In this document: positions 1-64,000 of the stretch, one piece after another | Layout: every line of letters starts with the position of its first letter | How positions within the stretch are numbered: position 1 is the first letter of the stretch | Virus record (IMG/VR): IMGVR_UViG_3300042561_000692 | Coordinates: 1-64,000 of that record | Source of the DNA: a virus | Length of the DNA: 64,000 bases | Strand: one strand, 5' to 3' | The notes under the pieces: generated by a model | The model's database searches: none | Told to the model about the DNA's origin: nothing | Seen by the model: the letters and a program-made list of their open reading frames with translations, nothing else | Translations under genes and position numbers: made by a program

Positions 1-29
1 TAAATACTTTTACAGTTTAAAATTATACT

Positions 30-1718
30 ATGCCAAAGCTTTTTGGATTTTCTATTGAAGATAAGCCAGAATTACCTAAAGGTGCCATATCCCCTGTCCC
101 CGAAAATAACGAGGATGGGGTTGATTACTATATTACATCTGGTTTTTATGGACAATATGTAGATATTGAAGGTGTATTCAGGAATGAATATGACTTGATT
201 AAAAGATATCGTGAAATGTCACTGCACCCAGAGTGTGATAGTGCGATTGAAAATGTTGTTAATGAAGCAATTATAAGTGACTTAAATGATTCTCCAGTAG
301 AAATTGAATTAAGTAACTTAAATGCAAGTGATGGACTAAAAAAAATTATTAGAGAAGAATTTAAATACGTAAAAGATTTGATGGACTTTGATAAAAAGTC
401 TCATGAAATTTTTAGAAATTGGTATGTTGATGGTCGCTTAATTTATCATAAAGTAATTGATTTAAAGAAACCAGAAGAAGGTATTAAAGATATCAGAAGT
501 ATAGACCCCCTCAAAATAAAATTTATGAGGGTGGAAAGAAGAACTGGTAAGGAAGCTGGTATGTCTTTTGTTCCAGATACAAAAAATAAAGATGCTTTTA
601 TAGAACCAGAAATTGATGAGTATTTCATTTATTTTCCAGATGCCACAGTTCAAAAATATGCTTCATCTGGAAAAGGAATTCAAATTGCAAGAGATGCAAT
701 AACTTTTGTAACATCAGGTCTTGTAGATAGAAATAGAAAACTTACACTTTCATATCTACATAAAGCAATCAAAGCTCTCAATCAACTTAGAATGATTGAA
801 GATGCTTTGGTCATTTACAGACTTTCAAGAGCACCAGAAAGAAGAATTTTTTACATTGATGTTGGCAACCTCCCTAAGGTAAAGGCAGAGCAATACCTTA
901 GAGATGTCATGAACAGGTATAGAAACAAACTCGTTTATGATGCCAACACTGGCGAAATGCGTGATGATAAAAAGTTCATGAGTATGATGGAAGACTTTTG
1001 GCTTCCAAGAAGAGAGGGGGGAAGAGGAACTGAAATCACCACGCTTCCTGGTGGACAAAATCTTGGTGAACTTGCTGATATTCATTATTTCCAAAAGAAA
1101 CTGTTTAGAGCACTCAATGTTCCTGAGTCAAGAACTGCCTCTGATGGGGGATTTAATTTAGGACGTTCATCTGAAATTCTTCGTGATGAATTGATGTTTA
1201 GTAAGTTTATTGGAAGATTGAGAAAGAGATTCTGTCATTTATTTCATGATATGCTCAAGACTCAATTGATTCTCAAAAATATCGTTACCCCACAAGATTG
1301 GGAAAAAATGAGCGATCATATTCAGTATGATTATCTTTATGATAGTCATTTTACTGAATTAAAAGATAGTGAATTGATGAATGAAAGATTGAATCTTGCT
1401 GCAGCAATTCAACCTTATATTGGAACTTATTATTCTAAGGATTATGTAAGAAGGAAAATTCTGAGACAAACTGACCAAGAAATTGTAGACCAGAATAGAT
1501 TAATTGATAAGGAAATTAAAAATGGTGATTATGCCAATCCCAAAGAAAATCCTCCTGTGGGACCAAATGGTTCACCAATTTTACCAATAACACAAGACCA
1601 ACAAATGCAAATGTTAGGTCAAGTTCCAATGGAACCTGGACTTGAAGGACAAAGTTCTTCTGTTGATGCTGAAGCACAATCCGCAACCAATATTAACACC
1701 AAAGCAGCAAAAATATAA
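30..1718 (+). CDS. 20: Portal vertex protein gp20
   Basis: This 562-residue protein is the T4-type portal: a dodecameric ring at one capsid vertex through which DNA is packaged and the tail attaches. The whole length reads as a cyanophage gp20, slightly longer than the T4 protein, with a low-complexity Pro/Gln-rich C-terminus from about residue 510. The ATG at 30 opens the only long frame. The window begins with TAAATAC, which looks like the cut-off end of a T4-type late promoter 23 bases upstream of the ATG. The gene heads the order 20-67-x-21-22-23, the T4 head module. Confidence 0.96.
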   Translation: MPKLFGFSIEDKPELPKGAISPVPENNEDGVDYYITSGFYGQYVDIEGVFRNEYDLIKRYREMSLHPECDSAIENVVNEAIISDLNDSPVEIELSNLNASDGLKKIIREEFKYVKDLMDFDKKSHEIFRNWYVDGRLIYHKVIDLKKPEEGIKDIRSIDPLKIKFMRVERRTGKEAGMSFVPDTKNKDAFIEPEIDEYFIYFPDATVQKYASSGKGIQIARDAITFVTSGLVDRNRKLTLSYLHKAIKALNQLRMIEDALVIYRLSRAPERRIFYIDVGNLPKVKAEQYLRDVMNRYRNKLVYDANTGEMRDDKKFMSMMEDFWLPRREGGRGTEITTLPGGQNLGELADIHYFQKKLFRALNVPESRTASDGGFNLGRSSEILRDELMFSKFIGRLRKRFCHLFHDMLKTQLILKNIVTPQDWEKMSDHIQYDYLYDSHFTELKDSELMNERLNLAAAIQPYIGTYYSKDYVRRKILRQTDQEIVDQNRLIDKEIKNGDYANPKENPPVGPNGSPILPITQDQQMQMLGQVPMEPGLEGQSSSVDAEAQSATNINTKAAKI

Positions 1719-1721
1719 ATA
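1714..1721 (+). promoter_or_regulatory. T4-type late promoter motif TATAAATA
   Basis: An exact TATAAATA lies across the end of gp20, 26 bases before the ATG of the small core protein. T4 late promoters consist of this single element, recognised by gp55. Assignment is by motif and position only. Confidence 0.7.
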
Positions 1722-1746
1722 CTTCTATAAACTTTGAGGATTTTTT

Positions 1747-1926
1747 ATGGATTCTGATAATGATTTGTTGAGTATCTTAATGACTGATAATTCTGCAGAA
1801 AAAGTTTCTGATAAAATTAAGGAACTTCTTTATGCAAAATCTGCAGAAAAAATTAATTCATTGAGACCAGTTGTGGCACAATCTATGTTTGGTGATGCCC
1901 AATATCAAGAAACAGAGGGAGATTGA
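1747..1926 (+). CDS. 67: Small prohead core protein, gp67 position
   Basis: A 59-residue frame starts with MDSDNDLLSIL and ends at a TGA that overlaps the next ATG. It sits directly after gp20, where T4 has gp67, a small prohead core protein cut up by gp21. Length and a charged, helical composition fit that role, but the family is too short for certainty. A late promoter motif lies just upstream and the spacing to the next gene argues that it is translated. The name rests on position, so the gene is surer than the function. Confidence 0.7.
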   Translation: MDSDNDLLSILMTDNSAEKVSDKIKELLYAKSAEKINSLRPVVAQSMFGDAQYQETEGD

Positions 1927-2447
1927 TGGCTTTAAAAATTGCACAAGTAGTACCTACATTAGCAGTTGTTTCTGGAGTAACAACCAGCACAGCATTTGAA
2001 TTAACTTCTGGATACTTGAGATTAACCTCAAGTGTTGGATGTAATGTTGTTGTTGGTTCAAATCCATCAGCATCAACTAATGATTTTTATCTGGCACCAA
2101 ATGAATCAGAAATTATAAAAGAAAAAGTTGCCAGACAAAAAATTGTAGGTATTACTACTGGGTCTTCTACCATTATAAATTTGGGTCATAATAATGGAAA
2201 TCCATTTGTTGTTGGTGATTATGTAACTATTGCAGGTTCTGTTGGTATCAACACCTCCCACAATGAAGTGACAGCAATTGCTGAAAATATTGCCAATACA
2301 ACTATTACAATTAATTACAATAGTTCTGCTGTTGGTGTTCCAACAATTACAAGTGCATATGTTTCAAAAAGTGTAAAAGTGTCTGCAGCAGCAACTACTT
2401 CAGGTTCTTTATACATTACAGAAGTTCAAATAGCATCACAGGCATAA
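1926..2447 (+). CDS. Virion structural protein, beta-rich, unnamed
   Basis: The protein has 173 residues when started at the ATG at 1926, which overlaps the previous stop as TGATG. It is rich in Thr, Ser, Val, Ala, Gly and Asn with few charged residues, the composition of beta-sandwich or decoration-type virion proteins. It sits between gp20/67 and gp21, where T4 has gp68, yet it does not resemble a small helical core protein. The composition is similar to that of the protein at 29129-29890. I infer a virion component and recognise no named family. Confidence 0.75.
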   Translation: MALKIAQVVPTLAVVSGVTTSTAFELTSGYLRLTSSVGCNVVVGSNPSASTNDFYLAPNESEIIKEKVARQKIVGITTGSSTIINLGHNNGNPFVVGDYVTIAGSVGINTSHNEVTAIAENIANTTITINYNSSAVGVPTITSAYVSKSVKVSAAATTSGSLYITEVQIASQA

Positions 2448-2451
2448 TCAA

Positions 2452-3102
2452 ATGAAACTCATCACGGAAGAAATAGAATCAGTAGAAATCATCAAAGAAG
2501 AAAAGGATGGTAAACAATCCCTGTATATTACAGGACCTTTTCTTCAAGCTGAAATCACTAATAGAAATGGCAGATGTTATCCATTTCCAATTCTTGAACG
2601 TGAAGTAAAAAGGTACACTGATAACTTCATCAAAAATGGTCGTGCTCTTGGAGAACTTGGCCATCCAGATGGTCCTACAGTAAATCTTGATAGAGTTTCT
2701 CATATGATTACTGCCCTCACGGCAGAAGGAAATAATTTTGTAGGAAAGGCAAAAATTCTTGATACTCCTATGGGCAACATTGCCAAATCTCTTTTGGATG
2801 AGGGTGTTAAGCTTGGGGTTTCTTCCAGAGGACTTGGTTCTATGGTAGAAAAAAATGGAGTAAAATATGTTGGTGAAGATTTTATGTTAGCAACTGCTGC
2901 TGATATTGTTGCAGATCCTTCTGCTCCTGATGCTTTTGTTCAGGGAATTATGGAAGGTAAAGAGTGGGTTTGGGAAGGTGGTATTCTTAAAGAAAAAGCA
3001 GCAGAAAATACAAGAAGAAGAATTGAATTATATTCAAAACAGAGAAAATTGAGTGAGCAGAAAAAACTTAAACTTCTGAATGATTATCTCACAAATCTGT
3101 AA
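2452..3102 (+). CDS. 21: Prohead core scaffold protease gp21
   Basis: This 216-residue serine protease matures the T4-type prohead by cutting scaffold, core and capsid proteins after acidic motifs. Visible hallmarks are GELGHP near residues 67-72, with the likely catalytic His71, and GVSSRG near 122-127, with the nucleophile serine, as in the gp21/herpesvirus-assemblin fold. The start follows the previous gene by four bases. It is directly followed by its substrates gp22 and gp23. Length matches T4 gp21 (212 residues). Confidence 0.95.
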   Translation: MKLITEEIESVEIIKEEKDGKQSLYITGPFLQAEITNRNGRCYPFPILEREVKRYTDNFIKNGRALGELGHPDGPTVNLDRVSHMITALTAEGNNFVGKAKILDTPMGNIAKSLLDEGVKLGVSSRGLGSMVEKNGVKYVGEDFMLATAADIVADPSAPDAFVQGIMEGKEWVWEGGILKEKAAENTRRRIELYSKQRKLSEQKKLKLLNDYLTNL

Positions 3103-3104
3103 TT

Positions 3105-3112
3105 TATAAATA
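3105..3112 (+). promoter_or_regulatory. T4-type late promoter motif TATAAATA
   Basis: An exact TATAAATA begins just after the gp21 stop codon and lies 42 bases before the gp22 ATG. It is a plausible gp55-dependent late start for scaffold synthesis. Confidence 0.75.
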
Positions 3113-3153
3113 AATATAGAATAAATCAAAGATTTTTTATTCGGAGTATACAA

Positions 3154-4326
3154 ATGAGTGCCGGTAACAACTTACAAGAAATGGAAGTATCTACTAAAAA
3201 ATCAGTCACCTCTGTAAACAAAGGTGCAAGACCTGCTGAATCAATGCCAAGTTTTGATGCAAAAGTACAAGGTCAATCAGGTTCATGGGAAGATCTTGGT
3301 GGTCCTACCCCAACTGAGAATCATCCTTTAGGAGATTCAAACAAGTTGAAAACTCCTAGTGCTACTCTTAAGCAAGTTAAGAATGTAGTCAACAAAGGAG
3401 CTAAGTCTGCTGACTCAATGCCTGCTAAAATTGTTGGCAAGGAAGCAAGTTATGAAGAAGTTGAGACTGATGAAGAACTTGTAGAAGACTCTGAAGAAGA
3501 TACTAATGCAGTAGTTTCAGAAGCTGAGCATAAGGGTGAGAAGGGTAAGGGGGAGAAAGAAGAGAAGAAAGATGAGGATGAAGAAGAAGAAGAAGAAGAT
3601 ATGGAAGAAGAGTTTGAACTCAACTTCACAGAAGATGTTAATGCAATGATTGGTGGTGAAGACCTTTCCGAAGAGTTCAAAGAGAAAGCAACTCTCATTT
3701 TTGAAACTGCAGTTAAAACTAAAATTGCAGAAATTAAAGAATCACTTGAGAATAAGTTCAACAAAGCACTTGTTGAAGAAGTTGTTGCAATCAAAGAAGA
3801 ATTAACAGGAAGAGTAGATGCTTATCTTGAGTATGTTGCTGAAGAGTGGATTGATGAAAATGCTCTTCAGATTGAGAATGGACTGAAAGGAGAACTTTCA
3901 GAATCATTCATGAGTGGTCTGAAGTCACTCTTTGAAGAACATTATGTAGAAATCCCTGAAGATAGATATGATGTATTAGAGAATATGGTTATGAGATTAG
4001 ATGAAATGGAAGAAAAACTCAACGAACAAATCGAAAGAAATGTTCAATTAAATCAAAGATTAAGTGAGGCTGTAAGCGATACCATTTTCAATGATGTCGC
4101 TGAAGGGTTAGCTTTAACTCAGAAGGAGAAGCTTGCTGGTCTTGCTGAAAGTGTTGAGTTTGATAGTGAAGATACATATCGTGAAAAACTTGAATCTCTT
4201 AAGGAATCATATTTCCATAGAGCAACAGGTTCTTCGAAAAATGAGGTATTGACTGAACAAGCAGGTGAGGACTTTGGTCCCCATATGAATGCTTATCTCA
4301 GAGCAATTTCCAAATATTCTAAGTGA
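3154..4326 (+). CDS. 22: Prohead scaffold core protein gp22
   Basis: This 390-residue protein is the main internal scaffold around which the gp23 shell assembles, degraded later by gp21. It is very acidic, with a Glu/Asp run of about 40 residues near positions 125-155, followed by long amphipathic helices rich in Glu and Lys. The N-terminal quarter carries two related segments, each with the motif NKGA and a nearby SMP. Longer than T4 gp22 (269 residues), which is usual for cyanophages. It lies between protease and major capsid genes and has its own late motif. Confidence 0.92.
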   Translation: MSAGNNLQEMEVSTKKSVTSVNKGARPAESMPSFDAKVQGQSGSWEDLGGPTPTENHPLGDSNKLKTPSATLKQVKNVVNKGAKSADSMPAKIVGKEASYEEVETDEELVEDSEEDTNAVVSEAEHKGEKGKGEKEEKKDEDEEEEEEDMEEEFELNFTEDVNAMIGGEDLSEEFKEKATLIFETAVKTKIAEIKESLENKFNKALVEEVVAIKEELTGRVDAYLEYVAEEWIDENALQIENGLKGELSESFMSGLKSLFEEHYVEIPEDRYDVLENMVMRLDEMEEKLNEQIERNVQLNQRLSEAVSDTIFNDVAEGLALTQKEKLAGLAESVEFDSEDTYREKLESLKESYFHRATGSSKNEVLTEQAGEDFGPHMNAYLRAISKYSK

Positions 4327-4339
4327 AATTAATCTTAAT

Positions 4340-4347
4340 TATAAATA
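4340..4347 (+). promoter_or_regulatory. T4-type late promoter motif TATAAATA upstream of gp23
   Basis: An exact TATAAATA lies 49 bases before the gp23 ATG, in the short gap after gp22. The capsid gene also has a good ribosome site (AAGGAG, 4381-4386). Both fit very high late expression. Confidence 0.8.
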
Positions 4348-4395
4348 ATTTCAGTTAAAACAACACTTTTACAAGAAAAACAAGGAGAAAAAGCA

Positions 4396-5847
4396 ATGTT
4401 CCTTTCAGAACAATTGCAGAAAAAGTGGGAACCCCTTTTAGAGGCAGAAGGTCTTGATAAGATCTCTGACCCATATAGAAAGGCTGTTACTGCTGTTCTG
4501 CTCGAAAACCAAGAAAGATTTTTACAAGAAGAAAGAGGTTTCCTTTCTGAAACCCCTGCAGGGATGTATGCCAGCACTGCTGGTGCTGGTGGTGCTGCTG
4601 GTTTCAGTCATGGTGCTGCTCCAGGTGGTCCAGTTGCAGGTTTTGACCCTGTTCTGATCTCATTGATCAGACGTTCAATGCCTAACCTTGTTGCATATGA
4701 TCTCGCTGGTGTTCAACCAATGAGTGGTCCTACTGGACTTATCTTTGCAATGAGAAGCAGATATGTTGACCAGAATGGTAATGAGACCTTCTTTGATGAA
4801 GTTGACTCAGCATACTCTGGTCAAGATGATGGTTACAATACCACAACTGGCGACTACACTGGTGGTTCAGATGATGGTTCTTCAGTTGGTTTTGGTACTA
4901 CTGGTTTCCAAGGTAGTGGTGCTACTGCTGCTCAAAAGACTGCTTATGGTTTCAACCCCGCAGACCTGAATGCTTCTGGTGCAACTGGAAGAGAGTACAG
5001 AGTTGGACAAGGTATGTCCACCTATGATGCAGAAAATCTGGGTGCTGGTTCAGGTGACCAGTTCAACCAGATGGCATTCAGCATTGAGAGAATCTCTGTG
5101 ACTGCAAAGTCAAGAGCACTCAAAGCTGAGTACACTCTGGAACTGGCACAGGACCTCAAGGCTATTCATGGTCTTGATGCTGAAGCAGAATTGGCAAACA
5201 TTCTGTCTTCAGAAATCCTTGCTGAAATCAACAGAGAAGTCATCAGAACTATCTACAAGGCTGCTGAGCCTGGTGCACAAGTCAATGTTGCTAATGCTGG
5301 CACCTTTGACCTTGATGTTGACTCAAATGGTAGATGGTCTGTTGAGAAGTTCAAAGGACTTCTGTTCCAGATCGAAAGAGATGCTAATGCTATTGCATAT
5401 AGAACTCGTAGAGGGAAGGGTAACACCATTCTTTGCTCATCTGATGTTGCTTCTGCACTCACAATGGCAGGAATCCTGGATTACACCCCTGCACTCAATG
5501 CTAACCTGAGTGTTGATGATACTGGCAATACTTTTGCTGGTGTTATTAATGGTAAGTTCAAGGTATACATTGACCCATATTCTGCTAACCTTTCTGCTAA
5601 CCAATACTATGTTGTTGGTTACAAGGGAACCAATCCTTATGATGCTGGTCTGTTCTACTGCCCATACGTTCCTCTCCAGATGGTTCGTGCTGTTGGTCAG
5701 GACACCTTCCAGCCCAAGATTGGATTCAAGACCAGATATGGTATGGTTGCTAACCCATTTGCAAATGGTCTTGATAAGGATCTGGGTGCCATCAAGGCTG
5801 GTGCTAACAGATACTACAGAAGAGTTGCTGTTAAGAACCTCATGTGA
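4396..5847 (+). CDS. 23: Major capsid protein gp23
   Basis: This 483-residue protein forms the hexamers of the T4-type head. The sequence is typical of cyanophage gp23: a charged helical N-terminus, Gly/Ala/Ser-rich middle, then the HK97-fold core. An LSE motif at about residues 50-52 is a possible gp21 cleavage site that would remove the N-terminal peptide. Codon use is visibly more GC-rich than in its neighbours, as expected of a very highly expressed gene. It is preceded by a strong ribosome site and followed at once by a strong terminator. Confidence 0.97.
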   Translation: MFLSEQLQKKWEPLLEAEGLDKISDPYRKAVTAVLLENQERFLQEERGFLSETPAGMYASTAGAGGAAGFSHGAAPGGPVAGFDPVLISLIRRSMPNLVAYDLAGVQPMSGPTGLIFAMRSRYVDQNGNETFFDEVDSAYSGQDDGYNTTTGDYTGGSDDGSSVGFGTTGFQGSGATAAQKTAYGFNPADLNASGATGREYRVGQGMSTYDAENLGAGSGDQFNQMAFSIERISVTAKSRALKAEYTLELAQDLKAIHGLDAEAELANILSSEILAEINREVIRTIYKAAEPGAQVNVANAGTFDLDVDSNGRWSVEKFKGLLFQIERDANAIAYRTRRGKGNTILCSSDVASALTMAGILDYTPALNANLSVDDTGNTFAGVINGKFKVYIDPYSANLSANQYYVVGYKGTNPYDAGLFYCPYVPLQMVRAVGQDTFQPKIGFKTRYGMVANPFANGLDKDLGAIKAGANRYYRRVAVKNLM

Positions 5848-5866
5848 GTTTATCTCACATATTTTC

Positions 5867-5894
5867 AAGGACCTCCAAAAGAGGTCCTTTTTTT
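5867..5894 (+). terminator. Intrinsic terminator after gp23
   Basis: A perfect 9-bp stem (AAGGACCTC / GAGGTCCTT) with a CAAAA loop is followed by seven T. It separates the capsid module from the next gene. Confidence 0.93.
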
Positions 5895-5915
5895 ATGTCC
5901 TAAATAATTAAAAAA

Positions 5916-6467
5916 ATGTCTTCTAGTTATTTAAATCGTACTCCAACAAATAAAAACCTATTGTCGCCAATAGGGTTTAAGTTCGTTTTAGATAAGGCAC
6001 CCAAAGTAGACTTTTTTTCCAACTATGCAGGAATTCCTGCCATTACATTGGGTTCCGCAATTCAAACTCGCTATGGGAAGAATATTGATATTCCTGGCGA
6101 TAAAATGAACTTTGAAGATTTTCGTCTACGTTTTCTTGTAGATGAAGATATGGAAAACTACATGGAAATATGGAACTGGATGACTGGTTTGGGGTTCCCA
6201 TACAGTTTAGAGCAGTATGCAGACCTAAGAGAAAATTCTGACAAATACAATTCTGAAGCATTGAAGAATGATTTCTATGAAAGGTCTGATGCAACCCTAA
6301 ACATTTTGAACAGCAGTTTCAATGTTCAATCTCAAGTTATTTTTGATGGATTATATCCGGTCTACTTATCAGGTCTAGACTTTGATGCTACACAAGAAGA
6401 CATTAGATATTTTACTGCAGAGGTAACTTTCAAGTATACTTACTATAGAATTATTACAGGTTTATGA
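5916..6467 (+). CDS. 3: Tail completion / sheath stabilizer protein, gp3-like
   Basis: The 183-residue protein has the position (between gp23 and uvsY) and length of the cyanophage protein annotated as gp3, which caps the tail tube and locks the sheath. It has the pattern of tail-tube-fold proteins: an N-terminal region with FKFVLDKAP, a central FRLRFLVDED segment and an aromatic C-terminal strand. The tube protein gp19 shares this fold, so confusion is possible, but gp19 normally lies upstream of gp20. The gene overlaps uvsY by four bases. Confidence 0.75.
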   Translation: MSSSYLNRTPTNKNLLSPIGFKFVLDKAPKVDFFSNYAGIPAITLGSAIQTRYGKNIDIPGDKMNFEDFRLRFLVDEDMENYMEIWNWMTGLGFPYSLEQYADLRENSDKYNSEALKNDFYERSDATLNILNSSFNVQSQVIFDGLYPVYLSGLDFDATQEDIRYFTAEVTFKYTYYRIITGL

Positions 6468-6895
6468 TTTCTCTTGAAAATATTCAATCTATGTGGAGTG
6501 AAGACTCCAAAATCAACATAGATGACTTACACAATGAATCTTTAAAAGTTGCAAGTTTACACTCAAAATATTATGAAATATACAATAACATTTCACTATT
6601 GAGAAAAAGAGCAGAGGTTCAATATAACCATAAAAGATTAGAAAGATATAATTTTTATGCAGGGAAAGCATCACCTGATGTTTATAAGGAAGAACCATTT
6701 CCATATAAAGTCAGGGATAAAGAAGGAATGCAAAGACACATTGAAGCTGATGAAAAACTATCAGAAATGTTTATGAAAATAGAATATTATGATATAATAT
6801 TAAAATACTTAGAAGAAATTATTAAAATGATTTCCAACAGAACTTATCAAATTAAAAACTCCATTGACTTTTTAAGATTCCAGTCTGGTATGTAA
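6464..6895 (+). CDS. uvsY: UvsY recombination mediator
   Basis: This 143-residue protein matches T4 UvsY in length and layout. It loads UvsX recombinase onto gp32-coated single-stranded DNA. It is helical and basic, with a central RAEVQYNHKRLERYNFYAG segment resembling the conserved core of UvsY and a C-terminal helix ending DFLRFQSGM. It overlaps the preceding gene by ATGA and is followed directly by uvsW, the usual cyanophage pair. Confidence 0.9.
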   Translation: MISLENIQSMWSEDSKINIDDLHNESLKVASLHSKYYEIYNNISLLRKRAEVQYNHKRLERYNFYAGKASPDVYKEEPFPYKVRDKEGMQRHIEADEKLSEMFMKIEYYDIILKYLEEIIKMISNRTYQIKNSIDFLRFQSGM

Positions 6896-6896
6896 T

Positions 6897-8360
6897 ATGT
6901 CTGATTTAGTGATTTCAAAAAAGAACGAAATATTTTTAAAAATAGAATGCGAACCACATATCAAATATGAATTGAGTGATCAGTTTACCTTTGATGTTCC
7001 TGGTGCCAAGTTCATGCCTCAGTATAGAAGTAAGTACTGGGATGGTAAAATTCGTTTATTCAACTTACAAACAGGAGAAATCTATTCTGGTTTATTGGAT
7101 AAACTTATTTCCTTCTGCGAAAATCACAACTATACTTTTGAATTATTAGATAACAAATATTATGGTCTTCCTGGAGAAATGGATGAGTCTATTTCTATGG
7201 AAGGTGTTAAAGATTACATGACTAGTATTTGTTCTCACAGTCCAAGAGATTATCAAATACAAGGAGTTTATGATGCATTAAAATATAAAAGAAAATTAAT
7301 ATTATCTCCTACTGCATCAGGAAAATCATTGATGATTTATTCTGTAGTTAGATACTTTGTAGAGCAGAATCAGAATGTTCTCCTTATAGTCCCCACCACA
7401 TCCCTTGTAGAGCAGATGTATAAGGACTTTGAGGATTATGGATGGAACTCAGAGGAATACTGCCACAGAGTCTATGGAGGCAGTGATAGAGTATCAGATA
7501 AGCAAGTAATCATATCTACTTGGCAATCAATATACAAGTTAGATAAATCATATTTTCAAAAATTTGATGTAGTAATTGGAGATGAAGCTCATCAATTCAA
7601 ATCCAAATCACTTGTATCTATTATGTCTAATCTTCATGATGCAAAATATAGATTTGGATTCACAGGAACACTTGATGGAACACAGACTCATAAACTTGTT
7701 CTTGAAGGTTTATTTGGCCCAACATATAAATTAATTAAAACTGATGAATTGATTAAGAAAGGATATCTTTCTAAATTGAATATTAAAGTTCTTCTTCTCA
7801 AACACAATCCACAATCATTTGAAACTTATGAAGATGAAGTTCAATATTTAATTACACATCAACGAAGAAATAACTTTATCAAAAACTTATCAATAAGTTT
7901 AGAAGGAAATACTTTGATTTTGTTTAGTAGGGTTTCTACTCATGGGGAACCTTTATATGATCTCATAAATAAGAACATAGGTGATAATAGAAAAATATTT
8001 TTCATCCACGGTGGTGTTGATACTGAAGAAAGAGAATTAGTCAGAAAAATTGCAGAAGAAGAATCTAATGCAATCATAGTTGCTTCTTATGGGACATTCA
8101 GTACAGGAATAAACATTAAAAATCTTCACAATATAATATTTTCATCTCCAAGTAAATCAAGAATCAGAAACCTACAATCAATAGGAAGAGTTCTTAGAAA
8201 AAGTAAAGAAAAAGTATCAGCAACACTTTATGATATTGCTGATGATATTACTAACAAAAGTAAAAGAAATTATACTCTTAATCATTTAGTAGAAAGAATT
8301 AAAATCTACAATGAAGAAAACTTTAATTATGAAATTGTAACAATAGACTTTAAAAAATAA
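6897..8360 (+). CDS. uvsW: UvsW DNA/RNA helicase
   Basis: A superfamily 2 helicase of 487 residues, as in T4 (about 500). UvsW unwinds branched recombination intermediates and R-loops and helps switch origin-dependent replication to recombination-dependent replication. Walker A is SPTASGKS at about 137-144, the Walker B box is DEAH near 229-232, and motif VI is QSIGRVLRKS near 420. The N-terminal 100 residues correspond to the UvsW substrate-recognition domain. It follows uvsY by one base and abuts the Sm-like gene. Confidence 0.96.
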   Translation: MSDLVISKKNEIFLKIECEPHIKYELSDQFTFDVPGAKFMPQYRSKYWDGKIRLFNLQTGEIYSGLLDKLISFCENHNYTFELLDNKYYGLPGEMDESISMEGVKDYMTSICSHSPRDYQIQGVYDALKYKRKLILSPTASGKSLMIYSVVRYFVEQNQNVLLIVPTTSLVEQMYKDFEDYGWNSEEYCHRVYGGSDRVSDKQVIISTWQSIYKLDKSYFQKFDVVIGDEAHQFKSKSLVSIMSNLHDAKYRFGFTGTLDGTQTHKLVLEGLFGPTYKLIKTDELIKKGYLSKLNIKVLLLKHNPQSFETYEDEVQYLITHQRRNNFIKNLSISLEGNTLILFSRVSTHGEPLYDLINKNIGDNRKIFFIHGGVDTEERELVRKIAEEESNAIIVASYGTFSTGINIKNLHNIIFSSPSKSRIRNLQSIGRVLRKSKEKVSATLYDIADDITNKSKRNYTLNHLVERIKIYNEENFNYEIVTIDFKK

Positions 8361-8738
8361 ATGGATAACGAATTTTATGCATCAATTAAATTAGTATCAG
8401 GTGAAGAAATCTTTGCATTGGTCTCTCCATCAGAAGAAGAAGATAGAACTCTTTTAATTCTTGACACTCCTGTTATCATTGAACCAATGGTATCTAAAAG
8501 TCAAGGAATAGTTGGATATAAAGTTAAGCCTTGGATGTGTATTCCTGATGATGATATTTACATTATTGATATGAATAAAGTCATTACCATGACTGAAATT
8601 TATAATGATCAAATCATTAGAGTTTATGAAAAGTACACCAAAAATTCTTCTCAAGTATCTTTAGAGAAGACTGTAGGATTCATTTCTAAAGTGGATGAAG
8701 CTCGTAAAGTACTTGAAAAACTCTATAACAGTAATTAA
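8361..8738 (+). CDS. Sm-like fold protein, paralog 1
   Basis: The 125-residue protein opens with the pattern of Sm/Lsm-like cyanophage proteins: a strand, a turn with SGEEI, then further short strands (KLVSGEEIFALVSP, then a segment with VGYKVKPWM). Two shorter paralogs lie at 17377 and 17648. Sm-like proteins of putative cyanophage origin have been seen structurally, and Hfq is the bacterial RNA-binding relative, but the ligand of these phage forms is unknown. It starts on the base after the uvsW stop. A 26-bp repeat (8747-8772) lies nine bases behind it. Confidence 0.7.
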   Translation: MDNEFYASIKLVSGEEIFALVSPSEEEDRTLLILDTPVIIEPMVSKSQGIVGYKVKPWMCIPDDDIYIIDMNKVITMTEIYNDQIIRVYEKYTKNSSQVSLEKTVGFISKVDEARKVLEKLYNSN

Positions 8739-8746
8739 GCCGTACC

Positions 8747-8772
8747 TATCCTTCAAACCTAACAGAGTGATT
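8747..8772 (+). repeat. 26-bp inverted repeat, copy 1 (gp55 leader)
   Basis: These 26 bases are the exact reverse complement of 36662-36687. Identity stops on both sides of the 26 bases. Copy 1 lies between the Sm-like gene and the gp55 promoter. Confidence 0.95.
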
Positions 8773-8791
8773 CTAACCATATTCGAGGAAG

Positions 8792-8820
8792 TTGTCAACT
8801 CCTTGATTTAATGGTATACT
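8792..8820 (+). promoter_or_regulatory. Sigma70 promoter of gp55
   Basis: TTGTCA (8792-8797), a 17-base spacer and TATACT (8815-8820), with an extended -10 TG two bases upstream. The -35 box is inside a small palindrome (AGTTG T CAACT). This would let the host polymerase make the late sigma factor before late transcription begins. Confidence 0.8.
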
Positions 8821-8853
8821 AACATTACTAAATTATATTATGAAACAAAGTTA

Positions 8854-9342
8854 ATGAGTATATTAATGGTCAGAGGTAAAAAGAAATCAGAGCATTATGT
8901 AAACAATAAAGAGTTTTATCAAGCTCTTGTTGAATACAATAAGAAAGTAGATGAAGCAAAGTCATTAGGTCTCCCTAAACCAAGAATCACAAATTATCTT
9001 GGTGACTGCTTCTTACGCATTGCCAATCATCTTGCATACAAACCAAACTTCGTGAACTACATGTTCAAGGATGATATGATTTGTGATGGAATTGAAAATT
9101 GCGTTCAATATATTCATAACTTTGATATAAACAGAACCAATCCTTTTGCATACTTTACCCAAATTGTTTATTATGCATTCTTAAGAAGAATTGCCAAAGA
9201 GAAGAAACAGTTAGAAATCAAATCTAAAATCATAGAAAGATCTGGTTATGATGAAGTATTCTCTATAGATGATCCAGATTTTAGTGGAGGATATTCTGAT
9301 ATGAATAGTATCAAAGATAATATTAATTATAGATTTCAATGA
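8854..9342 (+). CDS. 55: Late-transcription sigma factor gp55
   Basis: This 162-residue protein is the phage sigma factor that directs host RNA polymerase to TATAAATA late promoters together with the gp45 clamp. The central part (residues about 70-125) reads as a sigma region 2: an ENCVQYIHNFD segment, then FAYFTQIVYYAFLRRIAKEKK. Length is close to T4 gp55 (185). A second in-frame ATG at 8866 is possible. The gene has its own sigma70 promoter and overlaps gp47 by ATGA. Confidence 0.93.
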   Translation: MSILMVRGKKKSEHYVNNKEFYQALVEYNKKVDEAKSLGLPKPRITNYLGDCFLRIANHLAYKPNFVNYMFKDDMICDGIENCVQYIHNFDINRTNPFAYFTQIVYYAFLRRIAKEKKQLEIKSKIIERSGYDEVFSIDDPDFSGGYSDMNSIKDNINYRFQ

Positions 9343-10373
9343 AAATTGGCATAATTACTGATACTCACTTCAACTTCAAAAAAGGTAGTAAAGTTTTTCA
9401 TGATTATTTTGAAAAATTTTATAAGGATATTTTTTTCCCCTCTTTGAAAAAATATAAAGTTGATACAGTCATTCACATGGGTGACATGTTTGATAATCGT
9501 AAATCAACTGATTATTGGAGTATTGATTGGACAAGAAGGGTTATTCTTGAACCACTAAAAAAATATAAGGTTCATGCAATCTTGGGTAATCATGATATTT
9601 TTTATAAGAATACAACAAAACTAAACAGTCCAATGCTTTTGTTGAATGAGTATAAGAACATCAACGTGTATCATAAACCATCTACTGTCCAAGTTGGTGA
9701 ACAAGAGATACTGTTTGTTCCTTGGATAACACCAGATAGTGAGCAGGAGACCCTACAAGCAATTCAAAGCACCTCTGCAAAGGTTTGTATGGGTCATTTA
9801 GAATTGAGTGGGTTTGAGCATCACAGAGGTCACCTGAATGAAAATGGTCAAGATAAATCAATCTTCAAAAAGTTTGATAGAGTATTTTCTGGACATTACC
9901 ACACAAGAAGCGATGATGGTAATATTTTTTACTTAGGAAATCCATATCAAATGTATTGGAATGATTATAATGATAAAAGGGGATTTACAATTTTTGATAC
10001 AGAAACTTATGAAATAATTTCCATAGACAATCCATATGAAATGTTCAAGATGTGTAAGTATGATGAAGATTGTCTTGAAGAAGATTTTGATTCTTATCAA
10101 GGTTGTATTGTAAAATTAATCATAGAAAATAAAACAAATCAAAAGAAATATGAAAATTTCCTAGATAAACTGATAAAAGTTCAACCAGTAGAACTCAAGA
10201 TTATTGAACATATAAAACTCAATTCTGATTTTGATTCTGATGAAATTGTTCAAAATGAGGATACATTGACTCTATTAAAAAAGTATGTTGATGAATCTGA
10301 AATTAAGTTAAATAAGAATAAGATTAAAGATTTAATACAATCAATTTATCAGGAGTCGTTTCAGTTGCAATAA
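9339..10373 (+). CDS. 47: Recombination nuclease subunit gp47 (Mre11-like)
   Basis: The 344-residue protein is the nuclease half of the gp46/gp47 (Rad50/Mre11-type) complex that resects DNA ends for recombination-dependent replication. Metal-binding motifs of the calcineurin-like phosphoesterase fold are in order: DTH (8-10), GDMFDNR (about 48-54), GNHD (about 85-88) and GHYH (about 186-189). Length equals T4 gp47 (339). It overlaps the sigma gene at its start and the DUF3110 gene at its stop by TAATG. Confidence 0.96.
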   Translation: MKIGIITDTHFNFKKGSKVFHDYFEKFYKDIFFPSLKKYKVDTVIHMGDMFDNRKSTDYWSIDWTRRVILEPLKKYKVHAILGNHDIFYKNTTKLNSPMLLLNEYKNINVYHKPSTVQVGEQEILFVPWITPDSEQETLQAIQSTSAKVCMGHLELSGFEHHRGHLNENGQDKSIFKKFDRVFSGHYHTRSDDGNIFYLGNPYQMYWNDYNDKRGFTIFDTETYEIISIDNPYEMFKMCKYDEDCLEEDFDSYQGCIVKLIIENKTNQKKYENFLDKLIKVQPVELKIIEHIKLNSDFDSDEIVQNEDTLTLLKKYVDESEIKLNKNKIKDLIQSIYQESFQLQ

Positions 10374-10654
10374 TGTATATTCTAACACTCAAGGATGAAG
10401 ATACTGAAGGTGCATATGCAGTAGAAGACAAGTATGGAGAAAAGGTTCTCTATTTGTTTGAAGAGGAAGATGATGCTATCAGATATTGTAATATGCTAGA
10501 AGAACTTGATTATCCTGAACTTGAGGTTACTGAAGTCAATCCACATGTAGCTTTTATGGCTTGTGATAAAATGGACTATCAGTATGCTATAATTACTTCC
10601 AATGACATTGTGATTCCCCCTGATTATGTTGACATTCAAAACTCTACGATATAA
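10373..10654 (+). CDS. DUF3110-like protein between gp47 and gp46
   Basis: A 93-residue acidic protein. The central LFEEEDDAIRYCNMLEELDYP segment fits the DUF3110 family, small proteins otherwise typical of cyanobacteria, of unknown function. The gene overlaps both gp47 (4 bases) and gp46 (29 bases), so it is translationally tied to the two subunits of the recombination nuclease. That suggests a role with the complex, but nothing in the sequence shows how. A host origin is likely. Confidence 0.78.
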   Translation: MYILTLKDEDTEGAYAVEDKYGEKVLYLFEEEDDAIRYCNMLEELDYPELEVTEVNPHVAFMACDKMDYQYAIITSNDIVIPPDYVDIQNSTI

Positions 10655-12344
10655 AAACTTTTTATCATCAGGGAATCAATTTACAGAAATCCTTTTAACT
10701 AATTTTAAGTCTACTTTAGTCATAGGAAGTAATGGAGCAGGAAAAAGTACAATGCTTGATGCATTGACTTTTGTTCTGTTTAATAAACCTTTTAGAAAGA
10801 TTAGTAAAACGCAACTTATTAATACATCTAACGAAAAAGAGTGTGTTGTTGAAATAGAATTCAGTATTGGAAAAACTAACTGGAAAATTATTAGGGGGAT
10901 TAAACCAACAGTTTTTGAAATTTATAAAGGTAAAACATTATTAGACCAAGCATCATCTGCTAATGACCAACAAAAATGGTTAGAACAGAATGTATTGAAA
11001 TTAAACTTCAAATCATTTACACAAATTATTGTTCTTGGTTCTTCAAGTTTTGTTCCATTTATGCAACTATCTTCTCAACATAGAAGAGAGGTTGTAGAGG
11101 ATTTGCTTGATATCAAAGTATTTTCTTCAATGAATGATATTGCCAAAATTAAAATTAAGGAGATTAAGGATGATATCAAAGAAATTGGATACAAAAAAGA
11201 TAATATTGAAGATAAAATTGAATCCCAAAAAATGTTTATTGGTGAGATTGAAAAACTCAAAGATAAAGATATTCAAGACAAACAAAACAAAATAGAATCC
11301 ATAGATTCTAATGTGAATGCTATTAGCATTAATAATACTAATATACAAGAAAAAATCAATCAGTTTACTAAATCTTTAGAAGAACTGTCTTACTCAGAAG
11401 ACAAGATAAAGAAACTTGAAAGGTTGAATATTAAATTGGAACAAAAGATAGCATCAGTTATAGATGACCACAAGTTTTTTAAGAAGAATAGTGTTTGCCC
11501 TACCTGCACGCAAACTATTGAAGAAGATTTTAGATTAAATAAGATTGGGGAGATTGAAAATAAAGCAAAAGAAATCAAGGATGGACAACACCAACTGAAA
11601 CAATCTATTGAACAAGAGACTCAAATACAGAGTCAATTTATAAAAATTACTAAAGAGGTATTAGAACTCAACAATGAAATCAGTCTTAACAATGTTAAAA
11701 TTGTTCAATTCCGAAAACAAATTAAAGAACTTGAATCAGAAATTCAAGAACTTACCACACAATCAGAAGACAGAAATATTGAAACTACAAAGTTAGAAAC
11801 TTATCAAGAAACATTAGAAAATCTTTTAACTGAACTTTCAAACAAAAAAGAAGAATTATCTAACTATGAATTTATTCATTTGTTATTGAAGGATGATGGC
11901 GCAAAGACAAAAATTATTAAAAAATATTTACCATCAATCAATCAGACATTGAATAAGTATTTGGATATTATGGAGTTCTCTGTGAACTTTACATTAGATG
12001 AAGAGTTTAGCGAAAAAACTTTGAATCCAATTTATGAAGACTTTAGTTATGAATCCTTTAGTGAAGGTGAAAAAATGAGAATTGATTTGGCAATCCTGTT
12101 TACTTGGAGGGAAATTGCCAAACTAAAAAATTCAATCAATACAAATTTACTAATACTTGATGAAGTTTTTGATAGCTCATTGGATGAGTATGGAACAGAA
12201 TATTTTACAAAAATTATTAAGTATATGATAGACAAATCTAATGTATTTGTAATTTCACATAAGACTGATGAATTGTTGGATAAATTTGATTCTGTAATTA
12301 AGTTTGAAAAACAAAAGGGATTCAGTGTCATGGTTGACTCTTGA
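10626..12344 (+). CDS. 46: Recombination endonuclease ATPase subunit gp46 (Rad50-like)
   Basis: This 572-residue SMC/Rad50-type ATPase partners gp47. Walker A is GSNGAGKST (34-42). Long coiled coils flank a zinc hook with CPTC at 291-294. The C-terminal signature SFSEGEKMR and the Walker B LLILDEVFDSS near 515-525 complete the ATPase head. Length matches T4 gp46 (560). It starts inside the end of the DUF3110 gene. The last residues run through two TTGACT repeats near 12334-12346. Confidence 0.96.
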   Translation: MLTFKTLRYKNFLSSGNQFTEILLTNFKSTLVIGSNGAGKSTMLDALTFVLFNKPFRKISKTQLINTSNEKECVVEIEFSIGKTNWKIIRGIKPTVFEIYKGKTLLDQASSANDQQKWLEQNVLKLNFKSFTQIIVLGSSSFVPFMQLSSQHRREVVEDLLDIKVFSSMNDIAKIKIKEIKDDIKEIGYKKDNIEDKIESQKMFIGEIEKLKDKDIQDKQNKIESIDSNVNAISINNTNIQEKINQFTKSLEELSYSEDKIKKLERLNIKLEQKIASVIDDHKFFKKNSVCPTCTQTIEEDFRLNKIGEIENKAKEIKDGQHQLKQSIEQETQIQSQFIKITKEVLELNNEISLNNVKIVQFRKQIKELESEIQELTTQSEDRNIETTKLETYQETLENLLTELSNKKEELSNYEFIHLLLKDDGAKTKIIKKYLPSINQTLNKYLDIMEFSVNFTLDEEFSEKTLNPIYEDFSYESFSEGEKMRIDLAILFTWREIAKLKNSINTNLLILDEVFDSSLDEYGTEYFTKIIKYMIDKSNVFVISHKTDELLDKFDSVIKFEKQKGFSVMVDS

Positions 12345-12359
12345 CTCTTTTGATGGTAT

Positions 12360-12365
12360 TATAAT
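12360..12365 (+). promoter_or_regulatory. Possible -10 box before the DUF3310 gene
   Basis: TATAAT lies 26 bases before the ATG at 12391. Two TTGACT boxes lie upstream, but at 20 and 13 bases, neither at good spacing. A sigma70 promoter is possible and weakly supported. Confidence 0.35.
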
Positions 12366-12390
12366 CTTTGATTAGTTTATTATTTTTATT

Positions 12391-12741
12391 ATGTTTGGAC
12401 CTGAAGATGAACTTAATTATGTAAATGAGGTTTCTATTAAAACACCCTATATGCCTGAATCAAATCATTTTTGGAAATATAACGAACATAAAATTCTAAA
12501 ACAATTGGAACAGTATATCGCAAGTACCTATAATCAGCATTATGTAGATAGGACTGGTGGTAGCACTGAACAAACACTGGACAAAATCAAGCACAATCGT
12601 AGAGAAGGATTTTGTGCTGGTAATGTGACTAAGTACATTGATAGGTATGATAGTAAAGGAACTCCTCGTGCTGACCTCTTCAAGGTTTTGCATTATACGA
12701 TTCTTTTAATTAATCATCTTAATCTAGTTGAAAACAAGTGA
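12391..12741 (+). CDS. DUF3310-domain protein
   Basis: This 116-residue protein carries a DUF3310-like core: NQHY near residue 47, then a STEQTLDKI segment, and FCAGNVTKYIDRY with a following KGTPRADL near 72-95. DUF3310 proteins are common in phages and are often labelled nucleotide kinase-like without proof. It overlaps the clamp gene by four bases, so it belongs to the gp45-44-62-regA transcription unit. Its role here is unknown. Confidence 0.75.
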   Translation: MFGPEDELNYVNEVSIKTPYMPESNHFWKYNEHKILKQLEQYIASTYNQHYVDRTGGSTEQTLDKIKHNRREGFCAGNVTKYIDRYDSKGTPRADLFKVLHYTILLINHLNLVENK

Positions 12742-13424
12742 AACTGAAACCTCAAATGATGAAACTTTCCCCTGATACAGTAACCATTCTTAAGAACTTT
12801 TCTAATATCAATCAATCTATTTTGATTAGGAAAGGTTCTAAGATTAGCACCATGAGCATTCTTAAAAACATTTATGCAGAAGCAAATGTTGGTGAAGACT
12901 TTCCCAAAGAAGTTGCTATCTATGACTTAAATGAGTTTTTGAATGGTTTGGGTTTGCATCAAGACCCAGATTTAGATTTTGCCAATGATTCTTATATTTC
13001 CATTAAAGAGGGTAACAGAAGGGTTAAATATTTTTGTGCTGACCCTGAAGTGATTGTTGCTCCTCCAGATAAGGAGGTAAATCTTCCTTCTAAGGATGTG
13101 TGCTTCCAACTTGAACATTCTCAACTTGATAAACTCCTCAAGGCAGCAGCAGTTTATAAACTCCAAGACCTTGCTGTAGTTGGTGCAGCAGGAGTTATTA
13201 GTCTTGTTGTTAGAGACAAAAACAATGATACTTCTAATGAATATTCAATCATTGTTGGAGAAACTGATAAAGAGTTTACTTTCAACTTTAAGGTAGAAAA
13301 TATCAAGATTATTCCAGGATCTTATGATGTTGTGATTTCTAAAGTTCTGCACGCAGAATTTACTAATACCAAATACAACATGAGATATTTTATTGCACTG
13401 GAACCAGATTCAACTTTTGAATAA
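12738..13424 (+). CDS. 45: Sliding clamp gp45
   Basis: The 228-residue protein has the length and sequence pattern of T4-type gp45, the trimeric clamp that tethers the polymerase and also activates late transcription with gp55. The N-terminal MKLSPDTVTILKNFSNIN segment is a cyanophage gp45 feature. The ATG at 12738 overlaps the previous stop; an internal ATG at 12759 is an alternative. The clamp loader genes follow at once. Confidence 0.94.
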   Translation: MKLKPQMMKLSPDTVTILKNFSNINQSILIRKGSKISTMSILKNIYAEANVGEDFPKEVAIYDLNEFLNGLGLHQDPDLDFANDSYISIKEGNRRVKYFCADPEVIVAPPDKEVNLPSKDVCFQLEHSQLDKLLKAAAVYKLQDLAVVGAAGVISLVVRDKNNDTSNEYSIIVGETDKEFTFNFKVENIKIIPGSYDVVISKVLHAEFTNTKYNMRYFIALEPDSTFE

Positions 13425-13439
13425 TTTTTTTAATATATT

Positions 13440-14384
13440 ATGAGTAAAGATTTTTTGTGGGTGGAGAAATACCGTCCAAAGAAAATTGAAGATTGCGTAT
13501 TGCCTGATGAAACTAAAAAGACATTTAAGGAGTTTGTAGAAAAAGGAGAGATTCCTAATCTTCTCCTTGCAGGACCTCCAGGCATTGGTAAAACTACAAT
13601 TGCAAAAGCATTATGTAATGAACTGGGAGTAGATTTTTATGTCATCAATGGGTCAGATGAAGGGAGATTTTTGGACACTGTACGGAACCAAGCAAAAAAC
13701 TTTGCGTCGACCGTATCACTTCAAGCAACTGGTAAACACAAAGTCATCATCATTGATGAAGCAGATAACACAGGGAACGACGTACAACTCCTACTACGGG
13801 CTAATATTGAGACATTTTATAACAACTGTAGATTCATCTTTACCTGCAACTACAAAAACAAAATCATTGAACCACTTCACTCCAGATGTGCAGTCATTGA
13901 TTTTACAATCAAAGGAAAAGAAAAAACCAAGTTGGCAGGATCCTTCTTCAAGCGTCTACAAAACATCTTGGATGAAGAGAGCATCCAATATGATCAAAAA
14001 GTCCTTGCAGAACTAGTCAAAAAATATTTCCCAGATTTCAGAAGAGTCCTCAATGAATGTCAAAGACACTCAGTAGGGGGAAAAATTGACACAGGAATTC
14101 TTGCAACCTTCTCAGACATAGCAGTAAATGAACTCATTAAAAACCTTAAGGAAAAGAACTTTGCAGAAGTCAGAAAGTGGGTGGTCTCCAACTTGGACAA
14201 CGATAGTTCTGTCCTTCTTCGCAGGGTTTATGACGCCTGTTATAGTTGTCTTTCACCCCAATCTATCCCTGCTGCCGTTCTTGTTATTGCTAAGTATCAA
14301 TACCAAAGTGCGTTCGTGGCTGACCAAGAAATTAACATCTTAGCAGCACTTACAGAGTTAATGGTGGAGTGTAGTTTCAAATGA
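13440..14384 (+). CDS. 44: Clamp loader ATPase subunit gp44
   Basis: This 314-residue AAA+ protein is the large subunit of the gp44/62 clamp loader. The N-terminal WVEKYRPKKIEDC motif is the RFC-box, Walker A is GPPGIGKTT (45-53), and Walker B is IIDEAD near 107-112. Length equals T4 gp44 (319). It overlaps the following adenine methylase gene by ATGA, so the methylase is inserted between the two clamp-loader subunits. Confidence 0.96.
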   Translation: MSKDFLWVEKYRPKKIEDCVLPDETKKTFKEFVEKGEIPNLLLAGPPGIGKTTIAKALCNELGVDFYVINGSDEGRFLDTVRNQAKNFASTVSLQATGKHKVIIIDEADNTGNDVQLLLRANIETFYNNCRFIFTCNYKNKIIEPLHSRCAVIDFTIKGKEKTKLAGSFFKRLQNILDEESIQYDQKVLAELVKKYFPDFRRVLNECQRHSVGGKIDTGILATFSDIAVNELIKNLKEKNFAEVRKWVVSNLDNDSSVLLRRVYDACYSCLSPQSIPAAVLVIAKYQYQSAFVADQEINILAALTELMVECSFK

Positions 14385-15208
14385 CACAACTCAAAACTTG
14401 CCTTCGTTACCCTGGTGGGAAATCTAGAGCAGTCCCAAAACTGGCACAATATTTTCCAGACCTCAAAAACTATGATGAGTTTAGAGAACCTCTTGTAGGT
14501 GGAGGAAGTGTTGCACTATACATTACAAAACAATATCCTTTTCTGGATATTTGGGTGAATGACCTTTATGAACCTCTGGTAAACTTCTGGCAGCAACTCC
14601 AGATGTTTGGAACAGATCTGAAAGATAATCTTAAAGGAATAAAATTAGCAAACGATAAACCAGAATTAGCAAGGGATCTATTTCTTTATTGTAAGGATAA
14701 ATTACACGAAGAAGGACGTTCAAATCTTGATCGTGCTGTTGATTTTTATATTATTAATAAGTGTTCTTTTTCTGGTCTTACAGAGAGTTCATCCTTTTCT
14801 GCACAAGCATCAGAAAACAATTTTAGTTTAAGGGGAATTGAAAAACTCCCAGAATACTCAAAATTAATTGAGCATTGGCGCATAACTAATTATTCTTATG
14901 ACTACCTTATGGATGGAAACAAAGGTGTTTTTATGTATCTTGATCCTCCTTATGACATTAAGGATAATCTCTATGGGAACAGAGGTTCAATGCATAAAGG
15001 ATTTGATCACGATAAGTTTGCTGCTGATTGTGATGTTAACAATGTGGATATGATGGTCAGTTATAATTCAAGTCAACTTATCAAAGAAAGATTTAAAAAC
15101 TGGAAGGCAATTGAGTTTTCTCACACATATACAATGAGGTCTGTTGGAGATTATATGAAAGACCAACATGAACGAAAAGAATTAGTATTGATTAATTATG
15201 AGTTATGA
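14381..15208 (+). CDS. dam: DNA N6-adenine methylase, Dam/D12 class
   Basis: The 275-residue protein has the alpha-class adenine methylase order: RYPGGK (9-14) with the SAM-binding FREPLVGGGSV segment near 35-45, and DPPY at 188-191. Dam-type enzymes methylate GATC-like sites. The sequence cannot tell the target here. Insertion between gp44 and gp62, overlapping both by a few bases, is a known cyanophage arrangement. Methylation may protect phage DNA from host nucleases or mark replication, which is inference. Confidence 0.9.
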   Translation: MTQLKTCLRYPGGKSRAVPKLAQYFPDLKNYDEFREPLVGGGSVALYITKQYPFLDIWVNDLYEPLVNFWQQLQMFGTDLKDNLKGIKLANDKPELARDLFLYCKDKLHEEGRSNLDRAVDFYIINKCSFSGLTESSSFSAQASENNFSLRGIEKLPEYSKLIEHWRITNYSYDYLMDGNKGVFMYLDPPYDIKDNLYGNRGSMHKGFDHDKFAADCDVNNVDMMVSYNSSQLIKERFKNWKAIEFSHTYTMRSVGDYMKDQHERKELVLINYEL

Positions 15209-15584
15209 ATTGAAAGATTGGTTAAATTCAATTAACCAATCCAAAACCAATATTATGGACGAAGACCCCTCTTCTACAAAGGAATATCCTCCATATATTA
15301 TTAATAGATGCTTGTCTGGACATATTGATTGTTTGATGTATGCTAATGAAATGAATAAGTATCACTCATTAGATAAAAAACTCCAATATGACTTTTTTAT
15401 AAATACTTTGAGACCAAAGAAAAGATTTTCTCCTTGGATTAAAAAAGAAGAAATCAAAGACCTTGAAGTAGTCAAATCTTACTATAAGTATAGTAATGAA
15501 AAAGCAAAACAAGCTTTGAAAATCCTTTCTAAAGAACAAATTAAATTTATTAAATCAAAACTTGAAACTGGAGGAAGAAAATGA
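15198..15584 (+). CDS. 62: Clamp loader small subunit gp62
   Basis: A 128-residue protein at the gp62 position, after gp44 and dam and before regA. It is the non-ATPase subunit of the clamp loader. A segment with NRCLSGHID near residue 36 is typical of cyanophage gp62. It is shorter than T4 gp62 (187). It overlaps the methylase by 11 bases and regA by four. Confidence 0.85.
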   Translation: MSYELKDWLNSINQSKTNIMDEDPSSTKEYPPYIINRCLSGHIDCLMYANEMNKYHSLDKKLQYDFFINTLRPKKRFSPWIKKEEIKDLEVVKSYYKYSNEKAKQALKILSKEQIKFIKSKLETGGRK

Positions 15585-16021
15585 GCGTTGTAAATGAACC
15601 TGAAGTGAAATGGTCCCCAGACCAAATGGTAGAAGTATTTCTAAATGAACCTGATGATTTCTTGAAGGTTCGTGAAACACTTACAAGAATTGGAGTTGCT
15701 TCTCGCAAAGAGAGAAAAATTTACCAATCTTGTCACATTCTTCATAAACAGGGTAAATACTATCTTGTTCATTTTAAAGAACTGTTTGCCCTTGATGGTA
15801 AGCACGCTAATTTGACTGTAAATGATGTGCAGAGAAGGAATAGAATTGCTCAACTTCTTGCAGATTGGGGTTTAATTACTGTCAAAGATGTTACTAAAAT
15901 TCAAGACATTGCTCCATTGAATCAAATCAAAGTCTTATCTTACAAAGATAAAGATGAATGGATTCTTGAAACCAAGTATAATATTGGTTCTAAAAAGAAA
16001 AGAGTAGAGGAAACTGAATAA
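15581..16021 (+). CDS. regA: RegA translational repressor
   Basis: This 146-residue protein matches RegA, which binds ribosome sites of early phage mRNAs, including its own, to stop translation. Length is close to T4 RegA (122) with a C-terminal basic tail (SKKKRVEE). The central motif LADWGLITV near residues 88-96 and a preceding RIAQ are typical. It ends the clamp-loader unit. Confidence 0.92.
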   Translation: MSVVNEPEVKWSPDQMVEVFLNEPDDFLKVRETLTRIGVASRKERKIYQSCHILHKQGKYYLVHFKELFALDGKHANLTVNDVQRRNRIAQLLADWGLITVKDVTKIQDIAPLNQIKVLSYKDKDEWILETKYNIGSKKKRVEETE

Positions 16022-16059
16022 TTTTGTGGGGAATTCAACACTCCCTTTTTTATTGTATG

Positions 16060-16068
16060 TGATATAAT
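16060..16068 (+). promoter_or_regulatory. Extended -10 promoter of hsp20
   Basis: TGATATAAT is a perfect extended -10 box (TATAAT at 16063-16068) 63 bases before the hsp20 ATG. No good -35 is seen, which extended -10 promoters tolerate. A short GC-rich stem plus T-run (about 16026-16050) just upstream may end the regA message. Confidence 0.55.
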
Positions 16069-16130
16069 TAGTATTGGATGCCTTAGGGATCCACAAATCA
16101 CAAACTCGCTTAAAAAAAGGAGCTACCATA

Positions 16131-16571
16131 ATGACTAACCTTGCAACCTCACGGTTTACATCTGCGGATCTTCCTGCTCTAATGGATAGGATTACTCGCA
16201 ATAGTATTGGAATGGATGAGTATTTTGATAGATTGTTTAATCTTCATGAAACAACATCAAATTATCCACCCTATAATCTAATTCAGGTAAATAATGTAGA
16301 ATCTCATTTAGAGATTGCACTTGCGGGATTCAAAAGGGAGGAAGTAAATGTCTTCACAGAGTATGGAAAACTTTTTGTCGAAGGACAAAAATCAGATACT
16401 GAATCGGATAGGACGTTTGTCCACAAGGGTTTGGCTCAACGAAGTTTCAAAAGAGCATGGACACTCTCAGATGACACAGAGGTCAGAGAAGTCATCTTTG
16501 AAGATGGATTACTTGTCATTCGATTAGGAAAGATTGTTCCAGAGCATCATACACGTAAAAATTATCTCTAA
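16131..16571 (+). CDS. hsp20: Small heat-shock protein Hsp20
   Basis: The 146-residue protein has an alpha-crystallin domain: the LIQVNNVESHLEIALAGF strand region near residues 50-67, the FVEGQK turn, and an AQRSFKRAWTL segment. Small Hsps hold unfolding proteins during stress. They are a signature cyanophage gene. I chose ATG 16131, which has AAAGGAG eight to nine bases upstream (16116-16122), over longer upstream starts. A strong terminator follows. Confidence 0.93.
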   Translation: MTNLATSRFTSADLPALMDRITRNSIGMDEYFDRLFNLHETTSNYPPYNLIQVNNVESHLEIALAGFKREEVNVFTEYGKLFVEGQKSDTESDRTFVHKGLAQRSFKRAWTLSDDTEVREVIFEDGLLVIRLGKIVPEHHTRKNYL

Positions 16572-16595
16572 ATATAATTGAATATCGTTGCCGCT

Positions 16596-16635
16596 GGGGG
16601 AAGGATGACTAAGACCATCCACTTCCCCCTTTTTT
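16596..16635 (+). terminator. Intrinsic terminator after hsp20
   Basis: GGGGGAA pairs with TTCCCCC around an inner GGATG/CATCC stem, followed by a T-run. The last T of the run is the first base of a late promoter motif. Confidence 0.93.
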
Positions 16636-16642
16636 ATAAATA
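16635..16642 (+). promoter_or_regulatory. Late promoter motif inside the replication region
   Basis: An exact TATAAATA begins on the last T of the hsp20 terminator and lies 17 bases before the ATG at 16659. It is the only clear late motif between gp55 and 27 kb, so the next gene is probably expressed late although it is surrounded by early genes. Confidence 0.75.
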
Positions 16643-16658
16643 TCAATAAAAGGATTTG

Positions 16659-17387
16659 ATGAAGACATATACTGGGTTTTTTAAAGAATCTATATCTTTC
16701 CAAATACATAATCAATTAAATCCTACTTTTTGGGATGGTGAAGTTTTGCGTCCTAAAGTTAGATCGCAACTCAAAAAAATTGCCATGGCTTGGATTGATT
16801 ATGTTGGTTTAAATAAAAATTCTGTAGAAGATATTTTACTTCTTGGTGGTAATGCAGGATATAACTACACAAAGTATTCTGATTTGGATTTGCATGTAGT
16901 CATTGATATGGATAAAGCACCAGATTGTCCAGATTTGCTTTCTGATTACTTTAAAGATAAAAAACAACTTTGGACATTAACACATGATATAAAAATCTAT
17001 GGACATTCTGTAGAACCTTATATTGAAGAAGTTGGAAAGAAAAGAAGAAAAAATCAAGGGGTGTATTCAGTTAAGAATAACAAATGGATTGTTTTTCCTG
17101 GCAAGTTTGATGGTACTGTAGATAGGGACTTGCTAAAAACAAAGGTTTCTGATATGATGAGAAAGATTGACAGCGTTATTAAAACCGGAAACAATGTTTC
17201 TGTGTTGGAAAATCTTCTGAAAAAAATCAGAGATATGAGAAATGCTGGGTTAGATAAATCTGGCGAGTTTGCTTTTGAAAATCTTGTATTCAAAGAATTG
17301 AGAAATAAAGGATACATAGACAAACTTGCTGATTATATTATAAAATTACAAGATAAATCATTAACTTTAGAAAATTATGTCTGTTAA
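16659..17387 (+). CDS. Nucleotidyltransferase-fold protein, likely virion-internal
   Basis: A 242-residue protein started at ATG 16659 (AAAAGG six bases upstream). Residues 57-75 hold GGNAGY followed by SDLDLHVV, the Gly-Gly/Ser plus DxD pattern of DNA polymerase beta-type nucleotidyltransferases. Substrate is unknown. The N-terminus MKTYTGFFKES resembles the capsid-targeting peptide of T4 internal proteins (MKTYxEFIxEA), which gp21 cleaves, and the gene has a late promoter. I infer a protein packed with the DNA. A minimal toxin-like or tRNA-modifying transferase is an alternative. Confidence 0.65.
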   Translation: MKTYTGFFKESISFQIHNQLNPTFWDGEVLRPKVRSQLKKIAMAWIDYVGLNKNSVEDILLLGGNAGYNYTKYSDLDLHVVIDMDKAPDCPDLLSDYFKDKKQLWTLTHDIKIYGHSVEPYIEEVGKKRRKNQGVYSVKNNKWIVFPGKFDGTVDRDLLKTKVSDMMRKIDSVIKTGNNVSVLENLLKKIRDMRNAGLDKSGEFAFENLVFKELRNKGYIDKLADYIIKLQDKSLTLENYVC

Positions 17388-17682
17388 ACTTTTGATTCTA
17401 AAATCATATGAAGATGTGATTGCTGATGTAAAAGAAATGCTCTCTGGTGATAAGGTTGTAGGATATGTTTTAAATAATCCATATCTGATTAGACTTGAAG
17501 ATAACACTGAAGATTTGCCAGCAAGAGTTTCTTTTTATCCTTATGTTCCACTTTCAAAGGATAAAAATATTCCAATTCCTTGTGATTGGGTAGTGTCTAT
17601 TGTGGAACCCCTTGATGAAGTAAAAGATTCTTATTTGGAGCGATTGAATGCAAAACCTGAAAATTCTGATTCTGAAGAATGA
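17377..17682 (+). CDS. Sm-like fold protein, paralog 2
   Basis: The 101-residue protein has the same plan as the protein at 8361: a first strand, then YEDVIADVKEM (the position of the Sm-like NGExI turn), then a VVGYVLNNPYLI strand. It overlaps the previous gene by 11 bases and the next by 35 bases. It lies directly before another paralog and the DNA polymerase gene. An RNA- or nucleotide-binding ring is the likely form, by analogy with Sm/Hfq proteins. Confidence 0.68.
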   Translation: MSVKLLILKSYEDVIADVKEMLSGDKVVGYVLNNPYLIRLEDNTEDLPARVSFYPYVPLSKDKNIPIPCDWVVSIVEPLDEVKDSYLERLNAKPENSDSEE

Positions 17683-17911
17683 TACAATTCTAATTACTGA
17701 AGTTCATGAAATAGAAACTGAACTTGGTGGACCAGATTGTAAATTAGTAAATCCTTGTCAGATGATTGTTTCTGATGAAGCAGTATATGATATGAGGAAG
17801 TGGCCAGTCTTTACTGACCAAAAAGAACTAATGATTCATTCTGATTCTATCTTTACTATTGTAGACCCTAAACCTGACCAAATTGAACTTTATTTGAAGA
17901 CTATTAAATGA
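17648..17911 (+). CDS. Sm-like fold protein, paralog 3
   Basis: The 87-residue protein repeats the paralog pattern: ILKNDTILITEV, then a CKLVNPCQMIV strand region. The ATG at 17648 sits inside the end of paralog 2 in another frame and no later ATG would keep the first strand. It overlaps the start of gp43 by four bases, so it is likely co-translated with the polymerase. Function is unknown. Confidence 0.68.
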   Translation: MQNLKILILKNDTILITEVHEIETELGGPDCKLVNPCQMIVSDEAVYDMRKWPVFTDQKELMIHSDSIFTIVDPKPDQIELYLKTIK

Positions 17912-20400
17912 ACTTTTACACGAATGTAGTTCTTGTTGGAAATGAAATACTTTCCAGAGGGTATTCTAACGGAAAACATTATAAAAACAGAGAGGATTTT
18001 TATCCAACTCTTTATGTTCAGACGAATAAAAAGACTAAGTTTAAAACCCTTGAAGGTAATTATGTAGAAGAAGTTAAACCAGGAACTATTCGTGAAACAA
18101 GAGATTTTATTAAAAGATATGAAAATGTAGAAAATTTTCAACTATCTGGAAATACCAGATACATCAATCAATATATTACAGAAAACTATCCTGATGAAAT
18201 CAAGTTTGATATTTCTAAAATTAGATTGATTACTATTGACATTGAGGTTGCTTCTGAAAATGGGTTTCCTGATGTTAAGAGTTGTGCAGAAGAACTTCTG
18301 ACAATTACTATTCAAGATTATAATACAAAAGAGATTACTACTTGGGGAGTAAAACCATTCAATAACAAACAAAAAAATGTAACTTATCATTTGTGTTCTG
18401 GAGAAGCAGACCTGTTAGACCAGTTTATTTTCTGGTGGGAAAACTATTCTCCAGAAGTTATTACTGGTTGGAACTGTGATTTGTATGATATTCCATACAT
18501 CTATGGAAGGATGTGTAGAATTATTGGTGAGAAAGTTGCTAAACAACTTTCTCCTTGGGGAATTGTCACAGAAAATGAAGTCTTCATAAAAGGTAGGACT
18601 CATAGTAGATATGATATTGCTGGGGTAACTATTCTTGACTATCTTGAACTTTATAAGAAATTTACATATAAAGCACAAGAATCATATCGTCTGGACCACA
18701 TTGCTGATGTAGAGCTTGGTCAGAAAAAACTTGACCACTCTGAGTTTGATACTTTTAAAGAGTTTTATACCAAAGGTTGGCAGAAGTTTGTTGAATACAA
18801 CATCGTTGACGTGGAACTTGTTGACCGTTTGGAAGACAAGATGAAACTGATTGAGTTGGCAATTACTATGGCTTATGATGCTAAAGTAAATTATAATGAT
18901 GTATTCTTTCAGGTAAGGACTTGGGATTCTATTATCTACAATTATTTGAAGGAACGAAATATTGTTATTCCTTTCAAAAAAGAAACTAAAAAAGATGCTA
19001 AGTTTGCTGGTGCTTATGTAAAAGAACCTATTCCTGGAAAGTATGATTGGGTTGTGTCTTTTGACCTCAACTCCCTATATCCACACCTTCTGATGATGTA
19101 TAACATTAGTCCAGAAACTTATGTTGGTATGAAACATCCAACAGCAACTGTTGATAGGATTTTGCAACAATCTATAGATTTTTCTGATTACAAAGACTAT
19201 GCAGTTTGTGCTAATGGTGCAATGTATAGAAAGGATATTAAAGGATTTCTTCCAGAGTTGATGGAAAAGATGTATAGTGATCGTGTCATCTATAAAAAGA
19301 AGATGCTTGTTGCTAAACAACAGTATGAAAAAACTCCCACTAAAGAGTTGGAAAAAGAAATTGCCAGATGTAATAACATTCAGATGGCAAAGAAGATTTC
19401 TCTAAACTCTGCTTATGGTGCTGTTGGCAATGAATACTTCAGATACTTCAAGTTGGAAAATGCAGAAGCAGTTACACTTTCTGGTCAAGTTTCAATTAGA
19501 TGGATTGAAAATAAACTTAATGAATATCTGAACAAACTTCTCAAAACTGATGAGGTAGATTATGTTATTGCTGTGGATACTGATTCCGTGTATCTTAATA
19601 TGGGTCCTTTGGTTGAAATTATATTCAAGGGACGAGAGAAAACTACTGAAAGCATTGTCACGTTCCTTGATAAGATCTGTCAGGTGGAACTTGAAAAGTA
19701 TATTGAAGGTTGCTACCAAGAACTGGCGAACTATGTAAATGCCTATGAACAGAAGATGCAGATGAAGCGTGAGAACATTGCTGATCGTGGAATCTGGACT
19801 GCCAAGAAAAGATACATTCTCAATGTCTGGGATAGTGAAGGTGTTAGATATGAAACTCCTAAACTGAAGATGATGGGTATTGAGGCAGTTAAATCTTCAA
19901 CTCCTGCTCCTTGTAGGGTGAAAATTAAAGAAGCACTCAATATCATTATGACTAAGACTGAAGATGAGTTGATTGATTTTGTGAGTAATTTTAAGAAAGA
20001 GTTTTCTAATCTTAACCCAGAAGACATTGCTTTTCCCAGATCAGTTAATGAACTTCTTAAGTATAAGTCAAATCAAACAATTTATAGTAAAGGAACCCCT
20101 ATTCACACCAGAGGAGCTTTGTTGTATAATCACTATATCAAAGATAAAAGTTTGGACTCAAAATATCCATTGATTAACAATGGTGAAAAAATCAAGTTCA
20201 TTTTTCTAAAGAAGGCAAACCCAATTAGAGAAAATGTAATCTCATTCATTCAACAGTTTCCCAAGGAACTTGGATTAGTCAAATATGTAGATTATGATTT
20301 ACAATTTGAAAAGAGTTTTATTGAACCACTCAAAAGCATTCTAAACTGTATTGGTTGGAATGTAGAAAAAACAACAACATTAGATTCACTTTTTGCATAA
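17908..20400 (+). CDS. 43: DNA polymerase gp43
   Basis: A family B polymerase of 830 residues with a 3'-5' exonuclease. Exo I is DIE at 111-113 (ITIDIEVAS). The polymerase motifs are SFDLNSLYP near 378-386, [14 protein letters not shown] near 492-505 and DTDSVY near 555-560. It is slightly shorter than T4 gp43 (898), as in other cyanophages. It overlaps the Sm-like gene upstream and ends two bases before uvsX. No intein or split is visible. Confidence 0.97.
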
Positions 20401-20402
20401 CT

Positions 20403-21407
20403 ATGGACTTTCTTAAAGATATCGTAAAGGAAATTGGTGGAGAATACACACAACTGGCAGCAGACATTGATGAAACTGAAACATATGTGGACACAGGTAG
20501 TTACATATTCAATGCTCTTGTGTCTGGGAGTATCAATGGTGGTGTATCTGGTAACAAAATCACTGCAATTGCAGGTGAAAGTTCTACTGGAAAAACATTC
20601 TTCTCTCTTGCAGTTGTCAAGCATTTTCTTGATAATAATACTAATGGATATTGTCTGTATTTTGATACTGAAGCTGCAATAACAAAATCCATGCTTGAAA
20701 GTAGAGGATTGGATACCAGTAGAGTTGTAGTTGTTAATGTTGTTACTATTGAAGAGTTTAGGTCAAAGGCACTTAAAGCAGTTGATTTGTATCTCAAACG
20801 AAAAGAAGGAGAACGTAAACCTTGTATGTTTGTTCTTGATTCTCTTGGTATGCTTTCTACAGAAAAGGAAATTCAAGATGCTTTAGATGATAAGCAAGTT
20901 CGTGACATGACTAAATCGCAACTTATCAAAGGTGCATTTAGAATGTTGACTCTTAAATTGGGACAAGCAAAGATTCCTATGATTGTAACTAATCACACTT
21001 ATGATGTTGTTGGTTCATATGTACCAACTAAAGAAATGAGTGGTGGTTCTGGTCTTAAGTATGCAGCATCTACAATCATCTATCTTTCTAAAAAGAAAGA
21101 AAAGGATGGCACTGAAGTAGTTGGTAATATCATCAAGGCAACAACCCACAAATCAAGGTTGAGTAAAGAAAATAAAACAGTAGAGATTCGTCTTTATTAT
21201 GATGAGAGGGGATTGGATAAGTATTATGGTCTTTTAGAGTTGGCGGAAAAATATGAAATCTTCAAGAAGGTGGGAACTCGTTATGATGTGGGAAATGGTA
21301 TTACTCAGTTTGGAAAAACTATTATGGAAGCTCCACAGAAATACTTTACGCCAGAAATCCTCCAAGCACTTGATGAAGTAGCAAAAAAAGAATTTTCTTA
21401 TGGTTGA
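20403..21407 (+). CDS. uvsX: UvsX RecA-like recombinase
   Basis: The 334-residue strand-exchange protein has Walker A GESSTGKT (58-65), an LYFDTEAAI segment, and a Walker B region with [11 protein letters not shown] near 138-148. It works with UvsY and UvsW, encoded at the start of the window. The frame is open further upstream, but ATG 20403 gives the normal N-terminus and avoids overlap with gp43. Length is close to T4 UvsX (390, with a longer tail). Confidence 0.95.
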
Positions 21408-21412
21408 TTTGA

Positions 21413-22792
21413 ATGGATAGTATTGAAGTTACAATTTTAAGAAATTTACTTTTTAATAATGAATATTGCAGAAAGGTTTTACCTTTTATTAAATTAGATT
21501 ATTTTGAGAACTTTCATGAGAAAGTTCTCTTTGATGAAATGAGTAAGTTTATCACTACATATGACAGTCTTGCTACCAAAGAAGTTCTCTTGATTGAGGC
21601 AGAAAAAAGAACTGATATTAGTGAAGATACTTATAAAACAATCTGTGAATATGTTTCTAATCTTGATGATTCCCCAGCAGAACTCAACTGGTTGATTGAC
21701 ACTACAGAAAAGTGGTGTAGAGATCGTGCCATTTATCTGGCACTCATGGAATCAATTAAAATTGCTGATGGTCAGGAAGAAACAAAATCAAGAGATGCCA
21801 TTCCATCTATTTTGCAAGAAGCACTTGCTATTGGATTTGACCACAATATTGGACATGATTACTTAAATGACTATGAACAAAGATATGAATCATATCACAG
21901 GAAGGAAGACAAAATTCCATTTGACCTTGATTACTTCAACAAAATTACAAAAGGTGGCATACCTAATAAGACTCTCAATATCGCTTTGGCTGGCACAGGT
22001 GTCGGGAAAAGTTTATTCATGTGCCATATGGCTAGCTCCGTCCTCCTGCAAGGGCGCAATGTTCTCTACATTACACTTGAAATGGCAGAAGAAAGGATTG
22101 CTGAAAGAATTGATGCAAATCTTTTGAATGTTAATATCAAAGATATTGAAGAACTTCCCAAGAAAGTTTTTGAAACTAAAGTAAATAGCATTAGTAAAAA
22201 GACTCAAGGGACTTTAATTATTAAAGAATACCCTACTGCTTCTGCTCATACAGGGCACTTTAAGGCACTTCTCAATGAACTTTCTCTCAAGAAATCATTT
22301 AGACCTGATATTATTTTCATTGACTACCTTAATATTTGTGGTTCCTCTAGGTATAAGGCAAACTTTTCAGTCAATTCTTATAGTTATGTCAAAGCAATTG
22401 CTGAAGAACTTAGAGGTTTGGCAGTGGAATTCAATGTTCCCATTGTCTCTGCTACCCAGACTACCCGCAGTGGTTATGGCAACTCTGATGTTGAACTTAC
22501 TGATACTAGTGAGTCCTTTGGTCTCCCTGCTACTGCTGATCTTATGTTTGCCCTTATTAGCACTGAAGAGTTGGAGCAACTTGGGCAGATTATGGTAAAG
22601 CAATTGAAAAATAGATATAATGACCCTACCATCAATAAAAGATTTGTTGTTGGTATTGATAGAGCAAAAATGAGACTCTATGATTGTGAACAGAAGGCAC
22701 AAGATAATATTCTTGACTCTGGAAAGGAAGAGGAGTATACTTATGAAGAAGAACCTAAAAAAGACAAATTCGCTGGATTTAAATTCTCATGA
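21413..22792 (+). CDS. 41: Replicative DNA helicase gp41 (DnaB-like)
   Basis: The 459-residue protein has an N-terminal helical domain and a RecA-like core with Walker A GTGVGKSLF near residues 196-204, a DIIFIDYLNI Walker B near 300-309 and an SATQTTRSGYG segment. It unwinds the fork and recruits primase gp61 (at 30867). The acidic tail ends AGFKFS. The start lies five bases after uvsX and the stop overlaps mazG. Confidence 0.95.
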   Translation: MDSIEVTILRNLLFNNEYCRKVLPFIKLDYFENFHEKVLFDEMSKFITTYDSLATKEVLLIEAEKRTDISEDTYKTICEYVSNLDDSPAELNWLIDTTEKWCRDRAIYLALMESIKIADGQEETKSRDAIPSILQEALAIGFDHNIGHDYLNDYEQRYESYHRKEDKIPFDLDYFNKITKGGIPNKTLNIALAGTGVGKSLFMCHMASSVLLQGRNVLYITLEMAEERIAERIDANLLNVNIKDIEELPKKVFETKVNSISKKTQGTLIIKEYPTASAHTGHFKALLNELSLKKSFRPDIIFIDYLNICGSSRYKANFSVNSYSYVKAIAEELRGLAVEFNVPIVSATQTTRSGYGNSDVELTDTSESFGLPATADLMFALISTEELEQLGQIMVKQLKNRYNDPTINKRFVVGIDRAKMRLYDCEQKAQDNILDSGKEEEYTYEEEPKKDKFAGFKFS

Positions 22793-23199
22793 TTGATAAA
22801 GTTGATTTTAACAAGTATAAAAACTTTGTAGATGCAGTTACATCAGATGCATCAAAAGATTTTGTAGCATTTTCAGATCGTATTGTAGAACTGGATCGCA
22901 AAGGTGCTAATATTGAACGCCTTCTCACTGCTGGTGTTGGCATCAATGCTGAAGGTGGTGAGTTTCTTGAGATTGTTAAGAAGATGATTTTTCAAGGTAA
23001 GCCATGGAATGAAGATAACAAAGACCACCTGATTACTGAACTTGGTGATATGATGTGGTATGTTATGCAGGCATGTATTGCTCTTGAAGTTCCTTTGGAT
23101 TATGTGGTTTCGAGGAATGTTGACAAACTGATGAAGCGTTATCCTGAAGGTGCATTTGATGTATTCTATTCGGAACATCGTTCTGAAGACGATAGATAA
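22789..23199 (+). CDS. mazG: MazG-like nucleotide pyrophosphohydrolase
   Basis: This 136-residue protein has the MazG metal-binding pattern: GGEFLEIVKK near residues 63-72 (ExxE) and ELGDMMWYVMQ near 84-94 (ExxD). MazG enzymes hydrolyse (d)NTPs. Cyanophage MazG is an established accessory gene with preference for dGTP/dCTP, which may help recycle the GC-richer host DNA. It overlaps the gp41 stop by ATGA. Confidence 0.9.
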   Translation: MIDKVDFNKYKNFVDAVTSDASKDFVAFSDRIVELDRKGANIERLLTAGVGINAEGGEFLEIVKKMIFQGKPWNEDNKDHLITELGDMMWYVMQACIALEVPLDYVVSRNVDKLMKRYPEGAFDVFYSEHRSEDDR

Positions 23200-23211
23200 T
23201 AATAAAAACCT

Positions 23212-23982
23212 ATGACTGCAAAATTTGATAGGTATGAAATACTAATTGCAGAAGAGATTAATAAAATAAAAGGTCTTACTGCGATAAGACCTGCATCAAA
23301 TGTTCATTATTCTGATGTAAAAATTACAAAAAATGGAAAAACCTCTTTTGTAGAAGTAAAGATGGAAGATAGTAAGGGACAATATCCACAAATTGTAAAT
23401 ACAAGATTTAATTATAATATTACATTACCTGGAAAATGGGGATCTACTAATCCTGGTGCAGCAGCTGAATTTATGGTAGATAAACTAAATTCCTCAACGA
23501 TAACAAAAAATATTGTAAAAGAATTATCTCAATTTATTAAAATACCTTTAGATAAATTAAAGATTCCAACAACTTTTGGAAATTTAAAAAAATATGCTGA
23601 TGTATCTCCATCTAAAGAACAAATTAAAAAATTTTTTTCTGATGGTGGAGGAATAAGAGGTAGGCAATATATTTTTGAAATTAAAAATATAGATATGAGT
23701 GAACTAGCTAAATTACATTATATGACTGGAAAAACATTTCCTGCAGACTACATACAACTGGGAGACAATTTTTTTAGAATGAATGAACATGATACTTTTA
23801 ATCTTAAACATGTTCCTATGTTAAATGGAAAAGGAAATTTGTTAGTTAGATTTTCTATACTAAATTCAAAAAATTATTATGAAATTCAACCTGAAGCAAA
23901 GTTTAATAAAAATAGTATTGTAAAAAGTCAATATTCATTTCACCCAGGAACTAAAAAGTTAAACCCATTTTTTTCTTTATAA
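23212..23982 (+). CDS. Unknown protein with PD-(D/E)XK-like core
   Basis: A 256-residue protein of no family I recognise. Near residues 34-51 it has SDVKI followed, ten residues on, by FVEVKM. An Asp, then E-x-K on the next strand, is the catalytic layout of PD-(D/E)XK nucleases. The rest is basic and AT-rich in codon use compared with mazG. It starts 12 bases after mazG and is followed two bases later by another unknown and then a DNA methyltransferase, a context like a restriction or DNA-modification cargo. Nuclease activity is inference. Confidence 0.6.
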   Translation: MTAKFDRYEILIAEEINKIKGLTAIRPASNVHYSDVKITKNGKTSFVEVKMEDSKGQYPQIVNTRFNYNITLPGKWGSTNPGAAAEFMVDKLNSSTITKNIVKELSQFIKIPLDKLKIPTTFGNLKKYADVSPSKEQIKKFFSDGGGIRGRQYIFEIKNIDMSELAKLHYMTGKTFPADYIQLGDNFFRMNEHDTFNLKHVPMLNGKGNLLVRFSILNSKNYYEIQPEAKFNKNSIVKSQYSFHPGTKKLNPFFSL

Positions 23983-23984
23983 CT

Positions 23985-25262
23985 ATGGCAACAGAAACAG
24001 ATTTATTTGAAGCAGCTTCTATAGTTACTTTTTATTATGCGATAGATAAAGGTGCCAACTTAATCCCCAATCAGGATTTAATTCTTTTTGAAGATTTGAA
24101 AAAAGAATTTCCTAATATGGATAAAGAATGGTATGAAGGTTTGCTCAAACAAGCAAGAGCACTTGTAAAATATCTTTCTCATTCTGAAGGTGCTGAAGAT
24201 ACTTCTTGGAAATATGCAAGATATGGTGGTAAAACAAAAACTCTACCTCCAAATAAAGATACTGATATCTATGATTATATTTGGAATAGTTTTAATAGAC
24301 AGCAGCAACAATTATTTACAGGTAAAAAAGATAGTTGGAATACTACAGATGTCTATATGGTAAAATCATCTGAAGAATATAAAATTAAACAAATGGTAGA
24401 TTTGTTAAAAGATGAATTTTCAGATGGAACAACTGCACCAGAAGTATTTGTTGGAACTGTTAATGCTTACTTGAGCCAACTTTTAAGAGATAAAAAACTT
24501 GTAGGTATTTCTCTTAAAAAGCCAACAAAGGCAGAACCAGAATCTCATGTATATGAAACCAATCTTGATGTTGGTCCTGATGGAATTGAAGTTCATGAAG
24601 GTAATATTATAGGTGAAATGTTTACTTATATGGAAATAAGTAAAAGAGGTGGTGAAACTGATTTTGCAGGAAACTCCTTAACCTTTGAGGCACAATTTAA
24701 AGCAGGAAAATATATTAAAAGATATTTTTGGGAGAGTAAAGTTTCAAGTGCTGCTGCTCATGCAACAGAACCAAGAGATAGAGTTCCTAATAATAAAGGA
24801 AAATATGTAAATGCTACTGCAAGAAATGGTGCTATTCCTGCTCCAAAAATGGCAGACCTTGTTAAAAAGTATACTGGGGAAGATATTAATTACAACATTC
24901 CTTTAAGTGGAAAATTTACAGATGCTCATTTGAAATATTGGCAAAAGTATTTTAAAGACATAGTTTCTGATAGAACCATTAAAAAAGATTTTGGTAAAGT
25001 TTCTGTTTTGGGAAGACAAGTTTCTCCAGAAGTTTTTATTGAATTAGCTTTTGAATTGGATAAGGTATCTCCAAATCCATCTGGTAAAAACTTTGCAGTT
25101 AAGTTGAGAAGTAAGTTAAGAATTTTGAGATACATTAAAATGTTTATTGGAGCAAAAAGACAAGGAAAATTAGCAGAACTTATTACTCATGCGTACTTCT
25201 TGTCATCAAAAATGAACATTAGTCAAGCAGACTTGTCTGGACCCTTTATCAAGGTCCAGTGA
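23985..25262 (+). CDS. Large unknown protein, possible nuclease-like core
   Basis: A 425-residue protein I do not recognise. It has SWNTTDVYMV near residue 121 and LVGISLKK near 172, a spacing and pattern seen in some PD-(D/E)XK-related phage and restriction proteins, where the second strand carries the catalytic Lys. The C-terminal 150 residues are basic and helical. The end overlaps a hairpin (25238-25258). With the preceding 256-residue protein and the following methyltransferase it forms a three-gene block. Function is unproven. Confidence 0.6.
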   Translation: MATETDLFEAASIVTFYYAIDKGANLIPNQDLILFEDLKKEFPNMDKEWYEGLLKQARALVKYLSHSEGAEDTSWKYARYGGKTKTLPPNKDTDIYDYIWNSFNRQQQQLFTGKKDSWNTTDVYMVKSSEEYKIKQMVDLLKDEFSDGTTAPEVFVGTVNAYLSQLLRDKKLVGISLKKPTKAEPESHVYETNLDVGPDGIEVHEGNIIGEMFTYMEISKRGGETDFAGNSLTFEAQFKAGKYIKRYFWESKVSSAAAHATEPRDRVPNNKGKYVNATARNGAIPAPKMADLVKKYTGEDINYNIPLSGKFTDAHLKYWQKYFKDIVSDRTIKKDFGKVSVLGRQVSPEVFIELAFELDKVSPNPSGKNFAVKLRSKLRILRYIKMFIGAKRQGKLAELITHAYFLSSKMNISQADLSGPFIKVQ

Positions 25263-25273
25263 TGTGCTATACT
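25246..25273 (+). promoter_or_regulatory. Promoter of the DNA methyltransferase, -35 in a hairpin loop
   Basis: TTATCA (25246-25251), 16 bases, TATACT (25268-25273) with an extended -10 TGC just before it. The -35 box is in the loop of the hairpin TGGACC/GGTCCA (25238-25258) at the end of the previous gene. The hairpin has no T-run, so it is not a clear terminator. Confidence 0.6.
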
Positions 25274-25293
25274 GGTAAAATACTGGAGACCTT

Positions 25294-26061
25294 ATGATTG
25301 ACCTGAGAACTGGAGACTGTATTGAGTTGGCAAAACAACTTGATGACAACTCTATTGATTGCACTGTAACTTCACCACCATACAACAAACAAAAGATTGG
25401 TGGTGGTTTGTTTCGTAAAATTGAATATGATAATTTTGATGATTCACTTCCAGAGGATGTTTATCAAGAGCAACAGATTGAACTTCTGAATGTTCTTTTT
25501 GACAAAACCAAAGAGGGTGGTTCTTTATTTTACAATCATAAAGTCAGGTATCTTGAAGGTAATGCAACTTCTCCTTGGGCATGGTTGCCTAAAACTAAAT
25601 GGCACATCAGAGAAGAGATTATCTGGAACAGAGGTAGTGGTCCAGAGATTTCTGGATACAGATTCACACAGATTGATGAAAGAATCTACTGGTTGTGTAA
25701 AGGTGCTAAGCGTCCTAAACTTCCCAGAAGGTCTGTAAACTATGGAAGTGTTTGGAAGTTTGGACCTGAGATGAAGAATCCTCATCCTGCACCATTTCCT
25801 ATTGTTCTTCCACTTCGTTGCATCCAAGCAGTAATGGAATCTCCTGGTGTTATTCTTGATCCTTACAGTGGATCAGGAACTACAGGTCTTGCTGCTACGC
25901 TTCTTGGTCATGATTACATTGGGTTTGATCTTTCTGATGATTATCATACTATGGCAAAAGAAAGAATCAATAATCCATCCAGAAGAGACCTTGAAAGGTT
26001 TACCGAAGAGTGTGGTGTTGAGGTAAATACAGAAAGAGATATCTTTACCTTACTTTCCTGA
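25294..26061 (+). CDS. DNA methyltransferase, beta-class (N4-C or N6-A)
   Basis: The 255-residue protein has the catalytic motif TSPPY at 26-30 and the SAM-binding motif DPYSGSGTTGL near 188-198. This order (catalytic motif first) is the beta class of amino-methyltransferases, as in many type II modification enzymes. The target cannot be read. It has its own promoter and no recognisable partner restriction enzyme, though two proteins with nuclease-like motifs precede it. It is distinct from the Dam-type enzyme at 14381. Confidence 0.88.
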   Translation: MIDLRTGDCIELAKQLDDNSIDCTVTSPPYNKQKIGGGLFRKIEYDNFDDSLPEDVYQEQQIELLNVLFDKTKEGGSLFYNHKVRYLEGNATSPWAWLPKTKWHIREEIIWNRGSGPEISGYRFTQIDERIYWLCKGAKRPKLPRRSVNYGSVWKFGPEMKNPHPAPFPIVLPLRCIQAVMESPGVILDPYSGSGTTGLAATLLGHDYIGFDLSDDYHTMAKERINNPSRRDLERFTEECGVEVNTERDIFTLLS

Positions 26062-26285
26062 TGGAAGAATTTTTCGATGACTTAATTAGATTATACAAAC
26101 AACACATAAGAATTACGCAACTAAAAAAGAAAACTATTGAAAATTTTTCCAGATTTTATGTAAGTTTTGTAGACCAAGACAAAAATCCAAAAGATAAGAA
26201 AGATAAATATTTACAAGTAAAACGACTTGGTTTGCAATATATTCAGCAAAACCAAGATTTGATATATAAAAAAATTAATAAATGA
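26061..26285 (+). CDS. Small basic unknown protein
   Basis: A 74-residue Lys-rich, helical protein that starts on the last base of the methyltransferase stop and overlaps the next gene by four bases. I recognise no family. Tight coupling on both sides supports translation. Confidence 0.65.
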   Translation: MEEFFDDLIRLYKQHIRITQLKKKTIENFSRFYVSFVDQDKNPKDKKDKYLQVKRLGLQYIQQNQDLIYKKINK

Positions 26286-27571
26286 AGAAGTTTTCTGAGT
26301 TTATAGTAGAAGCAAGAAGTTCCCAAGCAGCTCAAAAGGCACACAAGCTTGGGTTACAGGGTGATGGGCACGGATATTGGATTGATAAACAACAGAAACG
26401 AGTAGCACAAACTGTCAAAGGACAACTGCAATTTATTTCTGGTAAGAAGAAAGGTAAGAGTGGTGAAGATGGTGATGGTGAAGAAGGTAAAGAACCATCA
26501 AGAGTATCAACAGGAAAGTTTAGAGGACAAAAACCTGGAAAGAAAAGACTAGGTGCTAAAGCACCACAACCAACTGCAAAAAGAGCACCAGCTCCAGCAG
26601 CAACACCAAGACCAAAGGCAACAGCACAGGAACCAACGCCAAAACCAAAAGAAACTATAAGAGATGAAGTAGTTACTGTTGTCTTTGGTAAGTTTAATCC
26701 TCCAACACAAGCACATAAAAGGGTATTGGAGTCTGCAAAGAAAACAGCATCTGGTGGAAATTTTTACGTTTTCCCAAGTAGAACACAAGATGGTAAAAAG
26801 AATCCATTAGACCCAGACACAAAGATTTCGTATATGAAGGAAATGTTCCCTGAGTATGCTGATAGTATTATTGATAGTGATGAGTTTCAAACCATCTTTG
26901 ATGTTCTTCAGTTCTTGAATCAAGAAGGATATACTGGAGTTAATATTGTTTGTGGGGCAGAAAGAGTTTCTGAGATTGATAATCTTGCTAATAAAAGTAA
27001 TGGACAGTTGTATGATTACCAATCAATCAATGTAGTATCTTCTGGTTCAAAAGATGCTGAATCAGAAAGTGGATCATCTGATGTTGCAAGAAAAGCAGCA
27101 GCAGAAAAAGATTTTGAAACATTCAAGAAAGCACTTCCTTCAGGATTTAGCGGTGCTAAACAAATGTTCACTGACCTTCAACAGTCTATGAATATCAAAG
27201 AAGGTTATAGACTTTGGGAAATTGCTCCTGAATATGATTGGAAAGGATTGAGAGAAAATTATGTCTTTGGGCATTTGTATCAAGTGGGCACAATAATTGA
27301 AAGTTGTAATACAGGGTTGATAGGAAAAGTTATAAGGTCTGGTGCTAATCATTTAATCTGTGTAACTGAAGATGGAATTATGTTCAAGTCTTGGATAAAG
27401 GACGTTTGTGAGTATACAGAAGTCAAGATGGATAAGATGACAAGAGAACCAGGAAAACCAAATACTCTTGTAGGAACTGTAGGATATACAAAGTATGTTG
27501 CCTCTATGACTCCTGGAGCAACAGTGGATACTATAAATAAAAAAAGGAAAGAACTAACAAAAAGTAAATGA
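26282..27571 (+). CDS. HxGH-type nucleotidyltransferase, likely virion-internal
   Basis: A 429-residue protein in three parts. Residues 1-11 (MKKFSEFIVEA) match the T4 internal-protein capsid-targeting peptide with an IxE|A cleavage site for gp21. Residues about 45-125 are a Pro/Ala/Lys-rich linker. Residues about 134-300 hold FGKFNPPTQAHK, the HxGH-like signature of cytidylyl/nicotinamide-nucleotide adenylyltransferases, with Ala in place of the usual Gly. The C-terminal 100 residues are unassigned. Substrate may be NMN, but this is open. Packaging in the head is inference. Confidence 0.72.
   Translation: MKKFSEFIVEARSSQAAQKAHKLGLQGDGHGYWIDKQQKRVAQTVKGQLQFISGKKKGKSGEDGDGEEGKEPSRVSTGKFRGQKPGKKRLGAKAPQPTAKRAPAPAATPRPKATAQEPTPKPKETIRDEVVTVVFGKFNPPTQAHKRVLESAKKTASGGNFYVFPSRTQDGKKNPLDPDTKISYMKEMFPEYADSIIDSDEFQTIFDVLQFLNQEGYTGVNIVCGAERVSEIDNLANKSNGQLYDYQSINVVSSGSKDAESESGSSDVARKAAAEKDFETFKKALPSGFSGAKQMFTDLQQSMNIKEGYRLWEIAPEYDWKGLRENYVFGHLYQVGTIIESCNTGLIGKVIRSGANHLICVTEDGIMFKSWIKDVCEYTEVKMDKMTREPGKPNTLVGTVGYTKYVASMTPGATVDTINKKRKELTKSK
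27532..27539 (+). promoter_or_regulatory. T4-type late promoter motif TATAAATA
   Basis: An exact TATAAATA lies inside the end of the nucleotidyltransferase gene, 29 bases before the next ATG (27568). It would give the following virion-associated protein its own late transcript. Confidence 0.65.
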
Positions 27572-28821
27572 CTAACATTTGGACACAATCTTTTGAAGAA
27601 GTAAGGAAACCATTTTTTGAAATGGAAGACCCCTATACTTTGAGAGAAAAGAAAGAAAAAGAAGAGAAAGAAAATGGGCCAAAGCGTTGGTGGGATGATG
27701 ATGGCGATGGTGTTGGATATGAGAAGGGGGAAGTAAAAGGTAAGTTTAAGAAGAAGAAAGTAAAGGAAGAAGTAGAAGAAGTTGGTGAAAATGTAAATTT
27801 ACAAAGTCAATCATCAAAAAGAAAATCTTTAGGAAAATATAAGGGGAAATACGAAAGTCCAAAAGAATTTAGAAAAACTGAAATTGAAGATGCTCCATAT
27901 CAATATAAAGGAAATTATAATGCCCATTTAAAGAAAGAAGAAGTAGAAGAAGTTGGTGAGGAGATGAAACCCCTTCCCAAAAACAAGATGTTTCGTAAGG
28001 CAGGAAATCTTGGTAGAGATATTGTTTCTCCCTCAACAGGAGATGAAGATCGCCAAAAGAAATATGGTCGTCAGAAGAAAATCATAAAACAACTTAATAA
28101 AGAAGAATATATTGATGAAGTAAATGATTCAAAAGAAACAAGGCTTGATGTAAGAAAGGGAATCAAAAACAAAGTTGAAATTAACCCCCAAATCAAAGAA
28201 GAACTTGAGACTTGGATTGGTGAACTTGTAGAAGAAGGTTATGACCTTTCTCAATTTACTTGGCAGGAAATGTTTGAAATTTATGAATCTGCTGAGTTTA
28301 TTGATGAGGGAACTGCTGGTATGCCAGCAGCAGGAGATGCTCAAACAGTAACAGTAGACCCTATTGCAGTAGCAAAAGTAAAGGCAGCAAAGGCAAAAGT
28401 GGCAAAGGAAAGAGCAGACCTTCAAGTTGCTCAGCAATCACAGAGACTGAAAGTTTCCACAAATGAGTCGTTTGACTCAATTGTTGAGTACCTTTCACAA
28501 AGACCTAATGCCTTTGAGAATCTTGAAGAGGGAGTATTTGACCCCAAAAAGTCTAAAATGAGACCTGCTTCAGAAAGATCAAAAAATGCAATGACTGATG
28601 CCCAAAGAAAGGCAGAAAAAAAAGAAGCACAAAGAACTGCAGAAATTCATAGTAAAGGTGAAACTGTTCTTGCTGGGTTAATGCCACAAGGTAAAAAAGG
28701 AAAAGTTAAAACTACTCCTACACCAAAAGCAGCAGCACCAGCATCAAATAGAAAAGTAAAAGGTCGCTATGATAAACTTGCTGCTGCAGCAAATAAAGTT
28801 CTGAAAGATATTAAAAAATAA
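27568..28821 (+). CDS. Charged virion-associated protein with repeats
   Basis: A 417-residue, highly charged, largely disordered-looking protein. Near residue 40 it has WWDDDGDGVGYEKGE, an EF-hand/dockerin-like DxDGDG loop common in cyanophage virion-associated proteins. EEVEEVGE occurs twice (about residues 67-74 and 124-131). The two copies come from an identical 23-base DNA repeat. The C-terminal third is Lys/Ala-rich and could bind DNA. Late motif and neighbours suggest a head-internal or core protein. Function is unknown. Confidence 0.75.
   Translation: MTNIWTQSFEEVRKPFFEMEDPYTLREKKEKEEKENGPKRWWDDDGDGVGYEKGEVKGKFKKKKVKEEVEEVGENVNLQSQSSKRKSLGKYKGKYESPKEFRKTEIEDAPYQYKGNYNAHLKKEEVEEVGEEMKPLPKNKMFRKAGNLGRDIVSPSTGDEDRQKKYGRQKKIIKQLNKEEYIDEVNDSKETRLDVRKGIKNKVEINPQIKEELETWIGELVEEGYDLSQFTWQEMFEIYESAEFIDEGTAGMPAAGDAQTVTVDPIAVAKVKAAKAKVAKERADLQVAQQSQRLKVSTNESFDSIVEYLSQRPNAFENLEEGVFDPKKSKMRPASERSKNAMTDAQRKAEKKEAQRTAEIHSKGETVLAGLMPQGKKGKVKTTPTPKAAAPASNRKVKGRYDKLAAAANKVLKDIKK
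27766..27788 (+). repeat. 23-bp direct repeat, copy 1
   Basis: Identical to 27937-27959, in the same reading frame. It encodes the EEVEEVGE motif of the virion-associated protein. Confidence 0.85.
27937..27959 (+). repeat. 23-bp direct repeat, copy 2
   Basis: Second in-frame copy of the repeat at 27766-27788, 171 bases downstream. Confidence 0.85.
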
Positions 28822-28824
28822 ATA
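28818..28824 (+). promoter_or_regulatory. Late-like motif ATAAATA
   Basis: ATAAATA lies across the stop codon of the previous gene and 25 bases before the ATG at 28849. The first T of the T4 consensus is missing. Confidence 0.5.
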
Positions 28825-28848
28825 GTTACATAATTGCCAGGAGGTATT

Positions 28849-29034
28849 ATGACTTTAGCAGCTATTGGTGCTTGGTTTGCAGCAAATGAAGCTTTGGTTG
28901 CAACAGTGCTTCTCTTAATTTCAGAAGCACTTGGAGCAAATCCAAAACTCAAATCAAATGGAATTCTTTCATTCATTCTTCTTCAATTGCAAAATCACTT
29001 GAAGAAAAAGGGTGCAACAGATTTAACTCCATAA
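28849..29034 (+). CDS. 61-aa membrane-associated small protein
   Basis: The frame starts at ATG 28849 behind a near-perfect ribosome site CAGGAGG (28838-28844), stronger than those of its neighbours. Residues 4-30 are hydrophobic (AAIGAWFAANEALVATVLLLI) and could span the membrane. The rest is amphipathic with a Lys-rich end. It sits alone between a late-like motif and a terminator, so it should be made in quantity. I recognise it as a common cyanophage small protein but know no function; holin-like or virion roles are both possible. Confidence 0.75.
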   Translation: MTLAAIGAWFAANEALVATVLLLISEALGANPKLKSNGILSFILLQLQNHLKKKGATDLTP

Positions 29035-29056
29035 TTTTTAATCAAATTTTAATACA

Positions 29057-29088
29057 AAGGAGATCGATTACTGAGGTCTCCTTTTTTT
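29057..29088 (+). terminator. Intrinsic terminator after the 61-aa protein
   Basis: AAGGAGA pairs with TCTCCTT across a 13-base loop, followed by a T-run that runs straight into a late promoter motif. Confidence 0.85.
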
Positions 29089-29095
29089 ATAAATA
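29088..29095 (+). promoter_or_regulatory. T4-type late promoter motif TATAAATA
   Basis: An exact TATAAATA begins on the last T of the terminator and lies 34 bases before the ATG at 29129. Terminator and late promoter are fused as at 16635 and 35570. Confidence 0.8.
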
Positions 29096-29128
29096 CTCTT
29101 AGACAAAGAAATTTATTAGGTACAAAGA

Positions 29129-29890
29129 ATGGCACTCTGGGGAAATAACGACAACAAGGGTTCAGGTGGAACAGTATCTTTAGATTATGCAGCCTTGGTT
29201 GTTACAGGTTCTGGAACTACTTTTGGACAAGTAGGTGCTGCTGCAACTGGAGACGTAATTAGATTTGGTTATAGAGGTTCTGGTGGAACCTATTTTGGAG
29301 ATGCAGTTATTGTTGGCATTGCAAGTACTACCCAATGTTCGATTGCATCAACTGCTGGTCTTAGTGGGGCTTCAATTGCTTCTACAAGTTTCTATATCAG
29401 TGAACTTCCAAAATACACTGTTCTTGATAGCACTTACAGTAACAAAATTGATGCTGCTGAATCTTTAGCAACTTTATCAATCACAGGAACTGCAACTACA
29501 AATGCTGGTGTAGGAACTGCTATTATTCCAACCATTCCTCCAGTAGGATTGATTGTTGGGGACTTGCTGGTAAATGGTGGTAACAATATTACAATTTCTA
29601 CTATTGATGCTACCACAATTAGTTTAGGATCAACTATTTCTGTTGGTATTGCTACTGGTGCTACCTTAACCTTCAAGAGATATGTTGATGGTTATGACAA
29701 GCAAGTTTATGGTATTTCAACAACCTCTTATGTTCCAGCAGCATATCAAGGATATACTCATGCTGGTTGGGTTGGTGTTACAACCTATGTTGATTGTCAT
29801 GGCAGTCTGAGAGTCAAGAGTGAAGTCCTTGTTGCAATGTCTGGTATCCAAACAGGAACTGATGGCATTCTTTATCCAACATCAAAATAA
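29129..29890 (+). CDS. Virion structural protein, beta-rich
   Basis: A 253-residue protein that starts MALWGNNDNKGSGG, an N-terminus typical of cyanophage structural proteins. It is rich in Gly, Thr, Ser, Ile and Val with very few charges over residues 10-200, then ends in a short polar region. A strong late promoter precedes it. A capsid decoration or neck-associated role is likely, but no domain can be named. Its composition resembles the protein at 1926-2447. Confidence 0.78.
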   Translation: MALWGNNDNKGSGGTVSLDYAALVVTGSGTTFGQVGAAATGDVIRFGYRGSGGTYFGDAVIVGIASTTQCSIASTAGLSGASIASTSFYISELPKYTVLDSTYSNKIDAAESLATLSITGTATTNAGVGTAIIPTIPPVGLIVGDLLVNGGNNITISTIDATTISLGSTISVGIATGATLTFKRYVDGYDKQVYGISTTSYVPAAYQGYTHAGWVGVTTYVDCHGSLRVKSEVLVAMSGIQTGTDGILYPTSK

Positions 29891-29897
29891 TTAATCT

Positions 29898-30269
29898 ATG
29901 AAGTTTGATGAATTGAATGAGGACAATTACCTCCTGTTTGCCATTAAGTATTATGATAATCCTCAATCTATAACTAAAGAGGATTTCTTTGAGGACTTAA
30001 GTAGATTTAAATATATCAAAAAGTTATTGAGAAGATATGTAAAATCAGGAGAGCTAAAAACTACTCTCCTGATTAATCATTTTATTATTGTCTTCAATGT
30101 TTTTAATGATGCAGCACTCCCTCTTTTGTTCTTCAAAATAGAAAGAGAGTTATGGTCTTCTATGAAGACTTTTTTATTATATCTCAATAGAATACCTGAG
30201 TATCCAAAGTCATTTTTAGATGATATTCCTATTGACCAAACCTGTTTAAAAATATTGGAATCACTATAA
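29898..30269 (+). CDS. Conserved-type cyanophage protein, unknown function
   Basis: The 123-residue protein is helical, with FKYIKKLLRRYVKSGEL near residues 36-50 and a hydrophobic centre (LLINHFIIVFNVFNDAALPLL). It reads like a small conserved cyanophage protein of the gp61 region. No catalytic motif is seen. It starts seven bases after the structural gene and its stop overlaps the ATG of the next small gene. Confidence 0.68.
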   Translation: MKFDELNEDNYLLFAIKYYDNPQSITKEDFFEDLSRFKYIKKLLRRYVKSGELKTTLLINHFIIVFNVFNDAALPLLFFKIERELWSSMKTFLLYLNRIPEYPKSFLDDIPIDQTCLKILESL

Positions 30270-30439
30270 TGAACAATTTTAAGTTGAATAAAATAATAAA
30301 TATTATTAGAGAAGAAATGACTGCTACTGGAGGCAACCTTGCAGGATTGCCTCCTGATTTGCCTCCAGTTGACTTGAGAAAAAGAAAATATAAAAGAATT
30401 CCATTCTTCTTCAGAGACGTTTTAAAGAAGAAAAAGTAG
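30269..30439 (+). CDS. 56-aa protein with GGNLAGLPPDLPP motif
   Basis: A frame of 56 residues overlaps the previous stop by one base (TAATG). It begins with a helix (NKIINIIREEM), then GGNLAGLPPDLPP, then a basic tail (RKRKYKRIPFFF and KKKK). The Gly/Pro motif recurs in small marine T4-like phage proteins, which I take as support for a real gene. It may be a virion or DNA-associated peptide. Function is unknown. Confidence 0.7.
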   Translation: MNNFKLNKIINIIREEMTATGGNLAGLPPDLPPVDLRKRKYKRIPFFFRDVLKKKK

Positions 30440-30443
30440 ACAC

Positions 30444-30857
30444 ATGTTTAACAATAACACAGCTGCAGATACTAAAATTGCTGTTTTAGAAGAACGTCTT
30501 TCCGCATATGAACTTATGATGAGAAAAATAGACGAAGCAATTCAACTAATGGGCAAAACCAGTCAAAACATTAGCAAGATGCTTGCTGTTCATGAAGAAA
30601 GAATAGAACAGTGCAATAAAGCTGATGATATGATTACCAGAGTGTTAGATGAGATGAGGGACGAAAATAGAGAACAGCATGAATCAGTGTCACATAGAAT
30701 AGAAAAGTTGGAAACTAAATTGGAAGATTTTGTAAAGTTTCGCTGGATAATTGTAGGAGCAGCTTTGATTATGTCGTTTATGTTTTCTCAGTCAGAAATT
30801 GTTGTTGACTTCTTGACCCCAACCCACCAACCTGCTAAAATAGAAGGACAAAAATAA
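30444..30857 (+). CDS. Coiled-coil membrane-anchored protein
   Basis: A 137-residue protein with a long coiled coil (about residues 10-97) and one membrane segment near 100-117 (WIIVGAALIMSFMF). Such tail-anchored coiled-coil proteins occur in phage genomes near lysis or membrane functions, but this one lies next to primase. It ends ten bases before the gp61 ATG. No named family. Confidence 0.68.
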   Translation: MFNNNTAADTKIAVLEERLSAYELMMRKIDEAIQLMGKTSQNISKMLAVHEERIEQCNKADDMITRVLDEMRDENREQHESVSHRIEKLETKLEDFVKFRWIIVGAALIMSFMFSQSEIVVDFLTPTHQPAKIEGQK

Positions 30858-30866
30858 TTTTTATGA

Positions 30867-31880
30867 ATGAGCTTTGTTGATTCCAAATACATTGGACTGA
30901 TATCCCCAAGACTTCAAAAATTTAAACAAGTAAAAAATAATCTTTATAATTTTAGGTGTCCCTATTGTGGGGATTCCCAGAGGCATAAAAATAAAGCAAG
31001 AGGATATATTTACCAACTTAAAAATGACCACAATTATAAATGTCATAATTGTGGAATGTCTAAATCTTTTACTAATTTTCTAAAGGATTTGGACACATCA
31101 CTATATGACCAGTATGTGATGGAACGATATAAGAATGGTATTACTGGGAAAAATTCCAATACTCCTGAACCTCAGTTCAATTTTCAGGAACCAAAGTTTT
31201 CTAAAAAAGTTAAAAATTGTAAGGTAGATTTGCCAACAATAGCAGAACTAAATACTGAGCACCCAGCAAAAGTATACTTACATAAAAGAAAAATTCCAGA
31301 AAAATTTTTTGGAGAACTGTATTATTGTGAAAATTTTAAAGCATGGACAAATGAGCAAAAGTATACATTTGAAACTACAGACCATGATGAACCAAGAATC
31401 ATTATCCCATTAATCAACAAAGGGACACTATTTGGGTTTCAAGGTCGTAGTCTAAACAAAAATTCTAAAATTAAATATATTACTATAATTTTAGATGAGC
31501 ACCATCCAAAAATTTATGGTCTTGATAAAATCAATTGGGATAAAACTGTTTATATAACAGAAGGTCCATTTGATAGTATGTTTATAGATAATGCCATTGC
31601 TATGGTTGGTGCTGATGTTGATAAAATGTTTTTTGTAACGAACTTTGAAACTAACTTTGTTATGATTTATGATAATGAAAAAAGAAATAAACAGATTGTA
31701 GATAGGATTGAAAAGGCAATTAATACACATTTCCCTGTGGTTATTTGGCCATCAGATGTAAAGGAAAAGGATATTAATGATATGGTTTTATCTGGACTTG
31801 ATGTGGATAGTATGCTAAAATCAAATACTTATTCAGGTTTAGAAGCAAAAGCAAAACTTATTAGTTGGAAAAGAGTATGA
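30867..31880 (+). CDS. 61: DNA primase gp61
   Basis: The 337-residue primase has an N-terminal zinc-binding domain with CPYCGD (31-36) and CHNCG (about 58-62), and a TOPRIM domain with TEGPFDSMF near residue 231 and IYDNE near 268. It works with helicase gp41 as the primosome. Length equals T4 gp61 (342). The start follows the coiled-coil gene by nine bases. Its stop overlaps the nrdA ATG. Confidence 0.94.
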   Translation: MSFVDSKYIGLISPRLQKFKQVKNNLYNFRCPYCGDSQRHKNKARGYIYQLKNDHNYKCHNCGMSKSFTNFLKDLDTSLYDQYVMERYKNGITGKNSNTPEPQFNFQEPKFSKKVKNCKVDLPTIAELNTEHPAKVYLHKRKIPEKFFGELYYCENFKAWTNEQKYTFETTDHDEPRIIIPLINKGTLFGFQGRSLNKNSKIKYITIILDEHHPKIYGLDKINWDKTVYITEGPFDSMFIDNAIAMVGADVDKMFFVTNFETNFVMIYDNEKRNKQIVDRIEKAINTHFPVVIWPSDVKEKDINDMVLSGLDVDSMLKSNTYSGLEAKAKLISWKRV

Positions 31881-34171
31881 GCAACGGGTTAAAGGTAACT
31901 AAAAGAAATGGTATTATTCAATCACTTGATTTGGATAAGATGCATTTGATGGTTGAAGAGTCATGTAAAGGTCTTGCAGGAGTATCTGCAAGTCAAGTTG
32001 AGATGCAATCTGGAATTCAGTTCTATGATGGTATCACCACAGCAGAAATTCAAGAAATCTTGATTCGCTCTGCATCAGATTTGATTGATTTGGACCATCC
32101 AAATTATCAGTTTGTTGCAGCACGTCTTCTTCTTTTTTCACTTAGAAAAAGTTTGTATGGTGGTATCAAAGACTTCCCTCACCTTGAGGAGCACATTAAC
32201 AATTGTGTAGCAAAGGGAGTTTATGATAGTGAAATTTTTATCAAATACTCTAAAGAAGAAATAGATAGAGTAAATGGATTTATTGACCATGATAGGGATA
32301 TGCTTTTTACCTATGCAGGTCTTCGTCAGGTAGTAGATAAGTATCTGGTACAAGACAGAAGTCTTGGTAAGGTTTATGAGACTCCTCAGTTCATGTATAT
32401 TATGATTGCTCTGACAATCTTTGCAGAGTATCCAAAAGAAACTCGTTTGGAATATGTTCGTAGGTACTACAATGCAATCTCAAAGCACAAAATCAACATT
32501 CCTACACCAATCATGGCAGGTGTTAGAACCCCACTTCGCCAATTTGCAAGTTGCGTTCTTGTTGATGTTGATGACACCCTTGACAGTATCTTCAGCAGTG
32601 ATATGGCAATTGGTCGCTATGTTGCTCAAAGAGCAGGAATTGGTATCAATGCAGGTAGAATCAGGGGCATCAATTCTAAAATCAGAGGGGGAGAAGTTGC
32701 TCATACAGGGGTTGTCCCATTCCTCAAAAAGTTTGAAGCAACTGTCAGATGTTGCACTCAAAATGGCATCAGAGGTGGAAGTGCTACTGTCCACTTTCCA
32801 ATCTGGCACCAAGAAATAGAAGATATTATTGTTCTCAAAAACAATAAAGGAACAGAAGATAATAGAGTTAGAAAATTAGATTATTCTATTCAGATTAGCA
32901 AACTGTTCTATGAAAGATTTATTCAAGATGCAGAAATTACATTATTCTCTCCACATGATGTTCCTGGACTGTATGATGCTTTTGGCACTGACAGATTTGA
33001 TGAGTTATATGTAGGGTATGAACAAAATTCAAGCATTCCTAAAAAGACAGTAAAAGCACAAAGTTTGATTCTTGACCTCCTCAAGGAAAGGGCAGAAACT
33101 GGTCGTATTTACATTATGAATATTGACCATTGCAACTCTCACTCTTCCTTCAAGGATAAAATTGAGATGTCAAATCTTTGTCAAGAAATTACTCTTCCCA
33201 CAGTTCCTCTTCATCACATTGATGACCCTGAAGGTGAAATTGCATTGTGTATTCTTTCTGCCATTAATGTGGGTAAAGTTAAAGATGATGAAGAGTTTGA
33301 GGAACTTTGTGATTTGTCAGTAAGAGGATTGGAAGAACTGATTGATTATCAGAACTATCCAGTAGAAGCAGCAGAGATTTCTACAAAGGCACGCAGGTCT
33401 CTTGGAGTAGGTTTTATTGGACTGGCACATTATCTTGCTAAACTTGGGTTTAACTATGATTCACAAGAGGCATGGGACGCAGTTCATGGTCTTTCTGAAT
33501 CATTCCAGTATTTCTTGTTAAAATCTTCCAACCAGATTGCTAAAGAGAAAGGTTCTTGTAAGTATTTTAGCAGGACCAAATATGCTGATGGTATTCTTCC
33601 AATTGATACTTATAAAAAAGATGTAGACGAAATTTCCTCTATTACCTACCAACATGATTGGGAAACTTTACGTGCCGAGATTCAGGCACATGGACTTAGA
33701 CATTCAACATTGTCAGCACAGATGCCTTCGGAGAGCAGTTCCGTTGTGTCAAATGCAACCAATGGAATCGAACCACCTCGTGGATTCTTGTCTATTAAAA
33801 AGTCAAAGAAGGGACCTCTTAAGCAGATTGTCCCCCAGTATCAAACTCTTAAGAGCAATTACACTCTTCTGTGGGACATGTCTAGCAATAGTGGTTATAT
33901 CAACATTGTTGCTCTTATGCAAAAATTCTTCGATCAAGCGATTAGTGGAAACTGGTCCTATAACCCAGAGAATTATCAAGACAATGAAGTCCCTGTTAGC
34001 GTGATGGCTCAGGATTTCTTATCCACATATAAGTATGGATGGAAGACAAGTTATTATCAGAATACATATGATAATAAGACTGATGAAATAAAGGATGAAC
34101 CAGTTAATTTAGATACACTTATTCAAGAACTATTAGAAGGAGAGGAAGATTGTGAATCCTGTAAAATTTAG
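31877..34171 (+). CDS. nrdA: Ribonucleotide reductase alpha subunit NrdA
   Basis: The 764-residue class I large subunit turns ribonucleotides into deoxyribonucleotides. An N-terminal ATP-cone-like region is followed by the catalytic barrel with SNLCQEI near 430, NATNGIEPPRG near 633, and a C-terminal redox pair CESC at the end. I chose ATG 31877 (ATGA overlap with gp61) over an upstream TTG. It pairs with nrdB, which overlaps its end. Confidence 0.96.
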   Translation: MSNGLKVTKRNGIIQSLDLDKMHLMVEESCKGLAGVSASQVEMQSGIQFYDGITTAEIQEILIRSASDLIDLDHPNYQFVAARLLLFSLRKSLYGGIKDFPHLEEHINNCVAKGVYDSEIFIKYSKEEIDRVNGFIDHDRDMLFTYAGLRQVVDKYLVQDRSLGKVYETPQFMYIMIALTIFAEYPKETRLEYVRRYYNAISKHKINIPTPIMAGVRTPLRQFASCVLVDVDDTLDSIFSSDMAIGRYVAQRAGIGINAGRIRGINSKIRGGEVAHTGVVPFLKKFEATVRCCTQNGIRGGSATVHFPIWHQEIEDIIVLKNNKGTEDNRVRKLDYSIQISKLFYERFIQDAEITLFSPHDVPGLYDAFGTDRFDELYVGYEQNSSIPKKTVKAQSLILDLLKERAETGRIYIMNIDHCNSHSSFKDKIEMSNLCQEITLPTVPLHHIDDPEGEIALCILSAINVGKVKDDEEFEELCDLSVRGLEELIDYQNYPVEAAEISTKARRSLGVGFIGLAHYLAKLGFNYDSQEAWDAVHGLSESFQYFLLKSSNQIAKEKGSCKYFSRTKYADGILPIDTYKKDVDEISSITYQHDWETLRAEIQAHGLRHSTLSAQMPSESSSVVSNATNGIEPPRGFLSIKKSKKGPLKQIVPQYQTLKSNYTLLWDMSSNSGYINIVALMQKFFDQAISGNWSYNPENYQDNEVPVSVMAQDFLSTYKYGWKTSYYQNTYDNKTDEIKDEPVNLDTLIQELLEGEEDCESCKI

Positions 34172-34193
34172 AGTTAATTCAGAAGAAAACAAA

Positions 34194-35336
34194 ATGCCAG
34201 AAGGAATGACAGTATTTAATACAACACAAGTCAATACCAAAAAACAACCAATGTTTTTTGGAAACCCTTTGGGTGTTCAAAGATATGATCAATACAAATA
34301 TCCTGTATTTGATAAATTAACTCAACAACAACTTGGATACTTCTGGAGACCAGAAGAAATTTCTCTTCAAAAAGATAGGGCAGATTATCATACTCTCAGA
34401 CCAGAACAAAAACACATCTTCACATCAAATCTAAAGTATCAGATTCTTCTTGATTCAGTTCAAGGAAGAGGTCCTGGTATGGCATTTATTCCATACTGCT
34501 CTCTTCCTGAATTGGAGGCATGTATGACTGTATGGGAATTCATGGAAATGATTCACTCTAGGTCTTATACTTACATTATCAAAAATGTATACTCAGATCC
34601 ATCAGAAGTTTTTGATACTATTCTAACCAACGACAAGATTTTGGAGAGGGCATCTTCAGTAACACAAGCTTATGATGACTTTATTAATTCAGCACAAAAG
34701 TATGGAACTTCTAATGATTGGATATTTGCACAAGAAGGTGCAGGGTATGCTAAAGAAGAAAGAATTGAATTAAAAAGAAAACTTTACAGAGCAATTGCTA
34801 ATGTCAACATTCTCGAAGGTATCAGGTTTTATGTCTCTTTCGCTTGCTCGTTTGCGTTTGGTGAACTCAAACTTATGGAAGGATCAGCTAAAATTATCTC
34901 TCTTATCGCCAGAGATGAAAATCAGCATCTTGTCATTACTCAAAACATCATCAACAAGTGGCGTGAAGGAGATGATTCAGAAATGCAACAAATTGCTAAA
35001 GAAGAAGAGGACTGGGTAATCAATGCATTCAAGACTTGTGTAGACCAAGAAAAAGCATGGGCACAATATTTGTTCAAGGATGGTTCTATGATTGGTCTTA
35101 ATGATAAACTTCTCAACAATTATGTTGAGTGGATTGCTAATAGAAGAATGAGATCTATTGGTCTTAAGACAATTTATGATATTGCTGCTAAAAATAATCC
35201 ACTTCCCTGGACTGAGCACTGGATTTCCTCTAAAGGACTTCAAGTAGCACCACAAGAAACAGAAGTTGAAAGTTATGTGGTTGGAGGAATCAAACAAGAC
35301 GTGAAGAAAGATACCTTTGCTGGATTCAAACTGTAG
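34194..35336 (+). CDS. nrdB: Ribonucleotide reductase beta subunit NrdB
   Basis: The 380-residue small subunit holds the metal cofactor and radical. KQPMFFGNPLGVQRYD near the N-terminus and the iron-ligand region LEACMTVWEFMEMIHSRSY (Glu and His ligands) are typical. The start is uncertain: GTG 34152 (394 residues, overlapping nrdA by 20 bases), ATG 34194 or ATG 34206 are all in frame. I prefer 34194. A glutamine-riboswitch-like RNA begins about 34 bases after the stop. Confidence 0.94.
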   Translation: MPEGMTVFNTTQVNTKKQPMFFGNPLGVQRYDQYKYPVFDKLTQQQLGYFWRPEEISLQKDRADYHTLRPEQKHIFTSNLKYQILLDSVQGRGPGMAFIPYCSLPELEACMTVWEFMEMIHSRSYTYIIKNVYSDPSEVFDTILTNDKILERASSVTQAYDDFINSAQKYGTSNDWIFAQEGAGYAKEERIELKRKLYRAIANVNILEGIRFYVSFACSFAFGELKLMEGSAKIISLIARDENQHLVITQNIINKWREGDDSEMQQIAKEEEDWVINAFKTCVDQEKAWAQYLFKDGSMIGLNDKLLNNYVEWIANRRMRSIGLKTIYDIAAKNNPLPWTEHWISSKGLQVAPQETEVESYVVGGIKQDVKKDTFAGFKL

Positions 35337-35369
35337 CAGATTATACAAAATAAAATTATAAAATAATAT

Positions 35370-35424
35370 ACGTTCATTTGCTATTTGCAAATAGCAAACG
35401 GAAGTAGGGAAACTGAAGGAACGC
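35370..35424 (+). promoter_or_regulatory. Glutamine riboswitch-like aptamer (Downstream-peptide/glnA class)
   Basis: The element has the conserved parts of the cyanobacterial glutamine aptamer in order: CGTTCA (35371-35376), an AT-rich hairpin, CGGAAGTAGGG (35399-35409), and GAAGGAACGC (35415-35424). CGTTC pairs with GAACG to close the junction. The hairpin is a perfect 22-base palindrome (35377-35398). A short ORF follows at once, as the Downstream-peptide class requires. Confidence 0.88.
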
Positions 35425-35455
35425 ACCAATACCCATAAAGTAAAGGAGCAAACCT

Positions 35456-35536
35456 ATGGCGCTTATTTTAATCAAACAAAAAATTATGAAAGAAAGAAGA
35501 CTGTATGAAGCACAACTTCATATGGCAACTCGTTGA
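35456..35536 (+). CDS. 26-aa riboswitch downstream peptide
   Basis: An ATG with AAGGAG seven bases upstream (35443-35448) opens a 26-codon frame, starting MALILIKQKIM and ending HMATR. It is basic and amphipathic. Its place right behind a glutamine-riboswitch-like RNA is the defining feature of the Downstream-peptide class, where the tiny ORF is the regulated gene. Function is unknown; by analogy with riboswitch-controlled glutamine-synthetase inhibitors in cyanobacteria it may act on nitrogen metabolism, which is inference. Confidence 0.7.
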   Translation: MALILIKQKIMKERRLYEAQLHMATR

Positions 35537-35543
35537 AGATTTG

Positions 35544-35570
35544 AGAGGGTCCTTGTGACCCTCTTTTTTT
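35544..35570 (+). terminator. Intrinsic terminator after the riboswitch peptide
   Basis: AGAGGGTC pairs with GACCCTCT around a five-base loop, followed by seven T. Confidence 0.92.
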
Positions 35571-35577
35571 ATAAATA
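35570..35577 (+). promoter_or_regulatory. T4-type late promoter motif TATAAATA
   Basis: An exact TATAAATA starts on the last T of the terminator, 21 bases before the ATG at 35598. Confidence 0.78.
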
Positions 35578-35597
35578 CTTAAAAACTTGTATTAGAT

Positions 35598-36209
35598 ATG
35601 GCTGGATTAAACAACATCAGAGAAGCATATGACCAAGTTTATGCTCAAGTGGTTGAGAGAATGGACCCAGAAGAAAGAGAACTGAGAAGAGCAGAGGTTG
35701 CTGATAGAAAGGCAAGTAGAATGGACTCTAAGGTTGCTGCTAAGTATGCAGGGTCAGAAGCACAATCAGCAGCAAGAGCAGATAAGAAATCAAAAGGTAA
35801 GCACATTCATGGAATGGCAGATTCCTATGATGTTGAAGGAGACCTTGTAGATGAAGCTAGAAAACCATCTCAAATTGCAAAAATAAAGAAATTGAATGCT
35901 CTGATGAATCAGAGACATCAAGAGAATGAAAAGGCAAGAAAGGAGATGATAGGAACTCAGGCACACAAAGATATGGTGAAAGCTGCCTCAAGACATTTTG
36001 AAGAAACTGAACTTTCAGAAAGAGAACTTGACCCAACAGAAACCAGAGAAAAAGAAAGACTTGTAAAAGGTCTCAAGAAGTCTGCTGGTGATTTTAAACA
36101 AAGATATGGGGCAAGAGCAAAATCAGTAATGTATGCTACTGCCACAAAGATGGCTAAAGACAGGATGGACACATCCAAGTCAGACAGGAGATATGGTGTT
36201 GAGGGATGA
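35598..36209 (+). CDS. Charged virion-associated protein
   Basis: A 203-residue, very charged helical protein rich in Lys, Glu, Arg and Ala. It looks like the head-internal or virion-associated proteins of cyanophages: no hydrophobic core, an acidic middle and a basic C-terminal region (AGDFKQRYGARAKSVMYATATK). A late promoter precedes it and it overlaps the next gene by four bases. No domain can be named. Confidence 0.75.
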   Translation: MAGLNNIREAYDQVYAQVVERMDPEERELRRAEVADRKASRMDSKVAAKYAGSEAQSAARADKKSKGKHIHGMADSYDVEGDLVDEARKPSQIAKIKKLNALMNQRHQENEKARKEMIGTQAHKDMVKAASRHFEETELSERELDPTETREKERLVKGLKKSAGDFKQRYGARAKSVMYATATKMAKDRMDTSKSDRRYGVEG

Positions 36210-36661
36210 AGTTTAACTTCCAATTTGGAAAGAAACAAAAAACAATATGGGACTATGCTTTTTGGAGCATAGTCCTTTTTTCTTTAGTCGCACTTTTATC
36301 ATCAGTATTCAAAGTCAATGAAAAAACTATATGGATGTGGATAGACCAAATACAACGAGAATTAATTAGAAGAAATATATTACCTCAAGATAATCCAATA
36401 CAAGATGAAATCCTTAACAATCCAGAACTTCTGAAAGAAAGAATCAAAGGTGATGTAGATGCTGCTCTAAGGGACTATGAGAGATGGGAGTCCTCCATCC
36501 CTCCCAGAATGACTAACAAGACCATTCTGGATGGTCTGAGGTCCCCAAGATTCTCTGACACTCAGAGGTTGGTCGTGAAGGATTCTATTTACTATGAGTG
36601 CCCTGAAGGAGTTATGGGTATCAGAGGAGCATGGGTTGACAAAGACCCTCAATGTGATTAA
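36206..36661 (+). CDS. Membrane protein with one N-terminal TM segment
   Basis: The 151-residue protein has a basic start (KFNFQFGKKQK), a membrane segment near residues 17-37 (YAFWSIVLFSLVALLSSVF), then a charged soluble domain with conserved-looking Cys near the end (YYECPEGVMG). It overlaps the preceding gene by ATGA. Its stop codon abuts copy 2 of the 26-bp inverted repeat. Function is unknown. Confidence 0.68.
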   Translation: MKFNFQFGKKQKTIWDYAFWSIVLFSLVALLSSVFKVNEKTIWMWIDQIQRELIRRNILPQDNPIQDEILNNPELLKERIKGDVDAALRDYERWESSIPPRMTNKTILDGLRSPRFSDTQRLVVKDSIYYECPEGVMGIRGAWVDKDPQCD

Positions 36662-36687
36662 AATCACTCTGTTAGGTTTGAAGGATA
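36662..36687 (+). repeat. 26-bp inverted repeat, copy 2
   Basis: Exact reverse complement of 8747-8772. It begins on the base after a stop codon. Its first six bases also close a small hairpin (GTGATT AA AATCAC, 36654-36667). Its last three bases overlap an ATAAATA motif. Confidence 0.95.
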
Positions 36688-36691
36688 AATA
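36685..36691 (+). promoter_or_regulatory. Late-like motif ATAAATA
   Basis: ATAAATA, preceded by G instead of T, lies 23 bases before the ATG at 36714. A transcript from here would exclude most of the 26-bp repeat. Confidence 0.5.
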
Positions 36692-36713
36692 ATAGCTTAT
36701 AGGATTTACTTAT

Positions 36714-37172
36714 ATGAGCTATGATAATCCTTGGAAATATCAAGGAAAGGTCTTTGAATCAGAAGATATTCAAGACAACTTTGGATTTGTTTATCTTATC
36801 ACAAATAAAATAAATTCAAAACAATATATTGGCAGAAAGTATCTGTGGCAATTTAGAACGCCAAAAGGTAAGAAGAGAAAAGTAAAATCAGAATCTGATT
36901 GGAAGAATTATTATGGGTCTTGTCCAGAGCTTAAAGAAGATATTGTTAAGTATGGCAGAGAAAACTTTGTTAGAGTTATCTTGTCGTTACATAAAACACC
37001 AGGCAAAACTAATTATGAGGAGACGAGACAACTCTTTGTCAACAATGTCCTCACTGAATCCCTTGACAACGGAGACCCAGCATTCTACAATAGTAACATC
37101 CTGTCAAGATACTTCAGAAAAGATTATTATGAATTCGATGCAAATGCAGAAGATGTGTCAGAAACAAGTTGA
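36714..37172 (+). CDS. GIY-YIG-like endonuclease domain protein
   Basis: The 152-residue protein has GFVYLITNKINSKQYIGRK near residues 24-42, which fits the core of the GIY-YIG nuclease fold (a Y-L strand, turn, then YIGRK with the catalytic Arg). GIY-YIG domains occur in homing endonucleases and in repair or host-DNA-degrading enzymes. No DNA-binding repeats are seen, so homing is not certain. It is a free-standing gene, not in an intron. Confidence 0.75.
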   Translation: MSYDNPWKYQGKVFESEDIQDNFGFVYLITNKINSKQYIGRKYLWQFRTPKGKKRKVKSESDWKNYYGSCPELKEDIVKYGRENFVRVILSLHKTPGKTNYEETRQLFVNNVLTESLDNGDPAFYNSNILSRYFRKDYYEFDANAEDVSETS

Positions 37173-37314
37173 TGCAGTAGTTGATAGAATGCATGAATTG
37201 TGTGCAAAAGGTCAGTATGAAGATGCTAATGCACTATATTCTGAAATTAGTGACTGGATTGGTAATGTAAAAGGTCATGAAGTAATGTCGCTTGACTATC
37301 TTAACGAAATGTGA
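37138..37314 (+). CDS. Small helical protein overlapping the GIY-YIG gene
   Basis: A 58-residue frame in a different phase from the preceding gene overlaps its last 35 bases. It continues with a helical, charged sequence (QVDAVVDRMHELCAKGQYEDANALYSEI is the visible core, read here as one TPR-like helix pair). Several ATGs (37129, 37138, 37144, 37153) could start it and none has a clear ribosome site. A real gene is likely because the frame is well composed beyond the overlap. Confidence 0.55.
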   Translation: MQMQKMCQKQVDAVVDRMHELCAKGQYEDANALYSEISDWIGNVKGHEVMSLDYLNEM

Positions 37315-37318
37315 GATA

Positions 37319-37325
37319 ATAAATA
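37319..37325 (+). promoter_or_regulatory. Late-like motif ATAAATA
   Basis: ATAAATA lies four bases after a stop codon and about 94 bases before the lysozyme-like gene. It would produce a structured leader (37370-37430). Confidence 0.45.
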
Positions 37326-37370
37326 ATCATTCATTATGATTCTTATTATGAGACTGTGATAATGATTTTA

Positions 37371-37432
37371 GAGCCCAGGAGATTCCCCCTTGAAAGAGGG
37401 GAAGTGCGGTTTCTCTATTGGGATGTAGAGTT
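37371..37432 (+). other. Structured RNA leader
   Basis: Nested pairing is possible: CCCA with TGGG outside, AGA with TCT, and TTCCCC with GGGGAA inside around a CTTGAAAGA loop (37383-37403). No T-run follows, so it is not a terminator. It covers the start region of the next gene. Confidence 0.4.
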
Positions 37433-38083
37433 CAATTAAAACTAGTGCAAAATTTCTTTACAGTAGCCGTTCCTCTTATGGCAATGGTTACAACCACGGC
37501 AACACTGCCTTCAGTGTTTCCTCCTCCACCTGTGAGTGGTCTTCCACAATATTCAATTATTCAAGAGGAGCCTACATCAAAGACAGCAATTCGAAAGGTT
37601 GCTCCAGAAAAACCAAAAGAGAAAAGGTTAATTTGTAAAGGGTGTAATGAAAATGAAAATGTAGCTCTGGAATATTTCCAGAACATTGGAATTAAAGACA
37701 AAAACGCCCTTGCTACTATCATGGGTAACATTCGTCAGGAATCAACTTTTGTTCCTAACATTTGTGAAGGTGGTAGCAAAACCAGTTGGAGTAACTGTGG
37801 ACGCGGTTACGGACTGATTCAATGGACATCTGCTAATAGATATTATGGGTTGGGTGACTTTGCTAAAAAGTATGGTGGTTCACCATCATCACTTCACACA
37901 CAACTTCGTTATTTGAGGAATGAGGTTCAGTGGCAGGAGATTGAGGAGAAGATGAAAACTCCTGGAAAATCAATCAATCGTTACATGGACTATGCTTATA
38001 GTTGGATTGGATGGGGGCATCATGGTGCTCGTACATCTTATGCCCATGACTATGCTTCTCGTCTAATTCTGGCAGAAGTTTAA
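37418..38083 (+). CDS. Phage tail-lysozyme-domain protein with signal/TM segment
   Basis: A protein of up to 221 residues. The C-terminal half from about residue 80 fits the phage tail lysozyme family: ALEYFQNIGI, IMGNIRQESTF with a likely catalytic Glu, and RGYGLIQWTS. It should cut peptidoglycan. The N-terminus (LKLVQNFFTVAVPLMAMV) is a signal or membrane anchor. No ATG is near; TTG 37418 keeps a positive n-region, GTG 37445 is an alternative. A role in lysis or entry is likely. Confidence 0.72.
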   Translation: MGCRVQLKLVQNFFTVAVPLMAMVTTTATLPSVFPPPPVSGLPQYSIIQEEPTSKTAIRKVAPEKPKEKRLICKGCNENENVALEYFQNIGIKDKNALATIMGNIRQESTFVPNICEGGSKTSWSNCGRGYGLIQWTSANRYYGLGDFAKKYGGSPSSLHTQLRYLRNEVQWQEIEEKMKTPGKSINRYMDYAYSWIGWGHHGARTSYAHDYASRLILAEV

Positions 38084-38089
38084 TCATAC

Positions 38090-38125
38090 TTGACAACTGA
38101 ATATTAGGGAGGTTATAATCCTCCC
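38090..38125 (+). promoter_or_regulatory. Consensus sigma70 promoter of tRNA-Gly with palindrome over the -10
   Basis: TTGACA (38090-38095), 18 bases, TATAAT (38114-38119). GGGAGG (38107-38112) and CCTCCC (38120-38125) form an inverted repeat exactly framing the -10 box. The tRNA begins 12 bases after the box. Confidence 0.88.
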
Positions 38126-38131
38126 ATACAT

Positions 38132-38202
38132 GCGGGTATAGTTTAGGGGTAAAATGCCATCCTTCCAAGTTGGAGTCACCAGTTCGAATCTGGTTACCCG
38201 CT
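38132..38202 (+). tRNA. tRNA-Gly(UCC)
   Basis: Acceptor GCGGGTA pairs with TACCCGC over seven bases. D-arm, a CTTCCAA anticodon loop with UCC, and a T-arm ACCAG TTCGAAT CTGGT are in place. The anticodon stem has one T-T mismatch. CCA is not encoded. It reads GGA. Confidence 0.95.
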
Positions 38203-38229
38203 TCCCTATATAAAAAAATATGAAGAACA

Positions 38230-38484
38230 ATGTTAAAAATCAGATGCAAAAATTGCAATATAGAATTAGAATCTCACCCAACCAAAACTAAGTGTTGTGG
38301 GTGTGAGAATATGACCACAGTAAGAGGAGAAAACATTAGTGGTATTAATTTAAACCTTGTAGAAATCATATATTCAGAGTATAATAAGAAGAGCACTAAT
38401 GCAGTGCTATCAAATCAAGACCTGGCATTTCAGGAAGAACGTAAAAATCGTAAAGTTAGAAAAATGGAGTTTGAAATTAGATGA
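38230..38484 (+). CDS. Small zinc-ribbon-like protein
   Basis: The 84-residue protein has CKNC near residues 6-9 and CCGC near 22-25, a four-cysteine zinc-knuckle layout, then a helical Lys/Glu-rich tail. It is the first of five micro-genes between two tRNAs, coupled by an ATGA overlap to the next. Nucleic-acid binding is plausible. Confidence 0.65.
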   Translation: MLKIRCKNCNIELESHPTKTKCCGCENMTTVRGENISGINLNLVEIIYSEYNKKSTNAVLSNQDLAFQEERKNRKVRKMEFEIR

Positions 38485-38636
38485 GTTGGGAACCACCAAA
38501 GTTGTCAAAACCTGACATTGAGTTTATTACTTTGGCATTAGATGAATACATATATTATTCCAAACAAGATGGAATAGATGTAAAAGAAGCAGAGCAAATA
38601 TGGTTAAGATTAAATGACCACCTGCAAAAATTCTAA
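38481..38636 (+). CDS. 51-aa helical protein
   Basis: Starts at an ATGA overlap with the zinc-ribbon gene and runs 51 codons to a TAA that abuts the next ATG. It is acidic and helical (FITLALDEYIYYSKQDGI). Tight coupling on both sides supports it. No family recognised. Confidence 0.62.
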   Translation: MSWEPPKLSKPDIEFITLALDEYIYYSKQDGIDVKEAEQIWLRLNDHLQKF

Positions 38637-38792
38637 ATGGACGATCACACCTATAATAATTGGGTGAAAATAAAAACAACATTTGAAGAATCTGGCAATA
38701 CAAATAATATGTTTTATAGGAGGGCTTGTGAGATAATAAAAACTAAACACGACCCCCTTAAAAAGTTTCTTGAAGGGAGCAATGAAACCTGA
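38637..38792 (+). CDS. 51-aa basic protein
   Basis: Starts on the base after the previous stop and encodes 51 residues ending KKFLEGSNET. It overlaps the next gene by 11 bases and contains that gene's ribosome site (AAGGGAG). No family recognised. Confidence 0.6.
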   Translation: MDDHTYNNWVKIKTTFEESGNTNNMFYRRACEIIKTKHDPLKKFLEGSNET

Positions 38793-38928
38793 AGAAGTTC
38801 AAAAGATGATTGATGCTGCTATTGACAAGCACAATAAAACTGCTACAATGATTAGTGCAAGCATTGGTTCAGTCTTGCTTTTCTTTTATGCTCATGGTGT
38901 AATCAGTATTATTGATAAAATGAAATGA
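38782..38928 (+). CDS. 48-aa membrane protein
   Basis: A 48-residue frame with GAAGGGAG upstream. Residues 1-20 are a charged helix and residues 22-42 a membrane segment (TMISASIGSVLLFFYAHGVI). It overlaps the antitoxin-like gene by four bases. Function unknown. Confidence 0.62.
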   Translation: MKPEEVQKMIDAAIDKHNKTATMISASIGSVLLFFYAHGVISIIDKMK

Positions 38929-39095
38929 ATACTTATACAGTGGAAGAATTTCAAAACAACTTTGACAATCTTATTGGCAGAGTTGAAAATGGCGAACACA
39001 TTACAATTATTAATGAAGAAGGACAAACAGTAGTCATGATTCCTGCAGATGATGAATTAGTGAAAATACACACACAGCACAATGATGCTCCATAA
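38925..39095 (+). CDS. Phd/YefM-like antitoxin, no toxin seen
   Basis: The 56-residue protein has the Phd/YefM N-terminal pattern: MNTYTVEEFQNNFDNLIGRV, then ENGEHITIINEEGQTVVMIP. In that family this fold binds DNA and the missing C-terminal tail would bind a toxin. Here the protein ends soon after the DNA-binding part, and the next gene is a tRNA, so no toxin partner is encoded in cis. It may block a host toxin or act as a small repressor. Confidence 0.75.
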   Translation: MNTYTVEEFQNNFDNLIGRVENGEHITIINEEGQTVVMIPADDELVKIHTQHNDAP

Positions 39096-39102
39096 GTTTT
39101 GT

Positions 39103-39173
39103 GGGGGTATAGCTTAATGGTAGAGCGGCCTGCTTATAACGGGTTGGTCTGGGTTCAATTCCCAGTATCCCTA
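39103..39173 (+). tRNA. tRNA-Ile(UAU)
   Basis: Acceptor GGGGGTA pairs with TATCCCT (two G-T pairs). D-arm GCT/AGC, anticodon arm GCCTG CTTATAA CGGGT with anticodon UAU, and T-arm CTGGG TTCAATT CCCAG are complete, with A73 and no encoded CCA. UAU reads AUA directly, whereas bacteria usually use a lysidine-modified CAU tRNA for that codon. Confidence 0.85.
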
Positions 39174-39275
39174 TTGTCCCGGTTATGACAAAAAACTGAG
39201 CCCTGGTCGGGAAAGAACCCCCTTCAGTCATGGAGAGACTTTAAAAATCCTGGTGGAGTCATATGACCCTCATTA

Positions 39276-39304
39276 GGTTTCCAATTTCCTCAAAGAATTG
39301 GTGG
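39276..39304 (+). repeat. Hairpin repeat, copy 1
   Basis: GGTTTCCAATTTCC, then AAAGAATTGGTGG. CCAATT and AATTGG can pair. Copy 2 lies 53 bases downstream. The stretch 39174-39381 holds no gene that I can support. Confidence 0.75.
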
Positions 39305-39328
39305 TGCGGATGGAGGATACTCCCGCCT

Positions 39329-39359
39329 GGTTTCCAATTTCCAGTTAAAGAATTGGTGG
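39329..39359 (+). repeat. Hairpin repeat, copy 2
   Basis: Same two blocks as copy 1, with two extra bases between them. The CCAATT/AATTGG arms are kept. Purpose unknown. Confidence 0.75.
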
Positions 39360-39381
39360 CGAGCCTGCAAAAACGGAATTT

Positions 39382-39410
39382 AGAGGGGTTGCATAAACTC
39401 CTCTTTTTTT
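39382..39410 (+). terminator. Intrinsic terminator before the glycan island
   Basis: AGAGGGGTT pairs with AACTCCTCT (one G-T) around GCATA, followed by seven T. It ends the tRNA/micro-gene unit. Confidence 0.9.
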
Positions 39411-39417
39411 GTATAAT
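39389..39417 (+). promoter_or_regulatory. Sigma70 promoter of the glycan island, overlapping the terminator
   Basis: TTGCAT (39389-39394) spans the loop of the terminator hairpin. After 17 bases TATAAT follows (39412-39417). The gmd ATG is 22 bases further on. The same design is seen at 53762. Confidence 0.72.
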
Positions 39418-39438
39418 AATATAAAAAGTATTTTGTAT

Positions 39439-40440
39439 ATGAAAGTTGCTTTAATCACTGGTATTACAGGACAAGATGGATCTTATCTTGCTGAACTTCT
39501 TTTGGAAAAAGGATATGAAGTTCATGGAATTATTCGTAGAAGTTCTCTTATCAATACTGATAGAATTGATCACATTTATTCCCAATTGAAACTTCATTAT
39601 GGTGATTTGTCTGATGCTACTAATTTAATTAGAATTATCCAAGAAGTTCAACCTAATGAAATCTATAATCTTGGTGCTCAAAGTCATGTAAAAGTTTCTT
39701 TTGAAATGCCAGAGTTTACTGGACAAGTTGATGGACTTGGGACTCTTCGTATTCTTGAAGCAGTTAGATTGCTTAGATTGGAAAATAAAACTAGAATCTA
39801 TCAGGCATCTACATCTGAACTATATGGATTAGTTCAAGAGATTCCTCAAAGAGAAACCACTCCATTTTATCCTCGTTCACCTTATGGTGTTGCTAAAATT
39901 TATGGATATTGGATTGTAAAAAACTATAGAGAATCTTATGGGATGCACGCAAGTTCAGGCATTTTGTTTAATCATGAATCTCCAAGACGTGGTGAAACAT
40001 TTGTGACTAGAAAAATTACTCTTGGTCTTTCTAATATTCAAAAAGGAAATCAAGATTGTCTTTATCTTGGCAATCTAAATGCTAAAAGGGATTGGGGACA
40101 TGCTAAAGACTTTGTAGAAGCAATGTGGTTGATGCTCCAGCAGGATACTCCTGATGACTATGTGATTGCTACTGGTAAACAATATTCAGTCAAACAGTTT
40201 GTAGAAGAATCTGCACCATACTTTGGAATGGATATTGTGTGGAGTGGTGAAGGTCTTGATGAAGTTGGTATTGATAATAATAGTCAAAGGATAGTCATTA
40301 GAGTTGATCCTAAATATTTTAGACCTGCTGAAGTTGAAACTTTGTTAGGTGATGCCTCTAAGGCAAAGGAACAATTAGGTTGGGAACCTAAAACTTCATT
40401 TACAGAATTGGTTGAGGATATGTGTAAAAATGGACTTTGA
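39439..40440 (+). CDS. gmd: GDP-mannose 4,6-dehydratase
   Basis: The 333-residue short-chain dehydrogenase turns GDP-mannose into GDP-4-keto-6-deoxymannose, the branch point to GDP-fucose, GDP-colitose and others. The NADP motif GITGQDG is at 8-14, the Tyr-Lys pair is in [11 protein letters not shown] near 145-155, and the family-specific [15 protein letters not shown] follows near 175-189. I chose ATG 39439; the frame is open upstream. It heads the island and overlaps fcl by 11 bases. Confidence 0.96.
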
Positions 40441-41374
40441 TAGTAAAATTTTTGTAGCAGGACATAGAGGGCTTGTTGGTTCTGCGTTAGTTAGAAAACT
40501 TAGAGCACAAGGATATGAAAATATTCTTGCAGTTGGGAAAGATGTTGTAGATCTTACTGATGCTGAAGAAGTTAATTGTTTTTTTAAAGTAAAAAAACCA
40601 GAATATGTTTTTCTTGCTGCAGCAAAAGTAGGTGGGATTGGATATAATAAAGAATATCCTGCAGACTTCATTAGGGAGAATCTTCAAATTCAAACTAATG
40701 TAATTGATGCTGCTCATAGATATGGATGCAAAAAACTTTTGTTTCTTGGATCTGCTTGCATTTATCCTAAACATGCGCCAGTTCCTATTAAAGAAGAATA
40801 TTTGATGACTGGTCCTCTTGAAGAAACTAACATTTCATATTCCTTAGCAAAGATTGCTGGGTATATGATGTGTAAAAAATATACAGAACAATATGGAATG
40901 GATACTGTTTCTGTAATGCCTAATAATCTTTATGGGATTAACGATAATTTTAATATTTCTCAGTGCCATGTAATTCCAAGTTTTATCAATAAGTTTATTA
41001 CTGCAAAAGAAAAGAAACTATCATCAGTTACCTGTTTTGGTGATGGTAGTCCAACCAGAGAATTTTTATTTTCTGATGATCTTGCTGATGGACTGGTCTT
41101 TTTAATGAACAATTATAATGACCCAGAAATCATTAACATTGGTCCTGATAGAGAAGTGAGTATTAAAGAACTCTCTGAACTTGTTGCTAAATTAGTTGGA
41201 TATGAAGGGGAAATTATTTGGGATACCACAAAACCAAATGGAACTCCTAGACGTGCACTTGATAATTCTAAAATGAATTCTATTGGGTGGAAATCATCCA
41301 CATCTCTTGAAGATGGATTGAAGACTACTATTGATTGGTTTTTTGAGAATAGGAGTAAGTATGCAAGGGTATAG
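40430..41374 (+). CDS. fcl: GDP-L-fucose synthase / ColC-like epimerase-reductase
   Basis: A 314-residue epimerase-reductase with GHRGLVGSA near residues 11-19, GSACIYP near 103-109 with the acid-base Cys, and [10 protein letters not shown] with the Tyr-Lys pair. It resembles Fcl (WcaG), which makes GDP-L-fucose. ColC, which makes GDP-L-colitose, belongs to the same family and cannot be told apart by eye. The start ATG 40430 overlaps gmd. The next gene is ColD-like, so the colitose reading is real. Confidence 0.92.
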
Positions 41375-42521
41375 ATGGCCACTTATGAAAAACACTTTAT
41401 CCTTTATGGATAGAGTTAAACTTGCAAAATTTGTTCTCACTTCTGACAAATTTACTCAAGGAAAAAAAGTTCAAGAGTTTGAGGATGCTTGGTCCAATTG
41501 GATTGGTTCTAAACACTCTTTATTTGTAACTTCTGGTAGCACTGCAAACTTTCTTTTAGTTGCTGCTGTGATTGAAAAGTATGGATTGAAACCTGGAGAT
41601 AAAGTTATTTTACCTGCATGTACATGGGTTACAAATATCAATCCCATTTTTCAATTAGGACTTACTCCAATTTTTTGTGATATTAACCTTCAAAATTATA
41701 GTTTTGATATTGGTAATTTGGAAAGAATATCTGAACAACATCCAGATATTAAAATGGTATTTGTCACACACCTTTTGGGTATTCCTGCTGACAACACCAA
41801 GTATCAAGAGATTTTCCCAAATGCAATTATTTTAGATGATGTTTGCGAATCTCATGGATGTACTGATTGGGATGGCAATAAAGTTGGTTCTAAAAGTTTA
41901 GGAGCAACCTTTAGTTTTTACTTTGGACATCACATGTCTACTATTGAAGGTGGAATGATTTCCACTAATGATAGTGAACTTTATGATCTAATGAAACTGA
42001 AAAGATCTCATGGTTTAGCAAGAGTGTCTGACAACTTTGATTCTTATATCAACAAAAATCCTGAAATTGAAAAGTCATTTTTATTTGTAACTGATGGATA
42101 TAACTTTAGAAATACTGAACTTGCTGCAGTTCTTGGTCTATCCCAACTAAAACGACTTGATAAGTTTATTAAAATAAGAAGAGATAATTATTTTAAATTT
42201 CTTGGGGTAGTTTATGAAAATAAAAATTTTTATGCAATCCAACCAAGTTTAGGTAATAGTTGTTTTTGTTTACCATTTATTTGTAAAACAAAAGAAATTA
42301 AACAAAATTTAATTAAACTTTTTGATAAGTATTCTATTGAATATAGACCTATAGTTGGTGGTAATCTTTTAAGACAACCATACCTCAATTACAATGTAGA
42401 GTGCTCAGAAGATATTTTGAATGTTGATATTGTCCACGAAAATGGAATATACATAGGTAACAGTCAATTTGTTTCTAGCAAAGAGATTGAAATTATTAAA
42501 AAAATTATTGGAGAATTGTAA
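41361..42521 (+). CDS. ColD-like PLP-dependent sugar 3-dehydratase
   Basis: A 386-residue DegT/DnrJ-fold protein (start ATG 41361, AGGAG nine bases upstream). In sugar aminotransferases the PLP Lys sits in an F-x-x-x-K motif; here the site reads FSFYFGHHMSTIEGG with His at 190-191. That Lys-to-His change defines ColD, GDP-4-keto-6-deoxymannose 3-dehydratase. SGSTAN (58-63), DDVCESHG (159-166), IEYRPIVGGN and NGIYIGN also match ColD from memory. It takes the product of Gmd and would lead to colitose. It overlaps fcl by 14 bases. Confidence 0.85.
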   Translation: MQGYRWPLMKNTLSFMDRVKLAKFVLTSDKFTQGKKVQEFEDAWSNWIGSKHSLFVTSGSTANFLLVAAVIEKYGLKPGDKVILPACTWVTNINPIFQLGLTPIFCDINLQNYSFDIGNLERISEQHPDIKMVFVTHLLGIPADNTKYQEIFPNAIILDDVCESHGCTDWDGNKVGSKSLGATFSFYFGHHMSTIEGGMISTNDSELYDLMKLKRSHGLARVSDNFDSYINKNPEIEKSFLFVTDGYNFRNTELAAVLGLSQLKRLDKFIKIRRDNYFKFLGVVYENKNFYAIQPSLGNSCFCLPFICKTKEIKQNLIKLFDKYSIEYRPIVGGNLLRQPYLNYNVECSEDILNVDIVHENGIYIGNSQFVSSKEIEIIKKIIGEL

Positions 42522-42862
42522 TGAATTTTGGGGAATTAATTGAACAGTGTATTAAAGAAACTGTTGATAGGGTTCTTTTTTCTGGGAAAGAAATTTCAGA
42601 TATTGAATATGTAGAAACTGATAATCTTGGAGAAGTAGTTGAAAAACTTTCTATTCTTCACATTAGAACATGGATGCTTGAAGATGCCATTCAAGAAGCA
42701 AAGACTGACTCAGAAATTGCAGAATTAAAAAGAAAGATTGATATTTGCTTTAAAGTAAAAAGGCCACGTTTGGTTCAAGCAATTAATCTTCTTGTAGATA
42801 ATGCAATTGCTCAGAATAAGACTTTAAGAGAAGATTCTGTAAAATTATATAAGGGTGTCTAG
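42521..42862 (+). CDS. Small helical protein of glycan clusters (DUF4254-like)
   Basis: The 113-residue protein has a TWMLEDAI segment near residue 50 and IAELKRKID then KRPRLVQAINLLVD near 67-92. This pattern recalls DUF4254, small helical proteins found in polysaccharide clusters. The match is tentative. It starts in a TAATG overlap with the ColD-like gene and its end overlaps the next. Confidence 0.55.
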   Translation: MNFGELIEQCIKETVDRVLFSGKEISDIEYVETDNLGEVVEKLSILHIRTWMLEDAIQEAKTDSEIAELKRKIDICFKVKRPRLVQAINLLVDNAIAQNKTLREDSVKLYKGV

Positions 42863-42863
42863 T

Positions 42864-43544
42864 GTGGAGAATAGATACATCTACCACCATCTTGGATTGG
42901 GGGATCATATTATTTGCAATGGAATGATTAGACATTTTTGCGAATTGTATGATCACATAACATTATTTTGCTATACTCACTATGCAAAAAATGTTAAGTA
43001 TATGTTTAGAGATTTAAAAAATCTCATAATACTTGATTTTAAAACAGAACCAGAAGTTGTATCTTATATTACTCAGAATAATCTGCAGAAAGATTTAATT
43101 AGAATAGGATTTGAAAACCTACATCAACACTTAACATACACTACTTTTGATAAAGCTTTTTATACATTAGCAGGATTGGATTTTGATATTAGATTTTCTA
43201 AATTTTATTTACAAAGAGATTATTCTAGAGAGGAAGAATTAGTAAAAACATTAAACCCAACTGGAGAACCATATGCTTTTGTTCATGATGACCCAGATAG
43301 GGGATATAGTATTGACATAGATTGTGACTACAATATCATTAGGAATGATAAAAGATTTTTACTATTTGATTACATTAGTTTATTGGAAAATGCAGAACAG
43401 ATACATTTGATGCAATCTTCTTTTAAAGATATGATTAATTCTTTCAAAATGAATAAACCAAAAATATATCAGCATAATTATGTTAGAAACTATCCTAAAT
43501 CAATACACTCAGTAGGATTAAATTACATAGAGGAAATTAATTGA
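42864..43544 (+). CDS. GT-B-like glycosyltransferase
   Basis: About 226 residues. The N-terminal HHLGLGDHIICNGMIRHF resembles the nucleotide-domain start of heptosyltransferase-like GT-B enzymes, and IHLMQSSFKDMI near the end resembles their nucleotide-binding site. It is shorter than typical GT-B enzymes, so one domain may be reduced. GTG 42864 starts right after the previous stop; GTG 42855 is an alternative. Sugar specificity is unknown. Confidence 0.62.
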   Translation: MENRYIYHHLGLGDHIICNGMIRHFCELYDHITLFCYTHYAKNVKYMFRDLKNLIILDFKTEPEVVSYITQNNLQKDLIRIGFENLHQHLTYTTFDKAFYTLAGLDFDIRFSKFYLQRDYSREEELVKTLNPTGEPYAFVHDDPDRGYSIDIDCDYNIIRNDKRFLLFDYISLLENAEQIHLMQSSFKDMINSFKMNKPKIYQHNYVRNYPKSIHSVGLNYIEEIN

Positions 43545-44224
43545 TGAAAATACTTTATTGCATTAAAACTACAGAGAGGTATCAAAATAGAAGAGATTCT
43601 ATTAAAGATACTTGGTTAAAAAACGTTGATGATTATCTTTTTTATTCAGACCATGAAGATTTGGATAATAGTATAATTAAAGTTTGTGAAGATTCTTCTT
43701 ATGGTGGATTAGAAGAAAAGGGTGTAAATTTTTATAATCTGCTCAAAGACATAGAAATTCAAAGTGAAAAAAATGTTTTGGAGTATTATGATTGGTTATT
43801 TTTAGTAGATGATGATACTTTTGTTAATACTAAAAATTTAAATGATTTTGCTCAAGGTGCTGATGAGAGTAAAGGTTATGGGGAAATATTTACATATGAA
43901 ACACATCCAGACAATCCTATGTTTAGTTCTCCATCATTTAAAAAATCATATAAATGGTACTCTGGTGGAGCTGGTTTGTTAGTCAGCACAAAGACTATTA
44001 AAAGTATAAATGAATTTATTAATTACAATACTAGACATGATGATGTTAGTATTGGTCTTACTTTTTTTAATAATGGAGTTGAGTTAGTAGATTCTAATAA
44101 TTTTAATTCACAACCTCCAGAATTCTGGGGAGAAACAGATTTGGATATAAAAAATAAAATTACATATCATCACATAGATGAAAATAAAATGTTAGATCTT
44201 TATAAAGTTTTGCAAAATGACTGA
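43544..44224 (+). CDS. Fringe-like (GT31-type) glycosyltransferase
   Basis: The 226-residue protein begins KILYCIKTTERYQNRRDSI with DTWL after it, then has WLFLVDDDTFVN near residues 87-98 (the metal-binding DDD), WYSGGAGLLVS near 144-154 and DDVSIGLTF near 170. This order is that of Fringe/beta-1,3-galactosyl- or GlcNAc-transferases, better known from eukaryotes, in which Fringe extends O-fucose. The neighbourhood of fucose genes makes that intriguing. TGATG overlap with the previous gene. Very AT-rich. Confidence 0.8.
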   Translation: MKILYCIKTTERYQNRRDSIKDTWLKNVDDYLFYSDHEDLDNSIIKVCEDSSYGGLEEKGVNFYNLLKDIEIQSEKNVLEYYDWLFLVDDDTFVNTKNLNDFAQGADESKGYGEIFTYETHPDNPMFSSPSFKKSYKWYSGGAGLLVSTKTIKSINEFINYNTRHDDVSIGLTFFNNGVELVDSNNFNSQPPEFWGETDLDIKNKITYHHIDENKMLDLYKVLQND

Positions 44225-45092
44225 AGTTAAAAAAATATGTTTTTTTAATCATTACCATAATGGTGATTTGTTCAACAGCAAATCTTTTATAGAAGAAATT
44301 ATTTCTAATATAAACTTAAAATATTACTATGCACATTCAAATCAATCTATAGTTCTTTCTGATTTAAATGCAGAATATTTAGAAATCCCAAACATTTCCC
44401 ATTCTGAAAAATTTTTAATAGACAATGATATTTTGTACGTTAATACTTGGATAGGATGTTATTTTGATTCTAATAAACCTTTTAATGGAGAATGTACTTT
44501 AAGATTTTCTTATCAAATGTTTGGAGAAATATATGAATATCTTAATTCATTATTTTTGTCTGATTTGAAATTAAAGTCCATTGAGGAATATTTTTCTTTT
44601 GTGGATTATTCTAAGTTTAATCTTTTGAATGTAGATGAGTTTGTAAATCAATTTCTTCAAAAGAAAATTTTATTTTCTAATGGTCCATGTTTATCTGGAC
44701 AATGTAATTACTATGGAGACATGTCAAGTATTATTGAAACATGTGCTAAAAAAAATGAAGATAAAATTTTTGTAGTAACGCACAAATTTAATACTGATGT
44801 TCAAAATATAAAATTTACAGATGATATTTTAAATTTAAATAGATGTGACTTAAATGAAATTTCTTATATTTCAACTTTTTGTGATATAATTATTGGTAGA
44901 AATTCTGGACCATTTTGTTTTTCTATGACAAAAGAAAATGTCTTAAATCCACAAAAAACATTTTATGCTTTTGGGAATAAAGAGACTGATTGTTTTTGTT
45001 ATGGAGTTGATATTAATTGTGAATTTGTTTTTGAATACTTTGAAAGTTTGGAGCAAATTGAAGAAACCATTTTATCTTTAGTTAAAGTATGA
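44217..45092 (+). CDS. Putative GT-B-like glycosyltransferase
   Basis: A 291-residue protein with HYHNGDLFNSKSFIEEI at the N-terminus and IIGRNSGPFCFS near residue 225, like the donor-site region of GT-B enzymes that test for a nucleotide sugar. No family can be named. The gene is extremely AT-rich and overlaps both neighbours by a few bases. Confidence 0.6.
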   Translation: MTEVKKICFFNHYHNGDLFNSKSFIEEIISNINLKYYYAHSNQSIVLSDLNAEYLEIPNISHSEKFLIDNDILYVNTWIGCYFDSNKPFNGECTLRFSYQMFGEIYEYLNSLFLSDLKLKSIEEYFSFVDYSKFNLLNVDEFVNQFLQKKILFSNGPCLSGQCNYYGDMSSIIETCAKKNEDKIFVVTHKFNTDVQNIKFTDDILNLNRCDLNEISYISTFCDIIIGRNSGPFCFSMTKENVLNPQKTFYAFGNKETDCFCYGVDINCEFVFEYFESLEQIEETILSLVKV

Positions 45093-45796
45093 TTAGCATT
45101 GTTACTGGTACACTCAATAGGGGACCACTCCTTCAAAGATTGATAGAAAATACAGTTGAAGCAAACGAGAAACTTGAACTAGTATTGGTTGATGGTGGAA
45201 GCACTGATGGGACCATTGAGTATATTAAAGAAGAAAATCATCCAAGAATTAAACTAATTGAAGTTGGGCAAAGAAGTCCTTATCCACACTTTATGAATCT
45301 TGGAATACAAAATGCATCACATGACATAGTTTGTCAGTGGAATGATGATGTTCTTTTATCTAATGATTGGGAAGAAATATTTCAAGAAATAGATGATGAG
45401 CATGATTTTTATTTGTTCAATTGGAAATATGGCAATGTTTCTGATATGACTGATGAAACTTGGTTATCTGGCGATGACCATCAGAATAATTGGTGTTTAC
45501 TTAATAATAAACCTGATGGTGAGATTGTTATGAATTATGGATTATATAAAAAGAAAATCTTTAGAGAAGTTGGAATGTATAATTTTGAGTATAGATATTA
45601 TTGCGCTGATGGTGATATGGCTGATAGGGCATATGAGTTTGGGTATAAAGTAAAAACACTGAAGAATATAAAAATTTGTTCTTTAATAGCAGATAAAGTA
45701 GCACAACATTTTTCTGGGGACCAAGAAATATACCAAAAGAATTTAAGTTTACATAAACAAAAAGTATTGCCAGATTCACTTGAGTTTTTATTATAA
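45089..45796 (+). CDS. GT2-family glycosyltransferase
   Basis: The 235-residue GT-A protein starts ISIVTGTLNRGPLLQRLI, then LVLVDGGSTDGT near 32-43 and CQWNDDVLLSNDW near 80-92 (metal-binding DD). It moves a sugar from a nucleotide donor with inversion. Acceptor is unknown. Overlaps previous gene by ATGA and abuts the next. Confidence 0.85.
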   Translation: MISIVTGTLNRGPLLQRLIENTVEANEKLELVLVDGGSTDGTIEYIKEENHPRIKLIEVGQRSPYPHFMNLGIQNASHDIVCQWNDDVLLSNDWEEIFQEIDDEHDFYLFNWKYGNVSDMTDETWLSGDDHQNNWCLLNNKPDGEIVMNYGLYKKKIFREVGMYNFEYRYYCADGDMADRAYEFGYKVKTLKNIKICSLIADKVAQHFSGDQEIYQKNLSLHKQKVLPDSLEFLL

Positions 45797-46605
45797 TGGA
45801 AAAGTATAAAATTAATTTAGTAGGTGATTCCTTTACACATCTTACTGGTGGTAATAAAGGATATTCTGTGGCAGGAAAAGAATCTAAGTTTGTTCAATGG
45901 GTAAAAGATGATTCTCTTCCTGAAACAGTTTATGTTGATGCTTGGATCAATCAAGCATTTACTGATAAAATTTCTGGAATTAAATATGCTTGGTTATTAG
46001 AGTCCAAGTGTGTAACACCAGACATTGTAGATGAGGTTAAATTCAATTATGAAGAATATTTTAAAGTATTCAAATATATTTTTACTCATAATAAAGAACT
46101 ATTAAATCTTGATGATAGATTTAAGTGGTGTCCTGCTAATGGTTTTTGGATTAAAGAACCAAAGATTTATGAGAAAAGTAAAATGATCTCCATGATCTCA
46201 TCCAATAAAAATTTTACAGAAGGTCATTTAAAAAGGTTAGAGTGGTTATCGAGGATTAGTGATCAGGTAGATGTCTATGGTAGAGGATTTAATGAAATAG
46301 AATTCAAAGAAGAAGGTCTATGTGATTATATGTTTTCTGTTGTAATTGAAAATGGATTTTATGAGTCGTACTTCACTGAGAAGATTCTTGATTGTTTCGC
46401 TACTGGTACTATTCCTGTTTATTTGGGATCTCCAGACATTAAAAACTATTTTAATGAAGATGGAATAATTTTCTTAACTGATGAATTTGACGTATCTGAA
46501 GAAATATATTATAGTAAAATGGATGCTATTAAAGATAATTTGAAAAGGATAGAAGAAATTGAAGTCCTTGAAGATTTTATCTACAAACAATATTTGGAGA
46601 AATAA
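45796..46605 (+). CDS. GT10-like alpha-1,3-fucosyltransferase
   Basis: A 269-residue protein whose C-terminal half has the GT10 signature: FSVVIENGFYESYFTEKI followed by LDCFATGTIPVYLGSP (near residues 175-210). GT10 enzymes transfer fucose from GDP-fucose. The N-terminal part is shorter than in bacterial fucosyltransferases. A GDP-fucose (or colitose) supply is encoded 5 kb upstream. It starts on the last base of the previous stop. Confidence 0.82.
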   Translation: MEKYKINLVGDSFTHLTGGNKGYSVAGKESKFVQWVKDDSLPETVYVDAWINQAFTDKISGIKYAWLLESKCVTPDIVDEVKFNYEEYFKVFKYIFTHNKELLNLDDRFKWCPANGFWIKEPKIYEKSKMISMISSNKNFTEGHLKRLEWLSRISDQVDVYGRGFNEIEFKEEGLCDYMFSVVIENGFYESYFTEKILDCFATGTIPVYLGSPDIKNYFNEDGIIFLTDEFDVSEEIYYSKMDAIKDNLKRIEEIEVLEDFIYKQYLEK

Positions 46606-47235
46606 ATGAGCACATTAGTTTATATTGGAACCAATGAAGGTGATGGACTAAAAGAATACATTAATCTGTATGATAGTGTTTATGCATTTGAACCTGATCC
46701 TGAAATTTTTAATATTTTGAAAAATAGGTTTGCAGATTGTGAACACGTAACTTTTATTAATGCAGCTTGCTCAGAAACAGAAGGTGTTAAAACACTTTAT
46801 GTAACTGAAAATAGACATTCAACTTCCCTATCAGAATTGTCTGAATTTTCTTTGACTAAAGGATTTTCTGGAGGTAAAGCATCATTTAAAACCTTTGATG
46901 TCAATACCATTAATCTTAATAATTTTCTTAGTGAAAATGGCATTGATCATATTGATACTTTGATTACTGATTGTCAAGGGAGTGACCTTTCAATTCTTAC
47001 TACAATTAAATCTTTTATTGATGATGGAAAAATTAGTGAGATCTTTTGCGAAACACATGCAAATTCTGTAGAACTTTATGAAGGTCTTTATAATCAGTAT
47101 GATGGATTTAAGGAATTACTTTCTCATAATTATGAAGTAAAAGATTTCTATCTTGATGGAAAACTTATGTCTAAAGATGGAGAACCTTTTGTTGAGTGGG
47201 ATACTCATTGGATTTTGAAAAATGATATCATTTAA
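46606..47235 (+). CDS. FkbM-family methyltransferase
   Basis: The 209-residue protein has a SAM-binding start LVYIGTNEGDGL and VYAFEPDPEIFNIL near 24-37, FINAACSE near 48-55, and LITDCQGSDLSIL near 117-129, the FkbM pattern. These enzymes O-methylate sugars and other metabolites. It begins on the base after the GT10 stop and overlaps the fucosyltransferase behind it by 14 bases. It may cap the glycan. Confidence 0.87.
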   Translation: MSTLVYIGTNEGDGLKEYINLYDSVYAFEPDPEIFNILKNRFADCEHVTFINAACSETEGVKTLYVTENRHSTSLSELSEFSLTKGFSGGKASFKTFDVNTINLNNFLSENGIDHIDTLITDCQGSDLSILTTIKSFIDDGKISEIFCETHANSVELYEGLYNQYDGFKELLSHNYEVKDFYLDGKLMSKDGEPFVEWDTHWILKNDII

Positions 47236-48022
47236 TCAATTAGGAAATTTAGGACGACTTGGAAATCAAATGTTTCAGTATGCCTCTTTGAGAGGTATTG
47301 CTGCGAATAGGGGATTTGATTTTTGTATTCCACCAAAAAGTTATTTTGGTGTTGTTGACCCTAATGTAAAAAACTCTAATGTTGATATTCATAATACATT
47401 TAACATTTCTCATACACAAACTGAAGTAACACATTATAAATCTGTTGAAGAATCTTTATATGGATTTGATGAAGAACTTTTCAACAACTGCGAAGATGAA
47501 ATAGATTTGGTTGGATACTTCCAGTCAGAGAAATACTTTAAACACATTGAAGAAGACATTAGAAAGGACTTTACATTTTCAAAAGAACTTGTAAAAAATT
47601 GTTCTGATTTTATTGATGAGATTGATTCTAATAGAGAAGTTATTTCATTGCATATCAGACGTGGTGATTACTTAAGTTTGCAATCATTTCATCCTACGCC
47701 ACCAATAGAGTATTATGAGGAAGCATTAAAACAACTTCCAAATTCTCCAGTTCTTATTTTTTCAGATGACCCTGAATGGTGTTTAAACCAACCTTTGTTT
47801 GAGTCTGATAGATTTTTAATTTCCGAATTAAATACTGCTGACTTTGATATGTGTATAATGACCATGTGTAAATATCACATTATGGCTAACTCATCATTCT
47901 CTTGGTGGGCATCTTGGTTATCTAAAAGTGAAAATGTTATTGCTCCAAAGGTTTGGTTTGGACCTTCATTGTCCCATAAAGATACTTCTGATTTATATTG
48001 TGATGGGTGGATAAAACTATGA
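47222..48022 (+). CDS. GT11-family alpha-1,2-fucosyltransferase
   Basis: The 266-residue protein has GRLGNQMFQYASLRGIA near 10-26, GYFQSEKYF near 98, the GDP-fucose-binding SLHIRRGDYL near 139-148, and MANSSFSWWASWL near 220-232. These are the motifs of GT11 fucosyltransferases. Together with the GT10-like enzyme the island has two unrelated fucosyltransferase families. It overlaps its neighbours at both ends. Confidence 0.92.
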   Translation: MISFNQLGNLGRLGNQMFQYASLRGIAANRGFDFCIPPKSYFGVVDPNVKNSNVDIHNTFNISHTQTEVTHYKSVEESLYGFDEELFNNCEDEIDLVGYFQSEKYFKHIEEDIRKDFTFSKELVKNCSDFIDEIDSNREVISLHIRRGDYLSLQSFHPTPPIEYYEEALKQLPNSPVLIFSDDPEWCLNQPLFESDRFLISELNTADFDMCIMTMCKYHIMANSSFSWWASWLSKSENVIAPKVWFGPSLSHKDTSDLYCDGWIKL

Positions 48023-48669
48023 GAACTTTGAATGATTATTTTGACAAGATTTATTGTATTAATCTTGATGATAGAAAAGATAGAATGGTAGATACTGTAA
48101 AGCAATTCCATAAACATAACCTTTGGGTGGAGAGAGTTCCTGGAATTAAAGGTTCAGATATGAACCTTGATTTTCCTCCAGAAATTAAAGAAGGTGCAGT
48201 TGGATGTGCACTGTCTCAATTGTTTACACTTAAGTTAGCAAAGCAAGTTAATGCGAAAAAGTTTTTACTCCTTGAGGATGATATTGAATTTGATGAAGAT
48301 TTAAATAGCAAGTTCAATAAGTATTATGCTGAAGTTCCAAATGATTGGGATATGTTGTATCTTGGTGGGCAGCATTTTCATGGAATGAATCTTACCCAAG
48401 TATCTGAACATATTTACAGATGTGAATATACTTTGGCAGCACATTCTGTTGCTTTTAAGTATACAGTTTATGATAGGTTTATTAATAAACTTGTAGATAT
48501 TACCAAACCCTGTGATGTTCATTATGCAGAATCTCATAAAGAAATTAATGCATATGTTATTGTTCCTCACTTAACATGGCAAAGAGAAAGTTATTCTGAT
48601 ATTGAAAAATTTAATGTAGATTATTCTTTCCTGAAGGATCATAGATATCCACAGTGGGGCAAGCCATGA
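48019..48669 (+). CDS. GT25-family glycosyltransferase
   Basis: The 216-residue protein starts with DKIYCINLDDRKDRM (GT25 first strand), has GAVGCALSQLFTLKLA near 60-75 and FLLLEDDIEFDEDL near 84-97, and a DMLYLGGQ segment near 114-121. GT25 enzymes act in LPS and on collagen. Donor unknown. ATG 48019 overlaps the GT11 stop. Confidence 0.87.
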   Translation: MRTLNDYFDKIYCINLDDRKDRMVDTVKQFHKHNLWVERVPGIKGSDMNLDFPPEIKEGAVGCALSQLFTLKLAKQVNAKKFLLLEDDIEFDEDLNSKFNKYYAEVPNDWDMLYLGGQHFHGMNLTQVSEHIYRCEYTLAAHSVAFKYTVYDRFINKLVDITKPCDVHYAESHKEINAYVIVPHLTWQRESYSDIEKFNVDYSFLKDHRYPQWGKP

Positions 48670-49400
48670 CTAAAGTATTATCATATTGTGTATATGGAGA
48701 TGTTCCAAAATATACATTGGGTGCTATTAGAAATGCAGAAACTAAAGATGATTATTTTCCAGATTGGGAAATGAGAATGTATCATGATGATTCTGTTCCT
48801 GTTGATATTTTGAAACAACTTGAAAAATTAAATGTAAATTTAATTGATATAACTAAAGAAATATCAGGCATTTATTATCCAACAAAAGATGAATCAAAAA
48901 CATATGGTATGTTTTGGAGATTTGTTCCTGCTGGAGATGACACTGTAGATTATTTTGTCTCAAGAGACACTGATTCAAGATTTTCTGAACGAGAAGTTTT
49001 AGCAGTTAATGAATGGATAGATTCTGAACAACCATTTCATATTATTAGGGAACATCCGTGGGGTCATACTTGGGTAATCAACGGTGGTATGTGGGGTTGT
49101 GAGGGGGGATTTATAGAAAACATAGACCAATCAATCAAGGACTATTTGCAGACAAGTAAATGGGCACATGAGCAAGCTGCAGATCAATGGTTTCTCAAAG
49201 AGTGTATATATCCTGTTGTAAAGGATTATGCGTTTATTACAGATGAGTTTATAAATTATGAAGGAAGATCTGTATCTATTAAAAGAGATAGAGCATTGGA
49301 TGATTTTGCTTTTATTGGAGAACCATTTGATGAAAATGAAATCTACGATCAAAGTCATAGAGATTTAATACAACAATACTATAATCAACTTAAAAGATGA
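48666..49400 (+). CDS. GT-A-like glycosyltransferase
   Basis: A 244-residue protein with VLSYCVYGDVPKYTLGAI at the start, a DYFVSRDTDSRFSERE segment near 95-110 with a DxD-like metal site, and WVINGGMWGCEGG near 139-151. The plan is that of small GT-A enzymes of viral and bacterial glycan clusters. Family number uncertain. ATGA overlap with the GT25 gene. Confidence 0.68.
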   Translation: MTKVLSYCVYGDVPKYTLGAIRNAETKDDYFPDWEMRMYHDDSVPVDILKQLEKLNVNLIDITKEISGIYYPTKDESKTYGMFWRFVPAGDDTVDYFVSRDTDSRFSEREVLAVNEWIDSEQPFHIIREHPWGHTWVINGGMWGCEGGFIENIDQSIKDYLQTSKWAHEQAADQWFLKECIYPVVKDYAFITDEFINYEGRSVSIKRDRALDDFAFIGEPFDENEIYDQSHRDLIQQYYNQLKR

Positions 49401-50275
49401 AAAGTTTAGTTACTGGGGGTGCTGGTTTTATTGGTTCCAATCTTGTCAACAGGTTGGTTGAAATAGGACATGATGTTATTGTTTTGGATAGAGTGTATCC
49501 AAAAGTAAAAAATAAAAATGCACAATACTATCTTCAAGATTTGTCAGAAAGATATACAAAGTATCTTCACTTATTTGAAGGTGTAGACAATGTATTTCAT
49601 TTAGCTTCAGAGGTTTCTATTCCATATTGTGTGGAGAAGCCAAATGAAAGTATGTCTAATAATGTATTATCTACTATGAACTCTTTGGAGTGTTCAAGAA
49701 TTCATAATATTAAGAAGTTTATATTTTCCTCAACTTCTGCTGTTTATGGAAATACCTTGTTTATTCCAAGCATAGAGACAAACCAAGTTCATTGTATGAA
49801 TACATATTCAATATCAAAGTATACTGGTGAACAACTTTGTAAAATGTATTATGAGTTGTATGGTATCAAAACAATAATCTTTAGATACTTTAATGTTTAT
49901 GGTGAAGGTAATCCCAAAACAGGTCAATATGCTCCAGTAATGTCCATCTTTGAAAATCAAAAACGCAATAGTGAACCATTAACTATTATTGGAGATGGGT
50001 ATCAGACAAGAGACTTCGTTCATGTGTCTGATGTAGTTTTGGCAAACATCCTTGCTTCACAAAGAGAGCTAAAAAATTATGGTGAAGTTTATAATGTAGG
50101 CACTGGAAAAGGTATAGAAATCAAAGAAATAGCAGACCTTATTTCACATTATCAAATGAGTATTCCAGAACGTCCTGGAGAGGTATTGCATTCTAGAGCA
50201 TCTATTGATAAAATTAAGAATGATTTGGGGTGGAATTACAGTATAAATGTTTTGGACTGGATTAAAAATAAATGA
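49397..50275 (+). CDS. NAD-dependent sugar epimerase/dehydratase
   Basis: The 292-residue extended SDR has GGAGFIGSN at 7-15, SSTSAVYG near 113-120 and YSISKYTGE near 137-145 with the Tyr-Lys pair, RYFNVYGEG and GDGYQTRDFVHVSDV. It resembles UDP-glucose or UDP-GlcNAc 4-epimerases (GalE/WbpP type). The exact sugar cannot be read. It would supply UDP-galactose-type donors. Overlaps both neighbours by four bases. Confidence 0.87.
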   Translation: MKSLVTGGAGFIGSNLVNRLVEIGHDVIVLDRVYPKVKNKNAQYYLQDLSERYTKYLHLFEGVDNVFHLASEVSIPYCVEKPNESMSNNVLSTMNSLECSRIHNIKKFIFSSTSAVYGNTLFIPSIETNQVHCMNTYSISKYTGEQLCKMYYELYGIKTIIFRYFNVYGEGNPKTGQYAPVMSIFENQKRNSEPLTIIGDGYQTRDFVHVSDVVLANILASQRELKNYGEVYNVGTGKGIEIKEIADLISHYQMSIPERPGEVLHSRASIDKIKNDLGWNYSINVLDWIKNK

Positions 50276-51054
50276 CTGATACATCTACAGTGAGAAAAAA
50301 ACTTAAAGGGATGGGTCCAATTCTTTGGATTAATCTTGATACTGAAACTAACAGACAAGAACATATGACAAGTTTGTTAGATTTCTATGAGATTCCTCAT
50401 ACAAGGATTTCTGCCATTGATGCTAGGGGTGATAATGATGTTAGCGATCTTTTGGTAGGAAGATACCCAGAAATGATTACTCAAGGTGAACTTGGTTGTA
50501 CAATGTCGCACCTAAAAGCAATTAAATATTTTTATGAAGAAACAGATTTAGATTACATTATTATATGTGAAGATGATATTGTGTTTGATACAGTCCCTTA
50601 TTGGCCTTTCACTTGGAGTGGATTTATTTCTCATGCTCCATATGATTGGGATGTATTACAATGTGCAATTACCAGCACTAAAAATTTGAGAGCAAATCTT
50701 CATCCAAGATTAATTAATGATTTTTGTGCAGCATTTTATATAATTACAAGACATCATGCAGCAAAGATTCTGAAGTTGCACGTAAGGGGTGATAAGTTTA
50801 GGTTGGACCAAAAATTGAAACCAAGAGCAACATCTGAAGAAATTATCTACAATACAGGCAGAACATATTCAATGCCTTTGTTTACTTATAGATATGACTT
50901 TGACTCTGGTATTCATCAAGACCATATTGAAATTTTCCATAAAAATAATGTAGAGGGAGTTTTAAACTTTTGGAAAAGTAGATCTCCAGAAATGGGAACA
51001 CAACAATTATTAGATTATGATTACTATGGTTTTTGGGAACCTTTGGTGGGTTGA
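50272..51054 (+). CDS. GT25-like glycosyltransferase, second copy
   Basis: A 260-residue protein with ILWINLDTETNRQEHM near 17-32, ELGCTMSHLKAIKYF near 80-94 and YIIICEDDIVFD near 103-114, the GT25 plan. It is more distant from the gene at 48019 than a simple duplicate would be. It is the last gene of the island. A composite promoter starts inside its stop codon. Confidence 0.82.
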   Translation: MTDTSTVRKKLKGMGPILWINLDTETNRQEHMTSLLDFYEIPHTRISAIDARGDNDVSDLLVGRYPEMITQGELGCTMSHLKAIKYFYEETDLDYIIICEDDIVFDTVPYWPFTWSGFISHAPYDWDVLQCAITSTKNLRANLHPRLINDFCAAFYIITRHHAAKILKLHVRGDKFRLDQKLKPRATSEEIIYNTGRTYSMPLFTYRYDFDSGIHQDHIEIFHKNNVEGVLNFWKSRSPEMGTQQLLDYDYYGFWEPLVG

Positions 51055-51084
51055 CAAAATAAAATTTTTAGGATAATATAAATA
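51051..51084 (+). promoter_or_regulatory. Composite sigma70 and late promoter of the porin
   Basis: TTGACA (51051-51056), 17 bases, TAATAT (51074-51079), and an exact TATAAATA (51077-51084) overlapping the -10 box. The -35 overlaps the stop of the previous gene. The leader to the ATG is 63 bases. Confidence 0.75.
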
Positions 51085-51147
51085 CGTACTTGAAATCTAA
51101 TAGTTAGATTTCTTAACAATTGTAGTTTAGTACTAAAAAAAATTTTT

Positions 51148-52629
51148 ATGAATTTTCTCAAACAACTAATGCTCGTGCCTGTTGCACTGGGTCTTGTTGC
51201 TCCTGCTGTGAATGCTGCAGAACTCAATAATGAGGATGTCAACAAGTATGCCTCAGTACAACAAGTTACCAGCATTACACAATTCTCTGATATCCAACCC
51301 ACTGATTGGGCTTATCAGGCACTTGGCAATCTTGTAGAACGTTATGGTTGTGTGGCAGGTTATCCTAATGGCACCTTTGTTGGTCGTCAGGCAATGACTC
51401 GCTTTGAAGCAGCTGCCCTTCTCAATGCTTGCTTGGATCGTGTAACTGAAACTACTGATGAACTCAAAAAACTCCTTGCTGAGTTTGATGCAGAACTCAC
51501 AGTGATTACTTCTCGTGTAGATGGTCTTGAAAGTAAAGTTGGGCAACTTCAAGCAACCCAATTTTCTACTACAACCAAACTTAAGGGTGAAGCTAGCTTT
51601 GTTCTTGGTGGAGTTCCTGGTTTAAAAACAAATGATGGTGGAAACGTTGGCAACACCGCATTTAACTATGACCTTCGTCTGAACTTTGATACTTCATTCA
51701 CAGGTAAGGATTTGCTTCGTACTCGTATTCGTTCTGGTAACTTCAGCAGTGATCCTTTTGGTTCAAGTTCTTCTCTGTTCAAACTGGACAAGGCAGAAAC
51801 TTATGAGAACCAAGCAGTCATTGATCGTCTTTACTATCAGTTCCCAGTTACTAACAGTGTAACTCTGACTGCTGGTCCTCTGGTTCGTAACACAGAGATG
51901 GCTTGGATTCCTTCTGCTTATAAGTCAGATATCCTTGACTTCTTCCAACTTGGTGGTGCCTCTGGTGTCTATAACAAGGCAACTGGTGCTGGTTTTGGTG
52001 CTCAGTGGAAACAACCTACTCAAAAAGGTAAAGGTGGATTTCTTGTTAACCTGAACTATGTTGCTCAAAATGGCGACAATAGTGATACTGGTGTGTTCAA
52101 TGCAGATGGTGCTCTGAACTTTATGGGTCAAGTAGGTTATCGTGCTCCTCAGTGGGGTGCTGCTGTAGCTTACAGGTATGGTACTGAAGGTTCTCGTGTT
52201 CGTACCTTCAACTCTCTTGGTGGTGGTTCTGCTGCCCTTGTGTCTGGTCAATCCAGCAACAGCATTGCTTTAAATGCTTACTGGCAACCACAAGATTCAG
52301 GTATTGTTCCCTCAGTTTCTGTGGGTTATGGATACAATGAAATTGATGGTACTGGTTCTAAAAAGGGTGCTACCAATTCTGATTCCTGGTTCGTTGGGCT
52401 TCAGTGGTCTGATGTGTTTGCTAAGGGTAATTCTGCTGGAGTTGCTTTTGGTCAACCTGGAAATTCTGAGAACATTAGTGATGATGCTCAAATGCTTGAA
52501 ATTTTCTACAAGTATAGAGTGTCTGATAACATCAGCATCACTCCTGCTCTCTTCTACATCAGCAACAACCAAAGATTCCAAAATGAATCTGCTTGGGGTG
52601 GCGTAGTCCAGACAACCTTCAAGTTCTGA
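51148..52629 (+). CDS. Cyanobacterial-type outer-membrane porin (SLH + OprB-like barrel)
   Basis: A complete 493-residue porin. Residues 1-24 are a signal peptide ending VNAAEL. An SLH domain (about 44-100: FSDIQPTDWAYQAL, RYGCVAGYPNGTF, MTRFEAAALLN) follows, then a coiled coil, then a long beta barrel that ends with aromatic VVQTTFKF, the outer-membrane targeting end. This is the plan of the major porins of marine picocyanobacteria. The gene is more GC-rich than the island next to it. It should alter nutrient passage through the host outer membrane. Confidence 0.92.
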   Translation: MNFLKQLMLVPVALGLVAPAVNAAELNNEDVNKYASVQQVTSITQFSDIQPTDWAYQALGNLVERYGCVAGYPNGTFVGRQAMTRFEAAALLNACLDRVTETTDELKKLLAEFDAELTVITSRVDGLESKVGQLQATQFSTTTKLKGEASFVLGGVPGLKTNDGGNVGNTAFNYDLRLNFDTSFTGKDLLRTRIRSGNFSSDPFGSSSSLFKLDKAETYENQAVIDRLYYQFPVTNSVTLTAGPLVRNTEMAWIPSAYKSDILDFFQLGGASGVYNKATGAGFGAQWKQPTQKGKGGFLVNLNYVAQNGDNSDTGVFNADGALNFMGQVGYRAPQWGAAVAYRYGTEGSRVRTFNSLGGGSAALVSGQSSNSIALNAYWQPQDSGIVPSVSVGYGYNEIDGTGSKKGATNSDSWFVGLQWSDVFAKGNSAGVAFGQPGNSENISDDAQMLEIFYKYRVSDNISITPALFYISNNQRFQNESAWGGVVQTTFKF

Positions 52630-52650
52630 TAATCACTCCCAAAATGAGTG

Positions 52651-52678
52651 AAAGCACCCCCCAAAGGGGTGCTTTTTT
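52651..52678 (+). terminator. Intrinsic terminator after the porin gene
   Basis: AAAGCACCCC pairs with GGGGTGCTTT around CCAAA and is followed by a T-run. A smaller CACTC/GAGTG hairpin (52634-52650) precedes it. Confidence 0.95.
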
Positions 52679-52697
52679 CTTAACCAAATCTTAGTTG
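52679..52697 (+). promoter_or_regulatory. PHO-box-like direct repeat upstream of pstS
   Basis: CTTAACCA, three bases, CTTAGTTG: two 8-base half-sites at 11-base spacing, the cyanobacterial PhoB layout (CTTAACCT-N3 repeats). The first half is close to consensus, the second weaker. pstS starts 48 bases downstream. Cyanophage pstS is known to respond to host PhoB. Confidence 0.72.
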
Positions 52698-52745
52698 ATT
52701 TTATATTTTCTTCAAATAGAATTATCTTGTAGTTATTCACTTTTT

Positions 52746-53711
52746 ATGAAACTCAAACATTTTATTGCTATTAGTCTTGCTCTTGCACCTACTGCTGCAT
52801 TTGCTGGAGTTGACCGTATCGCTGTTGCTGGTGCTACTTTCCCAGCAACTATCTATCAACGCTGGTTTGCTGCTCTTGCCAAGTCTGGTGGACCAAAAGT
52901 AAACTATCAGTCAGTTGGTTCTGGTGCTGGTCGTAAGGCATTTATTGACCAGACAGTAACCTTCGCAGCAACTGATGATCCTATCTCTGATAAGGACAGA
53001 GCAAAGGTTTCTCGTGGTGTAGTTCAAATTCCTACCGTTGGTGGAACGATTGCTATTGCCTACAACAATCCTGCTTGTAAACTGAAACTCACCCAGAAGC
53101 AAGTAGTATCTGTCTTTATGGGTTCTATTAACAACTGGAAGGAACTTGGATGCCCTGCTGGTAAGATTTCTGTGGCACACCGTTCTGATGGTTCTGGAAC
53201 CACTGCTGCCTTTACTGAATCACTTCAATCTTTCTCCAAAGAATGGACTCTTGGTGTTGGTAAGTCTGTAAATTGGAAAGTTGGTGTTGGTGGTAAAGGT
53301 AATGAAGGCGTTGCCGGTGTTCTCCAAACTACTCCTGGTTCAATTGGTTATCTTAATCAATCTTTTGTGAAGGGTAATCTGAAAGCAGCGGCAGTTCAGA
53401 ACAAGGTTGGTGAATTCGTTCTCCCCAATTATACTTCTGGCGCCAAAGCACTGAATGGTATTAAGTTGGATAAAAATCTTGCCGGACAAAATCCCAATCC
53501 TTCTGCCAGTGGTGCTTATCCTATTGCCACTTTGACTTATGTTCTTGCCTATAAGACTGGTAATGGTCCTAAAGCAGCATCTATCAGACAGGCAATTAGT
53601 TATATGCTGAGCGATAAGGCACAGGCACTTGCTGATGATCTTGGATATGTTCCCCTTAAGGATGAAATCCAATCACGAGCACAGGCTGCTGTGAAACTTA
53701 TTGGTGAATGA
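52746..53711 (+). CDS. pstS: Periplasmic phosphate-binding protein PstS
   Basis: The 321-residue protein has a signal peptide (residues 1-21, ending AAFA), then the PstS core: GAGRKAFIDQTVTFAATDDP near 60-78, HRSDGSGTT near 144-152 for phosphate binding, and TTPGSIGYLNQ. It delivers phosphate to the host Pst transporter during infection. ATG 52746 is the only start with a signal peptide. It lies between two terminators with a PHO-box-like site, so it is its own unit. Confidence 0.95.
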   Translation: MKLKHFIAISLALAPTAAFAGVDRIAVAGATFPATIYQRWFAALAKSGGPKVNYQSVGSGAGRKAFIDQTVTFAATDDPISDKDRAKVSRGVVQIPTVGGTIAIAYNNPACKLKLTQKQVVSVFMGSINNWKELGCPAGKISVAHRSDGSGTTAAFTESLQSFSKEWTLGVGKSVNWKVGVGGKGNEGVAGVLQTTPGSIGYLNQSFVKGNLKAAAVQNKVGEFVLPNYTSGAKALNGIKLDKNLAGQNPNPSASGAYPIATLTYVLAYKTGNGPKAASIRQAISYMLSDKAQALADDLGYVPLKDEIQSRAQAAVKLIGE

Positions 53712-53753
53712 TAAGTCAGTAAATCCTGACATAATTAGGTATAAATGCTTACC

Positions 53754-53779
53754 AGAGGGGCTTGACCCCTCTTTCTTTT
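53754..53779 (+). terminator. Intrinsic terminator after pstS
   Basis: AGAGGGG pairs with CCCCTCT around CTTGA, followed by a T-rich run. A GTCAG/CTGAC hairpin precedes it (53715-53730). Confidence 0.88.
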
Positions 53780-53790
53780 TGCTATATAAT
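53762..53790 (+). promoter_or_regulatory. Sigma70 promoter of hli, -35 in the terminator
   Basis: TTGACC (53762-53767) begins in the loop of the pstS terminator. After 17 bases TATAAT follows (53785-53790), 28 bases before the hli ATG. Confidence 0.72.
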
Positions 53791-53817
53791 TCTGTAATAG
53801 TTCTTTACAAAACTCAA

Positions 53818-54027
53818 ATGACCGTAACAAAAAATGAATTTGGACAAATGAACATGTTCGCCAAAGAGCCTACAATGTGGATGTCAGAAGAAGACATTGA
53901 GCGTTATGGATTTGAGCCTTATGCTGAGAAAGCGGAGAAATCAAATGGACGTTGGGCTATGGTCGGTTTTGTTAGTGGGATCATTTCTTATACTCTCACT
54001 GGCAACTTCTTCTTCGGTATCTTCTGA
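53818..54027 (+). CDS. hli: High-light-inducible protein (HLIP) 1
   Basis: A 69-residue chlorophyll-binding stress protein with one membrane helix. The motif EKSNGRWAMVGFVSGIISY (residues 40-58) holds the ExxxGRxAM signature. It protects photosystem II under strong light. ATG 53818 is the first start in the HLIP-like part; the frame is open further up. It leads a unit with a small membrane peptide, ferredoxin and a second HLIP. Confidence 0.95.
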   Translation: MTVTKNEFGQMNMFAKEPTMWMSEEDIERYGFEPYAEKAEKSNGRWAMVGFVSGIISYTLTGNFFFGIF

Positions 54028-54113
54028 TGACTGAAATTCTTTGGACGTTAACCACAGTTGCTTTTTTTGTGACTTTGGGTTATGCTGTAGAACAACTTGC
54101 TGAAACCTACTGA
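54027..54113 (+). CDS. 28-aa membrane peptide between hli and petF
   Basis: An ATGA overlap with the hli stop opens a 28-codon frame with one hydrophobic stretch ([17 protein letters not shown]) and an acidic end. It ends six bases before petF. Tight coupling suggests translation. Small single-helix subunits are typical of photosystems, but it matches none I know. Confidence 0.58.
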
Positions 54114-54118
54114 TTTTT

Positions 54119-54412
54119 ATGGCAACTTACAAAGTAACACTTCAATCCCCTGATGGTACTGAGACAGTCATTGACTGCCCTGATGATCAATATATTCTCG
54201 AATCTGCTGATGAGGCAGGTGTAGATCTTCCTTCATCCTGCCGTGCTGGTGCTTGCTCTGCTTGTGCTGGTAAACTGATTAGTGGTACAGTAGATAATTC
54301 TGAGCAATCCTTTCTTGATGATGAACAAATGGAAGAAGGTTGGATTCTCACTTGTGTGGCATATCCCACCAGTGACTGTGTAATTCTTACTGAACAGGAA
54401 GAAAACCTGTGA
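54119..54412 (+). CDS. petF: Plant-type [2Fe-2S] ferredoxin
   Basis: The 97-residue protein has the four cluster cysteines in [12 protein letters not shown] (near 40-51) and LTCVAYP near 80. It carries electrons from photosystem I. In phage it may feed NrdAB or bilin reductases. Complete length for PetF. Its stop overlaps a GTG of the next frame. Confidence 0.95.
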
Positions 54413-54420
54413 GTGCTAGT

Positions 54421-54621
54421 ATGTTAGGGCAACTTGAACTTGCCCTTCAAGAACTCTCTGCTGCTGGGTGGAATCCAGACACACAATTGGAAGTCAAGAT
54501 TGCAGGCACCCTAAAGAATGACAAGTTTATTGCCATCAAACCTATCAAAGAAAAACTGGTTTGTAATCCAAACCCAGAACTTAAACAACATCACACTATT
54601 AAGGAGAAAAACAATGTTTAA
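54421..54621 (+). CDS. 66-aa unknown protein after petF
   Basis: A frame of 66 residues from ATG 54421, or 70 from GTG 54409 overlapping petF. Helical N-terminus (LGQLELALQELSAAGW), then a strand-rich part. Its end overlaps the ribosome site and start of the second HLIP. No family recognised. Confidence 0.6.
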   Translation: MLGQLELALQELSAAGWNPDTQLEVKIAGTLKNDKFIAIKPIKEKLVCNPNPELKQHHTIKEKNNV

Positions 54622-54724
54622 CGAAAAGTCTGAGCGTATTAATGGTTGGTTTGCAATGATTGGTATCGTTGCTGCTATGGGAACTTATGCTTTTACTGGG
54701 CAAATCATTCCTGGCATTTGGTGA
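54614..54724 (+). CDS. hli: High-light-inducible protein (HLIP) 2, minimal
   Basis: A 36-residue HLIP reduced to its helix: SERINGWFAMIGIVAAMG carries the NGxxAMxG core, with Trp at the place of the usual Arg. AAGGAG stands seven bases upstream (54601-54606). Such short HLIPs are common in cyanophages. A possible terminator follows 87 bases on. Confidence 0.88.
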   Translation: MFNEKSERINGWFAMIGIVAAMGTYAFTGQIIPGIW

Positions 54725-54811
54725 CTGAAGGTAACAAAAAAAAGTTCTTGAGTATGTAAAAACACCTGTCAGGAAAACCTCATTAGTTTGAAATAATAAG
54801 CAATAATAATT

Positions 54812-54848
54812 AACTCTATTTCTAAATATGGAAGTAGAGTTTTTTTTT
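54812..54848 (+). terminator. Probable terminator after hli-2
   Basis: AACTCTA pairs with TAGAGTT across a 16-base loop, with nine T at the end. The stretch 54725-54811 before it holds nothing I can name. Confidence 0.75.
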
Positions 54849-54850
54849 AC

Positions 54851-55012
54851 ATGCCCAGAGGACAATTGACAAAAGATGAAATAAAGTGTTGGGTGTTAAA
54901 ATTAAAACAAAAACTTTATAACGAAAATATTGGTTATACCTCTGACCCAAAAGCACTTGCAGATAGTTATCTGAATAAAGTTTTAGAAAAAATAGAGGAA
55001 TGTCAAAGATGA
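54851..55012 (+). CDS. 53-aa cyanophage small protein
   Basis: The frame starts MPRGQLTKDEIKC and is a charged, helical protein of a type I know from other cyanophages near photosynthesis genes. No ribosome site is obvious because the terminator T-run ends two bases before the ATG. It overlaps the next peptide by ATGA. Function unknown. Confidence 0.68.
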   Translation: MPRGQLTKDEIKCWVLKLKQKLYNENIGYTSDPKALADSYLNKVLEKIEECQR

Positions 55013-55083
55013 TGGAATGGTTTTTATCTTATTTTTTAATTGTTGTAGCAATTATTATAATAAAAACATCATTATCTAAATAA
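55009..55083 (+). CDS. 24-aa membrane peptide
   Basis: ATGA overlap, then 24 codons with a single hydrophobic helix (WFLSYFLIVVAIIII) and a short polar end. Ends 20 bases before the C39 peptidase gene. Supported by coupling only. Confidence 0.5.
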   Translation: MMEWFLSYFLIVVAIIIIKTSLSK

Positions 55084-55103
55084 AATACAGAATTGATAAA
55101 GCA

Positions 55104-55790
55104 ATGAAAGTAGATCTTCACAATTTTTTTCAATATTACGATCCAAAAAATCCAAAACATGTTGCTGCAGTAGAGCAACTTGAAGTTGATTTGAAAGACT
55201 CTCCACTCTTGGATGATACCTCAAACTGGGTGAAGATTTTCAGGACAAAAGTGGAACCAGTAGTTCCAGGAGTTCTCAATGTTCCTTACTACCCTCAAAC
55301 GGATAATTACAGAGACGCTAATCGTACTTGTAATAGTTCTTCCTGTGCTATGTGTCTTGAGTATTTTAGTCCAGGAACACTAAAAGGACCAAAGGGTGAT
55401 GATGCTTATGTTCAAAAAGTATTCGCAGTGGGCGATACAACTGATCATGCAGTTCAGACAAAAGTTCTCAGTTCTTATGGGATTAAGTCTGAGTTTAGGT
55501 ATAATCTTTCATTTGCAGATCTTGATCGTGAGTTATCTGCTGGTAGACCCGTTGTTATTGGGGTACTCCATCGTGGCACTTTATCTTCTCCTACTGGTGG
55601 GCACATGTGTGTAGTCATAGGAAAGAAAGGTGATTGTTATGTAGTAAATGATCCTTATGGTTCTTTGAATGATGGGTACACAGGACCTGTTACAAATGGT
55701 AAGGGTGTAGTTTATAAGAAGACGGATCTTCAATATCGTTGGTTGGAGAAAGGGAAAGATAAAACTGGTTGGGGCAGAATCTTCAAATGA
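55104..55790 (+). CDS. C39-like cysteine peptidase
   Basis: The 228-residue protein has a C39-type papain-fold core: LNVPYYPQTDN near 57-67, CNSSSCAM near 73-80 with the likely nucleophile Cys, GGHMCVVIG near 169-177 with His, and VNDPYG near 184-189. Such domains cleave peptides, often peptidoglycan cross-links or leader peptides. It overlaps the lysozyme gene by ATGA, so a joint cell-wall role is likely. Confidence 0.8.
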   Translation: MKVDLHNFFQYYDPKNPKHVAAVEQLEVDLKDSPLLDDTSNWVKIFRTKVEPVVPGVLNVPYYPQTDNYRDANRTCNSSSCAMCLEYFSPGTLKGPKGDDAYVQKVFAVGDTTDHAVQTKVLSSYGIKSEFRYNLSFADLDRELSAGRPVVIGVLHRGTLSSPTGGHMCVVIGKKGDCYVVNDPYGSLNDGYTGPVTNGKGVVYKKTDLQYRWLEKGKDKTGWGRIFK

Positions 55791-56404
55791 CTATAAAATT
55801 TATTGATGCAGTAAAGAATCATAAAGATCTTCCACATCAAAATAATGCTTGGCAGTTTCTTCAAGCATCAGTTCATAAAGAAATTCTAGATGAGTTTGCA
55901 AGAATTTATCGTAATCAACAGATCAATTTAACATTAGAGGGTCTCCCTGAACCTGGAGTTTTTCTCATCAAAGAGTTTGAAGGATGCCATCTTTCTGCAT
56001 ACTATGACCCCCTCACAGGAGGACTTCCGATCACAATAGGGTGGGGAAGCACCAGAAGAAAAGATGGATCCATTTTTATGATTGGGAATCGTATTTCTCA
56101 AGAAGAAGCAGATGATCTTTTATACTTTCAATTGCGTCGTGAGTTTCTTCCAACACTTCAAAAAATTCCATATTGGAGGGAGATGAATGAAAATCAACAA
56201 GGCGCAATTCTTAGCTTTGCTTATAATCTTGGTGCTGATTTTTATGGAAGCCCTGACTTTAATACGATAACTAAAGTCCTTAAGAATAAGGAGTGGGGTA
56301 AAGTTCCAGAGGCACTCAAACTCTATCGTAATCCTGGTAGTAAAGTAGAGAAAGGATTACTCAGAAGAAGAACTGCCGAAGGTGCCCTCTGGTCTTCCAA
56401 GTAA
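55787..56404 (+). CDS. GH24 lysozyme (endolysin)
   Basis: The 205-residue protein has a 55-residue N-terminal helical part (AWQFLQASVHKEIL) followed by a T4-lysozyme-type domain: FEGCHLSAYYDP with catalytic Glu eight residues before Asp, then ITIGWG with the Thr, three residues further than in T4 lysozyme. GAILSFAYNLG is also typical. It should digest peptidoglycan at lysis. Its end is antisense to the last gene of the minus-strand cassette. Confidence 0.9.
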   Translation: MTIKFIDAVKNHKDLPHQNNAWQFLQASVHKEILDEFARIYRNQQINLTLEGLPEPGVFLIKEFEGCHLSAYYDPLTGGLPITIGWGSTRRKDGSIFMIGNRISQEEADDLLYFQLRREFLPTLQKIPYWREMNENQQGAILSFAYNLGADFYGSPDFNTITKVLKNKEWGKVPEALKLYRNPGSKVEKGLLRRRTAEGALWSSK

Positions 56405-56551
56405 CTTTCTACCACGCCTCCAAGTTCTACGAATTGCAGAACGAACTTCTGGTGGTTGTTGTTTAATTTTTATATTTCTATTCTCATTAAAGAAACCATC
56501 ATTAGTCAGTAATCTAATGAGGATGATTATCGGAAGAATTGTTTTCTTCAT
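56357..56551 (-). CDS. 64-aa basic protein, end of minus-strand cassette
   Basis: A 64-residue frame from ATG at 56551. After a hydrophobic start (KKTILPIIILIRLL) it has an Arg-rich part (RSAIRRTWRRGRKLLGRPEGTFG). It overlaps the 42-aa gene in another frame and its last 48 bases are antisense to the lysozyme gene. Shape fits a small membrane-anchored basic protein. Weak evidence. Confidence 0.5.
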   Translation of the reverse strand: MKKTILPIIILIRLLTNDGFFNENRNIKIKQQPPEVRSAIRRTWRRGRKLLGRPEGTFGSSSSE

Positions 56552-56642
56552 TATCCCAGATAAGAATTTTGTAGATACACCAAATAACTCCTATCAGACC
56601 AACACCTAACAATATATTTACACTCCAAACTACATCACTCAT
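56514..56642 (-). CDS. 42-aa single-TM protein of the minus-strand cassette
   Basis: The frame from ATG at 56642 overlaps the end of the holin-like gene by eight bases. One membrane helix (VNILLGVGLIGVIWCIYKILIW) is followed by an acidic, polar end. Antiholin or spanin-like function is possible by position but not shown. Confidence 0.6.
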   Translation of the reverse strand: MSDVVWSVNILLGVGLIGVIWCIYKILIWDNEENNSSDNHPH

Positions 56643-56928
56643 TTTCCTTTTCTTCAGATTTTTTATTTAAGTTTGCTTTTAAAGCAATGATGGTTGCTAG
56701 AAGAGACATCAAAACTTGAATTGATTCTGATGTATTATCATCACATTTACTTGGAGGTTTTGCTCCACTTTTATCAAATGCTTTTACAAGATACAAGTAA
56801 TGTAAACTAGACATCACTTTGAAATTACATATCACATAGTTAGTGAATGTCATTCCAACAATTGCTGTTGCTACAAAGGCAACTAACATAGGAACAATAT
56901 TATCAAGTGTTGGATATTTAAATTTCAT
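56635..56928 (-). CDS. Holin-like protein with two TM segments
   Basis: A 97-residue protein from ATG at 56928 (GAGGAGG upstream on the minus strand). Membrane helices lie near residues 11-33 (VPMLVAFVATAIVGMTFTNYV) and 69-86 (SIQVLMSLLATIIALKA), with a charged Lys/Glu tail. Size and layout fit a holin, and a lysozyme gene faces it on the other strand. It overlaps the upstream minus-strand gene by four bases. No direct family match. Confidence 0.65.
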   Translation of the reverse strand: MKFKYPTLDNIVPMLVAFVATAIVGMTFTNYVICNFKVMSSLHYLYLVKAFDKSGAKPPSKCDDNTSESIQVLMSLLATIIALKANLNKKSEEKENE

Positions 56929-57116
56929 CTTCCCTCCTCTTTGTGAACCCAAGTCTTAAGTTCATTTAAATATTGTCTCAACATATCCGCTTTTTTTAAA
57001 TGCCAAACATCACCACTCTTGAAGTACTCTTGAGTGTGATTATCTATTGCTTTGAGAATATGATGGATGGGAGAATTCCAAGGCTCACGCTTTGGAGTAT
57101 TCCATTCTCTTGGCAT
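56925..57116 (-). CDS. 63-aa conserved-type cyanophage protein
   Basis: Starts MPREWNTPKREPWNSP and is followed by a His-rich helical part (HHILKAIDNHTQEYF) and WHLKKADMLRQYL. I recognise it as a small protein type of cyanophages, often near psbA. AGGA stands before the ATG on the minus strand. It overlaps the holin-like gene by ATGA. Function unknown. Confidence 0.7.
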   Translation of the reverse strand: MPREWNTPKREPWNSPIHHILKAIDNHTQEYFKSGDVWHLKKADMLRQYLNELKTWVHKEEGR

Positions 57117-57122
57117 AAATCC

Positions 57123-57227
57123 TCACTTTTTCTTACCACCATTCTTTGCTTTCTTAGCAGTTGCATTGCCCTGATTCTGTTTAGAACCATTAGATCCTTT
57201 CTTACCTTTATTTGCAGATTTTGCCAT
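57123..57227 (-). CDS. 34-aa Lys/Gly/Asn-rich basic protein
   Basis: First gene of the minus-strand cassette: MAKSANKGKKGSNGSKQNQ and a Lys-rich end, about one third Lys. It could bind nucleic acid. A tandem late motif lies 19 bases upstream on the minus strand. Tiny low-complexity frames are easily spurious, but position and promoter support it. Confidence 0.6.
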   Translation of the reverse strand: MAKSANKGKKGSNGSKQNQGNATAKKAKNGGKKK

Positions 57228-57245
57228 AGTAGTGAGTTGGGCACT

Positions 57246-57256
57246 TATTTATTTAT
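57246..57256 (-). promoter_or_regulatory. Minus-strand late motif, ATAAATAAATA
   Basis: Two overlapping ATAAATA motifs on the minus strand, 19 bases before the first minus-strand gene and back to back with the psbA promoter. Confidence 0.6.
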
Positions 57257-57279
57257 GGATAGACATGCATTTGGATAGC

Positions 57280-57313
57280 TTGACAGGATTTCCTGACAAT
57301 GCTATAATAAATA
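57280..57313 (+). promoter_or_regulatory. psbA promoter: sigma70 consensus plus overlapping late motif
   Basis: TTGACA (57280-57285), 17 bases, TATAAT (57303-57308) with an extended -10 TGC, and ATAAATA (57307-57313) overlapping it. CAGGA TT TCCTG forms a palindrome in the spacer (57283-57294). Confidence 0.88.
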
Positions 57314-57315
57314 CA

Positions 57316-57442
57316 TGTTAAGGAATGAAATATTTCTTAACCTTCTCTAACCGAGATCATGAGAAGTAAAGCATCTCTCATACCCATGATGGAGGGTGTC
57401 ATGGGAAATACTGTACCTGTTCAGTCCCCCTGAACCATACTT
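57316..57442 (+). other. Structured psbA 5' leader
   Basis: Three hairpins are visible: GTTAAGGAA with TTTCTTAAC (57317-57341), CCCATGA with TCATGGG (57383-57405), and GTTCAG with CTGAAC (57419-57435). No start codon frame is kept through them. The leader could control psbA message stability or translation. Confidence 0.6.
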
Positions 57443-57458
57443 ACCCTTTAAATAAAAA

Positions 57459-58538
57459 ATGACTGCTACTATTGCTTCACGTAATTCTACTAACCTCTGG
57501 CAAGAATTTTGCGAGTGGGTTACTTCAACAAACAATCGTCTTTATGTTGGTTGGTTTGGAGTCCTTATGATTCCATGCCTTCTTGCTGCAACTACTTGCT
57601 TTATTGTTGCATTTGTAGGTGCTCCTCCTGTGGACATTGATGGTATTCGCGAACCAGTTGCTGGTTCTCTGATGTATGGAAACAACATCATCTCTGGTGC
57701 CGTTGTTCCTTCTTCTAATGCTATTGGTCTTCACTTCTATCCTATCTGGGAAGCTGCTTCTCTGGATGAGTGGTTGTACAATGGTGGACCTTTCCAACTT
57801 GTTGTATTTCACTTCCTCATTGGCATTTATGCTTACATGGGTCGTGAATGGGAACTCTCTTATCGTTTGGGTATGCGTCCTTGGATCTGTGTTGCTTACT
57901 CAGCACCTGTTGCTGCTGCTTCTGCAGTTTTCCTGGTCTATCCTTTTGGTCAAGGTTCTTTCTCTGATGCTATGCCCCTGGGCATTTCTGGTACTTTTAA
58001 CTATATGCTTGTATTCCAGGCAGAACATAACATTCTGATGCACCCCTTCCACATGCTTGGAGTTGCTGGTGTCTTTGGTGGTTCATTGTTCTCTGCAATG
58101 CACGGTTCTCTGGTTACTTCTTCACTGGTTCGTGAGACCACTGAAACTGAATCACAGAATTATGGTTATAAGTTTGGACAAGAAGAAGAGACATACAATA
58201 TTGTTGCTGCTCATGGATACTTTGGTCGTCTGATCTTCCAATATGCATCTTTTAATAATTCTCGTTCACTACACTTCTTCCTTGCTGCTTGGCCTGTAGT
58301 TGGCATCTGGTTTACTGCTCTTGGTGTTAGCACTATGGCATTTAACCTCAATGGTTTCAACTTTAACCAGTCTATTGTTGATAGTCAGAATCGTGTGATC
58401 CCTACCTGGGCAGATGTGCTTAACCGTGCTGGTCTTGGTATGGAAGTGATGCATGAAAGAAATGCTCACAACTTCCCTCTTGACCTTGCTGCTGCAGAGA
58501 CAACTTCTGTTGCTCTGACTGCTCCAAGTATTGGTTGA
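57459..58538 (+). CDS. psbA: Photosystem II D1 protein
   Basis: The complete 359-residue D1 reaction-centre protein, without intron. Residue 130 is Glu ([13 protein letters not shown]), as in high-light D1 forms. The Mn-cluster ligands near the C-terminus are present ([13 protein letters not shown]), followed by a cleavable extension of about 15 residues. It replaces host D1 to keep photosynthesis running during infection. No psbD follows. Codon use is more GC-rich than in neighbours. It has a strong promoter, long leader and its own terminator. Confidence 0.99.
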
Positions 58539-58561
58539 TATAAAACCTCAAAAAATAAATA

Positions 58562-58589
58562 AGGGAGTTCCACAAGAACTCCTTTTTTT
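58562..58589 (+). terminator. Intrinsic terminator after psbA
   Basis: GGAGTTC pairs with GAACTCC around CACAA and is followed by seven T. An ATAAATA motif (58555-58561) lies just before the stem. Confidence 0.92.
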
Positions 58590-58655
58590 ATGCTTTTAAT
58601 CCTCCTACTCTTTCAACTCTTCGGAGTATTCCTTTTCTTAATGTCCCTACTATGA
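58590..58655 (+). CDS. 21-aa hydrophobic peptide after psbA
   Basis: ATG directly after the terminator T-run opens 21 codons, nearly all Leu, Phe and other hydrophobics, ending in an ATGA overlap with the next frame. It could be a membrane peptide or a leader for coupling. No ribosome site. Weak. Confidence 0.4.
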   Translation: MLLILLLFQLFGVFLFLMSLL

Positions 58656-58780
58656 TATCATCAGAAACTCCACATAAACTTGCAGAAATTATTAGGGATA
58701 CCTGGCCTAACCTTTACAGGAAACCACAACCCAAGTATAATAATCAAAAGACTTCAGAAGATGAACAAGTACAACAGTGA
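58652..58780 (+). CDS. 42-aa small protein
   Basis: A frame of 42 residues (start MISSETPHKLAEII, then DTWPNLYRKP) with polar, Gln/Lys-rich end. It overlaps the next gene by 20 bases. Composition is plausible for a real gene. No family recognised. Confidence 0.5.
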   Translation: MISSETPHKLAEIIRDTWPNLYRKPQPKYNNQKTSEDEQVQQ

Positions 58781-59084
58781 AGATTATTTCTCAGTAAGAG
58801 AAAGAAGGACTGGAAGAAAGATTTGTGATTGTGGAGATTTTGAAGATGCAAGAATGATAATGTATATGGATGCACCAAATCGTGAAATTGTAAAAAACAA
58901 AACACTCATGAGTCCAGTTGTTGATATTGAGATGCCAAAAGCACTCCCAACCTCAGAGATTGTTGTAAATATGAATGGTGGAGTTGGTGGTTCCTGGAGA
59001 GTAGAAGAGGCAACAGGAAATGGACCTGGGGCTCCCCCTCAAATCAAACTTCCAGAAGGACAACAAGAACCTGTAATAGTATGA
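58761..59084 (+). CDS. 107-aa unknown protein, cyanophage type
   Basis: From ATG 58761 (MNKYNSEDYFSVRERR). The N-terminal 45 residues have CDCGDFEDARMI and are mixed alpha/beta. Then comes a Pro/Gly-rich tail (GNGPGAPPQIKLPEG). It overlaps the preceding and following small genes. No family recognised. Confidence 0.68.
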   Translation: MNKYNSEDYFSVRERRTGRKICDCGDFEDARMIMYMDAPNREIVKNKTLMSPVVDIEMPKALPTSEIVVNMNGGVGGSWRVEEATGNGPGAPPQIKLPEGQQEPVIV

Positions 59085-59290
59085 ATCATCGCAAATATAA
59101 GCAAGCAGAGAATGTAAGAAGACCAAGAAAGGAAAAATACAATCCTTATGCAAATGACCCATCAGATGCAAAGTGTCCTTATTGTGGTCAGGGTGGGAAG
59201 ATTTGTTCCTATGTAAATAGTGTTAGTCGTGGTTGGGGCAGAGGTGCTTGTGCCACAAAACATAATAATATTAAATTGGATGACCTATGA
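59081..59290 (+). CDS. 69-aa zinc-finger-like protein
   Basis: A basic protein with CPYCGQ near residue 31 and two more Cys (ICSY and GACATKH), a possible zinc site. It is coupled by ATGA overlaps on both sides. It could bind nucleic acid. No named family. Confidence 0.6.
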   Translation: MNHRKYKQAENVRRPRKEKYNPYANDPSDAKCPYCGQGGKICSYVNSVSRGWGRGACATKHNNIKLDDL

Positions 59291-60039
59291 AGTTACTTCA
59301 TGTAGTTTTTTCTACTAATAGAGTAGAATTTTTGAAAAAAACATTTGAAGCAAATAAAAAATTAGATTTTAGTGAATTGGATGTAGACCATTTATTCATT
59401 GATGATTATCCAAATGGACGGGATAATGAATCTTTAGCAGAGTTTGTAGTAGCAAATGGATATAATGAAATTATTTTTCATGAAGAAAATCAAGGCATTA
59501 CAAAAACTTGGCAAGAACTTTTCAATTTGGTTAGACAAAAAGATTATGATTATATCTTTCATCATGAAGATGATGTTGAAGTAATGTGTCCATTAAAGAT
59601 AATGGATTTGATTGAACTTCTTGAACAAGACAAGACCTTATCTCAAATACAATTGAAAAGAAATAATTGGTATGATTTTGAAAAAGAAGAAATAGGTCCA
59701 AAAGATGATGATGTAATTTTTAAACACTATAGATATGAAAAGGCAACTCCATATTTTTGGATGCTGATGTCTTTATATCCTGCTTGGATTGCTAAAGAAC
59801 CTATCTTTGAAGAGACAGGATTCAATCCATCAGAATCAGTAATTGCAAATTACTTATTGAATAAGTATAATATTGGAGCAGGATTGTTGAAAACTGCTGA
59901 AGGTGGTATAATGGTAAATCATATTGGCGAATACTTTCATGGACAAAGAGTTTCTGAAGGAGAACCTGGATGGGATGGGTTTAAATATATTGATCCTAAT
60001 GTAAAATATTGTTCTAAAACTGGTGTTATTTTGGGATGA
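59287..60039 (+). CDS. GT-A-like glycosyltransferase
   Basis: The 250-residue protein begins LLHVVFSTNRVEFLKKTF and has YIFHHEDDVEV near residues 95-105 (metal-binding EDD). The plan is that of small GT2-like enzymes. It heads the second sugar block. ATGA overlaps both sides. Donor and acceptor unknown. Confidence 0.72.
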   Translation: MKLLHVVFSTNRVEFLKKTFEANKKLDFSELDVDHLFIDDYPNGRDNESLAEFVVANGYNEIIFHEENQGITKTWQELFNLVRQKDYDYIFHHEDDVEVMCPLKIMDLIELLEQDKTLSQIQLKRNNWYDFEKEEIGPKDDDVIFKHYRYEKATPYFWMLMSLYPAWIAKEPIFEETGFNPSESVIANYLLNKYNIGAGLLKTAEGGIMVNHIGEYFHGQRVSEGEPGWDGFKYIDPNVKYCSKTGVILG

Positions 60040-60602
60040 ATGTAAATCTTATAGTTGCAGATAACTTTTATAACAATCCTGATGATGTAAGAAACTTTGC
60101 ATTATCACAGGAGTTTGCAGTAAGAGGAAACTATCCAGGATTGAGAACTAAATCATTTCTCAATGAAAGTAATAGAGAAGTCATAGATGCTCTTGTCTCT
60201 CATGCCTCTGGAGGTGTGACTGATTGGTTACTTGATGAAAATGGCGATGGATATACAGGAGCATTTCAAATTTGTACATCAATGGATCGTACATGGATTC
60301 ACTCTGACTATAATAATATGTGGGCAGGAGTATGCTATCTAACGCCAAATGCTCCATTAAGTGCTGGTACTGCATTGTATAGGCACAAAAAAACTGGGGA
60401 GAGAGCATCTATAGACAACATTGATCATGGTGAGGATGGACATGATTATACAAAATGGGAAACTGTAGATAGGATAGGAAACATTTACAATAGATTAATT
60501 TTATATCCTGGTAAGTTATTTCACGCTTCTATAGATTATTTTGGAAGTAATCTTCAAGATGGTAGATTATTTCAAACATTTTTTTTCAATACAAGGTACT
60601 GA
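60036..60602 (+). CDS. 2OG-Fe(II) oxygenase-like protein (DUF6445-like), paralog A
   Basis: The 188-residue protein has the iron-binding HxD in RTWIHSDYNNMWAG near residues 88-93, YLTPNAPLSAGTALYRH near 100-116, and the distal His in KLFHAS near 164-169 with a following Arg (DGRLF) for 2-oxoglutarate. This is the double-stranded beta-helix dioxygenase pattern. Substrate unknown; sugar or protein hydroxylation are options. Paralog at 62782. Sits between a glycosyltransferase and glf. Confidence 0.78.
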   Translation: MNVNLIVADNFYNNPDDVRNFALSQEFAVRGNYPGLRTKSFLNESNREVIDALVSHASGGVTDWLLDENGDGYTGAFQICTSMDRTWIHSDYNNMWAGVCYLTPNAPLSAGTALYRHKKTGERASIDNIDHGEDGHDYTKWETVDRIGNIYNRLILYPGKLFHASIDYFGSNLQDGRLFQTFFFNTRY

Positions 60603-60604
60603 TA

Positions 60605-61636
60605 ATGTCATTAGCATATGTGATTGGTTCTGGAACTGCTGGTGCTACATCAGCAAGGATACTCAAAGATAATGGATGGGACGTAGAGGTCTTTGAAACC
60701 AGAGAATATCTTTCTGGCAATTGTTATGACTATGTTGATGAAAAAACAGGATGTGTAATTCATGCACATGGACCTCATGCTATCCATACAGATAATGATC
60801 GTGTTTGGGATTGGTTGAATCAATTTGCAGTTTTCAATAATTTTTCTGTTGAAGTATGGGCAAACACAAGTCTTGGAAAAATTCCTATTCCATATAATGA
60901 CAACTCAGATAAAATTATTGGCAGAAGATTATCTGACACTGAAATTAAGGAATTAGTATTCAGAGATTATTCTGAAAAAATGTGGGGAGTTAAGTTAGAG
61001 GAACTTCCTATGGGCATTTTGAATAGACTTCCTATAAGAAAAAAAGGTTCTAATGGGTCTTTCACTCAACAAAAGTATCAAGGTCTACCTAAGAATGGAT
61101 TTGTGGACATGTTCAAGAATATCTTTGATGATATTCCAGTTCATTTAAATGTATCAAAAGATGAATGGCGAACACTCAAAGACAAATGTGACTTGTTAGT
61201 TTTTACTGGAAAGGTTGATAATTATTTTGATTATCAGTATGGAAAGTTATCTTATAGGTCATTGAACTTTGAACATGTCTATTGTCCTAAGACAGTGTAT
61301 ATCCAACTTAATGAATGCAACAGAAATAATGAATGGAATCGTGCTATTGACCACTCTTATTGGTACAATCAAGATGTTGAAACTACAGTAGTTACAAGAG
61401 AATATCCAGTAGAACATATTGAAGGATTGAATAATCCATATTATCCTATGATTTTTGGAAAGTATCTGGAACAGTTTGAACAATATAAACCATTAATGCA
61501 AGCAGAAAAAAATACAATTTTTGTTGGAAGAACTGCTACTTACAAATACTTGACTATAGATCAGACTATAGCAAGAACAGCAAACAAACTCAAAAGAATG
61601 GGATTTGTTGATAGAATACTTACACCTGAATTATGA
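60605..61636 (+). CDS. glf: UDP-galactopyranose mutase
   Basis: The 343-residue FAD enzyme turns UDP-galactopyranose into UDP-galactofuranose. VIGSGTAGATSARIL near 6-20 binds FAD; HAHGPHAIHT near 53-62 and EKMWG near 121-125 are Glf hallmarks, and FVGRTATYKYLTIDQ near 301-315 is the C-terminal FAD region. Galactofuranose is used in surface glycans. It implies a galactofuranosyltransferase nearby; the genes on both sides are candidates. The epimerase at 49397 could supply UDP-galactose. Confidence 0.92.
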   Translation: MSLAYVIGSGTAGATSARILKDNGWDVEVFETREYLSGNCYDYVDEKTGCVIHAHGPHAIHTDNDRVWDWLNQFAVFNNFSVEVWANTSLGKIPIPYNDNSDKIIGRRLSDTEIKELVFRDYSEKMWGVKLEELPMGILNRLPIRKKGSNGSFTQQKYQGLPKNGFVDMFKNIFDDIPVHLNVSKDEWRTLKDKCDLLVFTGKVDNYFDYQYGKLSYRSLNFEHVYCPKTVYIQLNECNRNNEWNRAIDHSYWYNQDVETTVVTREYPVEHIEGLNNPYYPMIFGKYLEQFEQYKPLMQAEKNTIFVGRTATYKYLTIDQTIARTANKLKRMGFVDRILTPEL

Positions 61637-62739
61637 TGAAAAATACGAAAATTTGTTTGAATATGATGGTTGGTAATGAATCTCATATCATTACTAGAGT
61701 TCTTGAGTCTTGCTATAATCACATTGACTATTGGGTTATCCAATGTAATGGCACTGATAATACGCAACAAATTATAGAAAAGTTTTTTGAAGAAAAAAAT
61801 ATTCCAGGATATTGTTATAATGTTGAGTGGCAATATCCTGGTTGGAATAGTGATCATTTAATTCAAGAATGTTATGATGCAAATCACCAGTGTGATTGGT
61901 TGTTTAGAATTGATGCAGATGAAGAACTTTTAGTAGATGATGATTTTGATTGGAGTGTATTTGAAGATACCTCAATTCAATCTTGGGATGTTGTTGCTAC
62001 CACTGGAGATTCATCCTGGTTAAGAAATAGAGTTTGGAATGCTAATTTTTCTTGGAGATTTAAGCACGATAAAAGACATGAGTGTATCATTCTTCCTGGA
62101 TGTGGTCCAACAGGAGAAGAATTTCAAAGAGTTCTTTTGGACAAAGGGTTTAGGCATTTTATCAGAAGTGAAGGAGATACTTATACAAGTCCAACAAAAT
62201 TTGTAGTAGATGCATTAGAACTTGAACAACAGCATGTATCTAAAGGTTCTTTATTGTCAGACCCTTATCATTTCTTTTATATTGGAAAAAGTTATAGCGA
62301 TTGTTATGGTGTAGATGGTCTTCCTTTGGGATATGAACATCAAAAAGAATATGCAAGAAGATGTATTTTTTACTTTACTGAGTATATAAAAAACTTTTAT
62401 AATGGTAATGAGAATGAAATGATATATTATTCTCAATATCTTATAGGTAGTGCTTATAGATTTTGTGGAGAGCATGATATAGCAATTGAAGAGTATATGA
62501 AATGCACCCCACTTTGTTTAAGTAGAAATGAACACTTTTGTGGCCTAATTGAATTGTATTTATATAAAGGTGAGTATGAAAATGCTTATGTCTATGCTTC
62601 TATGTTAATGCAAGAAGACAGAAAAAATCCTTTTCCAAGAATTGGATTTTTGATCCACAATCAATGTTATTATGATACTGGAACATATGTAAAAGTATTG
62701 TTTGATCAAGCAAAAGAAAAGTTAGAATCTATTAGTTGA
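61633..62739 (+). CDS. GT2 glycosyltransferase with helical C-terminal repeats
   Basis: The 368-residue protein has ICLNMMVGNESHIITRVL near 8-25, WVIQCNGTDNTQQII near 34-48 and WLFRIDADEELL near 88-99 (DxD). From about residue 210 it is helical with TPR-like repeats (YLIGSAYRFCGEHDIAIEEY). Such fusions are known in bacterial glycosyltransferases. ATG 61633 overlaps glf; ATG 61636 is equally possible. Confidence 0.82.
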   Translation: MMKNTKICLNMMVGNESHIITRVLESCYNHIDYWVIQCNGTDNTQQIIEKFFEEKNIPGYCYNVEWQYPGWNSDHLIQECYDANHQCDWLFRIDADEELLVDDDFDWSVFEDTSIQSWDVVATTGDSSWLRNRVWNANFSWRFKHDKRHECIILPGCGPTGEEFQRVLLDKGFRHFIRSEGDTYTSPTKFVVDALELEQQHVSKGSLLSDPYHFFYIGKSYSDCYGVDGLPLGYEHQKEYARRCIFYFTEYIKNFYNGNENEMIYYSQYLIGSAYRFCGEHDIAIEEYMKCTPLCLSRNEHFCGLIELYLYKGEYENAYVYASMLMQEDRKNPFPRIGFLIHNQCYYDTGTYVKVLFDQAKEKLESIS

Positions 62740-62764
62740 CATTTTATTATGTGTAATGTATAGT
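62736..62764 (+). promoter_or_regulatory. Sigma70 promoter of the second oxygenase-like gene
   Basis: TTGACA (62736-62741), 17 bases, TATAGT (62759-62764). It overlaps the stop of the previous gene and lies 17 bases before the ATG. Confidence 0.85.
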
Positions 62765-62781
62765 ATAAGTTAAAAGCTCCA

Positions 62782-63366
62782 ATGAAGTTTATCACAGTAA
62801 GTAATTTAAATCCTAACCCAGACAAAAGAATTTTTGTAGTAGATAATTTTTATTCTGACCCTTATGAGGTAAGAAATTATGCACTACAACAAGAATTTAT
62901 AGAGGATTTGAGATATTATAAAGGTAAGAGAACAGAGGAAAAATTTTTTGTTCCTGGAACAAAAAAAGCATTTGAAGAAATCATAGGTCAAAAAATAAAT
63001 GTTTGGGATGAATATGGAATGAATGGGGTTTTTCAAACTTGTAATCCACAAGACCCATTAGTATATCATACAGATCATCAACAATGGGCTGGTATGATAT
63101 ACTTAACACCAAATGCACCATTTCAAGCAGGAACATCTATGTATGCTCACAAAGAAACAAAAGCACGACATGTTTCTGACCCTGAAATTGAATCTGCTTT
63201 TGATGGTGGATTTTATGATGGAACAAAGTTTGAACTTGTTGATTCTATTGGCAATGTTTTCAATAGGTTAGTTATTTTTAATGGCAAATGTATTCATTCT
63301 GCTTCACAATATTTTGGACAAACATTAGAAGATTCAAGATTATTTCACATGTTCTTTTTTGATTGA
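62782..63366 (+). CDS. 2OG-Fe(II) oxygenase-like protein (DUF6445-like), paralog B
   Basis: The 194-residue paralog of the protein at 60036. HTDHQQWAGMIYLTPNAPFQAG near 94-115 holds HxD, IHSASQYFG near 174-182 the distal His, and EDSRLF the Arg. Identity to paralog A is moderate and spread over the whole length. It has its own sigma70 promoter. Substrate unknown. Confidence 0.78.
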   Translation: MKFITVSNLNPNPDKRIFVVDNFYSDPYEVRNYALQQEFIEDLRYYKGKRTEEKFFVPGTKKAFEEIIGQKINVWDEYGMNGVFQTCNPQDPLVYHTDHQQWAGMIYLTPNAPFQAGTSMYAHKETKARHVSDPEIESAFDGGFYDGTKFELVDSIGNVFNRLVIFNGKCIHSASQYFGQTLEDSRLFHMFFFD

Positions 63367-63367
63367 T

Positions 63368-64000
63368 ATGAATTACAAGTTTAGTATTATTACACCAGAG
63401 CACAGAAAAGAAAACATTCCTTTTTTGATGGAACTTTATGAAACCATCAAACAACAAACATATACAAATTGGGAATGGATTATATACTTGAATGGTAATT
63501 GTAAAGCATCTCATCTTCCTCAAGAATTGAAAGATGACCAAAGAATTAAAGTTCGTAATGGAATCACACATCCTAATGTTGGGTTTGTGAAAAACAGGGC
63601 ATTTAGTTTGGGGTCAGGTGATATTCTTGTTGAGGTAGACCATGATGATTTACTTTCTGAGGATTGTTTAGAAGAACTTAATAACGCATTTCAAGACCAA
63701 GAAGTTGGATTTGTTTATAGCGAAGATCTTCTTTATGATATGAGAGGTGATGAATATAAGATTCCTTGGAATCCTGAAAATGGATGGACTTATAAATGGA
63801 TGAACTTCAGAGGGGAAGATTTTATTAAAATTGATATGTTTCCTGCAACAAGTCACAGCATTGGTATTATTTGGTATGCTCCTGACCATGTTCGTGCTTG
63901 GAGGAAAAAAGTATATGACCAAGTTGGAGGACACAATCCAGACTTGAATATTTGTGATGACCATGATTTAGTCATCAGAACATACTTACAAACTAAGTTC
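63368..64000 (+). CDS. GT2 glycosyltransferase, cut off by the window end
   Basis: The first 211 codons of a longer gene. It begins NYKFSIITPEHRKENIPFLM, then ILVEVDHDDLLSEDCL near residues 78-93 (DxD) and WMNFRGEDFIKI later, a GT2 GT-A plan. The start lies one base after the previous stop. The frame is open at position 64000. Confidence 0.85.
   Translation, partial: MNYKFSIITPEHRKENIPFLMELYETIKQQTYTNWEWIIYLNGNCKASHLPQELKDDQRIKVRNGITHPNVGFVKNRAFSLGSGDILVEVDHDDLLSEDCLEELNNAFQDQEVGFVYSEDLLYDMRGDEYKIPWNPENGWTYKWMNFRGEDFIKIDMFPATSHSIGIIWYAPDHVRAWRKKVYDQVGGHNPDLNICDDHDLVIRTYLQTKF

Follow-up and report, generated by a model that had tools for sequence, protein, structure and literature searches.

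A cyanophage cassette of Gmd, Fcl-type and ColD-type genes predicted to make a 3,6-dideoxy sugar nucleotide such as GDP-L-colitose

L-Colitose is chiefly familiar as a surface sugar of some gut bacteria. The mechanism of ColD-type 3-dehydration has been published (PMC8987622 and PMC10440746), and PMC10440746 describes C3-dehydratases of Campylobacter jejuni HS:5 and HS:11 that are 62–67% identical to Escherichia coli ColD and act on a heptose, so that membership of the family is not enough to tell the substrate. Cyanophage sugar clusters have been interpreted as GDP-fucose or surface-polysaccharide modules in PMC9602691 and PMC7824862. Among titles and abstract openings in the open-licence literature we found no description of a phage-encoded colitose pathway, nor did that literature yield a report of cyanophage colitose, absence there being weak evidence. 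Here we describe three adjacent cyanophage genes whose products very probably convert GDP-mannose to a rare 3,6-dideoxy sugar, for example L-colitose. The pathway is of a known kind, but in what seems to be an undescribed setting, where it forms a conserved viral cassette.

We analysed positions 1–64,000 (the window) of IMG/VR virus record IMGVR_UViG_3300042561_000692, which is 72,078 bases long. By content the record is a cyanophage: the window carries psbA (57459–58538, PHROG match) and a gene for a phage major head protein, and its positions 1–24,000 have DNA matches to 390 phage records, 389 of them named Synechococcus, Cyanophage, Prochlorococcus or Marine and one Stenotrophomonas. The three overlapping genes of the preliminary description (gmd, an fcl-type and a colD-type gene) were confirmed in coordinates, size and strand; gmd and fcl overlap by 11 bases, fcl and colD by 14. 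The predicted substrate supplier beside the ColD-type gene is a true Gmd, which passes its NCBIfam cut-off and shares 65% identity with Gmd of E. coli K-12. From gmd to a GT25-type gene ending at 51054, 15 genes overlap or abut in one run (Table 1). Its GT11 shares 31% identity with the one in the E. coli O55 locus and 45% with that of phage S-SCSM1, and its SDR gene met no NCBIfam cut-off among the matches listed (25 of 40). Below, P0001 denotes the 386-aa ColD-type protein, P0003 the 314-aa Fcl-type protein and L numbers the loci compared.

Table 1. Genes of the glycosylation run in the window.
Feature	Position	Strand	Evidence
gmd, GDP-mannose 4,6-dehydratase, 333 aa	39439..40440	+	TIGR01472 562.1 bits, cut-off 415
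Fcl/ColC-type GDP-4-keto-6-deoxysugar epimerase/reductase, 314 aa	40430..41374	+	NF047922 413.6 bits, cut-off 500 not reached
ColD-type PLP/PMP-dependent GDP-4-keto-6-deoxymannose 3-dehydratase (predicted), 386 aa, His190	41361..42521	+	phmmer, alignments, tree, predicted fold
Small protein, weak DUF4254-like match	42521..42862	+	24.1 bits, cut-off 27
Gene without Pfam or PHROG match	42855..43544	+	
Fringe-like glycosyltransferase	43541..44224	+	PF02434 66.5 bits
Gene with sub-threshold Pfam match only, no PHROG match	44217..45092	+	
Glycosyltransferase family 2	45089..45796	+	PF00535 55.2 bits
GT10-type (fucosyltransferase family) glycosyltransferase	45796..46605	+	PF00852 40.1 bits, cut-off 23.9
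FkbM-type methyltransferase	46606..47235	+	PF05050 43.9 bits, TIGR01444 58 bits
GT11-type (alpha-1,2-fucosyltransferase family) glycosyltransferase	47222..48022	+	PF01531 93.2 bits
GT25-type glycosyltransferase	48007..48669	+	PF01755 41.7 bits
Gene with sub-threshold Pfam match only, no PHROG match	48654..49400	+	
SDR nucleotide-sugar epimerase/dehydratase	49397..50275	+	PF01370 182.7 bits
GT25-type glycosyltransferase, last of run	50272..51054	+	PF01755 55.9 bits

We favour, with a probability of about 0.64 for the route as a whole, a pathway that starts from GDP-mannose of the host and ends in a GDP-3,6-dideoxyhexose (GDP-L-colitose), followed by transfer to a glycan. Gmd would convert host GDP-mannose into GDP-4-keto-6-deoxy-D-mannose. 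Host glutamate would charge the ColD-type enzyme to its PMP form, which would join the sugar as a Schiff base at C4; His190 would then take the PMP proton, the C3 hydroxyl would be lost, and hydrolysis would give GDP-4-keto-3,6-dideoxy-D-mannose without an iron-sulfur reductase. Inversion at C5 and NADPH-dependent reduction at C4 by the Fcl-type enzyme would yield GDP-L-colitose, and the same enzyme may also convert the uncut intermediate to GDP-L-fucose. GT11, GT10 or both could attach the resulting L-sugar or sugars to a glycan, the acceptor probably being host LPS or virion proteins.

P0001 has histidines at residues 190 and 191, as had been claimed, but the PLP-lysine site had been placed one residue too far, at 191; the catalytic position is the first histidine. 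In the alignment, the counterpart of His190 in E. coli O55 ColD is His188, the very residue altered in the solved ColD mutants at 188. Trp89, His217, Arg221 and Asn367 of P0001 recur in O55 ColD and in 93% or more of 170 ColD-type rows, whereas the E1-type and lysine rows carry other residues there. Across 184 homologue rows, the lysine site holds His in 97 viral and 80 bacterial sequences and Lys in 5 viral and 2 bacterial ones. A phmmer search of solved structures ranked ColD (PDB 2gms, 209.9 bits) above E1 (122.5) and perosamine synthase (108.1), and the predicted fold gave the same order by comparison Z (49.4, 45.0 and 42.6). The tree separates lysine, E1-type and ColD-type rows, with the five Lys rows kept standing apart; SH-aLRT for the ColD-type grouping (89 with O55 ColD, 93 without) is moderate support, coming from a quick tree with long branches. 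Within it, viral ColD-type rows near P0001 form their own clade, whose bacterial sister clade has 64 rows, and gmd scores above 230 bits in the loci of 32 of the 35 rows in the clade holding P0001 (window counted). Residue, sequence, fold and tree all agree with the original proposal of a 3-dehydratase rather than an aminotransferase, and at the level of sequence there is good support for assigning P0001 as a putative ColD-type 3-dehydratase with a true Gmd to supply it.

Naming the middle gene is less straightforward. P0003 is 44% identical to K-12 Fcl and 34% to O55 ColC, and its Cys110, Tyr137, Lys141 and His180 align with Cys109, Tyr136, Lys140 and His179 of K-12 Fcl, which we take to be the catalytic residues; since O55 ColC has this set as well, it does not tell the two apart. 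On NF047922 (cut-off 500), K-12 Fcl passes at 552.6, and the S-SRM01 (473.6) and P-SSM2 (462.4) proteins and O55 ColC (304.4) score below; no NCBIfam model among the matches listed separates ColC from Fcl. The gene had been described as Fcl/ColC-like: its place in the Fcl family stands, but a grouping with ColC, a single long branch, is absent from the best tree, and the topology test neither prefers it nor clearly rules it out (p-AU 0.074). P0003-type Fcls form a clade (100/99) apart from seven ColD-less phage Fcls in the same tree, and L179 and L186, both without colD, fall inside it. Ala109 (43 of 45), Arg275 (44 of 45) and Ile301 (39 of 45) distinguish this clade from eight ColD-less phage Fcls and K-12 Fcl. 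A search for a residue signature of ColC against Fcl gave no clean one: in each of these columns O55 ColC carries the residue of Fcl, so they mark the viral clade, not ColC function. As P0003 is nearer K-12 Fcl than O55 ColC, we infer GDP-L-colitose as its product with less certainty; it may make GDP-L-colitose, GDP-L-fucose or both, and sequence cannot tell which.

The linkage of the two genes is conserved. Scanning by Fcl gave 78 viral loci; a ColD-type gene could be read in 65 of them and the first part of one in 2 more, so the association is not chance. With the two scans pooled, 64 Fcl rows (nine contigs counted twice) reach 70% identity to P0003 or more: colD lies less than 1.6 kb away in 62, L139 has it 1.6 kb away, and L188 stops at fcl. 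The fcl/colD overlap is 14 bases in all 61 measurable pairs. The cassette put forward in the preliminary description is thus present but does not belong to a single odd phage, being common in viral contigs and found in named Synechococcus phages. S-CAM7 and ACG-2014f carry it under other names, and because such named phages have the genes, the reading is testable. Phage records label the third gene aminotransferase, hypothetical protein or CDP-type enzyme; one S-CAM7 record names a relative of P0001 as CDP-4-keto-6-deoxyglucose 3-dehydratase. Pairs of gmd and fcl without colD nearby are also common in cyanophages: the stretches read around gmd-fcl in P-SSM2, S-SCSM1, S-SRM01 and S-SKS1 showed no ColD-type gene. 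Phage loci that lack colD can likewise carry GT10 and GT11 genes.

Other readings concern the chemistry of P0001, its substrate or the fate of its product. A lysine-type sugar aminotransferase leading to GDP-perosamine, which we find scarcely credible, would suit the Pfam and PHROG names of P0001 (aminotransferase, at family level) and Foldseek's own ranking of ColD, then perosamine synthase, then E1; the alignment contradicts it at the residue level, giving His190 and no lysine at the PLP site, and the tree sets the Lys rows apart. A CDP-4-keto-6-deoxyglucose 3-dehydratase of the E1/RfbH kind is very improbable. RfbH is the best NCBIfam match of P0001, yet at 180.4 bits it is under the cut-off of 423, as is O55 ColD (262.8), and the one second-copy enzyme tested, from a viral locus with both types, reaches it (441.9). 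The E1 four-cysteine [2Fe-2S] motif is absent from P0001 and from all 112 ColD-type rows scanned (L029 ends before the site) and present in five second copies from viral loci with both types; this coexistence, the gmd partner and the separate branch also speak against E1/RfbH. The substrate might instead be GDP-6-deoxy-4-keto-heptose, as for the C. jejuni enzymes. HddA-like heptose-kinase-like genes in 57 of 76 sister-clade loci and a single HddA-like match among 78 further viral loci (in L169) point that way, but none of the 31 ColD-bearing viral loci L001–L031 has such a match, and the phage Gmd is well above the GDP-mannose dehydratase cut-off of 415, while Gmd-like proteins from two loci of the sister clade reach just 181 and 156. 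With heptose-kinase-like genes in the bacterial sister clade and gmd in the phage clade, GDP-4-keto-6-deoxymannose is the likely substrate, and we reject the heptose pathway as improbable.

A branch point deserves more weight, though we still think it unlikely: the Fcl-type enzyme would make GDP-L-fucose only, and the ColD product would go elsewhere, finished by another SDR (that of the run or a host enzyme) or ending as a different 3,6-dideoxyhexose. This would agree with the greater similarity of P0003 to Fcl, with the 97% identity of the S-SKS1 Fcl to its counterpart in the colD-bearing locus L011, with the alike loci L023 and L024, in which gmd-colD lacks Fcl and is followed by another SDR, and with L-fucose-type transferases of two families in the run. 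The close and uniform linkage of colD to P0003-like Fcls, and the separation of their clade from ColD-less phage Fcls, argue against it. Building on the favoured route to GDP-L-colitose, we tentatively suggest, as a doubtful extension, a viral colitose lineage in which one Fcl-type enzyme makes two donors for separate GT10 and GT11 enzymes and gain or loss of colD switches the sugar. If so, colD gain or loss beside a near-unchanged gmd-fcl pair (S-SKS1 versus L011) would be an antigen-type switch of host LPS or phage fibres, one that arose several times. If the third gene is ColD, phages would make a 3,6-dideoxy sugar that the host may not otherwise display, and colitose would offer a simple chemical marker for whether phage-made sugars end in host LPS, virion proteins or neither.

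Known systems each share part of this arrangement. Cyanophages P-SSM2, S-SCSM1 and S-SRM01 have the gmd-fcl pair with adjoining glycosyltransferase genes, as here, but showed no ColD-type gene in the stretches read. E1/RfbH (PDB 3bcx) has the same fold and His at the lysine site, but its Fe-S cysteines and CDP substrate, as described in PMC8987622, are unlike the phage enzyme. The C. jejuni HS:5 and HS:11 GDP-3,6-dideoxyheptose C3-dehydratases perform the same chemistry on a GDP-linked 4-keto-6-deoxy substrate (PMC10440746), whereas the phage cassette has a true gmd and a heptose-kinase-like gene in 0 of 31 like loci. Against ColD of the E. coli O55:H7 O-antigen locus, the phage enzyme is only 34% identical to this characterised protein, belongs to its own viral clade and has a partner nearer Fcl than ColC, in a run where Pfam recognised no flippase or polymerase. 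The two enzymes are nonetheless alike in having His for Lys, the signature residues and no Fe-S cysteine motif, and their loci share gmd, an Fcl-family gene adjoining the ColD gene, and a GT11.

Gene calls confirmed the presence and coordinates of the three overlapping genes that the preliminary description had placed at 39439-42521. They open a run of 15 overlapping or abutting genes (starts as listed) extending to 51054, which includes a Fringe-like GT, GT2, GT10, an FkbM methyltransferase, GT11, two GT25 and a second SDR. The source IMG/VR record (72,078 bases) is a cyanophage by content, as it has psbA, a phage major head protein and DNA resembling Synechococcus phages. The sugar cluster lies directly upstream of a tail fibre gene in cyanophage S-CAM7 and four small genes before one in ACG-2014f. 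As a clue to the sugar acceptor this is suggestive only, because in the window porin and phosphate-binding protein genes follow the run instead. The porin gene, immediately 3' of the run, combines S-layer homology and OprB domains, odd for a phage; cyanophage S-SRM01 likewise has a gene annotated as porin.

Coordinates of features in the window and in compared loci
Locus	Feature	Position	Strand	Source
Window	gmd	39439-40440	+	gene listing
Window	Fcl-type gene (P0003)	40430-41374	+	gene listing
Window	DegT-family gene (ColD-type, P0001)	41361-42521	+	gene listing
Window	S-layer homology/OprB porin gene	51148-52629
L011 (viral)	Fcl	2982-3950
L121 (S-SKS1)	Fcl	6162-7112
L032 (S-SRM01)	SIS-domain protein, NDP-sugar synthase, phosphatase	13428-15840
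L018 (viral)	second dehydratase copy (E1/RfbH-type)	12832-14208

Sequence, fold and phylogeny all assign P0001 to the ColD type. Among solved structures, its best sequence match was ColD (2gms, 209.9 bits), followed by a putative NDP-4-keto-6-deoxyglucose 3-dehydratase (124.1), E1 (122.5) and perosamine synthase (108.1). Aligned with ColD, lysine-type and E1-type rows, P0001 has no lysine at the PLP site; the proposed histidine replacement thus held, with the catalytic position corrected from residue 191 to His190, which matches His188 of E. coli O55 ColD. Across 184 homologue rows, histidine occupies this site in 97 viral (7 of them E1-type) and 80 bacterial rows, and lysine in 5 viral and 2 bacterial rows. 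ColD is the closest structure to the predicted model (pLDDT 93.8, built with 36 sequences), superposing on 375 residues at rmsd 2.1 (Z 49.4); E1 reaches Z 45.0 and perosamine synthase 42.6. Foldseek ranked ColD, perosamine synthase, then E1. In a quick 120-row tree with long branches, lysine, E1-type and ColD-type rows separate, and P0001 stands apart from the lysine aminotransferases. It falls in a mostly viral 35-row clade (SH-aLRT 99) adjoining a 64-row bacterial clade (99), and O55 ColD branches basally among the ColD-type rows.

A scan of 112 ColD-type rows found the E1-type four-cysteine motif in none of them (L029 being too short for judgement); five second copies have it. These loci (L013, L016-L019) encode an E1/RfbH-type 3-dehydratase with four Fe-S cysteines besides the ColD-type gene; the one tested, in L018, reached the RfbH cut-off (441.9 versus 423). 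From its gene content, a single virus may produce 3,6-dideoxy sugars linked to GDP as well as to CDP.

The dehydratase gene shows conserved linkage to gmd and fcl. In a first set of 31 viral loci (29 via a ColD scan plus two named phages), gmd was present in all and an Fcl-type gene in 29, the exceptions, L023 and L024, being alike. A less biased count started from Fcl, retaining the best 80 of 87 relatives; it covers only close relatives of P0003 and has no bearing on viral Fcls at large. Here, 65 of 78 loci (L124-L201) had a readable ColD-type gene (56 of 69 excluding the nine contigs already in the first set), two had only its start (L127, L131), one had an E1-type gene (L201) and ten had none. 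Among those ten, the contig ends at fcl in L187, L188 and L195, and in L184 and L185 gmd-fcl is followed by a lysine aminotransferase in the colD position (LegC-like in L184, 359.3 bits against a cut-off of 420). Over both sets, 64 Fcl rows share at least 70% identity with P0003, and 62 of them have colD within 1.6 kb; in L139 it lies slightly beyond, and L188 is cut by its contig end. The fcl/colD overlap is exactly 14 bases in all 61 measurable pairs (nine contigs counted twice). The order is gmd-colD-fcl in L009 and L011, and colD-fcl, mostly with gmd downstream, in a second group of 15 viral loci (L171-L178, L180-L183, L192, L193, L198), whose ColD (motif YFGHHxSTIEGG) is 33-37% identical to P0001 and whose Fcl is of P0003 type. 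The colD/fcl pairing therefore formed in several arrangements.

One alternative concerns the substrate. According to one study, C. jejuni has a GDP-3,6-dideoxyheptose pathway whose C3-dehydratases, 62-67% identical to ColD, use a heptose substrate (PMC10440746); the substrate must therefore be read from gene partners, not from the family. A gmd match above 230 bits accompanies 32 rows of the 35-row clade, the window included, and only two of the 64-row clade (L040 and L087, Pelagibacteraceae). In the fetched flanks of 76 bacterial loci (L038-L113), 57 had an HddA-like kinase (so labelled from two scores, 145 and 158, below the NCBIfam model's cut-off of 600), and 22 and 31 had GmhA-like and HddC-like matches, respectively, assigned by inspection. 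None of the three was found in the 31 ColD-bearing viral loci, and 78 further viral loci yielded a single HddA-like match (L169). Neighbouring genes thus fit GDP-3,6-dideoxyheptose for the bacterial clade and GDP-mannose for the phages. We estimate a probability of roughly 85% that the phage has a ColD-type 3-dehydratase working in a GDP-mannose pathway.

Bacterial contigs including Prochlorococcus and Pelagibacteraceae (L047, L075, L081, L083 and others) carry the HH-type dehydratase beside heptose-kinase-like genes and are candidate GDP-3,6-dideoxyheptose loci. In S-SRM01, genes for a SIS-domain protein, an NDP-sugar synthase and a phosphatase occupy the place that colD takes downstream of gmd-fcl in the window, and by inspection they resemble a heptose cassette. 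Matches to O55 mannose-1-phosphate guanylyltransferase/mannose-6-phosphate isomerase occur in five of the first 31 viral loci and in 24 of the 78 found through Fcl; part of these viruses may thereby raise the GDP-mannose supply as well.

The middle enzyme bears on the product. P0003 shares 44% identity with K-12 Fcl and 34% with O55 ColC, and retains the Fcl catalytic residues, as does O55 ColC. The suggested tree placed it in a viral clade (100/99); by sequence it may be an Fcl, a ColC or both. In one tree this clade holds 45 rows, 38 with a ColD-type neighbour, and is separate from ColD-less cyanophage Fcls (S-SRM01, P-SSM2, S-SCSM1 and others); inside it, L179 and L186 lack colD and L184 has the lysine aminotransferase. 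The colD-linked Fcls of S-CAM7, ACG-2014f, L009, L020 and L026 fall elsewhere. The Fcl of L011 has colD beside it; the Fcl of S-SKS1, 97% identical, has only gmd next to it within the sequence examined, a difference that looks like recent gain or loss of colD. Such near-identity argues against a strict ColC role in this lineage and speaks for an Fcl able to serve both routes. Downstream of the ColD-type gene, L020, L023, L024, L025 and L037 carry an SDR with 23-25% identity to the Fcl-type protein; no other gene of the locus gives an Fcl match in L023, L024 and L037. With moderate confidence, the main end product would be GDP-L-colitose.

Cyanophage sugar clusters are described in one source as surface-polysaccharide diversifiers that may exclude other phages (PMC7824862), and a study of S-SCSM1 interprets its gmd-fcl as a pathway to GDP-fucose, alongside three fucosyltransferases (PMC9602691). 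S-CAM7 and ACG-2014f account for 49 of 60 phage records among the matches listed (54-57% identity to P0001), annotated as aminotransferase or hypothetical protein, or, in two S-CAM7 records, as 'putative CDP-4-keto-6-deoxy-D-glucose-3-dehydrase'. Our search of open-licence literature, a weak basis for absence, found no publication describing a colitose pathway in phages. GDP-L-fucose serves as donor for GT10 and GT11 enzymes. The E. coli O55 locus has equivalent parts: colD adjoined by an Fcl-family gene, plus gmd and a GT11, which presumably moves colitose.

Follow-up and report, generated by a model that had tools for sequence, protein, structure and literature searches.

The window analysed here, i.e., the whole stretch of 64,000 bases out of a virus record of 72,078 bases, has the gene content of a T4-like cyanophage, including a major head protein, UvsX, ribonucleotide reductase and psbA, and it also carries PstS and a ferredoxin-like ORF. 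Positions 39409-51054 hold 15 ORFs, all on the + strand, which overlap or abut one another (gaps of -44 to 0 with the listed starts) and are therefore read as a single operon. The first three encode Gmd, the GDP-mannose 4,6-dehydratase (39409-40440; TIGR01472, 562 bits, cut-off 415; PDB identifier 1db3, E 2.7e-149), a Fcl/ColC-like epimerase-reductase, i.e., a putative GDP-L-fucose or GDP-L-colitose synthase (40412-41374), and a probable ColD-type GDP-4-keto-6-deoxymannose 3-dehydratase (41331-42521). These are followed by a DUF4254-like small protein (42521-42862; PF14063, 24.1 bits, below the cut-off of 27), an unassigned protein U1 (42855-43544; no family match), a Fringe-like glycosyltransferase (43541-44224; PF02434, 66.5 bits), a second unassigned protein U2 (44217-45092; no significant family match) and a GT2-like glycosyltransferase without a transmembrane segment (45089-45796; PF00535, 55.2 bits). 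Next come a GT10 family fucosyl/colitosyltransferase of 269 aa, a FkbM-family O-methyltransferase of 209 aa (46606-47235; PF05050, 43.9 bits, cut-off 22.7; TIGR01444 also above cut-off) and a GT11 family alpha-1,2-fucosyl/colitosyltransferase of 266 aa. The operon closes with a GT25-like glycosyltransferase (48007-48669; PF01755, 41.7 bits), an unassigned protein that is glycosyltransferase-like by context (48654-49400; no family match), a NAD-dependent sugar epimerase of the GalE/SDR type (49397-50275; PF01370, 182.7 bits) and a further GT25-like glycosyltransferase as its last gene (50272-51054; PF01755, 55.9 bits; PHROG 2835, E 2.5e-91). The listed TTG/GTG starts of several operon ORFs are probably too early; for example, the true start of Gmd is likely the ATG at 39439, which yields the usual MKVALITG N-terminus.

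A wcaG RNA (RF01761; 39273-39370, + strand; Rfam 91.8 bits, gathering score 42) lies 5' of the operon as a cis-regulatory candidate. It is followed on the same strand by an intrinsic terminator with a 9-bp stem and a T run, and then by TATAAT at 39412-39417 (together 39382-39417). This arrangement recurs elsewhere, with a terminator immediately after wcaG in 13 of 15 sites (1.4% of random windows) and TATAAT after the terminator in 14 of the 15 (12.6% of random windows), and wcaG RNAs were also detected in additional phages and viral loci carrying such cassettes. A scan for the CTAAATA late promoter revealed no enrichment, with 7 occurrences found and 16.6 expected. Neither this RNA nor the ColD-type identity of the third donor gene figured in the original prediction made for this DNA.

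The two TRANSFERASES examined are the GT10 protein (45796-46605) and the GT11 protein (47222-48022). The original prediction had placed both here, with FkbM between them and GDP-fucose-type synthesis upstream; ORFs with family scores above the cut-offs do occupy these coordinates, and Gmd and the Fcl-like gene (39409-41374) belong to the same operon. The GT10 protein matches Pfam family PF00852 with 40.1 bits (cut-off 23.9), and its best PDB sequence match is the FucT of H. pylori (PDB identifier 2nzw, E 4.7e-8), human FUT9 and glycoprotein 3-alpha-fucosyltransferase being further relatives. The donor-site residues N240, Y246, E249 and K250 of H. pylori FucT align to N186, Y192, E195 and K196 of the window protein, and these are invariant across 24 viral sequences. 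The first eleven fold matches of the AlphaFold model (pLDDT 90) are all GT10 structures, with 2nzw, 2nzy and FUT9 on top; the whole-chain superposition is loose, with a TM of about 0.5, which we ascribe to the mobility of the domains in GT-B proteins, which have two of them. The protein is identical (100%) in three other IMG/VR contigs (L012-L014) and is thus no assembly accident. The GT11 protein scores 93.2 bits against PF01531 (cut-off 23.9) and matches PHROG 2644 with an E of 1.7e-115. It contains the HxRRxDY motif, of which H144, R146, R147 and D149 are invariant in 30 sequences including E. coli WbgN. A plain sequence search of the PDB with GT11 returned chance matches only, and its relatives were recovered by fold search, in which the model (pLDDT 91.8) has POFUT1, FUT8 and NodZ as top PDB matches and also finds plant FUT1. 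The expectation that both families are of the GDP-fucose type, with structure prediction as a check, is thereby borne out: donor-site residues are kept in the alignments (24 GT10 and 30 GT11 rows), and alignments and models together confirm two fucosyltransferase-family proteins with intact donor-site motifs and predicted folds that match solved fucosyltransferases. Colitose is 3-deoxyfucose, i.e., fucose minus one oxygen. Since WbgN and human FUT2, both GT11 enzymes, transfer colitose as well as fucose (PMC11987014), transferase sequence cannot decide the donor. Donor assignment from the transferase trees was likewise dropped, as these do not tell which donor belongs to which transferase; in the GT10 tree, genomes with and without ColD are intermingled (5 changes versus 7.4 when shuffled), and in the GT11 tree they are partly so (10 versus 25.5).

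The occurrence of two unrelated fucosyltransferase families side by side had been singled out as noteworthy. The pair is real but ordinary, being a usual feature of these cyanophages. GT10 relatives were found in 19 phage records and GT11 relatives in 103, and all seven complete GT10-carrying cyanophage genomes searched also encode GT11, viz., S-SRM01, S-SM2, S-T4, S-SSM7, S-SCSM2R, Sf-FS3 and Sf-CH8. The fetched loci contain 88 distinct GT10 genes, of which 53 have at least 8 kb visible downstream; GT11 is present in the locus for 50 of these 53, and it starts at most 800 bp from GT10 in 30 of the 88. Gmd exceeds its family cut-off in S-SRM01 only among the seven genomes, and linkage of donor synthesis to the transferases is therefore optional. 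The other six must obtain their donor from the host or use another sugar; S-SM2, S-T4 and Sf-CH8 carry genes of the heptose type. Thus, of the suggestion that such a phage unit is self-sufficient, the part that stands is the presence of donor genes and transferases in one operon, whereas no gene for GDP-mannose was seen here, so that another source would have to supply it, and six of the seven genomes with both transferases lack Gmd.

The protein encoded at 41331-42521 falls in the DegT/aminotransferase fold family, and the label given to homologues is aminotransferase or hypothetical protein, with CDP-sugar dehydrase as a further label among the ColDs of S-CAM7 and ACG-2014f. Its best PDB match is E. 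coli ColD (PDB identifier 2gms, E 6e-61), with perosamine synthase a weaker one (PDB identifier 3bn1, E 5e-30). Its identity to characterised ColD is 34%, which counts against a colitose reading. A catalytic His in place of the PLP lysine marks the 3-dehydratases, i.e., ColD and its kin, as opposed to aminotransferases (PMC8987622). The window segment FGHHMST aligns with YSHHIAT of ColD, so that the His at ColD position 188 is present, as it is in every checked viral homologue of at least 54% identity, whereas Lys occupies this site in the aminotransferase control ArnB and in four distant viral relatives. About 60 positions, including H188, D159, W88 and R219 (ColD numbering), are invariant across the compared set and E. 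coli ColD. A four-Cys [2Fe-2S] motif distinguishes E1/SpnQ from ColD; the Cys residues in the sequence of the homologue are at positions 97, 116, 172, 177, 311, 313, 318 and 358, a spacing that does not appear to fit that of E1. Gmd lies upstream in all 40 distinct viral ColDs having enough upstream sequence, and 39 of the 40 have the order Gmd-Fcl-ColD, which is thus a fixed module. These similarities suggest that the protein is probably a GDP-4-keto-6-deoxymannose 3-dehydratase. It is quite improbable that Gmd and the ColD homologue instead make another 3,6-dideoxy or 4-amino sugar, such as the GDP-perosamine expected of an aminotransferase; the family fold and the weaker match to perosamine synthase would fit such a product, but the window protein and all its close viral relatives have His in place of the lysine that aminotransferases require for PLP, and a Fcl-like reductase is adjacent in 39 of 40 cases. 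Synthesis of GDP-perosamine by the DegT-type protein itself was rejected because of the His-for-Lys change. The viral proteins form one group in the ColD tree, joined from the cellular set only by two short MAG contigs, which suggests that the family has long been viral. Among cellular proteins of the ColD type, some from Prochlorococcus included, identity is 36-43%, and four MAG contigs reach 52-61%.

In the known colitose pathway, ColD and ColC turn the product of Gmd into GDP-L-colitose (PMC8987622). The colitose O-antigen cluster of E. coli O55 (ColD, ColC, WbgN) resembles the window in having Gmd, ColD, a Fcl-type reductase and GT11 together, and differs from it in that Wzx/Wzy and genes for the supply of GDP-mannose are present and its ColC has diverged; the reductase of the phage is nearer to Fcl. 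The window protein is 44% identical to E. coli Fcl and 34% to ColC, a point against the colitose reading, and remains below the NCBIfam equivalog cut-off (NF047922, 413 versus 500 bits); none of 12 phage records, ColD-less ones included, reaches these 500 bits. The catalytic S107, C109, Y136, K140 and H179 are all present. Viral Fcl sequences sort by the presence of ColD, with 6 label changes on the tree versus 31.8 in shuffles, and two substitutions occur only in ColD-linked Fcl, viz., S108A (31/43 versus 0/53 in ColD-less) and K283R (34/43 versus 0/53), though shared descent inflates these counts. Proteins bearing them keep Y136, K140 and H179. Genomes with an apparent recent gain of ColD (L033, L103, L105, L218 and L222) have unmodified Fcl, so that the two changes are at most an adaptation and not a requirement. 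It is plausible from these sequence patterns that a viral Fcl lineage was recruited as a colitose synthase, and the product expected of the module is GDP-L-colitose. As there is only one Fcl-like reductase, the sugar pool may be colitose, fucose or both. In the earlier proposal of a difucosylated and O-methylated glycan, difucosylation accordingly does not hold as stated, given that a ColD-type 3-dehydratase predicts GDP-colitose.

We consider it unlikely that GDP-L-fucose is the only donor of GT10 and GT11, with the ColD homologue acting on another substrate or on a minor side branch and the glycan carrying two fucoses. This would agree with the closeness of the reductase to Fcl, with the naming of both transferase families for fucose, and with the related phages S-SRM01 and P-SSM2, which have Gmd-Fcl without ColD. 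Also counting against colitose, GT11 lies beside 32 of 39 ColD-less modules versus 20 of 33 modules with ColD. What speaks against a purely fucosylated glycan is that the order Gmd-Fcl-ColD is kept in 39 of 40 viral ColDs and that the Gmd product is the substrate of ColD, which would be in competition for it with Fcl; among the E. coli O55 genes for colitose synthesis, too, ColD and ColC lie side by side.

A comparison of related genomes bears on how the donor module and the transferases are combined. S-SRM01 (MW015081) resembles the window in having the wcaG RNA, Gmd, Fcl, GT2, GT10-FkbM-GT11, a second GT11 and GT25 in the same order, but it is without ColD, in the place of which it has SIS, NDP-sugar synthase and NodZ-like genes. 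The block GT2-GT10-FkbM-GT11-GT11-GT25 is common to one ColD-carrying locus (L253) and to two without ColD (L249 and S-SRM01), with 82.5-83.5% DNA identity over 6.1-6.9 kb between L253 and the other two, whereas the donor modules ahead of it differ, being Fcl-ColD-DUF4254 in L253 and other genes in L249 and S-SRM01. The GT10 proteins of L249, L251 and L253 are separated by very short branches in the tree. The conserved block behind differing modules implies that the transferases are used with either, and the donor module appears to have been swapped in front of similar GT10/GT11 blocks. More tentatively, and with some doubt, we propose that cyanophages have their own GDP-colitose pathway, made up of viral ColD proteins, which form a family, and of a viral Fcl lineage that was recruited for colitose synthesis, and that Gmd-Fcl and Gmd-Fcl-ColD modules are exchanged beside a donor-tolerant GT10/GT11 block, so that the same scaffold would be capped with fucose or 3-deoxyfucose depending on the phage.

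The target of the glycan could be the virion or the host surface. Hydropathy analysis revealed no clear membrane segment in the 15 operon proteins (ColD has a single borderline window, versus 85 in the Wzx control), no match to a flippase (Wzx, PF01943) was found in the 72-kb record, which is a fragment, and the annotated ORFs include no polymerase or polyprenyl-phosphate transferase. With neither membrane segment nor flippase seen, the glycan is probably assembled in the cytoplasm. Remodelling by the cassette of host LPS or another surface glycan rather than of virions, for superinfection exclusion or receptor masking, would be compatible with either donor and is a serious possibility, if somewhat short of an even chance. 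Porin and PstS genes come directly after the operon, ColD-type enzymes are also encoded by Prochlorococcus genomes, and the wcaG RNA and LPS-like gene content would equally suit modification of the host surface. Similar cassettes (PMC9602691) and the wcaG RNA (PMC2864571) have been interpreted in publications as concerned with host exopolysaccharide or LPS. The fucose gene set of cyanophage S-SCSM1 resembles the window in combining Gmd and Fcl with fucosyltransferase annotations, of which it has three, and is presented as a set of cell-wall genes; the passage on it names an O-fucosyltransferase, an alpha-1,2-type enzyme and NodZ and makes no mention of ColD (PMC9602691). Remodelling of the host is less easily reconciled with the missing flippase, polymerase, polyprenyl-phosphate transferase and membrane segments, each within the scope given above, and with S-CAM7 and ACG-2014f, in which tail-fibre genes adjoin or lie close to the cassette. 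These two phages share with the window a contiguous Gmd-Fcl-ColD module, after which GT11 follows directly in both, but they have no GT10 at the Pfam threshold. We lean slightly towards glycosylation of virion proteins, which we rate just above the remodelling of host LPS, because no flippase, polymerase or membrane-bound transferase was seen and by analogy with chloroviruses, which produce GDP-fucose and attach glycans to the capsid protein that they encode (PMC5408694). Chlorovirus PBCV-1 (GMD/GMER, capsid glycan) parallels the window in virus-encoded GDP-L-fucose synthesis and transferases (PMC5408694); it is a eukaryotic virus for which no ColD step is mentioned, and its glycan has been shown chemically.

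From gene content and order, residues, predicted folds and conservation, we infer the enzyme products, donor choice, acceptor and target as follows. The operon would build a soluble, branched and O-methylated glycan with colitose during infection, with GT10 and GT11 adding the L-sugar at two positions, a reading to which we assign a probability of about 0.5. Gmd would convert host GDP-mannose to GDP-4-keto-6-deoxymannose, from which the ColD homologue would strip the C3 hydroxyl. The single Fcl-like enzyme would then epimerise C5 and reduce C4 to give GDP-L-colitose, and it may in addition turn Gmd product left over by ColD into GDP-L-fucose. The GT2, Fringe-like and GT25-like enzymes would extend the glycan, GT10 and GT11 would attach the L-sugar to it at two sites, FkbM would methylate a hydroxyl, and glycosylation would perhaps take place in the cytoplasm on a virion protein.

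Few parts of cyanophage genomes vary as much as their glycan cassettes, and we know of no such cassette for which the chemical product is known. Cassettes of this kind are already known, and new here are the probable ColD step and the apparent swapping of donor modules. A search of titles and abstracts in the open-access literature, with subscription papers outside its scope, did not return any paper dealing with colitose encoded by phages. Under the ColD reading, a gene loosely labelled 'aminotransferase' leads to a prediction that can be checked, viz., that 3,6-dideoxyhexose should be obtained from carriers of ColD such as S-CAM7 and ACG-2014f and not from the ColD-less P-SSM2 and S-SRM01. 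If detected, 3,6-dideoxyhexose would also locate the glycan on the virion or the host. Should the reading be true, the annotation of the ColD gene would be corrected in about 50 public phage records, and viruses would be seen to choose between fucose and colitose through module exchange.

The glycan operon is preceded, immediately 5' of the Gmd start, by a stretch (39273-39417) in which an intrinsic terminator comes directly after a wcaG RNA, with a TATAAT next. The same trio of wcaG RNA, terminator and TATAAT was found again at 13-14 of the 15 wcaG sites in viral loci, and this recurrence in sequence suggests that it acts as an attenuator or a terminator-promoter junction. Other structured RNAs of the window phage are a glutamine riboswitch aptamer (RF01739; 35369-35427) and a PhotoRC-II RNA immediately 5' of psbA (57328-57419); an abiF RNA match is seen in cyanophage S-SRM01 (L002:1731-1767).

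The 3' end of the operon is adjoined by phage-encoded genes (51148-53711) for a porin of the OprB type that carries an SLH domain and for a PstS-like phosphate-binding protein. Additional glycan-type genes, encoding a weak GT2-like protein and a GT2-methyltransferase fusion that extends beyond the end of the window, are present at 61633-64000 and L254:1359-2621.

Among ColD-carrying viral loci, the Fcl-like proteins of L109, L111, L121 and L123 have the epimerase Cys109 replaced by Thr or Ser, a change absent from the ColD-less Fcl proteins (0/53), and one locus harbors a GT10 tandem pair (L057:9899-11500). Loci L021, L022, L024, L026, L044-L048 and L053 encode a second, E1/RfbH-like type of 3-dehydratase, with the motif CSFYPAHHxxTxEGG and 32-34% identity to the ColD-type protein of the window. 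GT10 and GT11 share loci with this enzyme, which suggests other 3,6-dideoxyhexoses in these phages. ColD-type proteins are also encoded in Prochlorococcus single-cell genomes (L298, L303 and L305); as these proteins, 38-39% identical to that of the phage, have the catalytic His, the hosts too may make 3-deoxy sugars.
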